64,000 bases of DNA from Verrucomicrobiales bacterium (GTDB lineage: Bacteria; Verrucomicrobiota; Verrucomicrobiia; Verrucomicrobiales; DEV007): positions 186,001 to 250,000 of the forward strand of contig PAAG01000049.1 in NCBI GenBank assembly GCA_002698785.1, written 5' to 3'. Positions 1 to 64,000 of this stretch are shown here, piece by piece. Every line of letters begins with the position of its first letter. Positions within the stretch are counted from its first letter, which is position 1. A program made the position numbers and the translations under genes. The notes beneath the pieces were generated by a model. The model worked only from the letters and a program-made list of their open reading frames with translations, did no database searches and was not told the origin of the DNA.

Positions 1-425
1 ATATGCGGGAACTATTCCAGGAGCCACTTCTTCTCGCTGTTCCCTCTTCTCATCCTCTTGCCGGAGGAGACAAGCGGGTCCGTTTTACTGAGATTCCAGA
101 AGATGAACTGATTCTTTTGAGTGAAGGCCACTGCCTCAGCGATCAGGTAATTACCGCCTGTCGCACGGTTCGCTCTCCGGAGCGCATCGAGTGCGGACAG
201 CTTGAGACACTTCTGAGCCTGATCGGATCGAACCTCGGGCTCTCCATTATTCCAGAAATGGCCTCCAAGGTCGCCACGCTCTATGATGTGAAGCTGCGAA
301 GATTGAGCCGGCCCCAGCCTCGCAGGACGATCGCATCTCTCCGAAAGAAAAGCCTGAGATTGAGTCCCGCCGCGAGGGCGTTTTTCGATCACTTTCACGA
401 AACCACAGACGAAATCTCGCTCTAA
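1..425 (+). CDS. OxyR-like LysR-family regulator, C-terminal part (partial)
   Basis: The reading frame is open to the left edge of the window, so only about the last 140 residues of a LysR-type regulator are visible; the N-terminal helix-turn-helix is off the window. The segment matches the C-terminal half of the LysR substrate-binding domain. The stretch EGHCLSDQ followed by a second Cys nine residues after the first matches the spacing of Cys199 and Cys208 of E. coli OxyR, the pair that forms the peroxide-sensing disulfide, and PEPRRTI-like residues follow near the end. A peroxide-sensing role is therefore likely. The target gene is not evident. It ends directly against the convergent ArsR gene. 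Confidence 0.8.
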   Translation, partial: MRELFQEPLLLAVPSSHPLAGGDKRVRFTEIPEDELILLSEGHCLSDQVITACRTVRSPERIECGQLETLLSLIGSNLGLSIIPEMASKVATLYDVKLRRLSRPQPRRTIASLRKKSLRLSPAARAFFDHFHETTDEISL

Positions 426-797
426 TCAGATTTCGTAAACCACCGCCCCTTCGGACTTTGCCTGGCGGTTGAGCTTGTCACAGACCAGCTCACAGAGCTC
501 ATAGACGAGCGGTTCGTGAACTGAATAGATGACCTGATTTCCCCGCTGTTCGCGGGACAAAAGGTCCGCATCGTAAAGGAGCCGGAGCTGCTTCGAGACA
601 TTTGCCTGCGAAGTCGGCAGCGCTTCAACGATCTCGTTTACCGAATGAGGCCCCCTCCGAAGCAATTGGAGAATGGCAAGACGAGTCGGCTCTGCAAAGA
701 CCTTGAACAGAGCCGCAATTTTTTCGAGGGACTTGGCGTCCAGATCCTTTTTGGAGGGCATGGGACAGGAGAAGCGATGGTGAACTCTTTGTTTCAT
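426..797 (-). CDS. ArsR/SmtB-family winged-helix repressor
   Basis: This is a small DNA-binding protein of 123 residues, or 111 if it starts at the internal Met at position 761, which is closer to the usual family length. It shows the typical core: FAEPTRLAILQLL, then the recognition helix SQANVSKQLRLL and the wing GNQVIYSV. A CELVC motif near the C terminus places two cysteines four residues apart, a possible redox or sulfide-sensing site; no classical ArsR metal motif is seen in the recognition helix. It is divergent from two YeeE/YedE sulfur transporters with a large palindrome between them, so it probably represses them and itself. A sulfur- or persulfide-responsive repressor of the BigR/SqrR kind is the best guess, by inference only. 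Confidence 0.85.
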   Translation of the reverse strand: MKQRVHHRFSCPMPSKKDLDAKSLEKIAALFKVFAEPTRLAILQLLRRGPHSVNEIVEALPTSQANVSKQLRLLYDADLLSREQRGNQVIYSVHEPLVYELCELVCDKLNRQAKSEGAVVYEI

Positions 798-831
798 AAT
801 TCTACGCGGGAATGAGGGAAAAGAAAATGAT

Positions 832-861
832 TTGACTATATCGCCATATGGTAATATAGTC
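832..861 (+). promoter_or_regulatory. Palindromic ArsR operator overlapping divergent promoters
   Basis: Positions 834-861 form an imperfect palindrome with 12 of 14 pairs matching, centred between 847 and 848; its half-site is GACTATATnnCCAT. A sigma-70-like promoter lies on it: TTGACT at 832-837, 17 bases, then TATAGT at 855-860. This predicts a transcript starting at about 866-868, right at the ATG at 869, so the transporter mRNA would have essentially no leader. Because the palindrome also carries TATAGT on the minus strand (840-835), the same site could control the repressor gene. A repressor bound here would block both promoters. Confidence 0.75.
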
Positions 862-868
862 TCCCATC

Positions 869-1426
869 ATGGAAAAGCAACCCTGTTGTGAAATCGGCTC
901 TTTCCCCCGCATCAAGAGCGCCGCGTGGAGCCCCTACATCGTCGGTGCCGGAATCGGCATTCTCAGTTGGCTCGTCTTCCTGCTGGTGAACAAACCCATC
1001 GGTATGTCGACAGAAGTCTCCAAGTTTTCCGGATGGCTTGCCGGAATCTTCGTCGGAATGGACACAGTGACCGAAAACGCCTACTGGGCCAGCAAGACCC
1101 CGGCTTTCGGATATAGCACCGTGTTCCTGATTGCTACCGCAGTCGGTGCATTCATCAGCTCCAAACTGGGCGGAACCTTCAAAAAGGAGCTTGTCCCCAG
1201 AGTATGGCAGGAACACCACGGATCGAGTGTCGGAAAGCGATTTGTCGCCGCCTTCATCGGTGGAGCACTACTCCTCTATGGAGCACGCATGGCCGGCGGA
1301 TGCACCAGCGGTCACGGAATCAGCGGGACCCTTCAGCTCGCGGTTTCGGGCTGGGTCTTCTTTATCGCCATGTTCGCAGCAGGCGTCGTGACAGCAAAAC
1401 TGATGTTTCGCAAGAAAGCGTCCTGA
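869..1426 (+). CDS. YeeE/YedE-family sulfur transporter subunit (first half)
   Basis: This is an integral inner-membrane protein of 185 residues with about four to five hydrophobic segments. It carries the family hallmark GCTSGHGISG near residue 150, the conserved cysteine motif associated with thiosulfate or sulfide-derived sulfur uptake in YeeE (TsuA). Full-length YeeE is about twice as long, and the next gene encodes the complementary half, so the two products probably act together as in PmpA/PmpB-like pairs. A Cys-Cys pair sits near the N terminus (residues 6-7). The start is the ATG two or three bases after the predicted transcription start. Control by the divergent ArsR regulator is likely. 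Confidence 0.85.
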   Translation: MEKQPCCEIGSFPRIKSAAWSPYIVGAGIGILSWLVFLLVNKPIGMSTEVSKFSGWLAGIFVGMDTVTENAYWASKTPAFGYSTVFLIATAVGAFISSKLGGTFKKELVPRVWQEHHGSSVGKRFVAAFIGGALLLYGARMAGGCTSGHGISGTLQLAVSGWVFFIAMFAAGVVTAKLMFRKKAS

Positions 1427-1462
1427 CCAAACCCAGATCAACCCTTTACCCACTTTAGAAAA

Positions 1463-2038
1463 ATGAATCTTCCTATTTCTACATCCTCAGGACTCGGCCT
1501 CGTTCTCGCTGGCGTCTTCGGACTTTTATTCGGCGTCCTCCTCAACAAAGGCCGCGTCACTGATTACAATGTAATCGTTAACCTGTTCCGGTTCCGTGAC
1601 TGGACTGTTTTGAAAGTCATGCTCACTGCGATCGTCGTTGGCGGTCTCGGAGTAGCCACCATGATGAGTTTCGGGTGGCTCGAAGGATGGCATATCAAAG
1701 ACACCAACTTGCTCGGCCTCCTCCTCGGCGGAGCACTCTTCGGAGTCGGAATGGCTGTCTACGGCTATTGCCCGGGAACGGGCGTAGCCGCAGTGGCGAC
1801 AGGTTCCGTCCATGCGCTGGTTGGCTTCGGTGGCATGCTTGTCGGTGGCGTGGCCTACGCACTTTCTTACCCCTGGGTGAAAGACGCCATTCTTTCCAAG
1901 GGGGCCTATGGCAAAATCCGACTCACTGAGATTACCCCCATCCCGGAAGCAGTCTGGTGGATTGCTCTCGTTGCGATCGCGGGTGGCGTGTTTTGGCTGC
2001 TCAGCCGCTCGAGCAAGCCAGCTCATTCAGCCTCCTGA
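1463..2038 (+). CDS. YeeE/YedE-family sulfur transporter subunit (second half)
   Basis: A 191-residue membrane protein of the same DUF395/YeeE superfamily as the gene before it, separated by 36 bases. It has five or so membrane helices and the second signature, YGYCPGTGVAA, around residue 105, which carries the other conserved pore cysteine of the family. A cytoplasmic tail rich in Ser and Lys ends the protein. The pair most likely forms one transporter for a reduced sulfur species; the substrate cannot be read from sequence. A strong hairpin terminator follows 33 bases after the stop, so the operon holds just these two genes. Confidence 0.85.
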   Translation: MNLPISTSSGLGLVLAGVFGLLFGVLLNKGRVTDYNVIVNLFRFRDWTVLKVMLTAIVVGGLGVATMMSFGWLEGWHIKDTNLLGLLLGGALFGVGMAVYGYCPGTGVAAVATGSVHALVGFGGMLVGGVAYALSYPWVKDAILSKGAYGKIRLTEITPIPEAVWWIALVAIAGGVFWLLSRSSKPAHSAS

Positions 2039-2070
2039 AAAACTCTCTGTTGGTTGGCTACGGAAACAGT

Positions 2071-2108
2071 GCGGGGAAGGTGGAGTCACCTTTCCCGCAT
2101 TTCTTTTT
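2071..2108 (+). terminator. Rho-independent terminator of the YeeE operon
   Basis: A 12-bp GC-rich stem (GCGGGGAAGGTG at 2071-2082 with CACCTTTCCCGC at 2087-2098, one G-T pair) closes a four-base loop and is followed by a T-rich run TTTCTTTTT. The stop codon of the convergent DUF4174 gene lies in the loop and right arm, so the same hairpin may serve both strands, although the minus-strand T-tract is poor. Confidence 0.85.
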
Positions 2109-2520
2109 GCCTCATGGGCATCGTATCGATCAGACGATAAAACTTTGTTAGATCAAACGAGTTAGTCTGAGTCGCCTTCACTCCCCCGTCCTTGCCAATC
2201 AAAACCATTCGGGGACTGGTAGATTTTGTCCCCATTCCCAGGCGGTTTCGGACTGCTTTTCGTTCCTCCTCAGTCAGCTTCCGGGAGTAACCGGTGGATC
2301 TTTTCTCCCCAACGTGAAGGATGATCAGATCCCGATCTTTGATCTCCGCTTTGGTCCTGCGGATTTGTGTCTCGAGCGCGGAGAGTTCGCTTCCCGATCC
2401 CTTAGGAAAATCGAGGACGATCACCCGATTCTTCCATCTGACCGAAGAAATCGGATCCGCTGAGGAAATCGCAGGAATCATCATGGCGAAAAATAAGATG
2501 AAGACCGTTCGCATGCTCAT
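2086..2520 (-). CDS. Secreted DUF4174-domain protein
   Basis: A 144-residue protein when started at the ATG at 2520; a longer open frame upstream lacks coding character. The N terminus is a signal peptide ending near ISSADP. The mature part fits DUF4174, a short thioredoxin-like fold without the usual CxxC: a first strand RVIVLDFP, the central motif VLIGKDGGVK, and the family-typical ending IDTMPMRQKEM. Exported DUF4174 proteins have no established reaction. The gene is divergent from the DUF2339 gene with 139 bases between. Its stop lies inside the YeeE terminator hairpin. Confidence 0.8.
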   Translation of the reverse strand: MSMRTVFILFFAMMIPAISSADPISSVRWKNRVIVLDFPKGSGSELSALETQIRRTKAEIKDRDLIILHVGEKRSTGYSRKLTEEERKAVRNRLGMGTKSTSPRMVLIGKDGGVKATQTNSFDLTKFYRLIDTMPMRQKEMRER

Positions 2521-2659
2521 AGAACGAATCTCATCTCCGATTTGGATGATATCTGCCGAACGCCAACATTGATTCAATCGATAATAAATCCTTCTATTAT
2601 CAATTCCCTGTTTTCGGCTGGTTCGAGTATGATCATGGGTAACTGCACCACTCCGTAAA

Positions 2660-5134
2660 ATGGAATTTTTGACCCTTGTTTTGGTAGGCATCGTCCTGAT
2701 TCTCATCATTGCCCTGCTTTCGCAGGTAAGTGGATTGAGAAAAAGCCTGAGAGAGCTCGAACTCGAAATCCGAGTTAATCGGGTAGAAGACAAGGCTCAG
2801 AAGAGAAAGGAGGAAGTCGACAAACGAGTCGAAGAGCAACTTTCACGAACCGGCCCTGCTGCCGCTTCTCCAACCAAGAAACCGACAGAGGTCGAACCCG
2901 AGAAGAAGGAAGAAACCGAAACTACTGCCTTCCCTCCACCACTTCCCAAAAGGCGTACCCCAGCAAAGACAAAGCCGGTCACAACCAAGGCTGCCAGTGC
3001 TCCGCCAAAGCCGCCGAAAGAACCGGGTGCATTCGAGACCGCGGCAAAAGAAACGCTCGCAAAGATCTGGAACTGGATCGTGGTGGGAGAAGAATATCGC
3101 CCCAAAGGAGTCACTTCCGAATTCGCCATCGCCACGACCTGGCTGCTGCGCTTCGGCGTGCTGATGCTGATTGTCGGCATCGGCTTTTTCCTGAAATACA
3201 CGACATCGAAAGATGATCTCTCCCCGGTTGTTCGCGTCGCCATCGCATCCGTCACTGGAGTCGGCCTACTCATCGGTGGCATGCAAATGTTACGAGGCCC
3301 CTATCGCCTCCTCGGCCAAGGGTTAGCCGGTGCCGGATTTGCCGCTCTCTATTTCAGCTTTTTCACCGCAAACCAACTGGGTGTTCTCTCCCCGCAGATC
3401 TCCTTTGGCGTGATGATCCTCGTGACCATTGCGGCCGGAGTCCTCGCGGTCCGAGCGAACTCTTTGGCGATTGCCATTTTCGGACTTCTTGGTGGCTACC
3501 TCACTCCGATGATGATCACTACGGACTCTCCGAGCCTGATCGCACTTTTCAGCTACGTGCTTATGCTGGGACTCGGTGTGTTTGTGATTGCCTGGAGGAA
3601 AGACTGGCGACTTCTGCACTATCTGAGTTTTATCGCGACCTGGCTCCTGGCGGCGAAAGCAGTCGATGAAGGTTTCGCCCCTGAGCGCTTCTGGCAGTTC
3701 ATGCCGTATTTCATCGCGTTCTTTGTCCTGTTCTCGACCGTCACGTTCATCTACCACCTGATCCACAAGCGGAAGTCCAGCATCCTGGAGCTGCTCTTTC
3801 TCTTTCTCAATGCAGGGGTGTTTCTTGGCTTTGCCATCAACATCATGGACGATACCTATCGCAAGGAAGCAATGGCCATCGTCACCCTTAGTCTGGCGGC
3901 TTTCTACATTGTCCATATCCTCTCTTTCCTGAAGAAGGGTGTGAAAGACAAAGGACTCATGCTCAGCTTTACGGGTCTTTCCTCCTTCTTCGTCGCGCTG
4001 ACTCTGCCAATCGTATTTTCCGAAGGCTGGTTGACCGTGACCTGGGCCATCCAGGGATTCGTGATGCTCTGGATCGCAGCGAAAATGCGCAGCGAGTTCC
4101 TAAGACAACTCGCCTACATTCTGTATCTGATCGTTCTCGCCCGATTCGCACTTTTCGACATGCGCTCGCAATTCTCCGACCTGTCAGCTGATCTGACGAA
4201 TATGGAGTATCTCAAGCGTCTGGCCGAGCGTTTCATGGTCTTCGGCGTGCCCATCATTTCCTTCATTGCTGCTGGGCGCCTCTTCTCGAAGCAGAGCGTC
4301 ACCGAAGGCAACTGGATCGTGGGAGAGGCAAACGACATCAAGCCCTGGTTCGGCCAGTCCCGGCTCGGGCGCCTCTGTTTCTGGATTGTCGTTGCCCTGA
4401 CATTCCTCTATCTCAATTTCGAGGTCTACAACACCATCGGCAATTTTTATGACCCTCTTGTGCGTCCTGCTCTCACGTTGGTCTGGATCGGGTTGCTCGC
4501 TGTGCTGTTCCGCGAGATGCTGGCCAATCTAGAGACCATCGCGACAGCGTTGTTCTGGATCGTCGGGATCGCCCTGGTCGGAAAGGTATTTTTCTTCGAC
4601 ATGTTTTTCTGGCGCCCCGGTTGGGATCTCGCTTTCCGCGACAATCAAGTCGCTCCCGACATGATGATGCGCTTGTTGAACTACGGTTCGGTAGTGGGCT
4701 TCTTTCTCATCATCTGGAATATCCTTCGACCGAGAGATGGCCGCAGCAAACTTGCGAGCACCTTTGGCTATGTGGCTCTGGCAGGATCCTTTATCTACTC
4801 CAGCCTTGAGATCTGGAGTTGCCTCAACCGCTTCCTGCCAGATTTCAGGATGGGCGGAATTACGATCTTCTGGTCGCTCTTTGCTCTCGGCTTGCTCCTG
4901 ACGGGAATTGCCAAGCCGAAGGCTTCTCTGCGCGGAATGGGGCTGATTCTACTCGGGATTGTGATCCTGAAAGTCTTCTTCATAGACCTGGCAGGCCTGG
5001 ATCCGCTCTACCGTATTATCGCATTCATCATTCTCGGCATCATCGTACTCGTCTGCTCTTTCCTGTATCTGAAGTTCAGCCAGAGATTTCAGACTGAGCC
5101 AAAAGAGAAACTCGAATCTGAATCCGCCTCATGA
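2660..5134 (+). CDS. DUF2339 multi-spanning membrane protein
   Basis: A large inner-membrane protein of 824 residues. It opens with one membrane helix (residues 2-22), then a charged coiled-coil and Lys/Pro/Glu-rich linker to about residue 130. After the conserved entry EEYRPKG near 146, some twenty closely packed hydrophobic helices fill the rest, as in the DUF2339 family. The motif [19 protein letters not shown] is typical. Function is not established; an envelope role is assumed. It overlaps the next gene (DUF3999) by four bases, ATGA, and these two families commonly travel together, which supports joint action. Confidence 0.85.
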
Positions 5135-6507
5135 AGCCTTTTCTTATCCTTAGCTCCCTGCTGCTTTGCTCCCTTGCTTGGGCAGATATCGACACGCAGC
5201 CGTTTCAATATCAGTGTGAGGTAGATTCAAAAGGAGCCAGCACCGGGCTCATAGGGATACCTCTCGATGAGGCGATCCTTCGAAAGGCAAATCCGGGGTG
5301 GAGCGACCTGAGGCTGCTTTCGGGAAGCAATCATGCTGAAGTCCCTTACTTCGTTGAGAAGAAAGAACGTCGAACCAGCGACAGTCCGTCAAAGAGGATC
5401 GCTACCAAGATTCTATCAGCGAATGAGCTGGCCGAAGGCGTCCTGGAAACGGAGATCACACTAACTGACAAGAAGCGAACCGCATCGCGCATCGAGTTTG
5501 AAACTCCGCTACGGGATTTTGAGAAAAGAGTCATCATATCGGGAAGCGATGACGGAGAGACGTGGGAGACGATAATCGCCAATGGCTTGATTCTCGATCG
5601 CTCCCATTTTCTCGATTTCAGGAGGACCAGTCTTGATCTACCTCCCAATGACTATCGTCATTTCCAGATCCGAATCGATGCGGCCACCGACGAACAGGTT
5701 GCTTCGATTCGGAAGATCACTCGTACCAGCGGAGGGGATGTCGATGACTCTATCAGCGAAACAATGGAGGTGAAGACTCGCCCTTTCCGAGTCGATCGAA
5801 TCAATTTCTACACCGAAGGCGAAAAGGCAGAAACCATCCAACCCAGGGCAGAGTATGAACTCGCAATCCTCCAGAGCGACTTCGACGAAGAGAAAAAAGA
5901 AAGCGTTATCGAGTTCGACTCTGAGAACCTCCCCTTGAACGGTATTTCGCTGACTATCAAAGACCAAAACTTCCGTCGGTATTTTCACCTTTTCGTGGAA
6001 GACAAGGGCAGAGAGAACGGTTGGAGACAAGTCACTGAAGGCAGCATTCACAGCTACTCGATCGAATCCATTGAAGACCAAAACCTTGAGATCAACTTCG
6101 GAGAGCGCAGCGCTTCTCGATGGCGGCTCACCATCGAGCAGGGAGACAACCCGGCTATTTCGGTAGAGTCTGTTCGCGGCCTGGGCGAACACTACCGCCT
6201 GCTCACACTCGCCTCAGACGAGGAAAAGCAAGCACTCTACTTCGGTGCTGATTCAGAAGCAGTTTCGGCACCTGATTATGATACCGCAGCGATCGAACTC
6301 GCGAGGGAGAAAGAGATTCCCGTTCACATTGCCAATGTCGGAAAGCCGATAGAGAACACCGCGTTCTCTCCACCCGTTCCGAAAGTCGATCCGTGGTATG
6401 AAACAAAGACCATCCTCTGGATTGCGATCGCTCTCGTTGTCCTGGTAATGACCTGGGTCATCCTCAAGACAACGAAGCAAATCGAATCCGTAACGGAATC
6501 AGACTGA
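5131..6507 (+). CDS. DUF3999 membrane-anchored periplasmic protein
   Basis: A 458-residue protein with a signal peptide ([18 protein letters not shown]), a long beta-rich periplasmic part and one C-terminal membrane helix at about residues 427-447, followed by a short cytoplasmic tail. This layout and the discoidin-like strand pattern fit DUF3999. It starts within the stop of the DUF2339 gene, so translation is probably coupled, and the two products likely form one envelope complex of unknown role. It runs up to, but does not overlap, the convergent pyruvate carboxylase gene. Confidence 0.8.
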
Positions 6508-9500
6508 TCAGTCTTCCAATCGTGCTAGAAGATCGTCGGTTTCCACCGCATCCCCTTTCTGCACGAGGATCTCGGTCACCGTCCCTGCTTTCGAAGCAGA
6601 AATCGTGGTGAGCATCTTCATGGCTTCGAGAGTCACGATGGCATCCCCTTCTTCCACTTTCTCACCGACTTGGGCGTTGATGGCAGATACCATTCCCGGC
6701 ATTGGCGCGACGGCCTGAAGAGGATCTTTCGAATCGCCCTTCTGGCGAGTCTTCACATCCTTCGGCGCAAGAGCCTTGTCCACGACGGTCAGCTCGCGAG
6801 GCATTCCGTTGAGTTCGTAGAAAATGCTGCGCACACCTTCCTCATTTGCCTCACCGATACCGATCAGCTTAATGAAGAGGACTTTACCCGGATCGATTTC
6901 GACGGAAATCTCTTCGCCTACGGTCAGGCCGTAGAAGAATGACGTGGTCGGCAGCCCCGAAACGCGGTCATACGTTTTGATGAATGCATCGAAGTCCGCG
7001 TAGACCTGAGGATACATGAGGTGGCTGTAGAGGTCGTCATCCGTTGCAGGGCGACCAATTGCCTCAGCGACTTCTGCGCGGGTCGCCTCGAGGTCGACCG
7101 GCTCGGCCAGCTCACCGGGGCGCTTCGTCGTAGGCTGCTTGTTCCCGAGGACGACTTTCTGAACGTCTTTCGGCCAACCTCCATCGGGCTGACCCAATCC
7201 ACCCCAGAGCATATCAATAACCGACTCAGGAAAGTCGACCGAACCCGGATCCATGGACTTTACTTCTTCCGGAGTGATACCGCGAGTGACGAGGAACATA
7301 CACATGTCGCCGACTACCTTTGAGCTTGGAGTCACTTTGATGATATCTCCGAAAAGCTGATTCACCTCGGCATAGGTACGAGCGATCTCGGGCCAGCGAT
7401 GGCCAAGCCCCATGGCATTTGCCTGCTCCTTGAGATTGGTAAACTGTCCGCCCGGCATCTCGTGGACATACACTTCAGCGGAACCAGCTCGTGGAGCGGT
7501 GTTGAAAGGAACGTAAAACTCCAGGACCTCTTCCCAGTAATCCGACATTTCGTTGAGGGCGTCGAGATCGATCCCCGGATCGCGCTCCTGTCCCGCCAGC
7601 GCGGCACAAACAGAGTTCAAGTTGGGCTGACTCGTAGACCCTGACATCGACGCCAACGCGAGGTCGGCAATATCGACTCCAGCTTCCGCAGCGGAGAGAA
7701 CGGAAGAAGCGTTGATTCCGGAACTGTCGTGAGTGTGAAAATGGATGGGTAGACCGATCTCATCGCGGAGTGCTTTTACCAGCTTCGGTGCTGCGAAAGG
7801 TCGGCAAAGGCCAGCCATGTCCTTGATCGCAAGAATATGGGCACCCATTTTCTCCAGCTCTTTCGCCTTGGCGACGTAGTATTTCAGGGAATACTTGTCG
7901 CGCTTGGGATCGTTGATGTCGCCGGTGTAACAAATGGCAGCTTCACAAATCGCGTGCGGCTGATTGCGAACGGCTTCCATCGCCACTTCCATGTTAGGAA
8001 GATAGTTGAGCGAATCGAAGATCCGGAAAATATCCATGCCTGACTCAGCGGCGTGCTTCACGAAGCCAGCTACGACATTGTCAGGGTAGTTCGAATATCC
8101 GACGGCGTTCGACCCACGGAAGAGCATCTGGAAACAGATGTTGGGAATCTTTTCCCTGAGTTCACGAAGGCGATCCCATGGACTTTCCTTCAAGAATCGC
8201 ATCGCTGTATCGAAGGTGGCGCCACCCCACATCTCGAGGGAGAAAAGGTTTGGCGTTCTCCGAGCAACCGCACTCGCGACATTCAGCATATCGACGGAGC
8301 GCATACGGGTCGCAATGAGCGACTGATGAGCATCCCGCATCGTCGTATCGGTGATGAGAAGTGGCTTTTGCTCGCGGATCCACTCAGCGAACTTTTCCGG
8401 GCCCAGTTCGAGAAGCTTCGTGCGGGAGCCGGCGGGAGCGTCAGTACGGGCATCGAAGTGAGGCACTCGCGCTGCCTCCAACGCATGTGGTGGACGATAC
8501 CCTTTCGCCGTGTCGTTTCCGTTGACGGTCACGTTGCTCAGGTAAGTGAGCAACTTCGTCGCCCGGTCACGGCGTGGCTTGAACTTGAAGAGATCCTGAT
8601 TGGTATCGATCAGGCGAGTGGTCGCCTGCCCGGTTCGGAACGTTTCATCGAGGACCACGTTTTCCAGGAAAGGAATGTTGGTCTTTACCCCGCGAATTCG
8701 GAACTCGCGCAGCGCACGGTTCATTCGCTGAAGAGCGATGTCGAAACGTGGTCCGAAAGCGGTGAGCTTCACCAACATCGAATCGTAGTACGGTGTGATC
8801 ACCGAACCAGCGTCACCCGAGCCCGCATCGAGTCGGATTCCGAAGCCTGCTGCCGAGCGGTAGTTGATGATACGGCCGTAGTCCGGAGAAAATCCGTTCG
8901 CTGGATCTTCTGTCGTGATACGTGCCTGCACGGCATATCCATTGCGTGGAATATTTTCCTGGGAAGGGATGTCGATCTCGTTCCCGAACAGTTCTTCGCC
9001 CTTTGCAACGAGAATCTGTGAACGAACCAGGTCGATACCAGTAATGATCTCCGTGACGGTATGTTCCACCTGGATACGGGGGTTCATCTCGATGAAGAAC
9101 CACTCGTTGGTGTCCATATCGAGCAGGAACTCGACTGTACCGGCGTTGTTGTAGCCAATCGATTTGGAAATTTCTACCGCCGCGTCGCAAAGCTCTTTCC
9201 GAACGGTTTCATCAAGATCGACGGAAGGGGCGATCTCCAGAACTTTCTGGTGACGGCGTTGCACTGAGCAGTCCCGCTCGTGGAGGTGAACAATATTCCC
9301 GTGCTTATCGCCGAGGATCTGGACCTCGATGTGCTTGGCTCTCCCTACGAAGCGCTCGAGGAAAACAGCCGGATTGCCAAAAGCGTTTTCTGCCTCGGTC
9401 TGTGCCTGATCGAGCAAGGAATCGAGTTCCTCTTCTTTCTGCACGACACGCATTCCGCGACCACCGCCACCGAATGCTGCCTTGATGATGAGGGGGAAGC

Positions 9501-9972
9501 CAATTTCCTTGGCGACTTTCATCGCCTCTTTGCGGTCAGAAACCGGGTCTTCTGTTCCGGGTAGCGTGGGCACGTTGGCCTTCTTCGCGAGAGCACGGGC
9601 GGACACCTTGTCTCCCATCGCATCGAGCATTTCCGGATCAGGACCGATGAATTTCAGTCCTGCTTCGCGGCAGGCACGGGCAAAATCTGCATTTTCAGAA
9701 AGAAACCCATAACCCGGGTGAATGAGCGTGACGCCTTTCTCCTGCGCGAGCCTGATGATACCTTCAATGTCGAGATAGGCACCTACGGGTCCTTTTTCCT
9801 TCCGCAATTGGTAGGCTTCATCAGCCTTGAAGCGATGGCGGGAAAATCGGTCTTCCTCTGCGTAGATAGAGACGGTGCGCAACCCTAGTTCCGTAGCGGC
9901 GCGAAAAATCCGGATAGCGATCTCGCCCCGGTTCACAGCCATCAGTTTTTCCTGCTTCGTGCTTTCTGACAT
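6508..9972 (-). CDS. pyc: Pyruvate carboxylase
   Basis: A biotin enzyme that makes oxaloacetate from pyruvate, bicarbonate and ATP to refill the citric acid cycle. With the ATG at 9972 it has 1154 residues, the full length of single-chain pyruvate carboxylases. In order it shows a biotin carboxylase domain with the ATP-grasp loop GGGGRGMR, a carboxyltransferase domain with TTMRDAHQS and the metal-binding HFHTHD, an allosteric/tether region, and a C-terminal biotinyl domain with EAMKM, whose biotin-bearing Lys codon is at 6618-6616, 36 residues from the end. An in-frame ATG at 9999 would add nine residues that do not resemble the family. Monocistronic. Confidence 0.97.
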   Translation of the reverse strand: MSESTKQEKLMAVNRGEIAIRIFRAATELGLRTVSIYAEEDRFSRHRFKADEAYQLRKEKGPVGAYLDIEGIIRLAQEKGVTLIHPGYGFLSENADFARACREAGLKFIGPDPEMLDAMGDKVSARALAKKANVPTLPGTEDPVSDRKEAMKVAKEIGFPLIIKAAFGGGGRGMRVVQKEEELDSLLDQAQTEAENAFGNPAVFLERFVGRAKHIEVQILGDKHGNIVHLHERDCSVQRRHQKVLEIAPSVDLDETVRKELCDAAVEISKSIGYNNAGTVEFLLDMDTNEWFFIEMNPRIQVEHTVTEIITGIDLVRSQILVAKGEELFGNEIDIPSQENIPRNGYAVQARITTEDPANGFSPDYGRIINYRSAAGFGIRLDAGSGDAGSVITPYYDSMLVKLTAFGPRFDIALQRMNRALREFRIRGVKTNIPFLENVVLDETFRTGQATTRLIDTNQDLFKFKPRRDRATKLLTYLSNVTVNGNDTAKGYRPPHALEAARVPHFDARTDAPAGSRTKLLELGPEKFAEWIREQKPLLITDTTMRDAHQSLIATRMRSVDMLNVASAVARRTPNLFSLEMWGGATFDTAMRFLKESPWDRLRELREKIPNICFQMLFRGSNAVGYSNYPDNVVAGFVKHAAESGMDIFRIFDSLNYLPNMEVAMEAVRNQPHAICEAAICYTGDINDPKRDKYSLKYYVAKAKELEKMGAHILAIKDMAGLCRPFAAPKLVKALRDEIGLPIHFHTHDSSGINASSVLSAAEAGVDIADLALASMSGSTSQPNLNSVCAALAGQERDPGIDLDALNEMSDYWEEVLEFYVPFNTAPRAGSAEVYVHEMPGGQFTNLKEQANAMGLGHRWPEIARTYAEVNQLFGDIIKVTPSSKVVGDMCMFLVTRGITPEEVKSMDPGSVDFPESVIDMLWGGLGQPDGGWPKDVQKVVLGNKQPTTKRPGELAEPVDLEATRAEVAEAIGRPATDDDLYSHLMYPQVYADFDAFIKTYDRVSGLPTTSFFYGLTVGEEISVEIDPGKVLFIKLIGIGEANEEGVRSIFYELNGMPRELTVVDKALAPKDVKTRQKGDSKDPLQAVAPMPGMVSAINAQVGEKVEEGDAIVTLEAMKMLTTISASKAGTVTEILVQKGDAVETDDLLARLED

Positions 9973-10117
9973 GGGCCGAGAATATAGACACCCACCCATT
10001 TACGGAAAGGCGGATTTTGTCCTTTTCACGGAATATGGCCGAAACCTTTGTATCGGATTCGGCTGCGACTCAGGATTGAGCCTCTATTTTCTGGCAAAAC
10101 CCTAGAGTATCAACCAG

Positions 10118-11419
10118 TCAGGAGTATTCGGCAGGAATCCGGTTTCTCACCTTTCTGAAGTAATAGATAAAGAAGGCAGCCAGAAATAAAAGGAACACGC
10201 CTGGCAACCAATAGAGGCTTTCTCGAAACGGTGTATTCGCCTCGCTCTCGGGAACCTCTCCTTTGCCTACCAGGCGCAGGATCCCTCCATAGATCAAACT
10301 TACCGCACCAAATCCGATATTGAGCGCCAGCCCGCGAAAGCTGAGGACGGTCGCGCGATGCTTTGAATCCACCTCGGCATTAAGGTAGTGAGAGGTGAAA
10401 AACGTGAGCAGCCGAAATCCGAAGGCGAAGAACAATCCCATGAGGACACCCCAGATTGGGATTGCGAGGGAGATACCCACCAACCCAAAGAAAATCGAAA
10501 CCGACACGAGGATGTAGTTCGTTTTGATCGATCGCTTTTCGACAAGATACTCGGCGAACTTGGGCACGAGAATTCCCATCCCGGCGAAACACGCTCCGAT
10601 CACCCCGAACCAAGCCGTAGGGATCTCGATGAGGCGGTAGTATTCTGACGTAGAAACAAGAAATATTCGCACAATGCTGTCATGGACCAGCGCCGCGAGG
10701 ATGATGGCGTAAACGAAAGGGTTTTTCAGCACCCAGGCACCTGCGGCGAAGATCTCAGACCACATCGAGCACTCTGTTCCGTGATGAGAGTCCCGCTCAG
10801 GCTCTTTCATGGAGAAGGAAACGAACACGGCAATGATGGCGTTTACCAGCGTGAGGTAGATGGGGATTCTGAGGACATCTTCTTTTGAGAGTTCCCCTTC
10901 GAAACCGAACCAGCCGAAGATCTTGTTGAGTAGATTCGGATCGTATACAGCCGAGCCGATCAACATCGCAATGATCGAAGCAATCGAGGAAAGCGTCATC
11001 AATCGCGAAAGCACCTTGGGCCAGCGTTTCTTCTGTTCGTCGGGTGGGATCGAGTCGTAAGCCAGCGCCTCGTCGGCTCCGCTGGCGGATGCTTCCGCCG
11101 CGCCAGAGATGATGCGATTCACCAACCAGGCCCAAAAGACGATGGTGGTGTTTCCCAATGGTACGAAGGCGAGTACGGCCATCTCCAGCACCATCAGGAG
11201 AGAAGCACCGATGACCATTCTCTTTCGACCGATGAGATCGGCCAAGGCTCCGGATGGGACTTCCAGCAACACGATCGAAACAGCCCACACGGCGTTAAGA
11301 ATTGCGAACTGCGACATCGTCAGTCCGTAATCCAGCTGAATGACAGCAAAGATCGGATAGTAGTACCGGGCGTTAAACAACAGCCGGAATGCGATGAAAA
11401 GCGGGATATTTCTGGCCAT
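10118..11419 (-). CDS. Major facilitator superfamily transporter
   Basis: A 12-helix inner-membrane carrier of 433 residues from the ATG at 11419; a TTG nine bases upstream is an alternative start. The loop between helices 2 and 3 holds the MFS signature (GALADLIGRKR), and helix 1 has RLLFNARYYYPIF. The substrate is not evident; no drug-specific motif was recognised. It lies 21 bases downstream of the esterase gene on the same strand, so the two may be co-transcribed and a product of the esterase could be its cargo, which is only a guess. Confidence 0.85.
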   Translation of the reverse strand: MARNIPLFIAFRLLFNARYYYPIFAVIQLDYGLTMSQFAILNAVWAVSIVLLEVPSGALADLIGRKRMVIGASLLMVLEMAVLAFVPLGNTTIVFWAWLVNRIISGAAEASASGADEALAYDSIPPDEQKKRWPKVLSRLMTLSSIASIIAMLIGSAVYDPNLLNKIFGWFGFEGELSKEDVLRIPIYLTLVNAIIAVFVSFSMKEPERDSHHGTECSMWSEIFAAGAWVLKNPFVYAIILAALVHDSIVRIFLVSTSEYYRLIEIPTAWFGVIGACFAGMGILVPKFAEYLVEKRSIKTNYILVSVSIFFGLVGISLAIPIWGVLMGLFFAFGFRLLTFFTSHYLNAEVDSKHRATVLSFRGLALNIGFGAVSLIYGGILRLVGKGEVPESEANTPFRESLYWLPGVFLLFLAAFFIYYFRKVRNRIPAEYS

Positions 11420-11440
11420 GTCAGGCAAGATGCAGAAGCT

Positions 11441-12358
11441 CTATAAATGCTTCTGCAAAAAGGCATCGACTGCTTCGACGGTCGGATCGAACCATTCTTT
11501 CATTACCCAAAAAGGGTGCGGCCCTTTCGGCATCAGGACAAACTCGTGGGGAATCTGGAGTTCATCCATTTTTTCCCAGAATTCCGTGTAGCGGACCTTG
11601 GGCCGATCATTTTCTCCATCGATAAAAAGCATGGGAGGGGTTCGCTTGCTCACATGAGTGAGGGGAGAAGCGGCCTTGTAGATCTCGTTGTTAACGGAAG
11701 GGACGGCCCCTCCCATGAAATCGAGAATGGCATCGCCTTCTGGTTTTCCGACAGCTTCTTCCACTCGCTGAACGATGTTTTCTTCCAGGAGATTCATGGG
11801 GCCGCACATGACAATTGCCGCCTGCACATCTGATGAAGTGTCTTTGTGCTCTCCTTCACCTTCGAATTCCTCTTTGCCGTTGGTTGCGGCCATGAATCCT
11901 GACAAGTGCCCACCAGCAGATCCTCCGATACAGGCAATTCGGTTCGGGTCGACGTGATAGCGTTTTGCATATTTCCGGATCCAGCGAATCGCTGCCTTTG
12001 CGTCGTGAGCTGCGGCGGGAAAAGGTGCCTCACCTGACAAGCGGTATTCCGGAATGACACACACATAGCCTCGCTGAGCCAAAGCTTGACCGAGGGGAGC
12101 AAATAAACCGGGACGACCATTCTGCCATCCTCCACCAAAATACATCACGATGGCAGGGTGCGGTCCGTCCGCCTCTGGACGGTAAACATCAGCAGTGAGG
12201 CGACGACGCTTTTTTTCATCTACGTATGTGAAGACACTCGATCCTTCCATGATGATTCCCTCTGTCATCATCGGGAGCACTTTGGTGCGGTCCGGTTTGT
12301 CTTCTGATAAAGCCAATGCCGAGCAAAGAGAAAGCAGCAGGAGAATGAAGCGTTTCAT
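11441..12358 (-). CDS. Secreted alpha/beta-hydrolase, carboxylesterase type
   Basis: A 305-residue exported hydrolase starting with the signal peptide MKRFILLLLSLCSALALS. It has the oxyanion-hole strand YFGGGWQNG, the nucleophile elbow GGSAGG (Ser147), an acid region IDGENDRPK and a likely catalytic His in KGPHPFW. This matches the BD-FAE/acetyl-xylan-esterase-like group that removes acyl groups from plant or algal polymers and small esters. The open frame continues about 160 codons upstream, but that part overlaps the divergent EF-hand gene and has no coding character, so the ATG before the signal peptide is chosen. Confidence 0.85.
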   Translation of the reverse strand: MKRFILLLLSLCSALALSEDKPDRTKVLPMMTEGIIMEGSSVFTYVDEKKRRRLTADVYRPEADGPHPAIVMYFGGGWQNGRPGLFAPLGQALAQRGYVCVIPEYRLSGEAPFPAAAHDAKAAIRWIRKYAKRYHVDPNRIACIGGSAGGHLSGFMAATNGKEEFEGEGEHKDTSSDVQAAIVMCGPMNLLEENIVQRVEEAVGKPEGDAILDFMGGAVPSVNNEIYKAASPLTHVSKRTPPMLFIDGENDRPKVRYTEFWEKMDELQIPHEFVLMPKGPHPFWVMKEWFDPTVEAVDAFLQKHL

Positions 12359-12421
12359 GATAGTTTCGGCCATTGAACGACAGTTGAGACCGTGATACAA
12401 CATACGTTTGTTCCTCGCATC

Positions 12422-12922
12422 ATGTCTTTGACCCGAATTGCATTTCTTTTTGTCGCAGCAGGACTCGCCTTTGCTCTTCCGAGCTGTCGAACGCTGGAAA
12501 ACGAAGACAAGGAGCCATCGACCTTCGATCAGCCCAGTTTTGCAAAAGCCGACACGGATGCGAACGGAAAATTGTCTCCTGGTGAGATTGCCCGCTATAA
12601 ACACGAGGAAGCCCTCGCGGAGTTCGATCTGAACAGGGACAACTACATCTCTGAAGAAGAATGGAACGCTACCCAGATGGCCCCTCCCGGTTCGGAAGAC
12701 GAGCATTTTAATCGACTCGACAAGAATGGGGACGGAAAGGTCGCTGAGGATGAAGCAGTCCTTTTCATCACTGAGCACGCCTCCTTCAGGGATTCCTTTA
12801 AGGATCTCGACGCGAATGGCGACAATCATCTTCATTGGGAAGAATATGCCGCCGGCGAACCCGGGTCATTGAACGTCACGCTGTTTTCCCTGCAAAAAGA
12901 GCCGTCTCAAGGGGCTGAATAG
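12422..12922 (+). CDS. EF-hand calcium-binding lipoprotein
   Basis: A 166-residue exported lipoprotein. The N terminus is a lipoprotein signal with cleavage before the Cys of FALPSC. The mature part contains four EF-hand loops, DTDANGKLSPGE, DLNRDNYISEEE, DKNGDGKVAEDE and DANGDNHLHWEE, the first and third having the best calcium-ligand pattern. Such proteins bind calcium at the cell envelope; partners are unknown. The gene is divergent from the esterase with 63 bases between them. An earlier in-frame start at 12392 would precede the signal peptide by ten residues and is less likely. Confidence 0.85.
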   Translation: MSLTRIAFLFVAAGLAFALPSCRTLENEDKEPSTFDQPSFAKADTDANGKLSPGEIARYKHEEALAEFDLNRDNYISEEEWNATQMAPPGSEDEHFNRLDKNGDGKVAEDEAVLFITEHASFRDSFKDLDANGDNHLHWEEYAAGEPGSLNVTLFSLQKEPSQGAE

Positions 12923-12947
12923 TCAAATACCCTTGAATTTTTGTGGA

Positions 12948-12984
12948 TTAATCTCTTAAAAAAGGTTAATCTTATAATTTCTAT
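12948..12984 (+). promoter_or_regulatory. Promoter of the FadL-like gene, with direct repeat
   Basis: A perfect TATAAT at 12973-12978 ends six bases before the ATG at 12985, so transcription should start at or next to the start codon. No good -35 hexamer is found 17 bases upstream. Instead the motif TTAATCT occurs twice, at 12948-12954 and 12966-12972, 18 bases apart and each preceded by GG. This layout suggests a promoter helped or blocked by a regulator binding the two repeats. Confidence 0.5.
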
Positions 12985-14217
12985 ATGAAAAGGGCCGCAC
13001 TCTTTGTACTCATTTCCGCAGCAATTTCGGGCTATTCCGCCGAAGGTTTGCGCACACTTCCCGACACCGCAGAAGCGATGGGAATGATCGGCGGTCGCCT
13101 GGCTGTTCTCGACGATCCATCTGTGACGAGAACGAACCCTGCGACTCTTACTGATATTCACGACACTACGTTTATTTTCACCTACCAACCGTGGCACGGG
13201 AAAACGGATTTCACGAATACTCTGGGTATGGAGGAGTCCATGCTCGTTCCCTGGAAAAACCTCGGCAGTGCCTATCTCGTTCATCCAATTAATGATACGT
13301 TGACTGCGGGTTTGGGCGTGACCGCACCGTTCGGCGTTTCCATCAACTGGGAGCGTGAAGGCCTTTTCAAATATACAGGTGCCTACGACGCGAACCTCCA
13401 GACTTTCGCGTTTACGCCCGCTCTGGGTCTGAAAATCAACGATGATGTGTCGATCGGGTTCGGTCTGGACATCTACCGTTCTCGACTTCAGTTGAACCAG
13501 AAATTCCCCTGGACTCTCGCACTCGGTGGCGTCCCCGCACCTGACGGAAATATGAACTTCGAAGGCGAAGGTTGGGGAGTCGGTGCCTACATGGGTATTA
13601 ACTTCGATCTCGGTGAGAGGCACCATGTAGCCCTGGTAGGCCGACTGCCCGTTTCAGTGGACTACGCTGGTGATTTCGAGATCACCAACATTCCTGCCCC
13701 CGGTATTGCTCTTCCTATGTCTCCCTTCGAATCCGAAATCGAGCATCCCGGCAGCATTGGTGTTGGCTATGCCTATGATGTCTGCGAAAAGCTCACGATC
13801 GGTGTCGATTTTGAGTGGATCCAGAATTCCACTCACGATGATGTGCCGCTCATGATCGGGGCGAACCAGCCTCTGCTTGCAGGTCAGAATGCGGTTCCTC
13901 TCGGATGGGAAGATTCCATCAGCATCGGTATCGGTGCCGAATATGAAGCGACCGAAAACCTGACCCTCCGCTGTGGTTATCTCTATTCCGATAGCCCCAT
14001 GAACACTGTCACCTACAACCCTTCCATCCCAGCGGACGATCGTCACATCCTCAGTGCAGGTGTTGGATATTCTTGGGGACAGAACACAATCGATTTAGCT
14101 TACAGCCTCCTCTTGATGGATTCCTCTAGCATACGCAACAACGTGAATCCCGCCTTCAACGGCAATTACGATTACGACTGGGACATCCTGACGTTCAGTT
14201 TCACCCGCAGATTCTAA
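12985..14217 (+). CDS. OmpP1/FadL-family outer-membrane transporter
   Basis: A 410-residue outer-membrane beta-barrel with a signal peptide ending near SGYSAEG. The early motif DDPSVTRTNPA is the FadL signature (NPA), alternating hydrophobic strands fill the rest, and the last residue is Phe in FSFTRRF, as needed for barrel assembly. FadL proteins carry long-chain fatty acids and other hydrophobic compounds across the outer membrane. The gene is followed by an alpha/beta-hydrolase in the same reading frame 21 bases on, which could act on imported esters. Confidence 0.88.
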   Translation: MKRAALFVLISAAISGYSAEGLRTLPDTAEAMGMIGGRLAVLDDPSVTRTNPATLTDIHDTTFIFTYQPWHGKTDFTNTLGMEESMLVPWKNLGSAYLVHPINDTLTAGLGVTAPFGVSINWEREGLFKYTGAYDANLQTFAFTPALGLKINDDVSIGFGLDIYRSRLQLNQKFPWTLALGGVPAPDGNMNFEGEGWGVGAYMGINFDLGERHHVALVGRLPVSVDYAGDFEITNIPAPGIALPMSPFESEIEHPGSIGVGYAYDVCEKLTIGVDFEWIQNSTHDDVPLMIGANQPLLAGQNAVPLGWEDSISIGIGAEYEATENLTLRCGYLYSDSPMNTVTYNPSIPADDRHILSAGVGYSWGQNTIDLAYSLLLMDSSSIRNNVNPAFNGNYDYDWDILTFSFTRRF

Positions 14218-14238
14218 GTCTGCTTACCCCACGGAGCT

Positions 14239-15057
14239 TTGAGCGCCGTCATTCTCATACACGGCATGTGGAGCCATGCTGAAGTTCTGGCTCCACTCCG
14301 TCAGCGTTTTGAAGAACGCGGGCACGATGTCCACGTTCCGACTTTACCCGGACATGACCCGGAAGATCCTTGGGAACCGGAGCAGATAGGAAATACTTCT
14401 ATTACCGAGTATTTCGAATTTCTCACTGGATACATCCGCTCCCTACAACTGAACTCGCCACCGGTTCTCGTTGGACACTCTATGGGAGGACTGCTGGCCC
14501 AGATGATCGCGAGTGCTCACGAAACGGGGCCAGTCGTGCTATTCAATTCCGCAGGACCGGCTGGAGTCAACCACATCAATCCAACTGCCGCTCGGGCTAC
14601 GCTCAACGTCCTGACCACTCCGTTTTTCTGGAAGAAACCGCACAAGCCCTCCTATTCGAGAGCCTGCTATGGTCTTCTGAACCAGATGGAGCCGCACCTT
14701 TCTGAAGAGGTCTATTCTCAGCTCGTTCCTGAATCCGGGCGAGCCATGTTCGAACTGGTTTTCTGGTTTCTGGACAGAAAAAAAGTGACTCGAATCGATA
14801 CCGATAGAATCAAAGCCCCCATACTCATCTTGCATGGAGAAAGGGATCGCATCACTCCAACGTCCGTAGCACGAGCATTGCAACGCCTTTACCCAGGCGC
14901 AGAAGTTCATTCCTACGCCGACCACGGGCATTGGATCTGCCACGAACCTTTCGCGACCAACACGATCGATCGACTCATCGACTGGATCGAAACGCACGCG
15001 AATTCCCGCTCCACTCGGATCAGCGACGATACTGGTGCTTTGCCGGGGCGAGTGTAA
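14239..15057 (+). CDS. Alpha/beta-hydrolase (lysophospholipase-like), TTG start
   Basis: A cytoplasmic 272-residue hydrolase. The first strand and oxyanion residue are in VILIHGMW, the nucleophile elbow is GHSMGG (Ser81), the acid is in LHGERD, and the His is in YADHGHW. The substrate is unknown. The frame is closed seven codons upstream by the stop of the FadL-like gene, and the only start codon before the first strand is TTG at 14239; the next Met (residue 10) would cut into the fold. It is probably co-transcribed with fadL, suggesting a lipid or ester substrate. Confidence 0.8.
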   Translation: MSAVILIHGMWSHAEVLAPLRQRFEERGHDVHVPTLPGHDPEDPWEPEQIGNTSITEYFEFLTGYIRSLQLNSPPVLVGHSMGGLLAQMIASAHETGPVVLFNSAGPAGVNHINPTAARATLNVLTTPFFWKKPHKPSYSRACYGLLNQMEPHLSEEVYSQLVPESGRAMFELVFWFLDRKKVTRIDTDRIKAPILILHGERDRITPTSVARALQRLYPGAEVHSYADHGHWICHEPFATNTIDRLIDWIETHANSRSTRISDDTGALPGRV

Positions 15058-15066
15058 CGAGAATCT

Positions 15067-15465
15067 TTATTCGCAACTCTTCTCCGCGCGGTTGAGAAGA
15101 ATCTGCAGCGCACCTCCTGAAGCCCAGATTTCGAGAAAAAGGCAAATCAACGAGGCGCCCATCAGGATCAATGCGGCTATGAAGCAGATGAGATCGACCA
15201 TCGCGATGTGGAACATCACCGCGACCATCGAAATCACGCAGAGCAGAAGGCTCAAGGCTCCGAGAAGCTGCATCCACCGAATCAACACCAGCCTCCTGCG
15301 AAGATTGTCGATTTGGGCACGAAGAGTGTCGTCCCTTACCTCCAGCCAGTCACCATGAAGATTCCGGACGAGGGCAGCCAGATGAAGGAAGCGATTGGTG
15401 TACGCTAAGAAAAGCAAGCTCACTGCCGGGAAAAGAAGAGCGGGAGTTGTGATTTCGAGGCTCAT
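15067..15465 (-). CDS. DUF2721 membrane protein
   Basis: A 132-residue protein with three membrane helices (about residues 7-25, 64-86 and 90-112) and a conserved basic helix between the first and second containing RNLHGDW and DNLRRRLVLIRW, as in DUF2721. The role is unknown. It follows the MOSC gene by six bases on the same strand, so they form a two-gene operon ending convergently with the hydrolase. Confidence 0.75.
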   Translation of the reverse strand: MSLEITTPALLFPAVSLLFLAYTNRFLHLAALVRNLHGDWLEVRDDTLRAQIDNLRRRLVLIRWMQLLGALSLLLCVISMVAVMFHIAMVDLICFIAALILMGASLICLFLEIWASGGALQILLNRAEKSCE

Positions 15466-15471
15466 CGGGGT

Positions 15472-15933
15472 TCAGTCGTCTCGGCGAAGGATGCCGTCCG
15501 TCAGGATTTTTGCGCGGAGCCCCCCCTTACCCCTAAGCGCCTCTTCTGCCCCTTCGTGAAACGCCTCATTCATCCAGAAACAGGGTTTCGCTTCCTCGGT
15601 TCCGTAAAATCTCACCCCCTGGATCTCGAATTCTTTGCCGATCCACTCGTTCAGGTCGACGCCTTCGACAATGACGTTTCGCCGGTAGGTATCTGGGCCT
15701 TTGTCGTAGACGCCGAAACGATCGGCCATCGATTCATGGGTCTCCGCCTCGAAAAAGGTGATCTGCCCTTTGAAGTCCGGTTTGTGATCGAAATACCGGT
15801 CCCCTTTCAGCCCACTACCCGCGACGCACTCCACCTCATCGACTTCCACGATTGGGTTCGTGCCGGCAGGTTTGCCGAAATGACCGACGTAATTGTGATC
15901 GGGAGAGAGGTAGAGATGCTTTATTTTTGCCAT
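15472..15933 (-). CDS. MOSC-domain protein
   Basis: A 153-residue single-domain member of the MOSC family (molybdenum cofactor sulfurase C-terminal domain). Supporting motifs are GLKGDRYFD near residue 41, RRNVIVEG, and the C-terminal PCFWMNEAF with the conserved Cys, followed by GLRAKILTDG. MOSC proteins bind the molybdenum cofactor and, in YiiM/YcbX types, help reduce N-hydroxylated compounds; which activity applies here is not decided by sequence. It is divergent from proS with 106 bases between. Confidence 0.85.
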   Translation of the reverse strand: MAKIKHLYLSPDHNYVGHFGKPAGTNPIVEVDEVECVAGSGLKGDRYFDHKPDFKGQITFFEAETHESMADRFGVYDKGPDTYRRNVIVEGVDLNEWIGKEFEIQGVRFYGTEEAKPCFWMNEAFHEGAEEALRGKGGLRAKILTDGILRRDD

Positions 15934-16039
15934 TCAAAAATCCTGAAAAAACCTAGAGCCGAATATCCCCGCTGGCAATTCGGTCTGGTATGGATACGGT
16001 CCGGTCGTCGTTTTCCAACCCTGAACGATTTTTTACCCC

Positions 16040-17563
16040 ATGGCCAAAGGACCCAAAAATGCAATTCAACCCTCTCGTGAAGAGAACTTTCCCGAGTGGT
16101 ATCAACAGGTCGTGCGTGCTGCCGACCTCGCCGAGAACTCCGAAGTACGCGGGTGCATGGTCATCAAGCCGTGGGGCTATGGTTTATGGGAGAATATCCA
16201 GAAGCAACTCGACAAGTGGTTCAAAGACACAGGGCACAAAAACGCCTACTTCCCTTTGCTGATTCCCGTCAGCTATCTGGAAAAGGAAGCCACCCACGTG
16301 GAGGGCTTTGCTACAGAATGCGCTGTGGTGACCCACCACCGCCTTGAGCTGAAAGACGGAAAAATGGTTCCTTCCGGCGAGCTGACCGAGCCATATGTCA
16401 TTCGCCCGACCTCTGAAACTATTATCGGAGCGGCCTTCGCGCGTTGGGTCCAGAGCTATCGCGACCTGCCTCTACTGATCAATCAGTGGGCGAATGTGAT
16501 GCGCTGGGAGATGCGCCCACGCCTTTTCCTTCGGACCGCAGAGTTCCTTTGGCAGGAAGGACATACAGCCCATGAGACAGCAGAAGAAGCCATGGTGGAA
16601 ACGGCTCGCATGCACGAAGTCTACGAGCGATTCCTGACCGACCACCTTGCAGTGCCCGTCATTGCGGGCGAAAAGACGGAGGCAGAACGTTTCCCTGGCG
16701 CCCTGAACACGTTCACCGTGGAGGCCATGGTACAGGATCGAAAGGCGATCCAGGCCGGAACATCACACTTCCTCGGGCAGAATTTCTCGAAAGCTGCCAA
16801 TATCGAATTCGAAGGACGCGACGGCCGCGAGTTTGCGTGGACTACGAGTTGGGGCGTGAGCACACGTCTTATCGGAACGCTCCTGATGGCACACTCCGAC
16901 GACGATGGTCTTGTTTTGCCGCCTCGCGTGGCACCGACTCAGGTGGTTATCGTTCCCGTAACACCCAAGCCAGAGCACGAAGAACCTGTTTTCGAAGCCT
17001 GCGATACACTTGCCAGAGATCTGCGTTCCAAGAGCTTCCACGGCGAATCCATCACCGTTGAAGTCGACAGGCGCGACCTCGGCGGCGGAACAAAGGCATG
17101 GGAGTGGATTAAGAAAGGTGTTCCCGTTCGCATTGAAATCGGACCTCGCGACCTGGAAAAAGGAACGGTTGCAATGACACGACGCGACCGCGGCCCGAAA
17201 GAAAAGGAATTCGTTCCGAATGCTGACGTAGTCACCGGTATCGTGGCGACACTTCAATCCATTCAGGACAATCTGCTGGCCAGAGCTCTCCAATTTCGGG
17301 AAGAGCACACCGTCGAGATCGAATCGATGGACGAATTCCGGAAATTCTTCACACCCGAGAATGCGGATAAGCCAGAGATTCATGGCGGCTTTGCTCTCGT
17401 TCACTGGGCAGGTGGAGTCGAAGACGAAGAAGCTCTTCAAAAAGAACTCAAGGTTACCGTTCGCTGCATTCCGAAAGATGCCGAACTTCGCGGATCTTCC
17501 GGAACCTGTATCTACACTGGCAAACCTGCCGAGGGCCGCGTGATTTTTGCGAAGAGCTACTGA
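16040..17563 (+). CDS. proS: Prolyl-tRNA synthetase, archaeal/eukaryal type
   Basis: Charges tRNA-Pro with proline. The 507-residue length, the absence of the bacterial editing insert between class II motifs 2 and 3, and the C-terminal end RVIFAKSY with a terminal Tyr place it in the ProS type 3 (archaeal/eukaryal-like) group, which also occurs in several bacterial phyla. Class II motifs are visible: RPTSETII, motif 2 around RWEMRPRLFLRTAEFLWQEGHTAH, and motif 3 around GTSWGVSTRLIG-like residues. It stands alone on the plus strand. Confidence 0.95.
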   Translation: MAKGPKNAIQPSREENFPEWYQQVVRAADLAENSEVRGCMVIKPWGYGLWENIQKQLDKWFKDTGHKNAYFPLLIPVSYLEKEATHVEGFATECAVVTHHRLELKDGKMVPSGELTEPYVIRPTSETIIGAAFARWVQSYRDLPLLINQWANVMRWEMRPRLFLRTAEFLWQEGHTAHETAEEAMVETARMHEVYERFLTDHLAVPVIAGEKTEAERFPGALNTFTVEAMVQDRKAIQAGTSHFLGQNFSKAANIEFEGRDGREFAWTTSWGVSTRLIGTLLMAHSDDDGLVLPPRVAPTQVVIVPVTPKPEHEEPVFEACDTLARDLRSKSFHGESITVEVDRRDLGGGTKAWEWIKKGVPVRIEIGPRDLEKGTVAMTRRDRGPKEKEFVPNADVVTGIVATLQSIQDNLLARALQFREEHTVEIESMDEFRKFFTPENADKPEIHGGFALVHWAGGVEDEEALQKELKVTVRCIPKDAELRGSSGTCIYTGKPAEGRVIFAKSY

Positions 17564-17622
17564 TCGGGAAATTATTCCTTAGAAATCTCTCGAAATGTTC
17601 AGGAGAACAATTACCCTGAGCC

Positions 17623-18717
17623 ATGTCTCAGACTGTTCACGTATCCCCGAGCCCCAACCATTCAGAACAGCTGCAACTCACAAACGGAGTTCCTGGGCAA
17701 GTTTCTGCATTCCCGAGGTTTCGATATATGGGAAGCAAATACAGACTGCTTGAGTGGATCCACTCGACCCTTGAATCTCTACAATTTTCATCAGCGGTCG
17801 ATGCTTTCTGTGGCTCTGGCGCGGTTTCGTATCTTCTGAAGTCGATGGGTGCCTCTGTGATAGCCAACGATTCCCTGAGCTTTCCGAGTGTCCTGGCGAC
17901 CGCCCTCATTGAGAACGACAATCAGAAAATCGACGCTGATGAACTCGATCTTCTTCTTTCCAGCAAGGCTAGAAAGTCATCAGAAAAATTTATTCAAAAG
18001 ACTTTCTCGGGGATCTTCTACACGCCGGAGGATTTGGAATTCTTGGATAATGTCTGGTCCGGCATTCGAGCATTTGACTGCAAATTCAGATCTTCCCTCG
18101 CCATTTCCGCGTTATTGAGATCCGCTGTAAAACGCCAACCAAGAGGGCAGTTTACCGTAGCTGGTGACCCAGAAAGATACAAAGACGGAAGAAGAGACCT
18201 GCAGCTTTCTTTGAAGGAACATTTTATCGAACAGATTCAGATTTATAATTCGGCAGTTTTTACCAATCAATACAGCAACAAGGCAATCTCTGGGGACGCA
18301 ACTGAAGTTCCCAAAGGAGCGGATTTAGTTTACTTGGACCCACCCTATGTTCCGAGGTCGGACGACAACTGTTACGTCAAGCGTTATCACTTTCTTGAAG
18401 GCCTCTCCTGCTACTGGGAGGGAAAGGAAATACTCGCAGACTCCAAGGTGAAAAAAATCGCCAAGCCGTTCACGCCTTTCTCCTATCGCAGGACTGCGGA
18501 CGAAGCGTTCGCCAATCTCTTTCGCCATTTCTCAGACTCTACACTTGTTCTCTCCTATTCCTCCAACGCATACCCGGACCTCAAGACTCTTGTTTCGGGT
18601 ATGAAAAAATATAAGAAGTCTGTTGATGTAGTCACTCGCGAACATCGCTACCATTTCGGGACTCATAAAAACGCGAATCGAAATGAAGTAACGGAATACC
18701 TAATCATTGGTCACTGA
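17623..18717 (+). CDS. Type II DNA adenine methyltransferase (D12 class)
   Basis: Methylates N6 of adenine in a short target to protect host DNA. The 364-residue protein has an AdoMet-binding motif DAFCGSGAVS at residues 60-69 preceded by FRYMGSKYRLLEWI, and the catalytic DPPY at 239-242, in the order typical of D12-class (alpha-type) enzymes. The N-terminal 30 residues look like an extension. Its stop overlaps the start of the nuclease gene by one base (TGATG), the usual arrangement of a restriction-modification pair. Codon use is more A/T-rich than in proS next door, hinting at transfer. Confidence 0.88.
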   Translation: MSQTVHVSPSPNHSEQLQLTNGVPGQVSAFPRFRYMGSKYRLLEWIHSTLESLQFSSAVDAFCGSGAVSYLLKSMGASVIANDSLSFPSVLATALIENDNQKIDADELDLLLSSKARKSSEKFIQKTFSGIFYTPEDLEFLDNVWSGIRAFDCKFRSSLAISALLRSAVKRQPRGQFTVAGDPERYKDGRRDLQLSLKEHFIEQIQIYNSAVFTNQYSNKAISGDATEVPKGADLVYLDPPYVPRSDDNCYVKRYHFLEGLSCYWEGKEILADSKVKKIAKPFTPFSYRRTADEAFANLFRHFSDSTLVLSYSSNAYPDLKTLVSGMKKYKKSVDVVTREHRYHFGTHKNANRNEVTEYLIIGH

Positions 18718-19568
18718 TGCGCAGGGTTTCCCAAAGTGTTGAAGATCTACTGGAAAACCTTATTCCCGTTGAGACAACCTGGGTTGACGATCACGCTCTC
18801 GCCGTGATTGAAATGCTGAAAAACCTTCCCCATAAGGAGGAATATACGCGCGAAGACGTTCGTGGTCTGTTAGCGTTCGATTTTCCAACTGGTACAACAG
18901 TTATCCGACTCTTTCTCGACCTGTCAAAAGACGAATATACGATTCGCCTGAAGTCCTTGCTAGTTCCAGGGCAGGGGATCGGTATTAAGCGGTTTTCTGC
19001 CGATCCCGAAACATACTTGGAGTCACTTGAAAAACTCGGTATTCTGGATGGGATGTCCAGCTATGTGAATCGAAAAACTCACTGGTCGGACGTATTGGTT
19101 GAACGCCTGAAGGGTGGGCGAGGTAGCGCCATTAAAGGACAGCAGCGTGGGAGAACCTTAGAAGATACCGTAGAAAAAGTTGTAGCAGAAGTTTTTGGAA
19201 ATAAAAACTACGACTCGCGATGCCGATTCGTTGGCGCTTCAAAATTGAGCACCGAAAAAGCCGATTTCGCAATACCCAGCGCAAGTGATGCCCATATTCT
19301 AATTGAGGTGAAAGCCTACGGAGCTACCGGCAGCAAGCAAACGGATGTCTTGGGGGACATATCCCGAATCGTTGAGGAGAAAAGGGACGACACCATCTTC
19401 TTCCTCTTCACAGATGGCGTTTCTTGGAAAGAGCGTGTAAACGATCTGAGAAAACTCATTGCATTGCAAAATCGCGGAAGTATTCAGAAAATCTACACCA
19501 CCGCTATGATGGCAGAGTTCAGATCCGACCTGGATTCGCTGAAAAAAAGCCTTGGCCTTGGAGAATAG
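18717..19568 (+). CDS. Type II restriction endonuclease, DpnII-like
   Basis: The probable nuclease partner of the methyltransferase. The 283-residue protein has a PD-(D/E)xK core: Asp183 in KADFAIP, then Glu197-Val-Lys199 in LIEVKAYG. Around this the order of motifs resembles my memory of DpnII: YLESLEKLGILD, then GRTLEDTVEKVV, then the core, GSKQTD and a TDGVSWKERVNDLR stretch. The cut site would match the methyltransferase target, but GATC is only a guess. It is translated from an overlap with the methyltransferase stop. Confidence 0.75.
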   Translation: MRRVSQSVEDLLENLIPVETTWVDDHALAVIEMLKNLPHKEEYTREDVRGLLAFDFPTGTTVIRLFLDLSKDEYTIRLKSLLVPGQGIGIKRFSADPETYLESLEKLGILDGMSSYVNRKTHWSDVLVERLKGGRGSAIKGQQRGRTLEDTVEKVVAEVFGNKNYDSRCRFVGASKLSTEKADFAIPSASDAHILIEVKAYGATGSKQTDVLGDISRIVEEKRDDTIFFLFTDGVSWKERVNDLRKLIALQNRGSIQKIYTTAMMAEFRSDLDSLKKSLGLGE

Positions 19569-19573
19569 TAAAT

Positions 19574-19792
19574 ATGCAACCACCTATCTGCTCGTTCTGC
19601 CATCGCGATCAGCGCGATTGCGAAGGATTAGAATTTGGATTGGTGAAATTTGCGAATTACGAGCCACTGGACAGACCCGGACATCCGAAAGGATTGCTGT
19701 GGTTCTGCAGTGAGCATCTCGAAGAAGCAAAAAAGCTGGAGGGGCTCGATAGTTCAACGGCCCTGAAGCAGCTTCGTTCCCTGTTTATGTAG
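19574..19792 (+). CDS. Small Cys-rich protein linked to the RM pair
   Basis: An unrecognised 72-residue protein starting five bases after the endonuclease stop. It begins MQPPICSFCHRDQRDC and later has WFCSEHL, giving Cys6, Cys9, Cys16 plus a Cys-x-x-His pair, a layout fitting a small zinc-binding module. It has no helix-turn-helix pattern of a restriction controller protein. The close spacing suggests it is transcribed with the RM genes, as a regulator, an anti-toxin-like partner or a passenger. A longer open frame upstream overlaps the nuclease gene and is not coding. Confidence 0.65.
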   Translation: MQPPICSFCHRDQRDCEGLEFGLVKFANYEPLDRPGHPKGLLWFCSEHLEEAKKLEGLDSSTALKQLRSLFM

Positions 19793-19824
19793 AACATTCT
19801 TCTGACTCGCAATTGGGATGAGTG

Positions 19825-19842
19825 GCGTAACCGAGATTACGC
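19825..19842. promoter_or_regulatory. Inverted repeat before the renalase-like gene
   Basis: GCGTAA (19825-19830) and TTACGC (19837-19842) form a perfect 6-bp inverted repeat with a six-base spacer, ending three bases before the ATG at 19846. It could be an operator or a hairpin that affects translation of the first gene of the flavin operon. The repeat is short, so chance is possible. Confidence 0.35.
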
Positions 19843-19845
19843 TGT

Positions 19846-20898
19846 ATGTCTCAAAAAATTGCTATCATAGGCGCGGGTCTCTCAGGCCTTGCCGCCGCAC
19901 ATCGCCTGTCGGATCACGATCTGGAAATCCAGATCTTTGAAAAGAGTAAAGGAGTCTCAGGTAGGGCTGCCTCACGTAGCAAAGTCGGTTGTCGATACGA
20001 CCACGGAGCAAACTATTTCAAAGTCAATTGCAACGAGATCGCGAAGCTACTCTTCGAAGAACTCAGCACAGATGACCTCTGCCGAATTGTCGGTGACATC
20101 CACACGTTCGACAAGCACGGCAAAGTCTCGCTGGGAGACCAAAAGCAAAATGCTGTCGCAAAATGGAGCTATCGCAGTGGGATCAGCACTCTGGGAAAAA
20201 TGATAGTCGAATCATCTGGTCTGGAGGTGACTGGTTCATCTCGGGTAACCAGCATGTTCCGCTCACAAGAGTCCTGGTCTGTAACAACCGAAGGCGGAGA
20301 AACCTATGAGGATTTCGACGGTGTTCTCCTTACCCCTCCCGCCCCGCAGACGAAGGATATAATAGCGGCCAGTGATTTTGATCCAGCTCCTCGAAGTGGG
20401 ATCATCAGCGAGCTGGATAAGGCTAAATACCACAGCCAGTTTTCCATTGCTCTCAATTACCTCGGCAATTATTTCCTCCCGAACGATGCCTACGCATTGA
20501 TCAACTCTGATCGTGAGCACCCGATTGCCTGGGTCAGCCTGGAAAATCGAAAAGCGGGACACGTCCCACCAGAGGAAACTCTATTCATCGTCCAGATGTC
20601 GCCCCAATGGACGATCGATCACTACGATGATCCGCAGGAAACTGTTATTTCTGAAGCATCGAATCTGCTGGCGGAATTGATTTCGAGCCATCTACCCCAA
20701 CCGAACTGGGCAGATACGCAGCGCTGGAAATTCGCTCATCCTTACTCAGCAGCGGATGCGAAAGCAATGCGTCGAACATCTACCATCGGATTATTCTTCG
20801 CTGGAGATGCCTTTGTTGGAAAAGGGCGAATTCCCGAAACTATCGAAACAGGTTTTAACGCAGCCGCAGACATTCTCGAGTTTCTCGAGACCCCATGA
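19846..20898 (+). CDS. Renalase-like FAD-dependent oxidoreductase
   Basis: A cytoplasmic flavoprotein of 350 residues. The N terminus carries the dinucleotide-binding fingerprint IIGAGLSGLAAAHRL with the acidic end FEKSKGVSGRAA, then the amine-oxidase-family segment YDHGANYF, and near the C terminus the second FAD motif GLFFAGDAF. Length and motifs fit bacterial renalase-like proteins, which oxidise isomeric dihydronicotinamides, but an amine oxidase role is possible. It is the first gene of a six-gene run reaching trxB and overlaps the next gene by four bases (ATGA). Confidence 0.75.
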   Translation: MSQKIAIIGAGLSGLAAAHRLSDHDLEIQIFEKSKGVSGRAASRSKVGCRYDHGANYFKVNCNEIAKLLFEELSTDDLCRIVGDIHTFDKHGKVSLGDQKQNAVAKWSYRSGISTLGKMIVESSGLEVTGSSRVTSMFRSQESWSVTTEGGETYEDFDGVLLTPPAPQTKDIIAASDFDPAPRSGIISELDKAKYHSQFSIALNYLGNYFLPNDAYALINSDREHPIAWVSLENRKAGHVPPEETLFIVQMSPQWTIDHYDDPQETVISEASNLLAELISSHLPQPNWADTQRWKFAHPYSAADAKAMRRTSTIGLFFAGDAFVGKGRIPETIETGFNAAADILEFLETP

Positions 20899-22382
20899 AC
20901 ATCCTCCTGACTGGTGCCAATGGATATATCGGGCTTCGTCTGTTGCCTGTGCTCCTTGATGCCGGCCACCACGTCACCTGTTTGGTTCGCGATCGGCGGC
21001 GATTTCCCAGTCACGAGTTTCAGACAGGACTAGAATCCGGAGGAGTTCTCACAGTGATAGAAGGAGATCTATTGGATCGACCTTCTCTTGACTCTATCCC
21101 TGAGGAAACCGACGCCGCCTTCTACCTCGTCCACTCGATGGGAAGCGGAAAGAGCGATTTCTATTCCCTCGAGGAAAAGTGTGCGAAAAATTTCGTCGAT
21201 GCGTTATCGAAAACCAAGGCTCGACAGGTCATCTACCTCAGCGGGATCGTAAACCACCCCAAGGAGGCGCTGTCTCCCCATTTAGCCTCCCGCTTGAATG
21301 TGGAGGAAATCCTTCATGAAGGGGCAGTTCCTGCCACCGTCCTGAGGGCAGCCATCATTGTGGGAGCAGGAAGCGCGTCGTTTGAAATGATACGCGATCT
21401 CACGGAGAAACTTCCTGTCATGATCACACCTCGGTGGTTGCGCAATCTCTGCCAGCCGATCGCGGTGCGAAATGTCATCGATTACCTCACCCAGGTGATC
21501 GGCAATAAAGAGACCTTCGGGGAGACTTTCAATATCGCGGGCCCCAAAGCCCATACCTATGAAGAACTCCTTCGCATGTATGGAGATGTTCGTGGACTGA
21601 AGCGATTCTTTATCCGGGTGCCCTTTCTGACGCCTCGCCTATCGAGCTACTGGCTGTATTTTGTTACCAGCACGACTCCTTCGCTCGCAAAAAGCCTCGT
21701 TGATTCCCTGAGCTACGATATGTCTTCTCAGGAACAACGGATACGGGATATCATCCCTCTCGACCTGATCCCCTATCCCGATGCAGTGAAACGAGCATTC
21801 ACCATGATCGAGCAGAACCAGGTGAAATCGAGTTGGATCGATTCGATCTCGTCCGGCCGGATGGACTTCCATCAACTACGGAAAATCGAGGTACCTCACC
21901 ATGGTGTTCTGACTGACATTCGCGTCAAACCATTCGATCGTCCCCCTGACGAAGTTGCCGAAAACATATGGCGGATCGGCGGTAAGGAGGGCTGGTATTC
22001 GATGGACTGGGCGTGGCAACTTCGTGGATGGATGGATCGCTTTGTCGGTGGAACAGGACTTCGACGAGGCAGGCGTCATCCCAGCCAACTCAATCCCGGC
22101 GATGCACTCGATTTCTGGAGAGTTCTGGTTTCTGACCGGGAGAACCGACGTCTCGCACTCTATGCTGAAATGAAAATGCCTGGCGAGGCTTGGCTTGAGT
22201 TCCGAATCGAGCCGAACCGAAACGCTTCCGTTCCAGAGGCATGGCGCCTGGTGCAAACCGCCACCTTTCGGCCAAAAGGCTTGCTGGGGCGTCTTTACTG
22301 GCTGGCGGTTCTTCCCTTTCACCATTTTGTCTTCAACCAAATGTCGCACGAAATCGTGCATCGGAATGCGGATATGGCGTAG
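20895..22382 (+). CDS. NAD(P)-binding SDR-like protein with DUF2867 tail
   Basis: A 495-residue two-domain protein. The first 300 residues are an extended/atypical short-chain dehydrogenase fold: the nucleotide-binding GANGYIGLRLL at residues 7-17, the acidic EGDLLDRPSL, and VIYLSGIV. The second part, from about residue 330, fits DUF2867 (for example GWYSMDWAWQLRGWMDRFVGG). Such proteins are common in bacteria, but their reaction is unproven. Translation is coupled to the upstream flavoprotein by an ATGA overlap, and an MFS carrier follows 18 bases on, all pointing to one redox-linked operon. Confidence 0.78.
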   Translation: MNILLTGANGYIGLRLLPVLLDAGHHVTCLVRDRRRFPSHEFQTGLESGGVLTVIEGDLLDRPSLDSIPEETDAAFYLVHSMGSGKSDFYSLEEKCAKNFVDALSKTKARQVIYLSGIVNHPKEALSPHLASRLNVEEILHEGAVPATVLRAAIIVGAGSASFEMIRDLTEKLPVMITPRWLRNLCQPIAVRNVIDYLTQVIGNKETFGETFNIAGPKAHTYEELLRMYGDVRGLKRFFIRVPFLTPRLSSYWLYFVTSTTPSLAKSLVDSLSYDMSSQEQRIRDIIPLDLIPYPDAVKRAFTMIEQNQVKSSWIDSISSGRMDFHQLRKIEVPHHGVLTDIRVKPFDRPPDEVAENIWRIGGKEGWYSMDWAWQLRGWMDRFVGGTGLRRGRRHPSQLNPGDALDFWRVLVSDRENRRLALYAEMKMPGEAWLEFRIEPNRNASVPEAWRLVQTATFRPKGLLGRLYWLAVLPFHHFVFNQMSHEIVHRNADMA

Positions 22383-22400
22383 TATCTGGTGGAACCAATC

Positions 22401-23699
22401 ATGGAAGAGAAACTCTACGAGCTGGTCGCTGGTGACGATGACGCACGCATGTGCAAGGACATCCAGGAAGATGCCTGCGATGTTTTCCCACGGAATTTTG
22501 GTAAGCAGGTCATCTCGCAAGTGGCCAGCAAAGCGGGAGACCAACTCAGCAAACCGGGACTGATCCTGACATGGCTGCTCACCGCTGTAGGAGCACCAGC
22601 CGTAACGATTGGGCTGTTGGTTCCCGTGCGAGAAGCAGGATCACTCTTGCCCCAGATGATAGTCGGGGGTGTGATTCGTCGTTTTCCGATTCGGAAATAT
22701 TTCTGGGTTCTGGGTGCAGCGCTACAGGGACTGGCGATACTCGGAATTGGCTTTGCCGCATTAACGCTGAAGGGAGCAGTAGCCGGCTGGACAACTGTCG
22801 GCCTTCTCGTGCTTTTCAGCTTGTCTCGTGGCATTTCTTCTATCGCTTCCAAAGACCTTCTTGGAAAAACAGTTCCGAAAACTCGGCGTGGTAGACTCGG
22901 TGGATTGGCGTCGTCCATATCTGGTTGGATCGCTGTTGGAGTAGGAATTTTCTTCGCTCTGAATCCCGCACGCGAGCTCCCCGTTGGCCTGCTGGCGACT
23001 CTCCTCTTCGTTGCCGCCGGTCTCTGGTTCGTGGGAGCGTTCGTAATGTCGACACTGATCGAAAAGCCGGGAGCTACTTCAGGAGCAGCGAATGCGTTCA
23101 AGGAAGCGATCGCAAGTCTTCACTTCCTCCGAGACGATCCTGTTTTTCTCCGATTCTGTATCGCGCGCGCCCTTCTAGCCAGCACTGTGCTGTCGATGCC
23201 TTTCTATGTTGTCCTGGCGCACCGGGCGACGGACGGACGACTTGCGAGCCTCGGAATCCTGATGATCGCGGGCAGCCTTGCTACGGCATTGAGTGGAGTC
23301 ACCTGGGGAAAGCTATCGGATTCCAGTAGTCGGCTCACATTGGTTATCGCCGGAGTGGCTGCGGGAGGTGTCGGTATTCTGACTGCTTTGGTATCGCTCG
23401 CGAAGGTTGATTCGTCATACGCGATATGGATTTACGGGGTTCTCTTTTTCCTGATTGGCTTGGCACACACTGGTATCCGAACTGGCAGAAAGACCTACCT
23501 CGTCGATCATGCGAACGCCGATAACCGCGCTCAACTTGTCGCTGTGAGCAACACTCTGATGGGAATCGTGCTGCTGATCAGCGGGAGCTTCGGACTTCTT
23601 GCCGAGGCTATCGGTGTGCAGTGGGTCATTTTCGTATTCGGCTCACTCGGTATCATCGGTGGCCTGCTCGCCCTCAGCCTTCCGGAGGTTCAGGAGTAA
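22401..23699 (+). CDS. Major facilitator superfamily transporter
   Basis: A 432-residue inner-membrane protein with about eleven or twelve helices after an unusually long, acidic cytoplasmic N terminus (about 50 residues). The start is taken at the ATG at 22401 because GGTGGA sits seven bases upstream; a GTG at 22389 is the alternative. The loop KLSDSSSR is a weak form of the MFS loop motif. No substrate can be named. Its place inside the flavin/photolyase operon suggests movement of a metabolite made or used there. Confidence 0.8.
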
Positions 23700-23710
23700 T
23701 TCTTTCCCAC

Positions 23711-23872
23711 ATGAAGAAGCAGCACTTGCCCGAGAAGATCTGCCTCGTCTGTGGACGGCCTTTCAAGTGGCGCAAGAAATGGGAGAGTTGCTGGGATGAA
23801 GTGAAATACTGCTCTGAGAGATGTCGTCGGAATCGGAGCGCGAGACGTAACGACGGCACTGATGAATTCTGA
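23711..23872 (+). CDS. DUF2256 small zinc-ribbon-like protein
   Basis: A 53-residue basic protein. It shows the family pattern [25 protein letters not shown]...C: a CxxC, a second Cys after about ten residues, then CxxxC, likely binding one zinc ion. DUF2256 genes often lie beside photolyase/cryptochrome-like genes, and here the ORF overlaps the photolyase-like gene by 11 bases. Its function is unknown; nucleic-acid contact or a chaperone role for the flavoprotein are both possible. The start at 23711 follows the MFS stop by 11 bases. Confidence 0.8.
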
Positions 23873-25100
23873 GGCGCTGTCTTTTCCCACCACACGAGCC
23901 GAGGCACTGGAACGCCTCCGCGAGTTCATTCCCAAGGCAGAGCAATATGCAGCTCGCCGGAATTACGTGGAACCTCCTTACGACTACGTATCCCGCCTAT
24001 CGCCTGCCATCAGTAGGCGGCTGATTCTGGAGAGAGAAGTCTGCGAAGCTGCTCGCGAGGCCTTTTCCCCTTCGGCGATTCAGAAATTCGAACAGGAAGT
24101 CTGGTGGCGCACCTACTGGAAAGGCTGGCTCGAAATGAGACCGTCCATCTGGACGAACTACCGCACAGAGCTCGCCGAGTTGGACTGGGACGATTATCCG
24201 CGAGCACAGGAGGTCGCCCGTGGGGAGAGTGGCGTTGAGATCATGGATTACTTCGCACGTGAATTGTTCGAGACGGGCTACATGCACAACCACGCGAGGA
24301 TGTGGTGGGCCGCTTTCTGGATCCATGTGGAAAAGCTACCCTGGCAACTTGGTGCCGATTTCTTTCTCCAGCATCTGTTCGATGGGGATGCCGCCTCGAA
24401 TACTCTCTCCTGGCGCTGGGTGGCGGGACTGCACACAAAAGGGAAGAACTACCTCGTTCGGCGAAGCAATATTGAGAAGTACGTCGCGCCGGAAATTTTA
24501 AGAAATCACAAGGTAAAACTAGAGGCCCTCGAGCACACTACAGCCGTCGATATCGAGTATGAACCTTTGCCAGAGCCGAAGGCGGTGGAGGCGAGAGACT
24601 TGCCCTCCCTGGAAAACCAGCGAGTAGGCATCTGGCTTCATGAAAATGATCTACTCCCCGAGAAATCTCCGTTGCAGGACTTCGGGCCAGTTTCGGTTCG
24701 TGGTTTCACTCCTGAGAAGATCTGGAGTGCCGAACAGTTTTCAAAGTCGAAGCGGGATTTTCTGACTGCGGCGATGAAGGATGGCCTTCAGCGAGCGGAA
24801 GAATACTTCTCTTGTGCGTCAGGGTTTCAGACCTGCGACGTCTTAGAAGAAGGGCTCGCGAATTGGGTTCGAGAGGAAAACCTCGACACAGTAGTGACCC
24901 TCCACCCTTTCACGGGAGTTCTGGGTGAACGTCTTTCGAATATCGAGACAACCCTACGTGACGAGGGTGTCAATTTTTACGCTCGCCGACGCCCGGAAGA
25001 CGTAGAGCCTATGAACAAAGCTACCTCCGGTTTCTTCGGATTCTGGAAGAAAACAGAACCACTGAGACGGGAAAGCGCCGATTTGGCCTTTTCCGATTGA
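23862..25100 (+). CDS. Photolyase/cryptochrome-like FAD protein with swapped domain order
   Basis: A 412-residue protein. The FAD-binding domain of the photolyase family comes first (residues 1-210), with [12 protein letters not shown] at 45-55, WWRTYW, the FAD-contact segment [10 protein letters not shown] at 141-150 and [13 protein letters not shown] at 174-186. The usual N-terminal Rossmann-like antenna domain is missing from the front. Instead a segment from residue 253, [18 protein letters not shown], resembles its first strand and is followed by an alpha/beta pattern to the end. That would be a circular permutation. Whether it repairs DNA or senses light is open; repair Trp/Asn residues in NTLSWRW are largely kept. 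Confidence 0.78.
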
Positions 25101-25132
25101 TTCAACCGACAACTACACTCACATTCCGCGCC

Positions 25133-26068
25133 ATGGAAGACGTCATCATTATTGGGACCGGCTGCGCAGGCTGGACTTCTGCGATCTACACCGCCAGAGC
25201 CAACCTCAATCCCCTCGTTATCGCCGGCGAACAACCGGGTGGACAGTTGACCACGACGACTGAGGTCGAGAACTTTCCTGGTTTTCCAGACGGGATCATG
25301 GGGCCTGAGTTGATGATGCGTATGCAGCAGCAGGCGGAAAAATTTGGAACACGGGTCGAATACGATCTCGTCACTTCAGTTTCCGAAAATTCCGACGGCA
25401 CCCTGACGGTGAAGACCGTAGGTGGAACTGAGTATCTGACCAAGACTGCGATCATTGCCACCGGTGCGAGCCCACGCTGGCTGAACATCGATCGGGAGAA
25501 AGAACTCGTCGGCCATGGCCTCACTTCCTGCGCCACCTGCGACGGTGCATTCTACCCAGACGTCCCCGTTTGTGTGATTGGCGGCGGAGACTCGGCTTGT
25601 GAAGAAGCCTCTTTCCTGACCAAGTTCGCGAGCAAGGTTTACCTCATTCACCGCCGCGACGAACTCCGTGCATCCCAAATCATGGCAGAGCGTGCTCTCG
25701 CCAACAAGAAAATCGAGCCAGTCTGGAACACTGAGGTGAAAGAATATCTCACTGACGACGAGGGCGAGATGCGTGCCGTGAAGGTGGTCAACAACCAGAC
25801 TGGTGAAGAATCGGAGATCGAAGTGAAGTGCGTTTTTGTTGCCATCGGACACGATCCAAATACGGATTTCCTCGCGGGCTCCGGTGTCGCCCTCGATGAC
25901 GACGGATACGTATTGCAGGATGGTCATTCCACCAATTCGAACATCCCTGGTGTCTTCTCTGCAGGTGATGTTTCCGACCACGTCTATCGCCAAGCCATCA
26001 CGGCTGCCGGTAACGGCTGTCAGGCTGCTTTGGACGCGGAACGCTACATTGCAGCGCTTGAGGGATAA
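25133..26068 (+). CDS. trxB: Thioredoxin-disulfide reductase
   Basis: Reduces thioredoxin with NADPH through FAD and an active-site disulfide. The 311-residue protein has the FAD fingerprint IIIGTGCAGWTSAIYTA, the redox-active CATC at Cys133 and Cys136, the NADPH motif GGGDSACEEA, and the second FAD motif SAGDV near the end. Unusually, the first motif reads GTGCAG rather than GAGPAG, adding a Cys near the flavin. The ATG at 25133 is chosen over a TTG at 25097, which would add non-family residues. It closes the flavin operon, 32 bases after the photolyase-like gene. Confidence 0.95.
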   Translation: MEDVIIIGTGCAGWTSAIYTARANLNPLVIAGEQPGGQLTTTTEVENFPGFPDGIMGPELMMRMQQQAEKFGTRVEYDLVTSVSENSDGTLTVKTVGGTEYLTKTAIIATGASPRWLNIDREKELVGHGLTSCATCDGAFYPDVPVCVIGGGDSACEEASFLTKFASKVYLIHRRDELRASQIMAERALANKKIEPVWNTEVKEYLTDDEGEMRAVKVVNNQTGEESEIEVKCVFVAIGHDPNTDFLAGSGVALDDDGYVLQDGHSTNSNIPGVFSAGDVSDHVYRQAITAAGNGCQAALDAERYIAALEG

Positions 26069-26128
26069 TTCGTTATCCCTTGCAGTCGGCTGAGTCTGCC
26101 AGTATTCTTTCCCCCCGAATTCTAAGGT

Positions 26129-26950
26129 ATGGTGACGTTCAGTCGATTAGCAGTGGTAGTTTGCGTTTTGGTCCTTTCGGTTTCGAGTGCAGTAGCACAG
26201 TTCCATTCGAAAAAAGAGAATGGCCAGACCGCAGTCAATTCACAGGCTATCAGCACTGCCCAAAAGCAGGCTGCTGCGCTAAGTGCCGTGCAGGGAAAGT
26301 CGCGACTGGGAAAGAACGCGAACTCCACCATTTACGTTTCGGAGGCGCATCAGAAGAATTACGGAGCCACGATCGGTCAGCAGAGGGACCTGATGATCGA
26401 AACGTGGGCTCGGTCGATTCATCACTCGGATGGTTCCTACACCGAATCGAAGCATGACTTCGAACAGAACTTCCTTGAGCAGATTACCAAGAGTAAGAAC
26501 GGAGTGGTGTTGCAGAAGCGCATGATCACGCTCGATGAACGGGGCTATCCCTACGAGGTGATGATTTATGACGGGCGGGACACTTTCAAATATCGTGGGG
26601 TTCTCGCCTACGACGGGTCGGGACGTTTCAAAGAAGAGCAGTTGTATGATCCGAAGGGAACTCTGATCCGCAGGAAAATTCAGGAATATACTCAGCAGGG
26701 ACAGCGCCTTCCATTGAAGAGCGTTGACTACGTTGCCAACGTTCCGGAAGATTTGAAGCTCGTGATCACTCGGGAAGAAGAGCAGACCGGGTCCAACCCC
26801 GAGGACAAGCCACAGAAGACTGGCCTTTTCTCCAAGAAGCCTGAACAGGCACAGGGTTCTGCCCAGCCTCAGCAGGCAGCTTCATCCGCCCCGAAAATGA
26901 AGGGCTTAAAGCTGGGCCGCATGTTTGGCGGCAAGAAAAAGGACAAATAA
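26129..26950 (+). CDS. Unrecognised secreted protein
   Basis: A 273-residue protein with a clear signal peptide (MVTFSRLAVVVCVLVLSVSSAVAQ). The middle (about residues 85-205) holds a repeating pattern of short strands rich in Tyr, Asp and Gly (YPYEVMIYDGRDTFKYRG, LAYDGSGRFKEEQLYDPKG), reminiscent of YD-like or MORN-like beta repeats. The tail after residue 215 is low in complexity, rich in Pro, Gln, Ser and Lys, and ends in a strongly basic GGKKKDK. I do not recognise a family. The basic tail may bind nucleic acid or cell wall. The next gene, 18 bases on, is likely co-transcribed. Confidence 0.7.
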   Translation: MVTFSRLAVVVCVLVLSVSSAVAQFHSKKENGQTAVNSQAISTAQKQAAALSAVQGKSRLGKNANSTIYVSEAHQKNYGATIGQQRDLMIETWARSIHHSDGSYTESKHDFEQNFLEQITKSKNGVVLQKRMITLDERGYPYEVMIYDGRDTFKYRGVLAYDGSGRFKEEQLYDPKGTLIRRKIQEYTQQGQRLPLKSVDYVANVPEDLKLVITREEEQTGSNPEDKPQKTGLFSKKPEQAQGSAQPQQAASSAPKMKGLKLGRMFGGKKKDK

Positions 26951-26968
26951 TCCTGTTCCCAGTCACAA

Positions 26969-27370
26969 GTGAAAGCGTGGACCCCTGGGCAATCTCTTCT
27001 GGTTCTTCTCTTACTCGGCGTCGGAATCTCCGGGTGGATGTATGGGTTCCACTGGAAGACCATGGCCTCGAAACCAGCAAGAAAGCCGATGTCCGCGAGC
27101 TTACGACCGGTTCCGGCAGCCCTCTCGGCCACTGCTGATCCTCCTGAAGTCGAGCTTCCCAGCGATCCCCCCACGCCGACTTATCCGGTAGTCGATACTG
27201 TGTTCAGTGATGAGTTTTCTCCTATGGAAAAACAGATGATCCAGTTGCAAGACCAGGTGGAGATTCTGACCAACGAGAACATCGATCTGCGAGAGAAGTT
27301 ACACAAACTTCAACCGGTTCAGGAAGTTAAGGAAACTTCTGATGTAAGTCCGGAACCGAAAGCGAATTAG
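26969..27370 (+). CDS. Unrecognised membrane-anchored coiled-coil protein
   Basis: A 133-residue protein starting with GTG. A single N-terminal membrane helix (about residues 9-25) is followed by a Pro/Ala/Ser-rich stretch and then a coiled coil (about residues 85-113, MEKQMIQLQDQVEILTNENIDLREKL in shortened form: heptads from MEKQ to REKL). No family is recognised. The topology resembles small periplasmic scaffold proteins. It lies 18 bases after the secreted protein gene and overlaps the convergent LolA-like gene by four bases. Confidence 0.65.
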   Translation: MKAWTPGQSLLVLLLLGVGISGWMYGFHWKTMASKPARKPMSASLRPVPAALSATADPPEVELPSDPPTPTYPVVDTVFSDEFSPMEKQMIQLQDQVEILTNENIDLREKLHKLQPVQEVKETSDVSPEPKAN

Positions 27371-28053
27371 AATTTCGTCTCTTTGTACCCGGTCAGATCG
27401 GGTGAAAAAAGTCCAGCTGGAAGGGCTACGTTTGCCTGCACCTGATTGAACACCGTCTCTACGGAAGAGCCATCTTTCAGTTGAATTTCGATACCGAGAA
27501 GTCGGTGGCGATCCCTTTCCACGACGTAGGTGAAGGTTTCCACCCCTCGGCCTGAGGCTCCCAGGGGTCGGGCCAGAATCCGGTAGGTATTCTGATGGGG
27601 ACGGACCTCCAGAATGTGATATTTCCTCTGAAAATCCTCAAGTGTCCGGGGAAAGCCGTGAGCCAAGGATGCCATGCCGGGGGCTGCTGATTCGCCCGAG
27701 GCCTTTTTCTCGAACTTCTTTCCCGGAGTCCTAATGATCAAAACACCATTTCCCCCTCCCACAACGATCGTCTGCGCGGGATCGCCAGTCTGCCAGCGGA
27801 AACGACGGGGATTTTTCGAGAAGTCGAGCCAGAGGATTCCGTCCTGACGAATGGGCACCTTCAGCGACTTCATGTGCCGTGTCTGTGTGAAATCAATTTT
27901 CACCGAACCAACGCCCGTATTTGTCCCGAGCCAGCGCTTGATCACCTCGATGCCCACTTCAGGAGCCACGGGAGGTTCCTGGGCGTGACCGGAGACAGAA
28001 AGAGAGAACGAAATTGCAAGAATTCCGGCAAAAATCTTGGGAGCGAGGGCCAT
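27367..28053 (-). CDS. LolA-like periplasmic lipid carrier
   Basis: A 228-residue exported protein with a signal peptide ending at SGHAQ. The mature part follows the LolA/LolB half-barrel pattern: IDFTQTRHMKSLKVPIRQDGILWLDFSKNPRRFRW is the classical beginning (signal of FTQTR and a Trp-rich strand), then VVGGGNGVLI, and a C-terminal strand run IEIQLKDGSSVETVFN. LolA carries lipids across the periplasm. It is the last gene of the carotenoid operon, 48 bases after the MMPL transporter, a pairing also known from aryl-polyene gene clusters, so the likely cargo is the acylated carotenoid rather than lipoproteins. Confidence 0.82.
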   Translation of the reverse strand: MALAPKIFAGILAISFSLSVSGHAQEPPVAPEVGIEVIKRWLGTNTGVGSVKIDFTQTRHMKSLKVPIRQDGILWLDFSKNPRRFRWQTGDPAQTIVVGGGNGVLIIRTPGKKFEKKASGESAAPGMASLAHGFPRTLEDFQRKYHILEVRPHQNTYRILARPLGASGRGVETFTYVVERDRHRLLGIEIQLKDGSSVETVFNQVQANVALPAGLFSPDLTGYKETKF

Positions 28054-28101
28054 AAAGCGGGAAAGTATGACCGAAATCTTTTTTGCGCAACCCGTCGGAG
28101 T

Positions 28102-30507
28102 TTATCCAACCTGTTCCATTCGGTATATCGCGCGATACCAACGTGGCAGAAGCCAGACCGCAACCACCATGTTCACCAGAATGCCGATGGCACAGACGAT
28201 GCCTAAACTTGCGAGACCGTAGGCAGAAGCGGTTGCCAGAGATCCGAACCCTATGGCGGAGGAGGTTCCACAAAACACCAAGGCTTTCCCGATTCCATGT
28301 CGTGCTGCCGCGACGTCTCCCTTTTCGCGTCGCAGAGCGAAAATCATGTGAATGCTGAAATCCAGCCCGGTACCGAAAAGCAGCGGCAGACCGCATACAT
28401 TAAATGAGTTCCAGCTCAGCGGGGTCCATACGGTCAGGAGGACAATCACCGCTGCGGAGAAAACAAGGCAGAACATACTGAGAACCAGATCCCTCCAGGA
28501 TCGGTAGACGACGGCAAGCATCACGGTAAGCAGTCCCATCATTGGCACAAAGACACGCAGTAAGTCCGCCCCGATTCGTTCGTTGAGAGCGGTTCCCAGC
28601 GATCCGAGGCTCGCGACCACGGTGTCAGGGGTGCATATTTCGTTCACCCAATCTCGATCTCTCGGGTCAGTCGGTTTGACGGTCGCGAGGGCAGCAAAGT
28701 TTCCGTCTTTCTCGGAGAAAAGCCGATTGATCGACCATTCGGCAAGTTGTCCCGAGGGTTTTGCGTATACACCGGAGTCGAGTTGCTGAAGATAATCTGC
28801 CCATGCCTCGAAGACTGATTTGGTAAGCTCCTGACCGTCTTCCGAAAAACCGACTTCATCGATCTCGCGAATCAGCCGTTCTTTCTCAGCCATCGCTTTT
28901 CTGACAGCTTCGAGATTTGCCTGCTGGTGGTCAGGATTAGGAATCAACCCGGCTGGCAGGATGTATCCCTGCAATACGCCTTCCTCGCGGGCCGCTTCAA
29001 TTCTGCCTGAGGCCTTTTTGAGGTTCTGCTGCAACTCCTCGAGACTCTTTCCTGTCACGATGGTGGGCACGGCATTTTCCCTTCCGAGCAGTTCGTGCTG
29101 CAGTTGTTGCCATGCTTTCATCGATGGGCTTTCCCGAATCCGAAAGGGATGGAAGTTTGCTTCCAATCCGGGCATCTCTCGAAGGAACATAGAGAGAATC
29201 GCCACCACTGGGACGAGAATGGCGAGCCAGCCGGAGAACTTTCTCGTTACACCGCCACCGGTGAGCTGGATTCCCTTTTGAGCCACCGCATTCCGATTGA
29301 ACTGCACTGCTACCGGGCTGAAGAAAAAAAGCATCACTAAAGCTCCTACGGCAACACCTATCGCGACGAGGTTACCCATCTCGGAAAGCCCCGGCAGCGA
29401 ACTCAGGTTGAGTGAAAGGAATACCACAGCTGTGGTCGCTGCGGCCCAGATGATGCCGGGGCCCACCGACTTACGAAGGCCTTTGGCATCGTGCCCTGTA
29501 TCCATGGCTTCGCGATACAGGACGATCCCGTAGTCCACTGCCAACCCCATCAGGATGGCAGCGAACCCCACGCTCATCACACTGAGGTCGCCGAACAATA
29601 GACCACCGAGGTTTACTGTGATGATGAGGATGATCATCATCGACGCGACCAGCCACGAAAGCGGCTTAGTCTTTCGGTGCATGATCCAGAAAAGCAGAGA
29701 AATCAGCAACATCGTCGCGATGACCGAAATGGTCATGTCCCGCTCCATTTCCGATCCGACCTCCGCCATAAAGGCGGGTGTTCCGGTGAGCCCGACGGTT
29801 ATTTCGGTTCCCGGCGGTTGAGTTTCCAACCAATCCTTTTCCCAATCCGCTACGATGACTTTCACCTGATCCAGCCAAACCTTGGCCGCGCGATAATCTG
29901 AGAAATCGACTCCGCTTCCTTCCACATACACAATCTGGAACGTTCCGTCTTCTGAAGCCATTGGATCGGGATTTGCCGTCTCCCCGTCCTCGCCCGAAAC
30001 ACCAAAGCTACTTCCCAATTTGGAAAACCCGAGGGGATCGTAACTGGAGACCACCACGTTTTGGTCAAAGAATCCACTCTGGATAGCTTCCATCGAACCG
30101 GCGATCGCTTCACCCGACGATCCAGACTTCAATCGATCCAGCAGAACTTCGAGTTCATCTGGTGGTGAATTCAACCACAGCCATGAGAGGAGACTACCGC
30201 CCTCGGTGACCAGCTCCGTCAGTGATAGTTCTCGAAAGACTTGGGAGACCAATTCGTTCTCCTCGCGCAGGCGAGTGGTCAGACTTTCGAGGGCATCGTC
30301 AGCCAGATAGGCATCGCTCGCTTTGACCGTCACGATCAACTGACCGTCGCGGCTGAAATACCGATTCAGTCTATCCATCCCCTGAACCTCCGGAAGGTCG
30401 GCTGGGAGCATTTCGTAGAGGCTCGCCGAGAACTTTACCCGCATCAGACTGAAGGCGGCGATCGCCCCGATGACGGTCAGGAGAATAATCGGCGGAATAC
30501 GAATCAT
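28102..30507 (-). CDS. MMPL/RND-family lipid exporter
   Basis: An 801-residue inner-membrane transporter with the RND layout: one N-terminal helix, a large periplasmic loop (about residues 30-250), five clustered helices, then a second repeat of one helix, a large loop and five helices. The SSD-like segment VGFAAILMGLAVDYGIVLYREAM and the later FGTGLDFSIHMIFALRRE carry the paired Asp residues expected for proton coupling. MMPL proteins, such as the hopanoid exporter HpnN and mycobacterial MmpL, move lipids outward. Its place between crtO and the LolA-like gene makes the carotenoid glycolipid its likely substrate (inference). Confidence 0.85.
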   Translation of the reverse strand: MIRIPPIILLTVIGAIAAFSLMRVKFSASLYEMLPADLPEVQGMDRLNRYFSRDGQLIVTVKASDAYLADDALESLTTRLREENELVSQVFRELSLTELVTEGGSLLSWLWLNSPPDELEVLLDRLKSGSSGEAIAGSMEAIQSGFFDQNVVVSSYDPLGFSKLGSSFGVSGEDGETANPDPMASEDGTFQIVYVEGSGVDFSDYRAAKVWLDQVKVIVADWEKDWLETQPPGTEITVGLTGTPAFMAEVGSEMERDMTISVIATMLLISLLFWIMHRKTKPLSWLVASMMIILIITVNLGGLLFGDLSVMSVGFAAILMGLAVDYGIVLYREAMDTGHDAKGLRKSVGPGIIWAAATTAVVFLSLNLSSLPGLSEMGNLVAIGVAVGALVMLFFFSPVAVQFNRNAVAQKGIQLTGGGVTRKFSGWLAILVPVVAILSMFLREMPGLEANFHPFRIRESPSMKAWQQLQHELLGRENAVPTIVTGKSLEELQQNLKKASGRIEAAREEGVLQGYILPAGLIPNPDHQQANLEAVRKAMAEKERLIREIDEVGFSEDGQELTKSVFEAWADYLQQLDSGVYAKPSGQLAEWSINRLFSEKDGNFAALATVKPTDPRDRDWVNEICTPDTVVASLGSLGTALNERIGADLLRVFVPMMGLLTVMLAVVYRSWRDLVLSMFCLVFSAAVIVLLTVWTPLSWNSFNVCGLPLLFGTGLDFSIHMIFALRREKGDVAAARHGIGKALVFCGTSSAIGFGSLATASAYGLASLGIVCAIGILVNMVVAVWLLPRWYRAIYRMEQVG

Positions 30508-30560
30508 GGAGGGGGCGTCCGACAGTAGCCCAACCCTCCTATTTTCGCCATTCGATCCTG

Positions 30561-31049
30561 TCAGGATCGCTTCTCAACTTGTGCCAGAAGATGATTCAAT
30601 CGACAACGGGTGAAGCGCTGGATCAGGATGCAGGGGAGATTGGACAGCACCGCGTATACCATCATCACAACGGCAGCTACCGGCCAGGGATTCCAAATGA
30701 CTGTGATCAGGAGAGCCACGGCTTGAGCATAATGAGCAGCCTCACCGCGGCAGGTTTCTTTTCGGAAGGCCTTGAGATAGGCAGGATCTTTCTCGTTCAG
30801 GTTCCGTTTCGCAAATCCATCGAACCACGGCGCTGCATCCGGCAACAGCCCCTTCCACTGACGAATTCGGAATAGGGTCTGGTAGATCGCTCCTCCGTTT
30901 TCCCATGCTCTTTCTCGAAACAGGAACGTACCAGGACGAAAGAGATCCCTGCTCATTCGGGTGAACCACCAAGAGATCCCCAGGTGTATGGAAGGCACCG
31001 CGAGGACGTTCAGAACGACGATCCAGACCTTGGGCAGCTCAATCCACAT
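30561..31049 (-). CDS. crtO: Glycosyl-carotenoid acyltransferase, CrtO family
   Basis: A 162-residue membrane enzyme matching staphylococcal CrtO, which adds a fatty acyl chain to the sugar of glycosyl-diaponeurosporenoate as the last step of staphyloxanthin synthesis. Length is close to the 165 or so residues of that enzyme. The conserved core is RKETCRGEAAHY, with hydrophobic helices at both ends. The ATG at 31049 is chosen, since GGAAAGG lies about seven bases upstream; a start at 31079 is possible. It overlaps the end of crtQ by 11 bases. This is not the unrelated beta-carotene ketolase that is also called CrtO. Confidence 0.82.
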   Translation of the reverse strand: MWIELPKVWIVVLNVLAVPSIHLGISWWFTRMSRDLFRPGTFLFRERAWENGGAIYQTLFRIRQWKGLLPDAAPWFDGFAKRNLNEKDPAYLKAFRKETCRGEAAHYAQAVALLITVIWNPWPVAAVVMMVYAVLSNLPCILIQRFTRCRLNHLLAQVEKRS

Positions 31050-32148
31050 TGCGCCCTTTCCATTGAATCGTTTCTCCACGCTTCCGCCGTTTCGCCGACA
31101 CGAAGAACAACCACTGATAGAAAAACAGTCCTATTGGGAAAAGGACGGCACCGATTCCCCAAAACGTTCCCACGACCCGAAACAGATACCAGGACTGCAC
31201 CACTGATAGGAAATACATTCCGTAGACACACCATGTGACCGCATCTGAAGCTTGAGGCAGAAATGTCAGGGCGATGACTGACATGATCAATCCGGAGAGC
31301 CAGAGAGATACTCCCACCAATGCCTCCCTGGGAACCTGCCCTGCCCCTTTGACGAATCCTTTTCCCCAGCTGGCCACCAGCTCTCGAAAGCCACCGGGAA
31401 ACATACGCATCGAGATGGTTCCCTTCCCCACATACGAACGGCAGGTGATGCCCTTCTCGGAAAAGTGGCGGGACAATGCGAAATTCTCCAGCACTTCGCC
31501 CTTCACCAATTCATGCCCCTTCACGAGAGCATAGTGGTCTCTGGACAAAAAAAGTGACTGACCGAAAAGACGAACTTCTTTTTCCTCGTCCGCTTTTGCC
31601 GTGAATGCGTTGGTGCCTAACAGCATGATCACATTGAAGAACGAGGAGAGCTGCTCGTATGGCCGGCGGACTCGATGATAGGGACAGAATGAGAATACGG
31701 AGCCCTTCTCGCGAGCCAGATGCCCGATGCGAAGCAATGCCTCCGGCTCCAACCACGTATCGGCATCCAAAAACAGAAACCAGTCCCCTTCGGCAACCAT
31801 TGCTCCCTGTGCGCATGCCCACGGCTTTCCAAGCCAACCGTCCGGGAGAGACTTTCCATTGATCACTTTCGCACCGTGTTCTTCTGCCACAGCGACCGTT
31901 TTGTCCTCCGACTGGTCGTTTACGACGATGACTTCGTGGGGAGAAAATTCCTGCGCGATCACACTCCCTAACAAAGCCTTAAGGTTCAATTCCTCATTCC
32001 TCGCCGGAATGATGATGGAGATCTTTACGTTCGGTTTTGGTGCTCCCGGCTCAAGGCGAGGCACCTTTCTGAGTCGCGCGCACAGATACCACCCGGCCAG
32101 CCAGAACAAGAAGGTTACCGAAAGGAAGATCCAGAAGAACAACTCCAT
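31039..32148 (-). CDS. crtQ: Carotenoid glycosyltransferase, CrtQ family (GT2)
   Basis: A 369-residue membrane-bound family 2 glycosyltransferase. The N-terminal helix is followed by the GT2 start SIIIPARNEELNL, VVNDQSEDKT, the CrtQ-typical PDGWLGKPWAC at 102-112, and the metal-binding DAD at 128-130; three or four C-terminal helices anchor it (about residues 285-355). CrtQ glucosylates the carboxyl group of 4,4-prime-diaponeurosporenoate. The sugar here could differ, for example a pentose. The gene sits 23 bases after crtP and overlaps crtO. Confidence 0.85.
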   Translation of the reverse strand: MELFFWIFLSVTFLFWLAGWYLCARLRKVPRLEPGAPKPNVKISIIIPARNEELNLKALLGSVIAQEFSPHEVIVVNDQSEDKTVAVAEEHGAKVINGKSLPDGWLGKPWACAQGAMVAEGDWFLFLDADTWLEPEALLRIGHLAREKGSVFSFCPYHRVRRPYEQLSSFFNVIMLLGTNAFTAKADEEKEVRLFGQSLFLSRDHYALVKGHELVKGEVLENFALSRHFSEKGITCRSYVGKGTISMRMFPGGFRELVASWGKGFVKGAGQVPREALVGVSLWLSGLIMSVIALTFLPQASDAVTWCVYGMYFLSVVQSWYLFRVVGTFWGIGAVLFPIGLFFYQWLFFVSAKRRKRGETIQWKGRNVD

Positions 32149-32171
32149 TGAAACTTCCTGCCTTTAAACTC

Positions 32172-33692
32172 TCACGAGCTTTTCCCTTCCTGCTTCACCA
32201 CTCTGTCGGCCACCTTCTGCCCGCAGAGAATTGCCATCGGCATACCGCCCCCAGGATTCACACTGCCACCGGTGAAGAAAAGGTTCTTGTACTTCGAAGA
32301 CTGTTTCGGTGCCTTGAAGGCCTGGTTGAGATCCCAGTCCGAAACAACGCCATAAACCGAGCCACCATTGGAGTTGTACATTCTCTCGATATCCACCGGA
32401 GTCAGAGTGTCCTCAACTACGGTGTGCTTTCGCAAATCGGTGAGACCCATTCGCTCCAGCTTATCGATTACCCGTTCTTTCAGCGCCATGTATTCCTCGT
32501 GAGTATGCGGATTCTCCGGATCAATGGGCGGAATATGAGGAAGGATCTTGATGTTGTCGTGACCCTCTGGTGCTTTGGTAGGATCTGTCCTCGTTGGGGC
32601 AACCAGATAGATGGTCGGATCTTCCGGTAATTTGCCTTGCTGGAAGACTGAGTCGAAGTGTTTGCTCTGATTCTTCGAGTAGAAGAAATTGTGGTGCGCC
32701 AACTGATCGTAGATACGATCGGTTCCCAAGTGAATCACCAGTCCCGAGCAGGCGGGCTTGTATTTTTTCAGCTTGTCGAGAAAGGCCTCCGGCTCATCGA
32801 GGAGTTTCCGGTAGGCGGGAATGACCTCCATGTTGCAAACGACGTAGTCGGAAGTGAGCTTTTCTCCATTGTCCAGAGTCACCCCTGAAACGCCTTTTCC
32901 AGAACGATCGATGGAAACCACTTCGTGGCCGAACTGCACGGGGATTTCGAGATCGTCGAGCAGTTTGCCCAACCCTCTGGCGAGGTTGTACATGCCCCCT
33001 TCCACATACCAGAGACCGTAGTCGAACTGGATGATGGGCATCAAATTCATGTAGCCCGGCGCATCGTGCGCTGAAGAGCCCACATACTTGATGAAATACT
33101 CGAAGATCATCCGGAGATAGGGATCATCGATGCGTGAGGCGATGGACTCGGACATGCTCTGCCGATGATCCATTTTGAAGGCCATCCGAAAGAACCCGTA
33201 GTGGCGGATCATTTCCCAGACGGTATCGAGCCCTTTCGCGAAGTAACCTTCGTCGATCAGATGATACTGTTCGCGCCCATAGGAAAGGAATTCCTGGAAC
33301 TGCTTCCAGTGGGTCTCCAGATCTCCGGGAAGCTTATCCAGCTCCGCCTTCATCTCGGCAGGATCCTCGTAGAGATCGAGAACCATCCCGTCTTCGAAGA
33401 AATTTCTCCAGTGAGGCGAGACCGGAACGAGCCCGACGTAGTCCTCCATTCGCTTTCCCGCTCGCTCCCACAAACTCTGGAAGAACTGAGGAAGCGTGAA
33501 AATCGAAGGCCCGAGGTCGAAACCGAAGCCGTCGATTTCGAGGAAGTTCAGCTTTCCGCCGATCTTCTCGTTCTTTTCGACGATGGTTACGTCGAAGCCT
33601 TCTGCCTTCAGCGATACCGCTGCTGATAATCCTCCTAATCCGGCCCCTACTACTGTTACAGACTTATTCCGGGGTTCCGGCTGGCTACTCAT
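32172..33692 (-). CDS. crtP: C30 carotenoid terminal oxidase, CrtP (CrtNb) family
   Basis: A 506-residue FAD enzyme of the CrtI superfamily that oxidises terminal methyl groups of C30 carotenes to aldehydes. The FAD site is VVGAGLGGLSAAVSL with EKNEKIGGKLN. Several stretches agree closely with staphylococcal CrtP rather than CrtN: FGFDLGPSIFTLP, IKYVGSSAHDAP, LWYVEGG, LAHHNFF, and the C-terminal FFTGGSVNPGGGMPM. It overlaps crtN by four bases (ATGA on the minus strand), so both are translated together. Confidence 0.88.
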   Translation of the reverse strand: MSSQPEPRNKSVTVVGAGLGGLSAAVSLKAEGFDVTIVEKNEKIGGKLNFLEIDGFGFDLGPSIFTLPQFFQSLWERAGKRMEDYVGLVPVSPHWRNFFEDGMVLDLYEDPAEMKAELDKLPGDLETHWKQFQEFLSYGREQYHLIDEGYFAKGLDTVWEMIRHYGFFRMAFKMDHRQSMSESIASRIDDPYLRMIFEYFIKYVGSSAHDAPGYMNLMPIIQFDYGLWYVEGGMYNLARGLGKLLDDLEIPVQFGHEVVSIDRSGKGVSGVTLDNGEKLTSDYVVCNMEVIPAYRKLLDEPEAFLDKLKKYKPACSGLVIHLGTDRIYDQLAHHNFFYSKNQSKHFDSVFQQGKLPEDPTIYLVAPTRTDPTKAPEGHDNIKILPHIPPIDPENPHTHEEYMALKERVIDKLERMGLTDLRKHTVVEDTLTPVDIERMYNSNGGSVYGVVSDWDLNQAFKAPKQSSKYKNLFFTGGSVNPGGGMPMAILCGQKVADRVVKQEGKSS

Positions 33693-35251
33693 ACGGCGAC
33701 TTTTTGTTTCAAATAGGATAGTCCAAACGAATCGGAGATCAGATTGGAGGAGATGCGGGCAGACTCAAAAATGGTCGGCAATCCGCTTCCCGGGTGTGTG
33801 CCCCCGCCTACGAGATAACAATTTCGAAATTCATCAAATTGATTTCCCGGTCTCATAAACGCCATCTGGCTGAGGCAATGAGACAGGTTAAAGGTGGCAC
33901 CTTTGAAAATGTCCAGTTCTGCGTTCCAGGTCTTCGGAGTGTAGATCTTCTCGACCTCGATGTGCTCTTCGAGATCGGTGATTCCAAGACGGTCTGCGAT
34001 GGCTGAGAATGCCATTGAGCGGTAAGCATCTTTCGCCTCATCCCAATCGATGTCGCCATCCAGATTCGGAGTCGGAACAAGGATGTAGAGGCTGGATTTT
34101 CCTTCGGGAGCTAAGGTTGGGTCTGTCACGCTCGCATTTCGAATGTAGAACGAAATGTCGTCCGATCTGCGATGGTGCTTGAAGATCTCATCCACGTTCT
34201 TCCTGTAGTCTCGTGCGAAGACTATGGTGTGGTGAGGCAGATCGTAGAGCTTGTCGACGCCCAGGTGGATCATGAATGTCGAACAGCTGTACTTCATCGA
34301 CTCAAGCTTCTGGCGCGTCCATCTCTTGAGCGATTCCTCAGGAACGAGGTGAGTCATGGCGTGAGCGAAGTCTGCATTGATGACGACGCTGTCGGCGTAG
34401 ACTTCTTCTCCGTCTTCCAGCACTACACCGCAGACTTTCCGGTCCTTGAGGAGCAATTGCTTCACACCCGTGCCAGTATGGATCTGTGCGCCACATTCCT
34501 CGGCGGCACGTCCCATGGCGATCGGAATCTCACAAAGGCCTCCCTTGGTATGGAAAATGCCGTGCTCGTGCTCCATGTAGGAAAGCATCGCGAAGGCACC
34601 GGGACACTCCCACGCTGACATTCCCAGGTACTTGCTCTGGAACGAGAAGAGCAACGCGAGTTTGTCGTCGGAAAAGTATTTCTTCAGATTATCGAAAACG
34701 GTCGTGCCGAGCGACAGGTGCGGCAGAGCGGGCAGCAGATCTGGAGAAAGGGCATTCCTTGCTTTCGAAAAATCGTGCTGAAAGGCGGGCAGCAATCGAC
34801 TGAGTCTTGAGCGCTCCCGCTTTAGAAATTTGTCCATCCCGGCGGACTGTCCGGGGAAGAGACGCTCAATCTCCGCCTTTGTATCCTCTACGTTATTTCC
34901 CGCGCGAAAGACTTCGTCGTCGAAGCGAATTTCGTACATCGGGTCGAGGCGAACGAAGTCGAGATAATCCTCTGATCTCAATCCCGACTCTTCGAAGATC
35001 CGGTCGAGGAGACTCTTCATCATCAGGAACGTGGGCCCGATGTCGAATTTGTATCCGTCTATCTCATGAGCGCCCGTTCGGCCCCCAAGACGATTCTGTT
35101 TTTCAAACAGTTGCACATTGATGCCGCGGCTCGCGAGCAAAAGTGCGCTGGCTACTCCCCCAGGACCGCCACCAACGACGATCACTTTCTTTCCCGATCC
35201 GGTAGGTCCGAGGTCTTTCATGATTTCACTCACTTTATCTTCCGCCGACAT
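33689..35251 (-). CDS. crtN: 4,4-prime-diapophytoene desaturase, CrtN family
   Basis: A 520-residue FAD-dependent desaturase. The FAD fingerprint is VVGGGPGGVASALLL followed by EKQNRLGGRTG; FDIGPTFLMM, ALLFSFQSKYLGMS and the C-terminal GGGTHPGSGLPTIFESA match C30 desaturases. It lines up with staphylococcal CrtN along its length (for example YSCSTFMIHLGVDKL, LAPEGKSSLYILVPTP). It would introduce the conjugated double bonds in diapophytoene or in a squalene-derived precursor. It is the first gene of the six-gene minus-strand operon; a downstream Met at codon 11 is an alternative start. Confidence 0.87.
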   Translation of the reverse strand: MSAEDKVSEIMKDLGPTGSGKKVIVVGGGPGGVASALLLASRGINVQLFEKQNRLGGRTGAHEIDGYKFDIGPTFLMMKSLLDRIFEESGLRSEDYLDFVRLDPMYEIRFDDEVFRAGNNVEDTKAEIERLFPGQSAGMDKFLKRERSRLSRLLPAFQHDFSKARNALSPDLLPALPHLSLGTTVFDNLKKYFSDDKLALLFSFQSKYLGMSAWECPGAFAMLSYMEHEHGIFHTKGGLCEIPIAMGRAAEECGAQIHTGTGVKQLLLKDRKVCGVVLEDGEEVYADSVVINADFAHAMTHLVPEESLKRWTRQKLESMKYSCSTFMIHLGVDKLYDLPHHTIVFARDYRKNVDEIFKHHRRSDDISFYIRNASVTDPTLAPEGKSSLYILVPTPNLDGDIDWDEAKDAYRSMAFSAIADRLGITDLEEHIEVEKIYTPKTWNAELDIFKGATFNLSHCLSQMAFMRPGNQFDEFRNCYLVGGGTHPGSGLPTIFESARISSNLISDSFGLSYLKQKVAV

Positions 35252-35419
35252 TTCTCAGCAGGGAACAGGGCCCACTCACCAGCAAGAACGGGTAAATATT
35301 CATCGTTTGTACACCCTGATTCGTCGACTATTTTTTTTGTATACTGAATTCCAGACAGTTGCTTACACCAGTTTTACGTTTCATAACGGCAGAAGAGTCG
35401 TAACACTCTCAACAACCTA
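35252..35419. promoter_or_regulatory. Divergent promoter region between crtN and the aldehyde dehydrogenase gene
   Basis: These 168 bases separate the two halves of the carotenoid locus and must hold both promoters. A TATACT at 35340-35345, after a run of eight T, is a fair -10 candidate for the plus strand, about 75 bases before the dehydrogenase start; the matching -35 is weak. No clear palindrome was found, so no operator is proposed. Confidence 0.35.
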
Positions 35420-36811
35420 ATGAGCAGCAGCACCAGCGATACAGCCCCAGAATACGGCCTTCCTTCTTTGCTGGATGCGCAGCGGCAATATTTTTCTTCC
35501 GGCGTAACTTTACCCATCGAATTTCGTCTCGATGCCTTGGAAAGACTGGCTTCCGGGCTGGAGGATCGTCGTGACGAGCTACTCGACGCCCTTGCTTCAG
35601 ATCTCGGAAAGCCAAAAATCGAAGCGTATCTGGCTGAGGTATATTTCCTGATTTCAGAAATCCGCAGGTTTCTCAAGAAGTTGAAGCGCTGGACTCGCCC
35701 GCAATCCGTGGGCAATCCTTTCTATTTCTGGCCCGCGAAAAGTGAAATTTGGCTCGAACCGCTGGGGACTTCTCTCGTCGTATCGCCCTGGAACTATCCA
35801 GCTCAGCTGGCTCTTGGACCCGCAGTTGCTTCTATTGCCGCCGGAAACACCGTAGTCCTGAAACCATCCGAACTCGCGCCCGCAACATCATCTTTTCTCA
35901 AAGAACTGATCGGCTCAGTCTTTCCGGAAGAGCATTTCAGTGTGGTGACGGGAGGAGTCGAGCTGGGAAAAGAGCTACTCGAACAGTCTTTCGACACGTG
36001 GTTTTACACTGGTAGCGAGAAAGTGGGGAGGATGTATGCCGAGGCAGCAGCACGCGATCTGTCACCCATCACACTAGAGCTGGGAGGTAAGTGCCCGTGC
36101 ATACTTGCAGATGACGCCGACCTGAAGATTTCCGCCGAAAGGATCGCAGCGACGAAGTTTTACAATGCGGGTCAAACTTGTATCGCTCCCGACTTTGCTC
36201 TAGTTCCTGCCGGTAAGCTGGATGAGTTCGTTTCTATACTTCGGGAAACACTTGAGCGTTTTTATCCCGAATTCCCCAGTCCGGACCTGGCCCGAGTGGT
36301 GAATGATTCCCACTTTGAGCGACTTTCGAATCTTCTAAGTCCTGACGCCATCCGTATCGGGCAGGACGTCCGAGAGGATCGCTATTTCGCGCCGACTTTG
36401 TTGCCGAACTCCACTTGGGAATCCCCCGCCATGCAGGACGAAATTTTCGGACCGATTCTTCCTATAGTGGCATATGAGGATCTCGATGAAGCCCTGAAGA
36501 AAGTGGCGGCCCGCCCTTCCCCACTGGCCCTGTATGCCTTTTCGAACGAGAAAAGCACCTTAGAAAAGATCGCTCGCGCCGTTCCATCGGGATCCGTTTG
36601 TTTCAACGACGCCATCAAACAGGCGACAAACCTGAAACTGCCGTTCGGGGGAATCGGTGCCAGCGGAATGGGAAGGTATCGCGGACGTTTCGGGCTGGAA
36701 ACGTTCTCAAATAAAAGGGCCTACACCCGGCGATGGATCTGCAAAGATCTCTTTGCCGTGCACCCTCCGTATGGAGATCAGTACGAGAAGATGAAAAAAC
36801 TGCTAAAGTAG
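35420..36811 (+). CDS. Aldehyde dehydrogenase, probably for C30 carotenoid aldehydes
   Basis: A 463-residue NAD(P)-dependent aldehyde dehydrogenase of the short, membrane-associated class 3 type that includes the staphylococcal AldH/CrtNc. It has SPWNYPAQL near the coenzyme site, the FYTGSEKVG loop, the general base in LELGGK, and the catalytic Cys254 in GQTCIAP. The C-terminal quarter ends with a hydrophobic/basic segment as in class 3 enzymes. Divergent placement beside crtN suggests it turns diaponeurosporenal-type aldehydes, made by CrtP, into the carboxylic acid that CrtQ glycosylates. A general fatty-aldehyde role is the alternative. Confidence 0.83.
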   Translation: MSSSTSDTAPEYGLPSLLDAQRQYFSSGVTLPIEFRLDALERLASGLEDRRDELLDALASDLGKPKIEAYLAEVYFLISEIRRFLKKLKRWTRPQSVGNPFYFWPAKSEIWLEPLGTSLVVSPWNYPAQLALGPAVASIAAGNTVVLKPSELAPATSSFLKELIGSVFPEEHFSVVTGGVELGKELLEQSFDTWFYTGSEKVGRMYAEAAARDLSPITLELGGKCPCILADDADLKISAERIAATKFYNAGQTCIAPDFALVPAGKLDEFVSILRETLERFYPEFPSPDLARVVNDSHFERLSNLLSPDAIRIGQDVREDRYFAPTLLPNSTWESPAMQDEIFGPILPIVAYEDLDEALKKVAARPSPLALYAFSNEKSTLEKIARAVPSGSVCFNDAIKQATNLKLPFGGIGASGMGRYRGRFGLETFSNKRAYTRRWICKDLFAVHPPYGDQYEKMKKLLK

Positions 36812-36814
36812 CCG

Positions 36815-37402
36815 TTACCCCCGACTGCGCTCCAGGAGAATCATCATCAAGGTGGAAAGCATAATCCGAAGCTGGTCTCCATCATCAATGTTGCCCAGTT
36901 GCTCGAGGTGAAACTTTCCTTCCCAGAAAGCGGGCTGCTTCTTAATACGGACGATTTCCTCTCCGGTATCGATTCGAGTGACGAGATATGATGGATTAAA
37001 GAGGTATCCGGCGAACGCTCCTACCAGCGGAATCTCCGAGAAGAAGCTGTCCATGACCTTTACCCAGCCATTTTCCTCCTGAATTTCGTATTCGGGCGTC
37101 TCGTGGTCGAGGATTTCATAGTGGGCTTTCCAGATGGAACGCATGCCCTTTCGGCGCACGGCACCAAATGCCTCACCTGTGTTGGAGTAGAAGGTGTACT
37201 TCGCCGAAAAGTCGATCACCCGGTCTGCTTTGATTTCACACAATTTCTCGGTCCGCGTATCGTCGGTGAAGATTTCGACTGCCTCTTTGAATTTGAAGAG
37301 CTTCTGTTTCACATAACAGACGGGACTACCCGTGCTGTCGGACACCTTCATCTGAGGGGCGAGGGCGACAATTTTGAAGGAAAGTTCGAGCGGATAATTC
37401 AT
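36815..37402 (-). CDS. LURP-one/scramblase-like protein
   Basis: A 195-residue protein matching the LURP-one-related/Tubby-like fold: repeated strand pairs such as LSFKIVALAPQMKVSDSTGSPVCYVKQKLFKFKEAVEIF, and WKAHYEILDHETPEYEIQEENGWVKVMDS. (Stretches are named by their ends LSFK-VEIF and WKAH-VMDS.) The fold binds membranes or phosphoinositides in eukaryotes; no bacterial role is settled. It ends four bases from the convergent aldehyde dehydrogenase gene and has its own upstream region shared with the sigma factor gene. Confidence 0.75.
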   Translation of the reverse strand: MNYPLELSFKIVALAPQMKVSDSTGSPVCYVKQKLFKFKEAVEIFTDDTRTEKLCEIKADRVIDFSAKYTFYSNTGEAFGAVRRKGMRSIWKAHYEILDHETPEYEIQEENGWVKVMDSFFSEIPLVGAFAGYLFNPSYLVTRIDTGEEIVRIKKQPAFWEGKFHLEQLGNIDDGDQLRIMLSTLMMILLERSRG

Positions 37403-37473
37403 TGGATGGATGTCAGCGGAAAGAAAATCAGTGAGAATCGAGAGCGATCGGACATTACTTTACAGGAGACTTT

Positions 37474-37995
37474 ATGAAGCGCGACACAGAAGAGTTCATC
37501 GAATTGCTCACGGGAGTTCAAAATGCCGTCTTCGCTTACATTGTTTCTCTCTGTCACGATCACTCGAAAGCGCAGGACATTCTGCAGGAGACGAATCTCA
37601 CGCTCTGGAGAAAAGCAGAGGATTTCGAGCCGGGCACGAATTTCTCGGCGTGGGCCTGTCGGACTGCTTATTTTCACGTTTTGAATCACCGTCGAAAAGC
37701 CAGCCGTGAGCAGTTGGTTTTTGACGAAGATGTTTTCGACTATCTCGCCGAACGGCAGGAAGAACGCTCGGAAGGTAGCGAGGCGCGTCTCGCGGCACTG
37801 AGGAAGTGCGTTTCCAAATTACCGGAGAAGCAGAAGGAACTTGTGGAGCTGCGCTATCGCCCGGGAGCGTCGGTCCAGAAAATTGCTGCCGATCAGGGAA
37901 AAACGGAAGGTGCCATATCTCAGGCCCTCCTCCGAATCCGTCAGGCATTGCAACAATGTGTAGAAAAACGTCTCACCTCGGAGGGCATGGCATGA
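37474..37995 (+). CDS. ECF sigma factor of the Rhodopirellula/Verrucomicrobium type
   Basis: A 173-residue sigma-70-family factor with region 2 (CHDHSKAQDILQETNLTLWRKAEDF, named by its ends CHDH and AEDF; FSAWACRTAYFHVLNHRR) and region 4 (LPEKQKELVELRY, VQKIAADQGKTEGAISQALLRIRQAL). The sequence fits the group almost confined to Planctomycetes and Verrucomicrobia. A good ribosome site AGGAGA precedes the ATG. It overlaps the FecR/LamG gene by four bases (ATGA), so that product is its likely controller. Confidence 0.9.
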   Translation: MKRDTEEFIELLTGVQNAVFAYIVSLCHDHSKAQDILQETNLTLWRKAEDFEPGTNFSAWACRTAYFHVLNHRRKASREQLVFDEDVFDYLAERQEERSEGSEARLAALRKCVSKLPEKQKELVELRYRPGASVQKIAADQGKTEGAISQALLRIRQALQQCVEKRLTSEGMA

Positions 37996-39575
37996 AGCAA
38001 AAAGACATTCTGGATCGAGTTACCCACCTGACCTCCGCCATGCTCGATGGAGTGGCGTCGAGTGACGAGCTGAAAGAATTAAACGATCTCCTGAATGGTG
38101 ATCCCGATGCCTGCGAGCGATACCTCGATCTGGTCGAGACACATGCCAACCTAGTGCAGGAACATTCCGCTGACGATCAGATGGCTGCACTGGAGAAAAC
38201 GGTGCCTTTTTCCTCTTCACCGAAGCCTGCTTCCAAGTCGGCCACGTTCAACTGGTGGCCACTCGTTGCGGCAGCGGCAGCCGTCGCCCTTCTGGTAAAT
38301 GGGCTGGCGCTCTGGAATCCGACGAACGAATCGACCGATAACGAGACAGTTTCTGACAACGCCGGAGTGGCGGTACTCAGCCGCGTAGTTGATGCCGTCT
38401 GGGATGACTCCTCCGTGATACCAGTTGAGGGCGACGCCATCAATTCTGGAAGCGTTTCCCTGAAGAGCGGGCTCGCCCAGCTTGAGTTCTTCAGCGGGGC
38501 TACCGTAATCATCGAAGGCCCCGCTGAGATCGATCTCAAGTCCGCCTGGGAAATTGAATGTCAGAGCGGCAAGCTTCGCGCTTTTGTTCCGGAACCAGCC
38601 CAGGGCTTTACCATTGAAACGGCTGACTACCGCGCTGTCGATCTCGGGACCGAGTTCGCGTTGAGCGTTTCTCCGGACGGCAGCAGCGAAGTCCACGTAG
38701 TGGACGGTGAAGTCCGCCTTGATGATCACGACGGGAAAGAGCTTCGTTTTCTCAAGGCTGGAAATGGTATTCTCTCTCGGGATAAGCACTTCGAACCGGT
38801 TGAAGGCGGAGGCTCTTCCTTCATCGACCGGGAGCGCCTACTTGGCCTTGCGCACGCGGAAGGGGCAAATCGATTTCGCGAATGGCAATCGGCGCGAGAC
38901 AAGCTTCTACAGGACGAGTCGACTCTCGTTCTTTTTGATTTTGAAGATCAGAACCCATGGGATCGGCAGTTGCAAAATCGCATTGAGAATAACCCTAACG
39001 GAGCCATCATCGGATCGCGCTGGACTGAGGGACGATGGCCCGGAAAAGGAGCTTTGGAATTCAAACGCATCACTGACCGAGTACGGTTGAATATTCCCGG
39101 TGAGTTCGATCAACTCACTTTCGCCACCTGGGTGCGGATCGAGGGCCTCGATCGGTGGTTGAGTTCTCTGATCCTGACAGATGGTTTTGAAACAGGCGAA
39201 GTACACTGGCAGATCAGCGATAAGGGCGAACTGGTGCTCGGCATTTCCACAGGCAAAGGAGATCCTAACACCACTTCCCCACCCGTCATTCATCCCGATG
39301 ACCTCGGTCGCTGGCTCCATATTGCAGTTACCGTAAACCGCACAACCGGTGATGTAGCGCATTATTTGAATGGAAAGGAAGTCGTCCGTGACAACCGGCC
39401 AAACCTCCCGCCGCTACTAATTGGGCAGGCTGAGATCGGAAACTGGAGACCTCAGCAGAAGTCGCATCCGATCCGATCACTCAATGGAAGGGTCGACGAA
39501 TTCGTCGTTCTGAAACGAGCGGTCACTGCCGATGAGATCCTGCAGCTTTACCTCGCCGGAAATCCGAACGGGTAA
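37992..39575 (+). CDS. FecR-domain membrane protein with C-terminal LamG domain
   Basis: A 527-residue protein whose translation is coupled to the sigma factor. The cytoplasmic N terminus (residues 1-80) resembles an anti-sigma region, one membrane helix follows (about 84-101), then a FecR-like beta domain (about 150-245, with DLGTEFALSV and VHVVDGEVRL), and a concanavalin-like LamG domain (about 370-527, with TFATWVRIEG, LHIAVTVNRTTG and GRVDEFVVLKRAL-like end). Such proteins sense an envelope or carbohydrate signal and hold or activate the partner sigma factor. The pairing is a Verrucomicrobia hallmark. Confidence 0.85.
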   Translation: MKQKDILDRVTHLTSAMLDGVASSDELKELNDLLNGDPDACERYLDLVETHANLVQEHSADDQMAALEKTVPFSSSPKPASKSATFNWWPLVAAAAAVALLVNGLALWNPTNESTDNETVSDNAGVAVLSRVVDAVWDDSSVIPVEGDAINSGSVSLKSGLAQLEFFSGATVIIEGPAEIDLKSAWEIECQSGKLRAFVPEPAQGFTIETADYRAVDLGTEFALSVSPDGSSEVHVVDGEVRLDDHDGKELRFLKAGNGILSRDKHFEPVEGGGSSFIDRERLLGLAHAEGANRFREWQSARDKLLQDESTLVLFDFEDQNPWDRQLQNRIENNPNGAIIGSRWTEGRWPGKGALEFKRITDRVRLNIPGEFDQLTFATWVRIEGLDRWLSSLILTDGFETGEVHWQISDKGELVLGISTGKGDPNTTSPPVIHPDDLGRWLHIAVTVNRTTGDVAHYLNGKEVVRDNRPNLPPLLIGQAEIGNWRPQQKSHPIRSLNGRVDEFVVLKRAVTADEILQLYLAGNPNG

Positions 39576-39608
39576 AAAAAGAGGCCGACAGATTTCTGCC
39601 GACCTCTT
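39574..39608 (-). terminator. Rho-independent terminator of the pyrophosphatase gene
   Basis: Read on the minus strand, a 14-bp stem with two mismatches (39608-39595 with 39592-39579, two-base loop) is followed by seven T (complement of AAAAAAA at 39574-39580). It lies 27 bases beyond the pyrophosphatase stop. The plus-strand side lacks a T-run, so it is not a good terminator for the FecR/LamG gene, whose stop sits in the T-run. Confidence 0.8.
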
Positions 39609-39634
39609 GAAACAGGTTATCTCAAAAACCTTTC

Positions 39635-41809
39635 TTAAATCATCGAGGCGATCACGAGGGCAACGACACTCATGAGCTTCAGTAGAATATTGAGGGATGG
39701 TCCCGATGTGTCTTTGAAAGGATCCCCCACGGTGTCACCCACCACAGCAGCCTTGTGAGCCTCGGACCCCTTCTGAAGTTTTTTGCCATCCACTTCGAAA
39801 CCTTCTTCGATCATCTTCTTGGCATTGTCCCAAGCTCCACCAGCATTGGACTGGAAGAGAGCGAGAAGAACGCCCGTGACAGTCACTCCTACGAGTAGCC
39901 CGCCCAGCATCTCGGCTCCACCGATGAATCCGACAGCAACGGGCGCGGCAACAGCGAGCAAGCCAGGTTTGACCATCTCTTTTATCGCCGACTTGGTCGA
40001 AATTTCGACACACTTCCCGTATTCCGCTTGAGCGCTTGCTTCGACAAAGATGGCTCGGTCTTCTTCCGACCAGTCGACCATGGCTTTACCTTCGTTTCGG
40101 TTCATGGCTTCCAAGCCGGATTTCAGTGCCGGGATCTCGCGAAACTGCCGGCGAACCTCTTCAATCATCGACATCGCGGCGCGTCCCACCGCTTCCATGG
40201 AGAGAGCTGAGAAAAGGAAAGGGAGCATTCCCCCGACAAACAACGAGGCAACGACCATTGGATCGGTAACCTGAATTACGAGTTCCGCATCGTGAGTCTG
40301 TTCCCAGGTTGTTTTGAAAGCAGCAAAGAGAGCCAACGCCGTCAGAGCAGCCGAGCCAATAGCGAAACCTTTTCCGATCGCGGCAGTTGTGTTCCCGACA
40401 GCGTCGAGCTTGTCCGTTCTCTGTCGGACTTCCGGTGGCAACTCGCTCATCTCAGCAATTCCGCCAGCGTTATCCGAGATCGGACCGTAGGCATCGACTG
40501 CGAGTTGGATTCCCGTGTTGGAAAGCATGCCTACCGCCGCTATTGCAATGCCGTAGAGTCCTGCAAAATGATACGAGAGAAGAATTGCCGCAGCCAACAC
40601 GATAATAGGCAAAGCGGTCGAAAGCATTCCCACTCCCACACCGGCAATGATATTTGTCGCAGATCCGGTGATCGATTTCTGAACGATCCCGATAACGGGC
40701 TTCGTGCCGGTGCCGGTGTAGTGTTCGGTGATATAACCGATCGCGATTCCCGATATCAGACCAATGGCGATGGAGTAAAACACTCCCATGGAGGAAAATT
40801 CTTTATCACCCAAAGTCCAAGTCTCGGGCAGAACCTGACCGACGATAATGAATGTGCCTACGAGCAGAATCAATCCTGCAACGATTTCACCGGTGTTCAG
40901 GGCACGCTGAGGGCTTCCCCCTTCTTTCACACGGACGAGGAAAGTTCCTATAATCGAAGCAACAATTCCAAGACCGGCGAGAAGCAACGGAAGAAGAACG
41001 CCACCGAGTGGCAAATCCGCAAACTCGGGAAGCACAATGAACACCGAACCCAGAACCATGGTGCCAATGATCGAGCCCACATAGGACTCGAAGAGGTCGG
41101 CTCCCATGCCGGCCACATCGCCAACGTTATCGCCCACGTTATCGGCGATTGTGGCTGGGTTCAGCGGATGATCTTCAGGAATGCCTGCTTCCACCTTACC
41201 GACAAGGTCGGCTCCCACATCAGCAGCCTTTGTGTATATGCCTCCGCCGACACGGGCAAATAGCGCGATGGACGAAGCGCCGAAAGAGAAGCCGGTCACG
41301 ATTGTCATGACCTTCGAAATTGATTCAGCATCGGTGCCTATCACGCTGGAAAAAATCAGAAACAGCGTCCCGAGCCCAAGGAGGCCTAACCCGACCACTC
41401 CGAGCCCCATCACCGATCCACCAGCAAACGCCACTTTCAGACCTTCACCGAGACTCGTCCGTGCGCCATGGGTTGTGCGAACGTTAGCCTTGGTTGCCAC
41501 GCGCATTCCGATATATCCAGCAAGAGCAGAACAAACGGCACCTACGACGAATGATAAGGCGACGAGAGGATGACTATTTTCGTCTCTAAATCCTCCGATT
41601 GCCAGAAGGACGGCAATACATACGACAAAGATTGCGAGAACTTTGTATTCGGCCCGGAGAAATGCCATAGCACCTTCCGCAATATTCTTTGCGATTCGGT
41701 CCATGGTTTCCGTTCCGGTTTCCTGCTTCGCTACCCAGGCGGAACGCCAATAGGTGAAGCCAAGCGCCAACAGCCCGAAAATCGGGATCACTACCAGCAG
41801 TGTATTCAT
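39635..41809 (-). CDS. hppA: K+-dependent membrane-bound pyrophosphatase (Na+ or H+ pump)
   Basis: A 724-residue, 16-helix membrane protein that splits pyrophosphate and pumps cations outward. Substrate-binding residues are present: [34 protein letters not shown], and [17 protein letters not shown] near the end. The segment [10 protein letters not shown] has the Ala and Gly that mark K+-dependent enzymes; K+-independent ones read GNTTKAxTKG. The Glu in ADLFESY corresponds to Glu246 of the Na+-pumping Thermotoga enzyme. So a Na+ or Na+/H+ pump is possible in a marine host; pump specificity cannot be decided by eye. Confidence 0.93.
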
Positions 41810-41823
41810 AGTATGACAGGAAC

Positions 41824-41851
41824 GCCAAACTTGGGGGGTTTTGTGTTTGGC
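41824..41851. promoter_or_regulatory. Inverted repeat upstream of hppA
   Basis: GCCAAAC (41824-41830) and GTTTGGC (41845-41851) are a perfect 7-bp inverted repeat with a 14-base spacer, 15 bases ahead of the hppA start codon. It may be an operator or a leader hairpin. The remaining stretch to the kinase gene (41852-41997) shows no gene; nothing else was recognised there. Confidence 0.35.
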
Positions 41852-41997
41852 CCATAAGTTTTGAAGCTTTCTTAGCCGACATGCAAGACCGCGATCATAA
41901 AAATGCAGTCATGACGCTGACAAAACAGCATCTCTACTTTGATCCGATCCCGTTCAAGTCCCAGAGAGTGAGAGTATCCTGCCGAATCTAGCCAATT

Positions 41998-44900
41998 TCA
42001 TTCCCGCGATCGAAATCCGCCGCTCTTGAGAATTTCGACAGCATTGGTGTTGCCCGGCTCGAAAGTCATCGCTTCTTTCGCCAAGGCCGGGACCCGAGTC
42101 GAAACCAATTCATCTACATACTCGCCGACGGATTTTGCATTCGACGGAGACAATAGTCTTTCCCTTCCACTGGCCAGCAACCAGTTTGCGTATTTCCCTG
42201 CAGGCGTTTCATCCTCTCCCTCAGGAATCAGTTCTCCTGCAGCCTTCAATGAGGTTTCCGGCAATGTTACGATTCTGCCCTCGCTACCAAAAGCACGTCC
42301 GCCCATTTCCTCGGCTAACCGTAGAAACCACTCGGGTAGCGAAACACTGGACGGTGGTATTTCCAACCGAAACGGCACACCGCTATCATTGAAAAGCTGC
42401 ACGAAAACATCCGACTCCGTGAATCCGATCTTCTCAATTTCAATCGGAAGCAAAACAGAAGGCGTTAACGCATCTCCTGTGAGCACATCGAATATCTGAT
42501 ACCGATTTGATTCGGTGACCGTGGCGACGCGCTTTCCTTCGAAATCGAGATCGAAAGACTTGATTGCCGAACTGAGCCGCGGAAGCAACATTTCCCCTTC
42601 CTCGGACTGCACCCTCAGTTGATTCGAATTAACCCTCTTTACAGTTACCCCGGCCTTTTGTGGTCGAGGATGCAGTTTCCGCTCATCCGGCGGAAGCCGG
42701 AAAGGGCGTGCAGCAAGTCGATCCAATTCAAACACCTGGATCAACTGTCGCTGATCATCACAAGCAACCAATCTAGTTCCTTCTGCCGAAACGGAAGCTG
42801 CTCCCACACTTCCTGTCCCTGGAAAATTCTCTCCATAGCCTGTTCGAATCTCTATTCGCCTGACAGAACCATCCGACCCGGTCGCTATTACTTCCTCACC
42901 GCCCGATATCAGAAACAGCGACTCGATCCTATCCTGCGAAATATTCGCGGGCGATGACAACTTACCTGTCTCTGCGTCCCACAATCGAGTGTAGCCATCG
43001 GCTGAACCCGTCACCAGCCTCCTGTATTTGCTTTCGACAAGCAGAGCCGTGATTTCCCCACCGTGAGGCAATGGACCGGAAAGACGAGCCATCTCAGGGA
43101 CTTTGAATACTTGCACCATCCCGGAAGCATCTCCCGAAACCAGCATCGACCCACTGGGTGGAATCGCCACTGAGGTGACACTATCAAAATGCCCATCATG
43201 CTTTCTCGAAAGCCCCTCTCGGCCCGGAACCCAGGTTCCAGCCTCACCACTCGCTGTTCCGTAACCGATAAGAGATGCCTCACGCCCTGAGGAAAGTGCT
43301 GTAATGGCAGAGTCCGACGCCTTCCAACGCTGAAATTCTATTCCCACTTTCGCATCCCACACCTTCAAGTTTCCCGCTTCATCCCCGAGAATTACGATCT
43401 CCCGTTGAGGGTCTGTTAGCAGGCTTGAAATGGGGACTTCCACTACCAGCGAATTTTCGACGGCTTCAGGTGCGGACACATTTCTTATTTCAAGCCGAGT
43501 CCCGTCAGAGATAAGGAAGTCTCCGTCTTCAGAAACAACAGACAGATAACGAAGAGGTTCGGAAAACCCAGTATGAAACAGGTTTGCCGCAGCAGTTCCG
43601 GGTCGCGCCATGATCAGTCCATTGTCGCCGGCAGCGCCCAGGACAATATCTCCTGCTGGAAAAATCGCCGGCATTCGTACCGTAGTGACCTCGTCAGGAT
43701 AGGAGATTGGTGCGTCAATCGCCTTGGTAAATTTATGCTGTAAAAGAATGGCGAGCAAACAGGATGCAGCAGCTCGATGTTCCGGATCAGCACGAACTGC
43801 ACGGCAGAAGTGGGCGATGGCATCTCCGCCCCGACGACGCTCGTTCATCTGCAGACCCAAGAGGTACTGAGAGCTTCGAAATGCCGTCCGCGCTTCGCTC
43901 TCTTTTCTTCTTAGATCGTCACCCAACCGAACCGATTTTACATACAGCATCGTCGATATGACTGCCCCCAGCACAATCACCGAGACAGTCAGCACAGCAG
44001 CGAAGACGGGAACCTTATGACGACGGACAAACTTATTCACCAAATAGGTTCGGGAAGGCGAACCGGCCTCTACCGGTCGGTCGCTCAAAAGCCGTTCAAT
44101 TTCGTGGGCAAGAGTTCCGGCAGCATCGTAGCGAGAACCAGGATCCTTCGCCATTGCTTTCAGGATCACCCATTCGACATCTCCCTTCAGGTGAGGCTTG
44201 AGGAGAGAAGGACGTGGGGGATCGTCCTCTCGAACTCTCCGCAGCGCCTCCATCACAGACTTCTCCTTCTGCGAAGACTCTTCGAATGGAGGCCTGCCAC
44301 AGAGCACCTCATACATCACGACACCGAGACTGTAGATATCACTTCGCCCATCTACTTGTACGGGATCAAAAGACGCTTGTTCGGGACTCATGTAAGCAGG
44401 AGTCCCAATCAACTGGTGCAATTCGGTGTAGAGGGTCCGATCTGTCAGTGACACATCTAAAGCCCTCGCGATACCAAAATCGATAACCTTCGGGACGGGT
44501 TTTCCATCCACCTCGGCGATAAGAATGTTGGAGGGTTTCAAATCGCGATGAATGACCCCTCGCAAGTGGGCATGCTGAACCGCACTGCAAACCTGATGCA
44601 GAATTGTGAGGCACTCGTTCTTGCTTATACCTTTGTCGCGACAAAAATCGGTGACGGTTTCTCCCTCGACCAACTCCATCGCAATCCATGGTCGGCCTTT
44701 TTCATCCTCACCAGCTTCGTACACCGAGGCAATGTTAGGATGATCCATCAGTGCCAGCGCCTGCCGCTCGGCTTCAAATCGAGCGAGGATTTGCGGAGTC
44801 ACTATTCCCGGACGGAGAACTTTCAAAGCCACACGCCGCCGAACCGGCTTTCGCTGCTCTGCCTCGTATACCTCGGCAAATCCACCTTCCCCAATTTTTC

Positions 44901-45051
44901 GAAGCAGAATAAAACCTCCTACTTCTTCATCAAATTCCGGATCGACTTCGTCTTCTTCGTTTATTCCTCCCAACAGACAGGTCGGACACATACCCATTGG
45001 AGCTCCAAATGGAATAGCGTTGCGACAATCTGGGCAGATCTCCTCTTCCAT
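41998..45051 (-). CDS. Ser/Thr protein kinase with zinc ribbon, membrane helix and WD40 repeats
   Basis: A 1017-residue sensor kinase. It begins with a short zinc ribbon (CPDC at 6-9, CPTC at 22-25), then a Hanks-type kinase domain (about 46-325) with glycine loop GEGGFAEV, Lys77, catalytic HRDLKPSN at 168-175, DFG at 191-193 and APE-like SPEQ. A membrane helix spans about 347-371, and the outside part holds a beta-propeller with WD40-like repeats (for example SVAIPPSGSMLVSGDASGMVQVF, named here by its ends SVAI and VQVF; LVTGSADGYTRLWDAETG). The sigma factor gene lies two bases upstream, so both probably form one signalling unit. Confidence 0.9.
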   Translation of the reverse strand: MEEEICPDCRNAIPFGAPMGMCPTCLLGGINEEDEVDPEFDEEVGGFILLRKIGEGGFAEVYEAEQRKPVRRRVALKVLRPGIVTPQILARFEAERQALALMDHPNIASVYEAGEDEKGRPWIAMELVEGETVTDFCRDKGISKNECLTILHQVCSAVQHAHLRGVIHRDLKPSNILIAEVDGKPVPKVIDFGIARALDVSLTDRTLYTELHQLIGTPAYMSPEQASFDPVQVDGRSDIYSLGVVMYEVLCGRPPFEESSQKEKSVMEALRRVREDDPPRPSLLKPHLKGDVEWVILKAMAKDPGSRYDAAGTLAHEIERLLSDRPVEAGSPSRTYLVNKFVRRHKVPVFAAVLTVSVIVLGAVISTMLYVKSVRLGDDLRRKESEARTAFRSSQYLLGLQMNERRRGGDAIAHFCRAVRADPEHRAAASCLLAILLQHKFTKAIDAPISYPDEVTTVRMPAIFPAGDIVLGAAGDNGLIMARPGTAAANLFHTGFSEPLRYLSVVSEDGDFLISDGTRLEIRNVSAPEAVENSLVVEVPISSLLTDPQREIVILGDEAGNLKVWDAKVGIEFQRWKASDSAITALSSGREASLIGYGTASGEAGTWVPGREGLSRKHDGHFDSVTSVAIPPSGSMLVSGDASGMVQVFKVPEMARLSGPLPHGGEITALLVESKYRRLVTGSADGYTRLWDAETGKLSSPANISQDRIESLFLISGGEEVIATGSDGSVRRIEIRTGYGENFPGTGSVGAASVSAEGTRLVACDDQRQLIQVFELDRLAARPFRLPPDERKLHPRPQKAGVTVKRVNSNQLRVQSEEGEMLLPRLSSAIKSFDLDFEGKRVATVTESNRYQIFDVLTGDALTPSVLLPIEIEKIGFTESDVFVQLFNDSGVPFRLEIPPSSVSLPEWFLRLAEEMGGRAFGSEGRIVTLPETSLKAAGELIPEGEDETPAGKYANWLLASGRERLLSPSNAKSVGEYVDELVSTRVPALAKEAMTFEPGNTNAVEILKSGGFRSRE

Positions 45052-45052
45052 C

Positions 45053-45793
45053 TCAGGATCCGAATGCCTTCATCATCCATTGAATTTCGTCTTCCACCTC
45101 TTCCGCCGTTTCGACGGTCGCGGCAATATGCCGATGCAGAAGGTTGCGAAACCGCTTTCTCATTCGATGGACCGCCATTTTCACCGCATCAGAACTCAGA
45201 CCGCACTTTTCACCTGCTTCCGCATAGCCGGCAGATGCGGACTTGCCAGTGAGAAAGCCTGACAAATTCTCGAAGACATCGCCCTTTTCCATCCGTAGAT
45301 AATCCGCCTGCAGATCGTCCATTACGTGATGGAGAACTTCCAGCGCCCACTTCCTTTCGAACAACTTCTCGGGGGAAAGGCTGTCTTCAGGTTCGTGACG
45401 GTAGCGTTCCTCGGCTGATTCGGCATCAATAGAAAAATGACGAGCGCCACCGCCCCTTTTCTCGGCAACGGACTTCCGGTATTCCTGAGACAGGTAGTGG
45501 GAAACAGCTGTCGCCAGATAGGATCGTAATTTTCCCTTTGCGGGATCCGCCACCGCAAAATCTCCCCTTCTCAGGAAACCTTCGAAGAAGCTCTGGGCCA
45601 AATCTTCCGCATCATGGGGGCTCCGTCCTCGACGCCGAATATACGCATACACAGGAAACCAGTAGAGGCGGCACAACTCCGCCAGTGCATCTGAACCGAG
45701 AGTGTTATCGGCACGAGCATTTACTAAAACAGTCCACGGAGTTTCCGGGAATGCGGATTCCGGGGAGCTAGGGGCCGACTCCGTTTCGGGCAT
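45053..45793 (-). CDS. ECF-type sigma factor paired with the kinase
   Basis: A 246-residue sigma-70-family protein from the ATG at 45793 (ATG at 45829 would add twelve residues). Region 2 is seen in LYWFPVYAYIRRRGRSPHDAEDLAQSFFEGFLRR (ends LYWF and FLRR), and region 4 in AGEKCGLSSDAVKMAVHRMRKRFRNLL, which has the helix-turn-helix. Such factors beside Ser/Thr kinases with WD40 tails are typical of Verrucomicrobia and Planctomycetes and are thought to be controlled by phosphorylation. It is followed by the kinase after one base. Confidence 0.85.
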   Translation of the reverse strand: MPETESAPSSPESAFPETPWTVLVNARADNTLGSDALAELCRLYWFPVYAYIRRRGRSPHDAEDLAQSFFEGFLRRGDFAVADPAKGKLRSYLATAVSHYLSQEYRKSVAEKRGGGARHFSIDAESAEERYRHEPEDSLSPEKLFERKWALEVLHHVMDDLQADYLRMEKGDVFENLSGFLTGKSASAGYAEAGEKCGLSSDAVKMAVHRMRKRFRNLLHRHIAATVETAEEVEDEIQWMMKAFGS

Positions 45794-45911
45794 GGGAGAG
45801 GAAGTCGCATGCCCAGAACCGGGAATCAAGGGGCCTCGATAAAAAATTCAATTTCCCCGTTACCTCCCCCGAAAAACCGCTCAACACCCGGTAGCAACCA
45901 ATGCCAAACCA

Positions 45912-47537
45912 ATGAAATTACGTAACAAATATACAGACTTATTCTCGCTAGACCGGGTACCGCGTCTCTTTTTAGCGGTATTCATCTCCCTATCCTTATC
46001 CAATCTCCTGCACGGCGGAAACGATCAATGGATCACTGAACAGGTGCCTGACAAAGTTCTTGGTCAGCCCGACTTCGAAACAAGAGATTCCGAAGCTGGA
46101 GCCGAAGATCTCAATCGTCCCCGTGATATCGCCATCGACCCGATGACCGGAAAGGTTTTCGTTTCGGATTCTTCGAACCACCGCGTCCTTCGTTATGAAA
46201 ACTACGCGGACGTTGAATCAGGCGCGTCCGCTGAGGCTGTCTTCGGACAAGACGATTTCGAGCAGAGCAGCTCCGGTCTTGATGCAGGTTCCATGAATTT
46301 GCCACACGGGGTTGCCTGTGGGCCCAACGGAGAACTCTGGGTTGCCGATTACAATAATCATCGAGTTCTCCGATTCGACAATGCAGCCACGGCGGAAAGC
46401 GGTGCAGATGCTGACGGCGTCCTCGGACAAAGTGACTTCGTCTCCAATACCAACGCTACTACACGGGCAGGCCTATACGGTCCTCGCGGTCTCTCATGCG
46501 ACTATCAAGGAAATTTGATCATCGCCGATCTTTTCAACGATCGGGTGATAGTTCACGGGCAAGCCCATTTAAAAAGTGACGGAGCAGACGCTGACTTCGT
46601 CCTTGGACAGCCCGACTTTGAAACCAATGGGAGTGGCAACGATTCAGCCACGTTCTCCAAACCTAGCGGGGTTTTTCTCACCGACGATCGAGCCCTGTAT
46701 GTCGCCGACTCGAGTAACAATCGTATCGTCATTTTCGATGATGTGTCTGGTCTCGAGAGCGGGGCCGATGCGTCTCGAGTTCTCGGCCAGTCCGATTTCG
46801 GGATCAGCATCCCGGATATCTCCTCCACCAAATTTTACTATCCTGCTGATGTCTGGGTGACAGATACGGACAAACTTTTCGTGTGTGACCGTACAAATAC
46901 GCGCATCCTTGTTTTCGAGAATGCCTCAACGATCAACGGCCTTGTCGAAGCAAAAGCCGCAATCGGTGCACCAAGCTTCACAGAAACAGGGTCCGGTGAC
47001 GTCACTACCGATATCTTGACGACCTGGGGGATTCTCGTTGATCCGGACAATCGCCTCTGGGTAGCCGACTACGGAAATAATCGGGTTCTAATTTTCGACG
47101 AAGAATATACTCAAGCAGACCTGACGATCGGAGACAGCGTGACGCGCCAAAAGGGAGAGAACGTTTACAGCACCTCCGGTGCCGGACAGAAGAAACGAGT
47201 TCGTACATCCGGCAGGAAAGTCAAACTGCACTGTCGCATCGGCAACGACGGCTCTTTCGCAGAATCGTTCATCTGTTCCGGAACACGCACGACTCGTAAG
47301 TTCAAAGTAAAACATTTCGCCTACACCCCCTCGAAAGCCAATGTAACCGCACAGGTCAAAGCAGGGACATATGTTTCCAACGAGATTTCGACTTCAAGCT
47401 ACCTCAGCTATCGCATGGACGTGAAGCCAAAGAAATCTGCAGGTAGCCGCGCACGAATCAACGCATACGTGAAGGCGAGTGCTATTACGGACGGAGATTC
47501 AGACCGCGTGATTGGCAAAGTCTTTTACCGAGAATAG
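45912..47537 (+). CDS. Secreted NHL-repeat beta-propeller protein
   Basis: A 541-residue exported protein with a late hydrophobic signal segment (about residues 18-35). Six repeats follow, each opening with a VLGQPDF-like phrase (VLGQPDFET, VFGQDDFEQ, VLGQSDFVS, VLGQPDFET, VLGQSDFGI, AIGAPSFTE) and holding an NHL core such as LWVADYNNHRVLRF, making one beta-propeller. The last 135 or so residues, from LTIGDSVTRQKGENVY, form a separate beta-rich domain of a kind seen at the C termini of Verrucomicrobia surface proteins. It presumably binds a ligand at the surface; no enzyme motif is seen. Confidence 0.82.
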   Translation: MKLRNKYTDLFSLDRVPRLFLAVFISLSLSNLLHGGNDQWITEQVPDKVLGQPDFETRDSEAGAEDLNRPRDIAIDPMTGKVFVSDSSNHRVLRYENYADVESGASAEAVFGQDDFEQSSSGLDAGSMNLPHGVACGPNGELWVADYNNHRVLRFDNAATAESGADADGVLGQSDFVSNTNATTRAGLYGPRGLSCDYQGNLIIADLFNDRVIVHGQAHLKSDGADADFVLGQPDFETNGSGNDSATFSKPSGVFLTDDRALYVADSSNNRIVIFDDVSGLESGADASRVLGQSDFGISIPDISSTKFYYPADVWVTDTDKLFVCDRTNTRILVFENASTINGLVEAKAAIGAPSFTETGSGDVTTDILTTWGILVDPDNRLWVADYGNNRVLIFDEEYTQADLTIGDSVTRQKGENVYSTSGAGQKKRVRTSGRKVKLHCRIGNDGSFAESFICSGTRTTRKFKVKHFAYTPSKANVTAQVKAGTYVSNEISTSSYLSYRMDVKPKKSAGSRARINAYVKASAITDGDSDRVIGKVFYRE

Positions 47538-47538
47538 A

Positions 47539-48999
47539 TCACTGATTCGGAACACGGCGATTGTTCTCGAAAGCGTTCTGCTTCAGTCCTTTTGGAGCTT
47601 TGTTAGCATCGGCGACGCGCTCGCGAAGGCGCGAGGAGAGTTCTTCGATTACAGCAGAGTATTTCGGATCAGAAGCGAGATTTTTCATCTCAACGGAGTC
47701 GGACTCATGATCATAGAGTTCGACTCCATCCTCTCCTTCTTTTCCCCACTCGGTATAGCGATACTGAGGAGTGCGGATGCTGTATCCACTGTCATACTGG
47801 CTGAATGCCGAGTCGCGCGGGGTTGCCTTCGGGTCATCCAGAACAGAAGCCAGACTCACTCCCGATACAAAGTCAGGAGCATTCAGCCCGGCCAATTCCG
47901 CGAGCGTCGGATAAAAGTCGATCATCTCTACGGGGCAATCGCTCTCGGTTCCTTTTTCCTTCTGCTTTGGTGAGGAAATGATCAGCGGAACACGTGTCGC
48001 ATTTTCGAACAAAGTCGTCTTCTGCCAGTGACCGTGCTCACCCATGTGATATCCGTGATCGGAGGTAAAGAGCACCACAGTATTGTCAGCGAGCCCCGCC
48101 TCTTCTAGTCCATCCAGCACTTTCCCCATCTGGGCATCGGCAAAGGTAATGGACGCGTAGTATGCCTGGATGGCCTGCTTTGCCAGATCTTCAGCAAGAT
48201 CGATCTGGTCTTTCTTCCGTCGAATGGACTTCAACGCCGGAGCAGGAATCGTCTCTTCATATCCTTCGGGCACCTGCGGCACTTTGATTTCATCGAGTGG
48301 ATACATATCGAAATATTTCTTCGGCGCGACATACGGAGTGTGAGGCCGGAACATTCCCACCGCGAGATAGAACGGTCGCTTTTCTTGAGCGTAGCGTTTC
48401 AATTCCGCCACTGCCGCCTCTGCGATCATCGCGTCGGTTTGTTCCGCATCTTCGCCGTCTGCCGCGAGCCAACTGAGCGTTCCACCAAAACTTCCGGGTC
48501 TCAGCGAGAAGATGATAGGCTCGTCTTCCACGTCACGGCCCCTCGGGTTGATCGTGTAGTTCCATGAATACGGATCATCATGTCCGCTCGTGCCGATATG
48601 CTTGGGAACGTTGTAGTGATAAATCTTCCCAATGCGGGTAGCGAAGTAGTCGTTGTCTCGGAACAGCTGGGAAATCGTCTTCACATTCGGAAGGTGTTCG
48701 CGGATGTAAATCGCATTCCGATGGATCAGCGTCTGATCCGGGTAGAGCCCCGTCATGAAAGAAGCACGGCTGGGCCCGCAGAGTGGATACTGGCAGTAGG
48801 CGTTGTTGAATTTCGTTCCCCGCGAAGCGAGCTTGTCGAGGTTCGGTGTTTTTACCTGTGGGTGACCGTAGGTCCCCATGTCGCAGTTGAGATCGTCGCA
48901 AATCAGAAACAGGACATTGGTCGGTGTTTCGGAACGGAGAATAGTGGTCGCAGAAAGCACGAATACGCCCAGGAGAATACGTAAAATCGGGGGATACAT
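47539..48999 (-). CDS. Secreted sulfatase, iduronate-2-sulfatase-like
   Basis: A 486-residue exported sulfatase with a signal peptide (ending about residue 23). The metal ligands Asp35-Asp36 are in ICDDLN, and the formylglycine site is Cys74 in YPLCGPSRASFMTG, matching CxPSR. Later metal-binding motifs are VVLFTSDHGYHMGEHGHW. It probably removes sulfate esters from polysaccharides such as those of algae, and needs a formylglycine-generating enzyme not found in this window. It converges on the NHL-repeat gene with one base between. Confidence 0.92.
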   Translation of the reverse strand: MYPPILRILLGVFVLSATTILRSETPTNVLFLICDDLNCDMGTYGHPQVKTPNLDKLASRGTKFNNAYCQYPLCGPSRASFMTGLYPDQTLIHRNAIYIREHLPNVKTISQLFRDNDYFATRIGKIYHYNVPKHIGTSGHDDPYSWNYTINPRGRDVEDEPIIFSLRPGSFGGTLSWLAADGEDAEQTDAMIAEAAVAELKRYAQEKRPFYLAVGMFRPHTPYVAPKKYFDMYPLDEIKVPQVPEGYEETIPAPALKSIRRKKDQIDLAEDLAKQAIQAYYASITFADAQMGKVLDGLEEAGLADNTVVLFTSDHGYHMGEHGHWQKTTLFENATRVPLIISSPKQKEKGTESDCPVEMIDFYPTLAELAGLNAPDFVSGVSLASVLDDPKATPRDSAFSQYDSGYSIRTPQYRYTEWGKEGEDGVELYDHESDSVEMKNLASDPKYSAVIEELSSRLRERVADANKAPKGLKQNAFENNRRVPNQ

Positions 49000-49066
49000 A
49001 CGCGGATTTTAGAGAAGCGAAACGTTGCAATCAACCCCTCTTGCTGGCAGATACAGGGACTCTTCC

Positions 49067-49639
49067 ATGGAACCCAACTCGCCAAATCAGGAAACCGAAG
49101 ATGAGTCTGAAGCCGCCGGTCCCTACCATACTTCAGACGGCATTTATGTCCTCCGAACCACCCAGCAGAACCAGGTTCAGCTGAACCTGATGGCCGACCA
49201 GAAGGCCAACATCATCATTGGCGTCACCCTTATCTTTTTCACCATTGCTTACAGGCTTCTTACGGAAAATTCGGAAGACGTAGATTGGATCGGCATACCT
49301 CTGTCGATGCTTTCCATCACCATGATCACCTCTTTCATTCTCGCTATCATGGTCGTCACCCCAAAGCTGCGACACCTCAGCAAGACCAAAGCATCGGCAC
49401 TTCCAAACCCGCTGTTTTTCGGCTACTTCCCTGCCGTAGACGAGGAGGAATATATCGATCACTTGGTGGGCGAACTAGCAGACAGTCGGAAGAGTCGCGA
49501 AATCCTTTCCCGCGACATGTATCAAACCGGTCGTGCGCTGCGGAGAAAGTTCGTCCTACTCCGCATCTCCTATATTTTCCTGGCTACCGGAGTCCTCGCG
49601 ACAGTCGTCTCCTACCTGATTCTGAAAGCGACGCTCTAA
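49067..49639 (+). CDS. Pycsar-effector-like (DUF5706) membrane protein, orphan
   Basis: A 190-residue protein with two hydrophobic segments in the first half (about 52-70 and 83-104) and one or two near the C terminus (about 167-188). The pattern QVQLNLMADQKANIIIGV (short form: LMADQKANI), then NPLFFGYFPAVDEEEYIDHL and RALRRKFVLLRISYIFLATG, fits the membrane effector domain of Pycsar antiphage systems. There the effector is switched on by cCMP or cUMP and damages the membrane. No nucleotide cyclase gene is next to it, so a defence role is unproven. The ATG at 49067 has AGGGA seven bases upstream. Confidence 0.68.
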   Translation: MEPNSPNQETEDESEAAGPYHTSDGIYVLRTTQQNQVQLNLMADQKANIIIGVTLIFFTIAYRLLTENSEDVDWIGIPLSMLSITMITSFILAIMVVTPKLRHLSKTKASALPNPLFFGYFPAVDEEEYIDHLVGELADSRKSREILSRDMYQTGRALRRKFVLLRISYIFLATGVLATVVSYLILKATL

Positions 49640-49642
49640 CGC

Positions 49643-52141
49643 TCACCCAAAAAGCATCATCTGCGGATCTTCGTCTTCCGGTTTCCTCGTTTTCGCTTTC
49701 CGCTTTGAGGGAGGGGCTGGCTCCGGATTTTCCCCCGCTAACCCTTCGAGGCTGGCGAGAATCTCCTTCGCCCTGCTGATGATGGAATCTGGCAAACCAG
49801 CAAGGCGCGCTACCTGGATTCCGTAACTCCGATCAGCTGCACCGGGCAGAATCTGGCGCAGAAAGATGATCTGATCGTTCCATTCGCGCACCGCGATATT
49901 GTAATTGTTCACCGCCGATCTGGACTCCGCCAATTGGGTCAACTCATGATAGTGTGTCGCGAAGAGTGCACGGCATCCCACCTCGTCGTGTAAATGCTCG
50001 ACCACACTCCAGGCGATGGAAAGACCATCGTAAGTTGCCGTGCCTCGACCAATTTCATCCAGGATCACAAGACTGTTCTCAGTGGCATTGTTAGCAATCA
50101 AAGCGGTCTCCGTCATTTCTACCATGAAGGTCGATTGCCCTTTTGCGATATCGTCACTCGCTCCGACGCGAGTGAATATGCGATCGACCAATCCTACCTC
50201 CGCACTATCCGCCGGAACAAAGCAGCCAATCTGAGCCAGCAACGTGATCAACGCTACCTGCCGTATGTAGGTCGACTTACCCGCCATGTTCGGCCCGGTG
50301 ATCAGCATAAACCGGTTTGCTTCCGGATCGATATCCGTGTCGTTCGGAACGAATTTTTCCCCGCCGATATTCTGGTCAAGAACCGGGTGACGCCCACCTT
50401 TGATGACAAGGCGACGGGAATCATTCAGGAACGGCCGCACATATCCGAAGAGACGAGCCGTTTCCGCAAATCCGGCTAACACATCCACCTCAGCCAAAGC
50501 CGCTGCAGTCTGCTGGATCGCATCGAGGTGTTCGAGAACGGTCTCTCGGAGATTGAGAAACTCCTCATATTCCAGGGTCTTCAACCTCTCGTCCGCGCCG
50601 AGGATCTTGTTCTCGACCTCCTTCAATTCAGGAGTGATAAAGCGCTCCGCATTCGCCATCGTCTGCTTACGCGTATATTCCGGCGGGACCTTGTCGAGAT
50701 GAGTCTTGGTGATCTCGATAAAGTAACCGAAGACCGCGTTGTATTTGATCTTGAGCGAAGGAATCCCTGTCCGCTCCTGCTCGCCAGATTGCAATTCTGC
50801 CACCCAGCGCTTTCCTTCACTTGTCGCGCTACGAAGCTCGTCGATTGCGTCGCTGTAACCATCGGCAAAAATACCGCCTTCTTTCAAGGGAGCGGGTGGC
50901 TCTTCGCAAATCGCCCTTCCTAACAGGTCAACCAACTCCGCGAAGTCTCCCAGCCTCCGGGCCAGATCCTCCCCGAGACGTCCGCCGCCGAGAGCGGCCA
51001 AGTGCTGTCGCACATCCGGCACTTTGCGAAGAGACATTTCGAGCGCCTTCAGATCACGGGCATTTCCTGATCCCTGGCTCAATCGGCTGATCGTTCTCTC
51101 GATATCACGCACTTCGGAGAACGACTCTCGGATCTCGTGAAGGAGAAAACTCTCCTGAATCAACGCTTCCACAAAATCCTGACGAGCCACTAACACATCC
51201 AGATCCCGAATCGGATGCAGCACCCAGTTTCGGAGTTTTCGGGCACCCATCGGAGTGGAAGTTCGGTCAACAGCCCCGAGCAAGGAAGCCTTCACTCCCC
51301 CGGACCGGCTAGTCACGAGATCAAGATTGGCCTGGCTTGAGGTATCGATCAGCACAAAGGATTCGGTCTGGTAAGCCTGCAAACTGCGCACGTGCCCGAT
51401 GCTTCGTCGAAGCTGCGTTTCCACGTAGTGCAGGATCGCACCTGCCGCACCCACCGCAGGGAGCATTCCTTCGCAACCGAACCCATCGAGGGACTGAACG
51501 TCGAAATGCTGCTTCAACGTATATTCTGCCTGATCGATCAGGAACGTGTAACCATCGTAGGCCTGCGCGGACGGAAGCAGGTCGAAATGCTCTGCCTGTT
51601 CGTCAGAAAAAAGTAATTCACTGGGCCTCAAGCGGGAAAGCTCGTCCTCCATCGCCTCTCGATCTTTGAATTCCGTCACGCGAAACTCACCGGTCGTGTG
51701 CTCCATGTAGGCGAGGCCGATTCGTCCTTTCGCTTGGAATACGGCCGCGAGATAATTCGGTCGCTCGGCATCGAGCAGGTTCAGATCATCGATCGTCCCT
51801 GCGCTGATGATCTGACTGATCTCGCGCTCTACGATCTTCCCTGGCTGCGGCTCGGTGGTCTGCTCGGCGATTGCGACTCGCTTGCCCGCCTGGATCAATT
51901 TTGCCATGTAACCCTGCGCCGCGTGGTGAGGCACACCGCACATCGGCATACCGTTCCGTTTCGTCAGGGCAACATTTAGGATGGGGGAAGCGACCTTGGC
52001 ATCATCGAAGAACAATTCGTAGAAGTCCCCCAGTCGGAAAAACAACAGCACATCATCCGGCAGCTCCCGTCTCATCGACTGGTACTGCTGCATCATCGGC
52101 GTCAGCTTGCCGCCAGATTTATCTCCGCTCTTTCCTGCCAT
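49643..52141 (-). CDS. mutS: DNA mismatch repair ATPase MutS
   Basis: Recognises mismatched bases and starts repair with MutL. The 832-residue length is typical. The N-terminal mismatch-recognition domain has the Phe-x-Glu motif in GDFYELFFDDA, and the C-terminal ATPase has Walker A GPNMAGKST, Walker B LVILDEIGRGTATYDG and the ATHYHEL stretch. It converges on the Pycsar-effector-like gene and is likely transcribed alone or after the phosphoesterase gene, 53 bases upstream. Confidence 0.97.
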   Translation of the reverse strand: MAGKSGDKSGGKLTPMMQQYQSMRRELPDDVLLFFRLGDFYELFFDDAKVASPILNVALTKRNGMPMCGVPHHAAQGYMAKLIQAGKRVAIAEQTTEPQPGKIVEREISQIISAGTIDDLNLLDAERPNYLAAVFQAKGRIGLAYMEHTTGEFRVTEFKDREAMEDELSRLRPSELLFSDEQAEHFDLLPSAQAYDGYTFLIDQAEYTLKQHFDVQSLDGFGCEGMLPAVGAAGAILHYVETQLRRSIGHVRSLQAYQTESFVLIDTSSQANLDLVTSRSGGVKASLLGAVDRTSTPMGARKLRNWVLHPIRDLDVLVARQDFVEALIQESFLLHEIRESFSEVRDIERTISRLSQGSGNARDLKALEMSLRKVPDVRQHLAALGGGRLGEDLARRLGDFAELVDLLGRAICEEPPAPLKEGGIFADGYSDAIDELRSATSEGKRWVAELQSGEQERTGIPSLKIKYNAVFGYFIEITKTHLDKVPPEYTRKQTMANAERFITPELKEVENKILGADERLKTLEYEEFLNLRETVLEHLDAIQQTAAALAEVDVLAGFAETARLFGYVRPFLNDSRRLVIKGGRHPVLDQNIGGEKFVPNDTDIDPEANRFMLITGPNMAGKSTYIRQVALITLLAQIGCFVPADSAEVGLVDRIFTRVGASDDIAKGQSTFMVEMTETALIANNATENSLVILDEIGRGTATYDGLSIAWSVVEHLHDEVGCRALFATHYHELTQLAESRSAVNNYNIAVREWNDQIIFLRQILPGAADRSYGIQVARLAGLPDSIISRAKEILASLEGLAGENPEPAPPSKRKAKTRKPEDEDPQMMLFG

Positions 52142-52194
52142 AGGTTTGGCCCACTACCTTAAAGGGGCGATGGCATGCGGCAAGAGAGAAACCC

Positions 52195-52821
52195 CTACTC
52201 CCCCTCTGAAATCGAATCCCGCCACTCCCAGAACGCGTTTTCACGAGGGGCCATGTATTTCTGCAGCTCCGTGAAACTCACCGGGAGATAGTCAGTCGCA
52301 TCCACCCCGACATCCCGGACAAGCAGCCGAGGCGTGGCAGCATCCTCTTCCTGCAACCGCCCATGCACATGACCATAGAGATGCCAGGCGCCGTGAAAGG
52401 CCTTGTCCCAGCTCCTCATGGGATAGTGATTCAGCCAGATCTTTTTCCCCTCCCATTTGATTATCCCTTGATCGATTGCCTTGGAAAACAACGAGTCATA
52501 GGAAGGAAGGTCGTGGTTTCCGCGAACAAAGTTCACCTCGCGACAGCGAATGCGCGCACGATATCGGCTTGCGACTTCGAATGATCCCAAGCAGAAATCA
52601 CCCAGAATCCAGAGCACGTCCTTCTCGCGCACTCTCTCGTTGATCGAGTCGATGAGGTAGTTGTCGTGGCGACGAACCGTTTCTGCAGACACCTTCCACC
52701 CACCCCGGGTATCAGCTTCTGCTTTCTCCTTCTCCTCTTCGCTCAAGAAAGGGCGCTTGCAGTATTTGATGATATTCCCGTGCCCGAGGTGGAGATCAGC
52801 GGTGAACCAGATTTCAGACAT
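52195..52821 (-). CDS. Calcineurin-like metallophosphoesterase
   Basis: A cytoplasmic 208-residue phosphoesterase of the YfcE/Icc-like small type. All metal motifs are visible: TADLHLGH near the start, LGDFCLGS, VRGNHD, LNHYPM and GHVHG. The substrate is unknown. The ATG at 52821 gives the family-typical beginning MSEIWFTADLH; a longer frame to 52866 adds 15 residues without resemblance. It may be transcribed with mutS. Confidence 0.88.
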   Translation of the reverse strand: MSEIWFTADLHLGHGNIIKYCKRPFLSEEEKEKAEADTRGGWKVSAETVRRHDNYLIDSINERVREKDVLWILGDFCLGSFEVASRYRARIRCREVNFVRGNHDLPSYDSLFSKAIDQGIIKWEGKKIWLNHYPMRSWDKAFHGAWHLYGHVHGRLQEEDAATPRLLVRDVGVDATDYLPVSFTELQKYMAPRENAFWEWRDSISEGE

Positions 52822-52954
52822 AGGATCGACAAAAGCGGGACAAAAGTTCGGTAAGCATTTTTCCAATCAGAAAAATCAATGTTGACCGGTTGAGAGATTG
52901 AAAAAGCGAAGCTGATGAATGCGATGATTGCAAGAAACCGTGGAATCGATTTTG

Positions 52955-54244
52955 ATGGCTATCCCGATGCCCCTTTCCGCACAAACAGCTGCCCTGACCT
53001 ACCGTTTTGCGGGAGGCTCTCTGCAGTTGGTAAAGGACTCGGTGGAAATGCGCATCACCGCTCGCCCCGTTCCGCGAGCGGTGATGCGTCGGGGGGTGAA
53101 TGGACAATGGCAGCCGTTCTCGCCAGAATTTCGCCTTGTCTATCCCTATCGCCCCAAGAAGAGGAATACCTCGACTGAAAAGCGGAACAAAGAACAGTTA
53201 TGTTTCGATTTCTTCGAACAAACGTCGAAGCAGCCGGAGCCGAAAACTCCCAGTGAGCAACGCAAACGTGCCTTTGAGCAGTTCCGTTTCTCATTGCCCA
53301 AACCGGTGGCGCACGCCGTCGAACCATTTCGAACGCATCAATGGCCTTACATCGTTTTCCTCTCGGAGGACACTGGTGCCATCGATCTCGCCCAGAGTAA
53401 TTCCGCCCTCGCATTTCTCCTCGCTCAGAAAATGAACGGCGACATCGACCTGATTCGCTCGTTGAATTGCAGCACCATACGACAGCGCGACCTGCTGGAA
53501 CTACTGGGCCTACCCGCTTCCCCGAATGCCGTGAAAATCTTTCGCAAGATCTCCCCGGCATCCCTGACAGGCGACAACTGGCAATCCATTCTTCGCGTCG
53601 TAAAGCAGGAACTGGAAGCACCCAAATCACGGATCAACCACCTACCCAAGATCAATTCAGGCGTGGTCGAGATCCTTCTCGACCCCCGCGCTTCCCGATC
53701 CGTCACCCCGTCATTCCTTACCGAAGTCGCTGAGGACAAGTCCGAAAACTACCGCAGCCGGATCGTCCACCTGATCACCAGCACCTTGCGGATGCAGGAC
53801 GAGATTCACACGCGTCGCCACAACTGTGAGACGTTCTCCAATCTCGCGCGCCTCAGACAGGTCCATGACGAAATCTCAGAGATCTATCGTCGTCGTGTTC
53901 GTCAATTGATCGAAGCCGATCAGCATGAAGCCGACTCTTTCCGCTCCCCTCCTTTTCCTGGAATCGCCGGGAAAATTGAGCCGATTACGAGTGCAGCTGG
54001 ACTCGTCGATGAAGGCGAAGAACAAGGCAACTGCGTGGCGAGCTACGCATCGCGGGTACGACAGGGGCACACTTTCATTTACAGGGTTCTCTATCCGCAA
54101 CGGGCCACTCTATCCCTCGTCCGCCGATCACCACTCGCGGAGTGGGAAATTGGAGAACTCGAATCCCGTTTCAATACAGATGTCAACGAGGATACTGAGG
54201 ACTACGTGGCGGCCTGGCTGGAGCGACACCGTGATTTCGTGTAA
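52955..54244 (+). CDS. PcfJ-like protein
   Basis: A cytoplasmic protein of 429 residues, basic and without membrane helices. The C-terminal part (from about residue 340) has the PcfJ-like core: EEQGNCVASYASRVRQGHTFIYRV and later WEIGELESRFNTDV (stretches named by ends EEQG-YRV and WEIG-NTDV). PcfJ was named from a conjugative plasmid, but chromosomal copies are common and their function is unknown. The start is uncertain: the ATG at 52955 is used; a TTG at 52928 is also possible. The coding DNA for the N-terminal part contains a perfect 15-bp inverted repeat (see that entry). Confidence 0.7.
   Translation: MAIPMPLSAQTAALTYRFAGGSLQLVKDSVEMRITARPVPRAVMRRGVNGQWQPFSPEFRLVYPYRPKKRNTSTEKRNKEQLCFDFFEQTSKQPEPKTPSEQRKRAFEQFRFSLPKPVAHAVEPFRTHQWPYIVFLSEDTGAIDLAQSNSALAFLLAQKMNGDIDLIRSLNCSTIRQRDLLELLGLPASPNAVKIFRKISPASLTGDNWQSILRVVKQELEAPKSRINHLPKINSGVVEILLDPRASRSVTPSFLTEVAEDKSENYRSRIVHLITSTLRMQDEIHTRRHNCETFSNLARLRQVHDEISEIYRRRVRQLIEADQHEADSFRSPPFPGIAGKIEPITSAAGLVDEGEEQGNCVASYASRVRQGHTFIYRVLYPQRATLSLVRRSPLAEWEIGELESRFNTDVNEDTEDYVAAWLERHRDFV
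53051..53088. repeat. Perfect 15-bp inverted repeat inside the PcfJ-like gene
   Basis: CGCATCACCGCTCGC at 53051-53065 pairs with GCGAGCGGTGATGCG at 53074-53088 across an eight-base loop. It is GC-rich and would fold strongly in RNA or single-stranded DNA. It lies in frame and codes for residues around RITARPVPRAVM. It resembles a REP-type palindrome, but copies elsewhere in this window were not found. Confidence 0.8.
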
Positions 54245-54314
54245 GGAATTTTGAATGGGGACCGACATTAGAGAGTCTAATAGGAAAACCCCCAATATTT
54301 ACACTATTACAAAA

Positions 54315-54653
54315 ATGAAATTACTCTCATCCTCCCTGTTGGCTCTCTTTGCTGCGGCTGTCGTTTCTATCGCATCGGCAGAAGACTCTTCTCTCCGTAT
54401 CATCAAATTCGAAGCCGACTGGTGCGGACCTTGTCAGCAGATGAAGCCTGGTTTCGAGAAAGTCTCCAAAGACCTCAGCAGCAAAGCCACCTTCCAAACA
54501 GTGAACGTAGACACGCAGAAGAGCATCGCGGATCAATACCGGGTCACGCTGCTTCCCACCGTAGTAGCGGTGAAGGACGGGAAAGAAGTTGCCCGCATCA
54601 CCGGCTACCAGAGCACAGCCAAGCTGAAGAGATTCGTAAACAAAAACAGCTGA
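54315..54653 (+). CDS. Exported thioredoxin-like protein
   Basis: A 112-residue periplasmic thioredoxin with a signal peptide ending at SIASAED and the active site WCGPC at about residues 36-40, followed by the cis-Pro in LLPTVVA. It would reduce or exchange disulfides in the periplasm. The start is the ATG at 54315; a longer frame upstream precedes the signal. It is 70 bases downstream of the PcfJ-like gene and convergent with tatC. Confidence 0.88.
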   Translation: MKLLSSSLLALFAAAVVSIASAEDSSLRIIKFEADWCGPCQQMKPGFEKVSKDLSSKATFQTVNVDTQKSIADQYRVTLLPTVVAVKDGKEVARITGYQSTAKLKRFVNKNS

Positions 54654-54659
54654 CCGGCT

Positions 54660-56474
54660 TTATCCCAACATCAGGCGATCGATCATGGCATTGACCATCT
54701 GATCGGTCAGCCCCTCAACTCGCTCGAGATCGGCGAAGGTTTCGAATGGACGCTGTTCCATGATCCCTTCGGCGATCTCTTCGTTTATACCCGGCAGGGT
54801 CAGCATTTCTTCCTTCGTGGCGTGATTCAAATCCACAAGTGGTCCCGAAGGTTCACAGCTTTCCTCATCATGGAACGGGTTTGAATCGTCAGACTCTTCC
54901 TCCTTTTCATCACCCTCATCCGAGGTGTGTGCCTCTTCGTCGTCGGCTTCGCCCGGCTCCATGTCTACCGGCTCGGCATGGTCGCTTTCCATACCGTCTT
55001 CTTCGCGATCCGGCCAATCCTGGATCGGCTCATGGTCGTCCTCTTCGGCATGGTGATCGTGTAAGTCCGGATCGTCCTCGTGCCCATCGTGCCAGTAGTG
55101 ATCGTCTGCGTGCCAGCTTTCATCATGCTGATCGTGATAGGGATCATCGGCATGTGGATCGTGCTCATCACCATGCAGACTGTCCCGAGCCACCGTGTGC
55201 TCGTCGTCTCCGTGAGAACTCTCTTCTTCGTAGAGATGTGCATGTTCGCGCTCGTATTGCTCAATCTCCGCGCGATGGAGCTCTTTTCTCTCTTCTTCAG
55301 TGAGATCCCCGGATGCCTTCGAATAAAGCTGTTCCAGACGAGTTTGGCGGGCTTTCTCTTCCGCTCTTTCCCGCTTCTCCCGCGACCTCTCCATGATTGT
55401 GGCAATGATGATGCAGATCTCGTAGAGAATGATCATGGGTCCTCCTAACAGCCCCAGTGTGAACAAGTCGGGTGGTGTCAGGATGGCAGCCGCTACCAGA
55501 ATAATAATCCATGCATAAGTTCTGGTGGACCTCATCACCCGTGCCGTAAGGAGCTCCAGCTTCACAAGGATCGAAACCACCACCGGCAACTGGAAGCTGA
55601 TCCCGAAGACCAGCATCAGGCGTGCGATGAAGGTGATGTACTGACCAATCTGGTAAATACTCTTCTTCCCCTTCGACTCGAGGATTACAATTTTCCCCCG
55701 TGACTCATCATACCGTAACGCCAGATTCGTCGTCTCAGTCGTGGTAATGCTATTCCGGAGATACGCATCAATTTCCCGTTTCAACTCGGGAGTGAGCGCG
55801 GATTCCGGTTCCGCAGTCTCAGCTTCCTCATTTTCTTCCTCTTCTTTGAGCGGAGCAAACCTCACCCCATCAACACCACGGAGAGACATTTCTGCGATCG
55901 GTTTCTCCAACGCCTGCGTGTCTGAATCGAGATTACCAAAACGCTCTGCTTCAAACTGGTAAAAAAAACGGAGGGCAATGGGAGCCGCCAGAAAAAACGC
56001 GAAGGCAACCCCTACCAGAAACAGCATGAACCCAACCAAAGCACCAGGAATGACCGCTCTCTTTTCCACCTGCCGGAGGCCCGGAAGAATGAACTGGAAC
56101 AGAAAATAGATGATCAGGGGAAACGAAAGAATCACTGCCGTGAAGAACGACAGCTTCAACATCAGGACAATGGCCTCCGGTGGAGCGAGGGTAATGAGTT
56201 CCAGTTTATCCCAAAGCGAAACACCGGGAGAGATCTCGGCGAGCGGCATTTTCGCTGGCATTTGCACAAACTCGAAGATCTTCTTGTGAAACGAAAAACA
56301 CAGCACGGTAGAAACCGCGAGAGTGGAAACAATCTTCAACAGCGTATGCCGAAGATCCTCCAGGTGATCGAGAAACGGCTTTTCGTGCGCATCGTAACCC
56401 TCGTCCGCACCCGGACGGGCCTTGGACGCTTTTTCACGCATCTGGAAGAGCTTTTCGAACGCTGTTTTGAGCAT
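54660..56474 (-). CDS. tatC: TatC with large periplasmic insert, His/Asp/Glu-rich tail and HhH domain
   Basis: The receptor core of the Tat system, which exports folded proteins, but at 604 residues more than twice the usual 250. The TatC core (about 30-365) has FLDHLEDLRHTLLK, six membrane helices and FGISFQLPVV. The second periplasmic loop is enlarged to about 105 residues (172-277) and acidic. After the last helix a charged helix (364-400) leads to a tail (400-540) with 21 His among many Asp and Glu, then a ComEA-type helix-hairpin-helix segment (546-604, VDLNHATKEEMLTLPGI). No TatA gene is adjacent. TatC identity is firm; roles of the additions are unknown. Confidence 0.9.
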   Translation of the reverse strand: MLKTAFEKLFQMREKASKARPGADEGYDAHEKPFLDHLEDLRHTLLKIVSTLAVSTVLCFSFHKKIFEFVQMPAKMPLAEISPGVSLWDKLELITLAPPEAIVLMLKLSFFTAVILSFPLIIYFLFQFILPGLRQVEKRAVIPGALVGFMLFLVGVAFAFFLAAPIALRFFYQFEAERFGNLDSDTQALEKPIAEMSLRGVDGVRFAPLKEEEENEEAETAEPESALTPELKREIDAYLRNSITTTETTNLALRYDESRGKIVILESKGKKSIYQIGQYITFIARLMLVFGISFQLPVVVSILVKLELLTARVMRSTRTYAWIIILVAAAILTPPDLFTLGLLGGPMIILYEICIIIATIMERSREKRERAEEKARQTRLEQLYSKASGDLTEEERKELHRAEIEQYEREHAHLYEEESSHGDDEHTVARDSLHGDEHDPHADDPYHDQHDESWHADDHYWHDGHEDDPDLHDHHAEEDDHEPIQDWPDREEDGMESDHAEPVDMEPGEADDEEAHTSDEGDEKEEESDDSNPFHDEESCEPSGPLVDLNHATKEEMLTLPGINEEIAEGIMEQRPFETFADLERVEGLTDQMVNAMIDRLMLG

Positions 56475-56490
56475 AGCTGGTCTGCCACTT

Positions 56491-56519
56491 ATTTGAGGCC
56501 TGCCATTCTAGCCTCAAAT
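56491..56519 (-). promoter_or_regulatory. Leader hairpin upstream of tatC
   Basis: ATTTGAGGC at 56491-56499 and GCCTCAAAT at 56511-56519 form a perfect 9-bp inverted repeat with an 11-base loop, ending 16 bases ahead of the tatC start codon. It could be an operator or a structure in the tatC leader. The rest of the gap to the PUR-alpha-like gene (56520-56754) holds no gene or recognised RNA. Confidence 0.5.
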
Positions 56520-56754
56520 TGAAAAACGGCAAAGGGACGCGGCACGGGTCCATTAATCGCGTGATGAGTAACTAGTATTTTCCGTTTGTTCCAGATCACG
56601 TTTTCGACATGTCCGTTACAGAAAAAAAATCGCTTTTGCGCTATGGTCGCTACTTGCAAACCGCAAGGGCAATGATAAAGGTCGGATCTCGCTAACATGG
56701 AGAGGCCGTGTACCGCGGTCGGATAAGGAACCAATAGGAGGATTGTAACAAAAG

Positions 56755-56991
56755 ATGATCGGCTACGACGAGGACAAGCGTGGGTCTCAACAGAACTACC
56801 CTATTCACACCGAAAAGGTGATCGCAGATCGAAAGATTTTCTTCATGGACCTGAAGGAAAATGATCGTGGGCAGTTTGTAAAAATTACTGAAGATGTCAG
56901 AGGACGACGCGACACCATCATGGTGCCCGCAGAGATTCTCGACGAGTTCATCACAGCGCTTCAGCAAGTTCGTGAAGCTGCCGAAGAATAA
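56755..56991 (+). CDS. PUR-alpha-like nucleic-acid-binding protein (DUF3276)
   Basis: A 78-residue basic/acidic protein with one PUR repeat: RKIFFMDLKENDRGQFVKITEDVRGRRDTIMVPA (named by its ends RKIFF and MVPA). PUR proteins bind single-stranded DNA or RNA and are found in Bacteroidetes, spirochetes and relatives. A strong AGGAGG lies about 13 bases before the ATG, farther than ideal. A long 280-base upstream region separates it from tatC, leaving room for regulation. It stands just ahead of the yicC operon. Confidence 0.88.
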   Translation: MIGYDEDKRGSQQNYPIHTEKVIADRKIFFMDLKENDRGQFVKITEDVRGRRDTIMVPAEILDEFITALQQVREAAEE

Positions 56992-57039
56992 TCGGCAACT
57001 GACGCTCTCTCAATTCCTTACCCCCGATGTATCGCCAAC

Positions 57040-57915
57040 ATGCGTAGCATGACTGGATTTGGTCGTGGCAATGCCACGACCGGTAGTTGGCGAATTGAAG
57101 TAGAGATTTCTGGGGTAAACCGGAAACAAGCTGATATCGGCATCAATCTCCCCGCACCTATCGCGGAACTGGAGAGCGATCTGCGACAACTGCTTTCCTC
57201 CTCGATTTCTCGAGGGCGGGTGAGCATGAAGCTGACATTGATTTCTGAATCAGGTTCTGACTCGAGCCTTGCCTTCGACAAGCAGATGGCCCGGCAATAC
57301 GTTGAAGCGGCCCGCGCGATTTCCGAAGAAACTGGAATTGAAACCAGAATCACCGCTGCTGATCTGTTTCGAGCACCCGGTCTCTTCAAGATCGTAGAAG
57401 CACAAGTAGAGCCGGCTGAAGTACGAGACGCAGCACTCTCCGCTGCTAAATCCGCGCTTGCTCAATTCATCCAAATGCAGGAGCACGAGGGAGAGAACCT
57501 CAAGTCGGATCTCGCATCCCGGATCTCGTCTATCGAATCCCACGCTGCAGAAATCAAAGAACTCGCACCTAAAGTTCCCGAAACACAGCGGCAGAATTTA
57601 CACGGTCGCCTGAAAGACTCCGGGTTATCGATCGATCTCAACGACGACCGCATTCTGAAAGAAATCGCCCTGTTTGCGGAACGTTGCGATATTACAGAAG
57701 AGCTCACTCGTCTCGACAGCCACATTGGGCAGTTTCGAAAATATCTCGATAGCAAGGAACCTATGGGACGCCCCATTGATTTCCTCTGCCAGGAATTGAA
57801 TCGAGAACTCAACACGATCGGCAGTAAGGCAAACGACGCCGCCATCGCCCAGCGAATCGTTAATTCCAAGACCGAACTCGAAAAGATTCGCGAACAGGTC
57901 CAGAATGTTCAATAG
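57040..57915 (+). CDS. yicC: YicC-family endoribonuclease
   Basis: A 291-residue protein of the YicC/YloC family, an RNA-degrading enzyme in E. coli and B. subtilis. Family hallmarks are the start MRSMTGFGRG, LIERVSMKLTL-like GRVSMKLTL, and the C-terminal DFLCQELNRELNTIGSKANDAAIAQRIVNSK (named by ends DFLC and VNSK). It sits eight bases before gmk, the order found in many bacteria. Confidence 0.93.
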   Translation: MRSMTGFGRGNATTGSWRIEVEISGVNRKQADIGINLPAPIAELESDLRQLLSSSISRGRVSMKLTLISESGSDSSLAFDKQMARQYVEAARAISEETGIETRITAADLFRAPGLFKIVEAQVEPAEVRDAALSAAKSALAQFIQMQEHEGENLKSDLASRISSIESHAAEIKELAPKVPETQRQNLHGRLKDSGLSIDLNDDRILKEIALFAERCDITEELTRLDSHIGQFRKYLDSKEPMGRPIDFLCQELNRELNTIGSKANDAAIAQRIVNSKTELEKIREQVQNVQ

Positions 57916-57923
57916 GAACACTC

Positions 57924-58538
57924 ATGAGCCAAAGCGAATGGAAACGCCGGGGCATACTTTGTCTGGTTTCCGGACCATCCGGGTCAGGAAAGACAACTCT
58001 CTGCCGCCGCTTCAGCGAAACGGATACTGATGCTGTTTACGCGATATCTGCCACCACTCGAGCACCTCGCGGTGGGGAACAGGATGGCATCGACTACTTT
58101 TTCCTGAGTCGGGAAAAGTTCGAAGACCGAGTTCGAAATGGTGAGTTCATTGAGTATGCCGAAGTTCACGGCAATCTCTATGGAACACTTAAGAGCGAAG
58201 TCATCGCCCGCCTCGAAGAAGGAAAGGACGTACTCATGGATATCGACGTTCAGGGAGCTGCCCATGTCAGGGCACAGGCTGACCCTGCAATTCGCGACTC
58301 TCTTGTGGATATCTTTATTCTTCCACCGAACGACGAAGAACTCCTGAAGCGGCTCAGTCACCGCGGAACAGAAAGCCAGGACCAACTCGACTTGCGCCTG
58401 CGCAACGCACGAGAAGAAATGAAATACTGGCAGGACTACCAGTATTCGGTCATCAGCAGCGACAAGGAATCAGATTTCTCCACCTTCCGCTCCATCATCG
58501 ACGGAGAGAGGTGCCGCTCGACTCGGATGTTCAAGTAG
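57924..58538 (+). CDS. gmk: Guanylate kinase
   Basis: Makes GDP from GMP and ATP. The 204-residue protein has the P-loop GPSGSGKTT, the GMP-binding TTRAPRGGEQDGIDYFF (short form: TTRAPR), and EYAEVHGNLYGT. Its length and motifs are standard. AGGAA precedes the ATG by five bases. In many genomes rpoZ follows here; instead coaC follows after 34 bases. Confidence 0.95.
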   Translation: MSQSEWKRRGILCLVSGPSGSGKTTLCRRFSETDTDAVYAISATTRAPRGGEQDGIDYFFLSREKFEDRVRNGEFIEYAEVHGNLYGTLKSEVIARLEEGKDVLMDIDVQGAAHVRAQADPAIRDSLVDIFILPPNDEELLKRLSHRGTESQDQLDLRLRNAREEMKYWQDYQYSVISSDKESDFSTFRSIIDGERCRSTRMFK

Positions 58539-58572
58539 TTGCGGAATCCCCCCAGGGGAGCGACCTTTTGCC

Positions 58573-59133
58573 GTGGGCACCGAGACCAGACCAAAAAACA
58601 TCCTCCTTGGCGTAAGCGGTTCGATCGCAGCGTACAAGGCAGCGGATCTTGTTAGTCGCTTGACGAAATCAGGGCACGAAGTTCACGTCGTGATGACCCG
58701 GGATGCGCAGGAGTTCATCACACCGTTGACCCTCCAGGTTCTCTCACGCCAACCTGTCACCACTAGTCTCTACGATGAAAAGGCCGATTGGCACCCTGGC
58801 CACATTGAGCTCGCCGACAATGCAGATCTCATGGTGGTCGCTCCTGCCACCGCTAACGTGATCGCAAAATTCGCGAACGGACTCGCCGACGACGCTCTCG
58901 GTGCCATACATCTCGCTACACTCGCTCCCGTCCTGATCGCACCCGCAATGAACGGGAAAATGTGGAAACACCCTGCCACACAAGCCAACGTAGAAACCCT
59001 CAAGAAGCGCGGAGTTTCCTTCATTGGCCCCGAAGAAGGCCTCCTCGCCTGTGGCTATGAGGGAATCGGCCGCCTCTGGCCCGTGGAAGGAATCGCGGAG
59101 AAAGTCCAATCGATGCTCGATCCCGTCGCCTGA
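58573..59133 (+). CDS. coaC: Phosphopantothenoylcysteine decarboxylase
   Basis: A flavoprotein of 186 residues that decarboxylates phosphopantothenoylcysteine in coenzyme A synthesis. It has the beginning [16 protein letters not shown], the FMN-site [17 protein letters not shown] and the PAMNGKMW motif with the catalytic region. It starts with GTG. In most bacteria this domain is fused to CoaB; here the synthetase is a separate gene eight bases downstream. Confidence 0.92.
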
Positions 59134-59140
59134 TTTTACA

Positions 59141-59779
59141 ATGCGCATACTTATCACTGCTGGCCCGACACGGGAACCCATTGATCCCGTTCGCTTTATC
59201 GGGAATCGGTCCTCGGGCAAAATGGGCTATGCACTTGCCGAAGCGTCTATCGAAGCCGGGCACGAAGTCATACTGATTTCCGGCCCCGTGGCCCTCACTC
59301 CACCCGAAAAAGCGGAGATCATTCAAGTCGAGACAGCTCTTCAGATGTTCGAAGCAGTCAGAGATTCTATCAACGAATGCGATGTCGCTATTTTCGCTGC
59401 AGCGGTAGGAGACTACCGCGTAGAAAGTTTCTCCGATTCGAAGATGAAGAAGACCGGTCGCACTGTGACCCTGACTCTCGTCGAAAATCCTGACATACTC
59501 GGAAGCGCTCGCGGCGGCTTCGGTTTCGCAGGCTACCTCGTTGGTTTTGCAGCAGAGACGGAAAATGTCGAGACCAATGCCAGCGAGAAACTCGCCCGCA
59601 AGGGATGTGACCTCCTGATAGCCAACGATGTCAGCCGAAAAGAGATCGGCTTCGACAGCGAGCAGAACGAAGTCACGGTTTTTTTGAAGGATCGCTCCCC
59701 TCACTCCTTTCCACAGGAAAGTAAGAAAGAAGTCGCAAAGAAACTGATCGATTTGATCGAGAGATCCGCCTCAGTTTGA
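59141..59779 (+). CDS. coaB: Phosphopantothenate-cysteine ligase
   Basis: Joins cysteine to phosphopantothenate using CTP, the step before CoaC. The 212-residue protein begins [16 protein letters not shown], with NRSSGKMG and AAAVGDYR, which are the usual CoaB motifs, and ends with [18 protein letters not shown]. The ATG at 59141 is used; a longer open frame from 59024 lies inside coaC and is not coding. It overlaps the convergent rlpA end by nine bases. Confidence 0.93.
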
Positions 59780-60199
59780 CGTAAGCACTTCGATTCGGCA
59801 GGGAGCGACTCCGTTTCCAACAAAATCGAGTTTCTTCGCCACACCAATCGAGACATCAATGATCCTGCCACTGATAAAGGGCCCACGGTCATTGATTCGA
59901 ACAACGGCAGTGCGGTTGTTCCTGAGGTTTGTCACTTCGACCTTGGTCCCAAAAGGAAGCGTTCGGTGAGCAGCCGTATGCCCATCATTGGTGAGCTTTT
60001 CGCCGGAAGCCGTCTGGCTACCACCGTTCGTCTTCACACTATAATACGACATTTCCCCTGTCTCTGTTTGCCCACTGTGACTCATACCAATGTGGTTGAG
60101 GCCGTGAGGCAGCGAAACGGGTTCTTCACCAAGAGTATCGCATCCGGCAACAAAAAGAGCACTCGCCAGACCCGAAAGTATAGCCATCCCATACTTCAT
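59771..60199 (-). CDS. rlpA: RlpA-like lipoprotein with double-psi barrel
   Basis: A 142-residue lipoprotein with a lipobox Cys in ALFVAGC and a double-psi beta-barrel domain: MSYYSVKTNGGSQTASGE, HRTLPFGTKVEVTN and VVRINDRGPF, which hold the conserved Asp of the RlpA active site. RlpA acts as a septal lytic transglycosylase on peptidoglycan stripped of peptides. No SPOR domain is seen. The ATG at 60199 is chosen for the signal peptide. Confidence 0.88.
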   Translation of the reverse strand: MKYGMAILSGLASALFVAGCDTLGEEPVSLPHGLNHIGMSHSGQTETGEMSYYSVKTNGGSQTASGEKLTNDGHTAAHRTLPFGTKVEVTNLRNNRTAVVRINDRGPFISGRIIDVSIGVAKKLDFVGNGVAPCRIEVLTSN

Positions 60200-60324
60200 G
60201 GCAGCACGGTAGGCGAGAAACTGGAAACCGCCACCCCGACCGTGAATCAATGTGGTCGCATTTCGAACTGAATATTGGGCTTTTGCTTTGAAGCCTCCCC
60301 GACTTCATGGCATGACATTGGGTT

Positions 60325-60888
60325 ATGAGATATCAGCGATTCTTCCCGCTCAGCCTCATCTTCCTCGTCACTGCGGCATTCAGTGCCGAGCAACCTCCTA
60401 TCGCTGTGGTGGATATGACTCGCGTCTTCGCCGAACACCCCTCTACCGAAAAAGCGACAAAGGAGCTGACCGAAGCTCGCGAGGCCTCCAGGCAATCTTT
60501 CAAAGAGAAGTCGAATACACTGAAAGAAATCCTGCAACGTCACCAGGAACTGATTCGAAGTGGCAAGAAAGAAGCCGCCGCTGAAGAACTGAAAAAGGCC
60601 AACGAAGCAGAAAAAGCCATCGCCACCTTGAGAACCACAGAACTTCGTGACCTCGAAGAAGAGTTCCGGAAAACCAAGCTCTCGATTCTCAACGACATCA
60701 AAGCCTCTATCGCAGAGTTCAACCGCCACGGCACCTTTGCCCTGATTCTCGACAAATCCTCGACCTCGTCGAACGGAATCCCCCAGATCATCCATGCCCC
60801 GGGTGCCTACGACGTGACAGACGACGTTATCGCTTTCATTCAGAAAGAGGCATCTGAAGCAAAGGAAGACGATAAAGCAAAGCCCTGA
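60325..60888 (+). CDS. OmpH/Skp-family periplasmic protein
   Basis: A 187-residue exported protein with a signal peptide (ending TAAFSAE) and a long coiled-coil body (about residues 45-130) rich in Lys, Glu and Ala, starting after IAVVDMTRVFAEHP, the OmpH beginning. The C-terminal strands close with FALILDKSS. OmpH/Skp holds unfolded outer-membrane proteins. Its stop overlaps the start of the NamZ gene by one base (TGATG). Confidence 0.85.
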   Translation: MRYQRFFPLSLIFLVTAAFSAEQPPIAVVDMTRVFAEHPSTEKATKELTEAREASRQSFKEKSNTLKEILQRHQELIRSGKKEAAAEELKKANEAEKAIATLRTTELRDLEEEFRKTKLSILNDIKASIAEFNRHGTFALILDKSSTSSNGIPQIIHAPGAYDVTDDVIAFIQKEASEAKEDDKAKP

Positions 60889-61985
60889 TGTCGATCGTCC
60901 TCCCAGTCGATCGTCTTTCTGAACTCTGGCCTGAGAGTTTAAAGGGTGCCCGTGTCGGTGCGGTCCTTCATTCTGCATCCGTTAATTCCTCCCTGCGCCC
61001 GACCCTCGATGTGCTCGAGGAGGCGGACCGAAATGGCACCATTCATCTTGCCTCCCTTTTCGGCCCACAGCACGGCTTCGAAGCTACCACACAGGACAAC
61101 ATGGTCGAGTGGTCCGGCTTCATCCATCCCCGATTGGGAATCCCTGTTCACAGCTTGTATGGTAATGTCAGGGAACCCACCGCAGAAATGCTCTCCGGCA
61201 TCGACGTTCTCTTCGTCGACCTCGTTGATGTGGGTGCACGCTATTACACCTTTATCTGGACCATGTTGCTGTGCATGAAAGCAGCTGAGGAAATGGGGAT
61301 CTCCGTCATCGTTGCGGATCGGCCGAATCCCATCAATGGGATTTCCACCGAAGGAAACCCGCAACAGCACGACTACCTTTCCTTTGTCGGTCTACATCCG
61401 CTGCGCATTCGTCACGGAAAGACCATTGGAGAGCTCGCCACTCAGTTTCGAGAAGAACGATTCCCAAATCTCGACCTGACGGTATTGCCAATGGAAGGTT
61501 GGGATCGCTCCCAATACCTCGACGAAACAGGGCTCCCCTGGGTCATGCCATCTCCTAACATGCCTACCGTGGATACCGCCGTCGTCTACCCCGGCATGTG
61601 TCTTTTCGAAGGGACCAATGTTTCAGAAGGCCGCGGAACGACTCGACCATTCGAGCTATTCGGTGCCCCTTGGATCGATTCTAATGCGCTAACAAACACA
61701 CTGAACGAACAGAACCTCCCCGGAGTCCACTTTCGCGAAGCCGCCTTCGAACCCGGTTTTCAGAAATATGCAAAAGAAGTCTGCCGCGGCTGCCAGATCC
61801 ACGTAATAAACCGGAAAGATTTCCAGCCAGTCCGGACAGCATTAGAAATCCTCAAGCACCTTCGAGAAAACTACCCAGACTCCTTTGCGTGGAAAAATCC
61901 CCCATACGAATACGAGTATGATAAACTGCCCATCGAGATTCTATGTGGCAGACCAGAACATGAAATCTTTCTTCACACCTTGTAG
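60888..61985 (+). CDS. DUF1343 exo-beta-N-acetylmuramidase, NamZ-like
   Basis: A 365-residue protein of the DUF1343 family, whose B. subtilis member NamZ splits off N-acetylmuramic acid from peptidoglycan chain ends. Motifs include GPQHGFE, VDLVDVGARYYTFIWTM, DRPNPI, and the family-typical MPSPNMPT and GTNVSEGRGTTRPFE. No signal peptide is visible, so it may act on recycled cell-wall pieces inside the cell. Coupled with the OmpH gene upstream and overlapping the 3D-domain gene downstream by 26 bases. Confidence 0.88.
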   Translation: MSIVLPVDRLSELWPESLKGARVGAVLHSASVNSSLRPTLDVLEEADRNGTIHLASLFGPQHGFEATTQDNMVEWSGFIHPRLGIPVHSLYGNVREPTAEMLSGIDVLFVDLVDVGARYYTFIWTMLLCMKAAEEMGISVIVADRPNPINGISTEGNPQQHDYLSFVGLHPLRIRHGKTIGELATQFREERFPNLDLTVLPMEGWDRSQYLDETGLPWVMPSPNMPTVDTAVVYPGMCLFEGTNVSEGRGTTRPFELFGAPWIDSNALTNTLNEQNLPGVHFREAAFEPGFQKYAKEVCRGCQIHVINRKDFQPVRTALEILKHLRENYPDSFAWKNPPYEYEYDKLPIEILCGRPEHEIFLHTL

Positions 61986-62727
61986 ACTTTTTTTTCTCGC
62001 CGCCTCTTTGGTCCTGAGCGCATCTATGTCGAGGGCAGCAGGTCCGAACGTCACCTGGCAGGAAATCCTTGCCACTCCCGTTGTTCACGATGGCCTCATG
62101 CAGAAACCCGAGGATTTCACCGGCATAATCCCCCCACGCTCTGTTGCTGCCGACGGGATTCGTTCTTTCACCGAAGTTCTCAAGTCAATCTACGACACCT
62201 TCGATTCCCCGCCGGAGACTCACTATTTCTTCTGCACCGTCTACTACACCCCACGCGAAGCCGGATTTACTAAAGAACGAGGATTCGACGTATCACCTGA
62301 TTCGTTGCGGGCACTACCCTCAAAAAAATACGGTGCCGACTTCGTAAAAGCGACCTACGTCGAAGGCTTCGGCAGACTCGCAGAAGAAGTGAACGGCAGG
62401 CCCTACCTTTCCTACGACGGAAAGTTTCACACTCGAATACTGGGAAACCGAAACAACACCCTGATCGATCGCGAGTCCATAGCTGTGCATCGCGGAAATC
62501 CCCTTTTCGGAAAAACCACCCGAGCCTGGATCCTCGATCCCGAACTCTACAATCAGTTCGGTGCAGTTCGATTTCAGGTAGGAGACACCGGTGGCGGATT
62601 ATTCCGGAGCCAGATCGATCTTTACTGGGGAGAAGACGATCCCCTCGGTCCGGGAGCTGATATCTGGCGACCAGCTTCCTGCGACGTCGCCGTCCGCTGG
62701 ATGGTTCCCGTTCTGGTTTGGAAGTAA
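61960..62727 (+). CDS. Secreted 3D-domain protein, likely cell-wall lytic
   Basis: A 255-residue exported protein with a signal peptide (MKSFFTPCRLFFLAASLVLSASMSRAAG, named by ends). The last third carries the 3D signature seen in MltA-type lytic transglycosylases: VGDTGGGLF, then QIDLYWGEDD with the conserved acidic residues. The MltA-specific N-terminal barrel is not recognised. It overlaps the NamZ-like gene by 26 bases, so both probably act in cell-wall turnover. The upstream frame to 61885 is inside the NamZ gene. Confidence 0.75.
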   Translation: MKSFFTPCRLFFLAASLVLSASMSRAAGPNVTWQEILATPVVHDGLMQKPEDFTGIIPPRSVAADGIRSFTEVLKSIYDTFDSPPETHYFFCTVYYTPREAGFTKERGFDVSPDSLRALPSKKYGADFVKATYVEGFGRLAEEVNGRPYLSYDGKFHTRILGNRNNTLIDRESIAVHRGNPLFGKTTRAWILDPELYNQFGAVRFQVGDTGGGLFRSQIDLYWGEDDPLGPGADIWRPASCDVAVRWMVPVLVWK

Positions 62728-62735
62728 AAGCGTGT

Positions 62736-63206
62736 TCAGCCAGATCGCTTGATCCAGTCCCTGTAAGGCCCCGGCTCCGAATCAGGAATCGGTATTGCCC
62801 CTACCGTTTTCTGATAATACTCATCCGCTCCCGAGTATCCTATCACGGCATAGGCATACCCCTCGTCCGCCATTGCATGCAGGCTGCGCAGTAACAACGC
62901 CGTTCCGATGCCTCTTCCGCGATACTCCTCATCCACTCCCGTCGGCCCGAAGAATCCACGAAATGAAGTATCGTAACAGGCAAATCCCGCGAGCTCCCGG
63001 CCTTCACCCAGCGCAACAAAACAACGAATCGGGTGTCCGGAAAAAGCCATTTCGACTTCGCTGGCCCATCGCTCTCCAAACCGCTCTTCCACCCACCGAA
63101 CAACTGTCCGCTTCTCTGGAGCCATCGGACGCTTGATCTGAAAACGAGCGTCACTCGCTTTCGGCATCGCAGGAAGATCATACAGTTTGACTAGCAGGTC
63201 ACCCAT
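62736..63206 (-). CDS. GNAT-family N-acetyltransferase
   Basis: A 156-residue acyltransferase with the GNAT fold: strand pair GRELAGFACYD, the acetyl-CoA loop YRGRGIGTALLLRSL at about residues 115-129, and AYAVIGYSGADEYYQKTVGA near the end. The acceptor is unknown. Eight bases separate its end from the convergent 3D-domain gene. Confidence 0.85.
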   Translation of the reverse strand: MGDLLVKLYDLPAMPKASDARFQIKRPMAPEKRTVVRWVEERFGERWASEVEMAFSGHPIRCFVALGEGRELAGFACYDTSFRGFFGPTGVDEEYRGRGIGTALLLRSLHAMADEGYAYAVIGYSGADEYYQKTVGAIPIPDSEPGPYRDWIKRSG

Positions 63207-63261
63207 CTCGGACTTCTACCACAGTACCGCCGGTCGAAACAGCCGAATCGGACCTCTCGAG

Positions 63262-64000
63262 TTACTGCATTCCTGCGACGGGAACGGCGCGAATCACGCC
63301 ATCCTCACCTTCGCTCTCTTCCGGAAGTTCTTCCGGATTCGTTCCCTCGGGCCGCAATACTGGCTGTGGTTCTGCCGTTTGTTGATTGGTGGTCGGTGAA
63401 ACCTCTTCCTGACTCAGCGGCTTTACCTGCTCTTCCGAAAAAGTCATTTCCATTTCCCCGCGTGGCTTCAAAGCCCCGGGAACAGTTTCCTTCTTCGAAT
63501 CGTCAGGCGACAATGGTGGAAGACCATCTTCAAACTGGAGCCGGACCTCGGGCTTCTGGATAGAAGAACTCGTCACAAGGGACGGTTCGGGCTTTGATGG
63601 AACATCAGCCTTCACCAGTTTCGGTTCCTCTTCTCCAACTGGCTTCGTTTCTTCCAGCACTTCCGATTCTGGCTTTTCAACCGGCTTTGTGGGAGAAGGT
63701 TCGATCAACTCTTCTGCAGTGTCATGACGGAAAGGATTTACTTTGGTTAAGCCCTTCGCCATTTCTTCTCGGGCTTCCTCTACAGAATCCGTGCGGAAAC
63801 CAAGGAAATAGAAAAGTCCGAGAGCCACGATCAACACCAGCAGGACGAAATTCAAAAGCACGGGTGCACCTCCGGTTTTTCGAGGAGTAATCCGGCGTCT
63901 CATACGCCACGGTTTTCTCTCGAGCTTGAAGCGATGATCCTTTTTGATCGTCTTCTTCATCTCATCCATCAGCTCGTTATCGCCGAACCGATAGGAATCG
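63262..64000 (-). CDS. Unrecognised single-span protein with acidic, Pro-rich tail (partial?)
   Basis: From an ATG at 63969 the product has 235 residues: a very basic N terminus (KLERKPWRMRRRITPRK), one membrane helix (about 36-59), then a long low-complexity region rich in Glu, Pro, Ser and Lys. The frame stays open to the window edge and the extra codons read sensibly (DSYRFGDNEL before the Met), so the real start may lie outside. It has no recognised family; the layout suits a bitopic envelope protein. Confidence 0.55.
   Translation of the reverse strand, partial: DSYRFGDNELMDEMKKTIKKDHRFKLERKPWRMRRRITPRKTGGAPVLLNFVLLVLIVALGLFYFLGFRTDSVEEAREEMAKGLTKVNPFRHDTAEELIEPSPTKPVEKPESEVLEETKPVGEEEPKLVKADVPSKPEPSLVTSSSIQKPEVRLQFEDGLPPLSPDDSKKETVPGALKPRGEMEMTFSEEQVKPLSQEEVSPTTNQQTAEPQPVLRPEGTNPEELPEESEGEDGVIRAVPVAGMQ

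Follow-up and report, generated by a model that had tools for sequence, protein, structure and literature searches.

Known C30 carotenoid pathways

Several described systems resemble the locus studied here. The staphylococcal crtOPQMN genes, as found on S. xylosus plasmid pDMSX03-1, form a staphyloxanthin-type operon that includes CrtM and a CrtN of another clade than that of the locus. The crtN-ald-crtNb cluster of Methylomonas encodes a C30 dioic acid pathway (passages of PMC10745290), with an aldehyde dehydrogenase in the cluster and without CrtM. In the Gram-negative Methylobacterium extorquens AM1, a C30 acyl-glucosyl diapolycopenedioic acid pathway has been described in which the acyltransferase is of the lysophospholipid type and squalene is obtained via HpnCDE (passages of PMC10448405); plasmids of Azospirillum and Gluconobacter carry gene sets similar to this pathway. 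The verrucomicrobium Rubritalea has been on record since 2007-2008 as a source of diapolycopenedioic acid xylosyl esters (titles in the reference list of PMC3967232), and Rubritalea squalenifaciens makes the 2-acyl-xylosyl esters (passages of PMC3967232). For the aryl polyene genes of E. coli CFT073, apeL (LolA-like) and apeM (RND) have been proposed to ensure inner-to-outer-membrane transport (passages of PMC8253772). Among the papers listed by text searches, several of which gave part of their hits, no described gene cluster for the phylum was found in titles and abstract openings or in passages of PMC2889829, PMC10745290, PMC8502411 and PMC9865893, and an earlier description is possible.

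Organization of the locus and proposed pathway

The window, the whole 64,000-nucleotide stretch of DNA that was analyzed, comes from an uncultured verrucomicrobial bacterium. Its minus strand carries the genes in the order crtN-crtP-crtQ-crtO-MMPL-lolA, and aldH is divergent from crtN:

27367..28053, minus strand: LolA-like carrier of the periplasm, paired with the MMPL protein (PF03548, 48 bits, cut-off 23.6)
28102..30507, minus strand: MMPL/RND transporter (PF03176, 92.6 bits), putative pigment exporter
30561..31049, minus strand: crtO, predicted glycosyl-carotenoate acyltransferase (PF18927, 98 bits, cut-off 27.3)
31039..32148, minus strand: crtQ, GT2 glycosyltransferase of the staphylococcal CrtQ type (PF00535, 84 bits)
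32172..33692, minus strand: crtP, C30 carotenoid terminal (4,4') oxidase (TIGR02734, 356 bits, cut-off 238)
33689..35251, minus strand: crtN, C30 (squalene/dehydrosqualene) desaturase of the Methylomonas type (TIGR02734, 463 bits, cut-off 238)
35252..35419, no strand: crtN/aldH divergent intergenic region, with promoters presumed from its geometry only
35420..36811, plus strand: aldH, aldehyde dehydrogenase (PF00171, 271 bits), predicted to oxidize 4,4'-diapocarotenal

All five genes named by the initial annotation (crtN, crtP, crtQ, crtO and aldH) are thus present, with profile scores above the cut-offs where these are given. The interval 27367-36811 also holds two genes that it had left unlisted, those for the MMPL and LolA-like proteins. 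All reading frames of the cassette are open. crtN and crtP overlap by 4 bp, and gaps of 53 bp and 48 bp separate crtO from MMPL and MMPL from lolA, respectively. The mechanical open reading frame of crtO starts at GTG 31079, but we placed the start at the likelier ATG 31049 (162 amino acids) because the alignment of its relatives begins there; counted from this start, crtQ and crtO overlap by 11 bp. A consensus promoter was looked for in the 168-bp gap between crtN and aldH and none was found. A Light-type operator (a pair of TGTAYA half-sites) was considered in the same gap and dropped, with one pair, at a spacing of 24, in the window and three half-sites in 69 gaps.

Judged by homology, clade membership, gene order and conserved residues, the six-gene minus-strand unit and the divergent aldH would make, and probably export, a C30 carotenoic acid esterified with an acylated sugar; we give this reading a probability of about 0.78. 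The predicted synthesis of such an acyl-glycosyl ester, probably of a dioic acid, is well supported, while its export to the outer membrane through the MMPL and LolA-like proteins is suggested by analogy. The C30 backbone (squalene or dehydrosqualene) would come from an HpnD-like and/or an SQS-like synthase encoded elsewhere and be desaturated by CrtN; CrtP would then convert the terminal methyl carbon(s) into aldehyde(s), and AldH these into acid(s). CrtQ would join a sugar to the carotenoic acid through an ester, and CrtO would add an acyl group onto this sugar. Finally, following the ApeM/ApeL model, the MMPL protein and LolA may take the amphipathic pigment out of the inner membrane and deliver it to the outer membrane. 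The likeliest aglycone would be 4,4'-diapolycopene-dioic acid, since CrtN and CrtP are both closely related to Methylomonas enzymes and Methylomonas makes the dioic acid. The cassette looks able to yield a yellow-red pigment structurally akin to the golden pigment of Staphylococcus. The claim of the initial annotation that there is little doubt about an acylated glycosyl carotenoic acid as product was too strong, the sugar, the acyl chain and the choice between mono- and diacid being unreadable from sequence.

Conservation of the gene order

Of the 386 genomes sampled from the order, 103 have CrtO, versus 0/14 controls. crtQ adjoins crtO in 100 of 100 other genomes of the order; crtP lies upstream of crtQ-crtO in 83 of the 89 loci with enough flank and is missing there in six. 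A divergent aldH was seen in 74/83 loci with enough flank, which bears out the linkage of aldH to the locus, and CrtN is present in 46 of the 60 loci having 6 kb on both sides. The layout is kept across several families and, because the gene order recurs in 100 further genomes from the order, the arrangement is not due to chance.

The locus was first noted as a staphyloxanthin-like one in a Gram-negative genome. The observation is confirmed and its interpretation supported in part, although a C30 acyl-glycosyl pathway had already been described in a Gram-negative bacterium. AM1, compared by its description in passages of PMC10448405, is also Gram-negative and has the same type of end product, but the window has CrtO instead of a lysophospholipid-type acyltransferase. 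R. squalenifaciens, known here by its product alone (PMC3967232), belongs to the same phylum; its pigment fits the enzymes predicted in the window, the sugar specificity of CrtQ not being predictable. Given the wide occurrence of the cassette in the order, it is plausible that this cassette type underlies the Rubritalea pigment, and it supplies specific candidate genes for the chemistry of diapolycopenedioic acid xylosyl esters.

The MMPL-LolA pair

The MMPL/RND and LolA-like pair adjoins pigment genes, as in aryl-polyene-type transport pairs. Likened by kind to ApeM and ApeL as described in passages of PMC8253772, the two proteins are of the same kinds and encoded next to pigment synthesis genes; unlike in aryl polyene clusters, no polyketide-type genes lie alongside. 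The solved-structure matches of the MMPL protein are HpnN/RND chains only, and its scores as an HpnN hopanoid transporter are both below the cut-offs (173 bits versus 752 and 114 versus 1100). The LolA-like protein gave a weak LolA2_flexi match (22.7 bits versus a cut-off of 125).

The pair could also be a bystander serving general lipid or lipoprotein export, with the enzymes working as described and the inner membrane retaining the pigment. We give this alternative a substantial, though minority, chance. It agrees with the scarcity of the pair near other crt loci, where MMPL-LolA lies downstream of crtO in 11/86 and no pair occurs within 4.5 kb in 75/86, and with several relatives of the genus that carry it apart from crt; moreover, the LolA-like protein is the sole LolA found in the genome of the window and could therefore serve lipoproteins. 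In the same genus, six genomes that bear crtO and are 90% or more complete (G002, G006, G007, G013, G019 and G030) are without MMPL and LolA, so the cassette can do without transport. A bystander role is, however, opposed by the co-occurrence of the two proteins in the genus: LolA is present in 19 of the 20 genomes with a close MMPL and absent from 12 of the 13 without. LolA is not essential there, since the two are gained or lost together. Among the 74 family genomes, 22 have a close MMPL (55% or more), counting one partial match, and all 22 carry crt genes. Over the whole family, it occurs in 21/43 genomes with CrtN versus 1/31 without (p=1.7e-5, uncorrected for relatedness), the association inside the genus being not significant (19/10 versus 1/3, p=0.28). 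MMPL-LolA follows crtO in five genomes of the window's genus and, in a single genus belonging to another family, in 7/7 of the sampled genomes that have CrtO; six genomes of another family have a same-strand crtP-crtQ-crtO-MMPL-LolA-crtN run, the pair thus lying between crtO and crtN. These two MMPL-linked groups are not independent, because the CrtP tree unites them. Also against a bystander role, MMPL homologues lie within aryl-polyene-like gene sets in four crt-less genomes, some sister genera without crt keeping MMPL in this way; protein families in these sets were checked for seven L261 proteins and one L264 LolA. No MMPL was found in viral contigs.

Tentatively, and with a chance not far short of even, we suggest that in these verrucomicrobia the carotenoid cassette acquired an aryl-polyene-type RND/LolA pair for dedicated outer-membrane delivery of a C30 glycosyl-carotenoid ester. 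The same kind of pair would serve aryl-polyene-like pigments in sister genera and thus be a module for pigment export that can be exchanged between polyenes of unrelated chemistry. With the cassette it becomes testable by what means, if at all, bulky carotenoid glycolipids get to the Gram-negative outer membrane.

CrtN and CrtP belong to C30 clades

A CrtI-family tree of 67 rows was built by a quick method, with SH-aLRT as its only support. The clade of CrtN (31 rows) takes in Methylomonas, Bacillota and Azospirillum proteins and is separate from six C40-type CrtI, one of which was assigned from its 47% identity to Pantoea CrtI; both clades have a support of 100. CrtP groups with S. xylosus CrtP and Methylomonas CrtNb (SH-aLRT 100) and shares 46-48% identity with staphylococcal CrtP, in line with the reported match along the whole chain. 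CrtN had likewise been taken for a staphylococcal match, but it is of the Methylomonas type, falling in a separate clade from S. xylosus CrtN (30% identity). In three Methylomonas loci (L044, L045 and L049), CrtN and CrtP/CrtNb are 52-53% and 54-56% identical to those of the window, whereas AldH is just 29-33% identical; no match to CrtQ or CrtO was found there in flanks of up to 10 kb per side.

We consider it highly improbable that the CrtI-like proteins use phytoene or lycopene and that the glycosyltransferase and acyltransferase decorate a C40 xanthophyll. CrtN is indeed about as similar to C40 CrtI (28-31%) as to its S. xylosus counterpart, and NCBIfam names both CrtI-like proteins phytoene desaturase family, but the tree did not place them among C40 desaturases, an outcome that would have overturned the initial C30 assignment. 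Furthermore, the Methylomonas relatives work in a C30 acid pathway (PMC10745290), CrtP, CrtQ and CrtO are C30 tailoring families, and the genome has just two CrtI proteins above the cut-off.

Judged by its sequences, the cassette of this C30 pathway is a mosaic and not a transplanted crtOPQMN: CrtP, CrtQ and CrtO are of the staphylococcal families, but CrtN is of another clade, CrtM is missing, the order is N-P-Q-O with a divergent aldH alongside, and the MMPL and LolA genes are extra. As in the window, the AldH gene of the Azospirillum cluster adjoins the first crtI gene in divergent orientation. The cassette shows C30 clusters to be built from exchangeable parts.

CrtQ and CrtO

CrtQ shares 33% identity with S. 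xylosus CrtQ over its whole length (375 aligned positions, 189 bits), versus 91 bits with the glycosyltransferase of the Azospirillum C30 cluster. In the glycosyltransferase tree, it falls on the CrtQ side of a split supported at 99, with the Azospirillum and Gluconobacter cluster enzymes opposite, and it retains the residues invariant in its family. CrtO, only 26% identical to staphylococcal CrtO, keeps the 10 residues invariant in 72/72 rows of staphylococcal and verrucomicrobial CrtO, two staphylococci included; among these residues are Asp71, Glu98 and His106, numbered on the 162-amino-acid protein. Together with the PF18927 score, these results place both proteins in the families first assigned to them, indicating that CrtQ and CrtO extend beyond Gram-positives. 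The predicted structure of CrtO has a mean pLDDT of 85.7; none of the 92 matches listed by Foldseek reached E 0.001 or better, and the best match of a VIA search (Z 7.4) was to helical bundles, which may reflect just a common arrangement, so the fold points to no mechanism.

Origin of the C30 backbone

No PF00494 gene (CrtM/HpnC/HpnD/SQS family) was found in the window. The genome has two, both on other contigs and neither of them a CrtM: one is HpnD-like (245 bits versus a cut-off of 278.6) and the other SQS-like (27% identical to a Methylomonas LW13 protein). In one genome (L257), an HpnD-like gene lies one gene beyond crtP-crtQ-crtO, and in three genomes of another genus it lies about 4 kb from crtO. 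The locus had been called nearly complete, but its first step is missing. The HpnCDE squalene route was rejected as backbone source: with all 48 candidates of the genome scored, HpnE gave five weak matches, the best at 48.5 bits versus a cut-off of 283, and with at most 20 candidates scored per genome, 0/74 family genomes had an HpnE above the cut-off, six having weak matches, none in the window's genus.

That the missing synthase marks an acquired cassette decayed into an inactive or partial relic is hardly credible, given the open frames, the family-invariant residues kept by CrtQ and CrtO, the layout maintained across several families, and the fact that CrtM was matched in only five of the related loci, all Bacillota (L037, L074, L080, L084 and L087), and is absent from the annotation of the Azospirillum and Gluconobacter clusters. 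In one genome (L257), an HpnD-like gene lies one gene beyond crtP-crtQ-crtO, and in three genomes of another genus it lies about 4 kb from crtO.

Gene organization and CrtI-family proteins

The assembly that holds the window comprises 7.0 Mb in 60 contigs. The cassette is transcribed on the minus strand in the order crtN, crtP, crtQ, crtO, MMPL, lolA, with aldH divergent.

Features of the cassette (positions in the window)
35251-33689, minus strand: crtN, TIGR02734 (CrtI-family profile), 463 bits
33692-32172, minus strand: crtP, TIGR02734, 356 bits, 4 bp overlap with crtN
32148-31039, minus strand: crtQ (GT2), PF00535 match
31049 (ATG)-30561, minus strand: crtO, PF18927 (CrtO family), 98 bits, cut-off 27.3
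30507-28102, minus strand: MMPL, PF03176 match
28053-27367, minus strand: lolA, PF03548 match
from 35420, plus strand, opposite to crtN: aldH, PF00171 match

Homology and synteny together make it a well-supported prediction that the crt genes and aldH direct the synthesis of a C30 carotenoid ester. In a search against plasmids, CrtP (32172-33692) shares 47-48% identity with a food-borne staphylococcal protein, and its S. xylosus counterpart sits between crtO and crtQ. CrtN (33689-35251) shares 28-31% identity with C40 CrtI; among the 80 matching contigs kept, 23 carry a Verrucomicrobia, Verrucomicrobiia, Verrucomicrobiales or Akkermansiaceae label (73-84% identity), and the next best match reaches 57%; from these named relatives we take the order to be Verrucomicrobiales. 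We placed both proteins in a 67-row CrtI-family tree, built by a quick method with SH-aLRT support only and containing two long rows of unsure placement. CrtP branches (support 100) together with CrtP of S. xylosus and CrtNb of Methylomonas. CrtN belongs to a clade of 31 rows (support 100) that it shares with proteins from Methylomonas, Bacillota, Acidobacteriota, Planctomycetota and Azospirillum, which may be read as C30 desaturases by analogy with the Methylomonas members, whose chemistry and genes are described in PMC10745290. The initial annotation had proposed a staphyloxanthin-like C30 locus. Its C30 part held, both CrtI-like proteins being separate from six C40-type CrtI (support 100 for the CrtN clade and for the C40-type clade), and the staphylococcal likeness stands for CrtP, CrtQ and CrtO; it does not extend to CrtN, which is of the Methylomonas type, separate from staphylococcal and enterococcal CrtN (support 99) and only 30% identical to S. 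xylosus CrtN.

Tailoring enzymes

The window GT2 matches S. xylosus CrtQ with 33% identity over 375 positions (189 bits), against only 26% (91 bits) for an Azospirillum glycosyltransferase (GT) that adjoins a lysophospholipid-type acyltransferase, an arrangement as in M. extorquens AM1. A split supported at 99 in a 39-row GT tree places verrucomicrobial, Bdellovibrionales and staphylococcal proteins with one Cytobacillus and one Picosynechococcus GT on one side, and the Azospirillum, Gluconobacter, Halobacillus, Alkalihalobacterium and Ectobacillus cluster GTs with three more distant GTs on the other. The earlier assignment to the CrtQ and CrtO families is thus borne out, the GT2 lying on the staphylococcal CrtQ side and CrtO scoring above the PF18927 cut-off. 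CrtO residues W75, K76, P80, D81, K91, E108, R111, H116, N147 and P149 (172-aa numbering) are invariant in all 72 rows, which take in two staphylococci (one assigned as CrtO by position) and one Bdellovibrionales protein. From the GT-tree split, the neighbouring acyltransferase type and the CrtO conservation, two tailoring kits are seen, CrtQ with CrtO versus a GT with a PlsC-like acyltransferase. Deletion and complementation experiments demonstrated the latter in AM1, where the authors of that study report having detected no CrtO homologue (PMC10448405); AM1 is likened to the Azospirillum/Gluconobacter-type kit through the description in that paper.

A Cytobacillus spongiae plasmid (L137, 5172-8014) carries a CrtQ-like GT, 38% identical to the window's and divergent from a crtI-family gene, with CrtO absent from the annotation of this stretch, possibly a third arrangement of carotenoid genes.

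Conservation and spread of the cassette

PF18927 was found in 103 of 386 sampled genomes of the order, spanning 15 of 50 genera, and in none of 14 control genomes; two of the 103 (G083, G098) lack crt neighbours. crtQ adjoins crtO in 100/100 genomes other than the window's and, in loci with enough flank, crtP lies upstream of crtO in 83/89 and a divergent aldH is present in 74/83. CrtN is less fixed, being seen in 46 of the 60 loci having 6 kb on both sides. Where present, it is of the window's type in 18/18 loci of the window's genus and genus g8, and of another type in 41/41 loci of other genera; this other type also occurs in G018, a genome of the window's genus without CrtO. With crtQ, crtP and aldH largely fixed in position and CrtN variable in presence and type, the cassette consists of a stable core, aldH/crtP-crtQ-crtO, and a crtN that can be exchanged.

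In another phylum, a Bdellovibrionales MAG (L036, 1853-8380) has crtQ, crtO, crtN, crtP and aldH at 40-59% identity and in a different order. crtQ-crtO without adjacent crtP or aldH occurs at L197 (G028:C64), L235 (G004:C51), L192, L196, L206 and L214; in G028 and G004, crtN and crtP are located on different contigs from this pair, and the cassette is therefore split in some species.

Several relatives have, close to aldH, a counterpart (72-83% identity) of the 195-aa protein encoded at 36815-37402, which matches the LURP-one-related family weakly at 15 bits, under the cut-off. A 273-aa protein without family match (26129-26950) is conserved beside trxB and near lolA or crtO in relatives.

C30 backbone supply

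The source genome has two genes of the CrtM/HpnC/HpnD/SQS family (PF00494), both off the window's contig: one HpnD-like (245 bits, cut-off 278.6), the other SQS-like with the first motif DTLAD. At least one PF00494 gene occurs in 72/74 family genomes, with or without crt genes. The hydroxysqualene dehydroxylase HpnE scored above cut-off in none of the 74 (up to 20 candidates per genome), and a fuller search of the source genome found none. After crtP-crtQ-crtO at L257 come a lepB gene (identified by eye) and an hpnD-like gene, in that order, and another genus has three genomes in which about 4 kb separate hpnD from crtO; this proximity favours the HpnD-like protein as candidate backbone supplier.

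The HpnD-like gene of the source genome (L124, G000:C2:707000-725000, 9931-16166) lies with lepB and lepA (both read by eye), a MerR-family regulator and a divergent ECF sigma factor (both by Pfam), and relatives have a second CrtN-like gene beside a sigma gene (L110-L113). From these neighbours, the supply of squalene or carotenoid is possibly under light or stress control. Within the window's genus, one relative (L127, G029:C110, from 3216, minus strand) carries a C40-type CrtI, 47% identical to Pantoea CrtI, adjoining an SQS_PSY gene, with a similar pair in G020; production of C40 as well as C30 carotenoids is possible in some species.

The MMPL-LolA pair

Besides the window, 11 of 86 other loci have the MMPL-LolA pair at most 4.5 kb downstream of crtO on the same strand: every one of the seven sampled genomes of genus g47 (family f2) that carry CrtO, and four genomes of the window's genus. 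In 6/7 g47 genomes, lolA is followed by a crtN in the same orientation. In the CrtP tree, g47 branches with the window's genus and not with its own family (SH-aLRT 90; 95 for both with genus g8), which would fit transfer of the cassette between families and means that the two MMPL-linked groups do not count as independent. Of the 20 genomes of the window's genus that have a close MMPL, 19 also have LolA, and of the 13 without one, 12 lack LolA; six crtO-bearing genomes at least 90% complete have neither. Across the family, a close MMPL occurs in 21/43 genomes with CrtN versus 1/31 without (p=1.7e-5, kinship ignored), and within the genus the association is not significant (19/29 versus 1/4, p=0.28). 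We infer, at about even odds, that MMPL and LolA export the pigment.

Four crt-less genomes (L260, L261, L263 and L264) have the more distant MMPL in a similar gene set (read by eye). Family tests identified at L261 an FkbO/Hyg5-type chorismatase, a Trp-halogenase-like FAD protein, two lipid acyltransferases, a GT2 with a methyltransferase domain and a FabA/FabZ-like protein, and at L264 LolA. We read this set as an aryl-polyene- or, presumably, xanthomonadin-like cluster. By eye, it was not seen at L265 (crt-less) or L268 (crt-bearing), and in crt-bearing L262 a LolA-like gene and MMPL are divergent, with no aryl-polyene-like genes. The E. coli aryl polyene genes, as described in PMC8253772, include a LolA-like and an RND protein whose proposed role is to deliver the pigment to the outer membrane; LolA and MMPL of the cassette are the same kinds of protein.

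Relation to known pathways

Among Gram-negative bacteria, C30 glycosyl esters, together with the genes behind them, are described for Methylobacterium (PMC10448405), C30 dioic acids for Methylomonas (PMC10745290) and acyl-xylosyl esters for Rubritalea (PMC3967232). A 2010 survey lists Verrucomicrobia as carotenogenic, then without a sequenced genome (PMC2889829), and two terpene clusters are reported in Oceaniferula (PMC9865893). Among the papers listed, judged by title and abstract start, none reports such genes in Verrucomicrobia. What appears new is the combination of a Methylomonas-type CrtN, staphylococcal-type CrtP, CrtQ and CrtO, and the putative export pair.

Other genes in the window

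Positions 19846-25100 encode an FAD amine-oxidase-like protein, an NmrA/DUF2867 protein, an MFS protein and, adjoining trxB, a photolyase/cryptochrome-like FAD-binding protein; genes read by eye as photolyase lie near crt genes in two other genera. The adenine methyltransferase (MethyltransfD12) and DpnII-type restriction endonuclease that follow one another at 17623-19568 are a restriction-modification pair.
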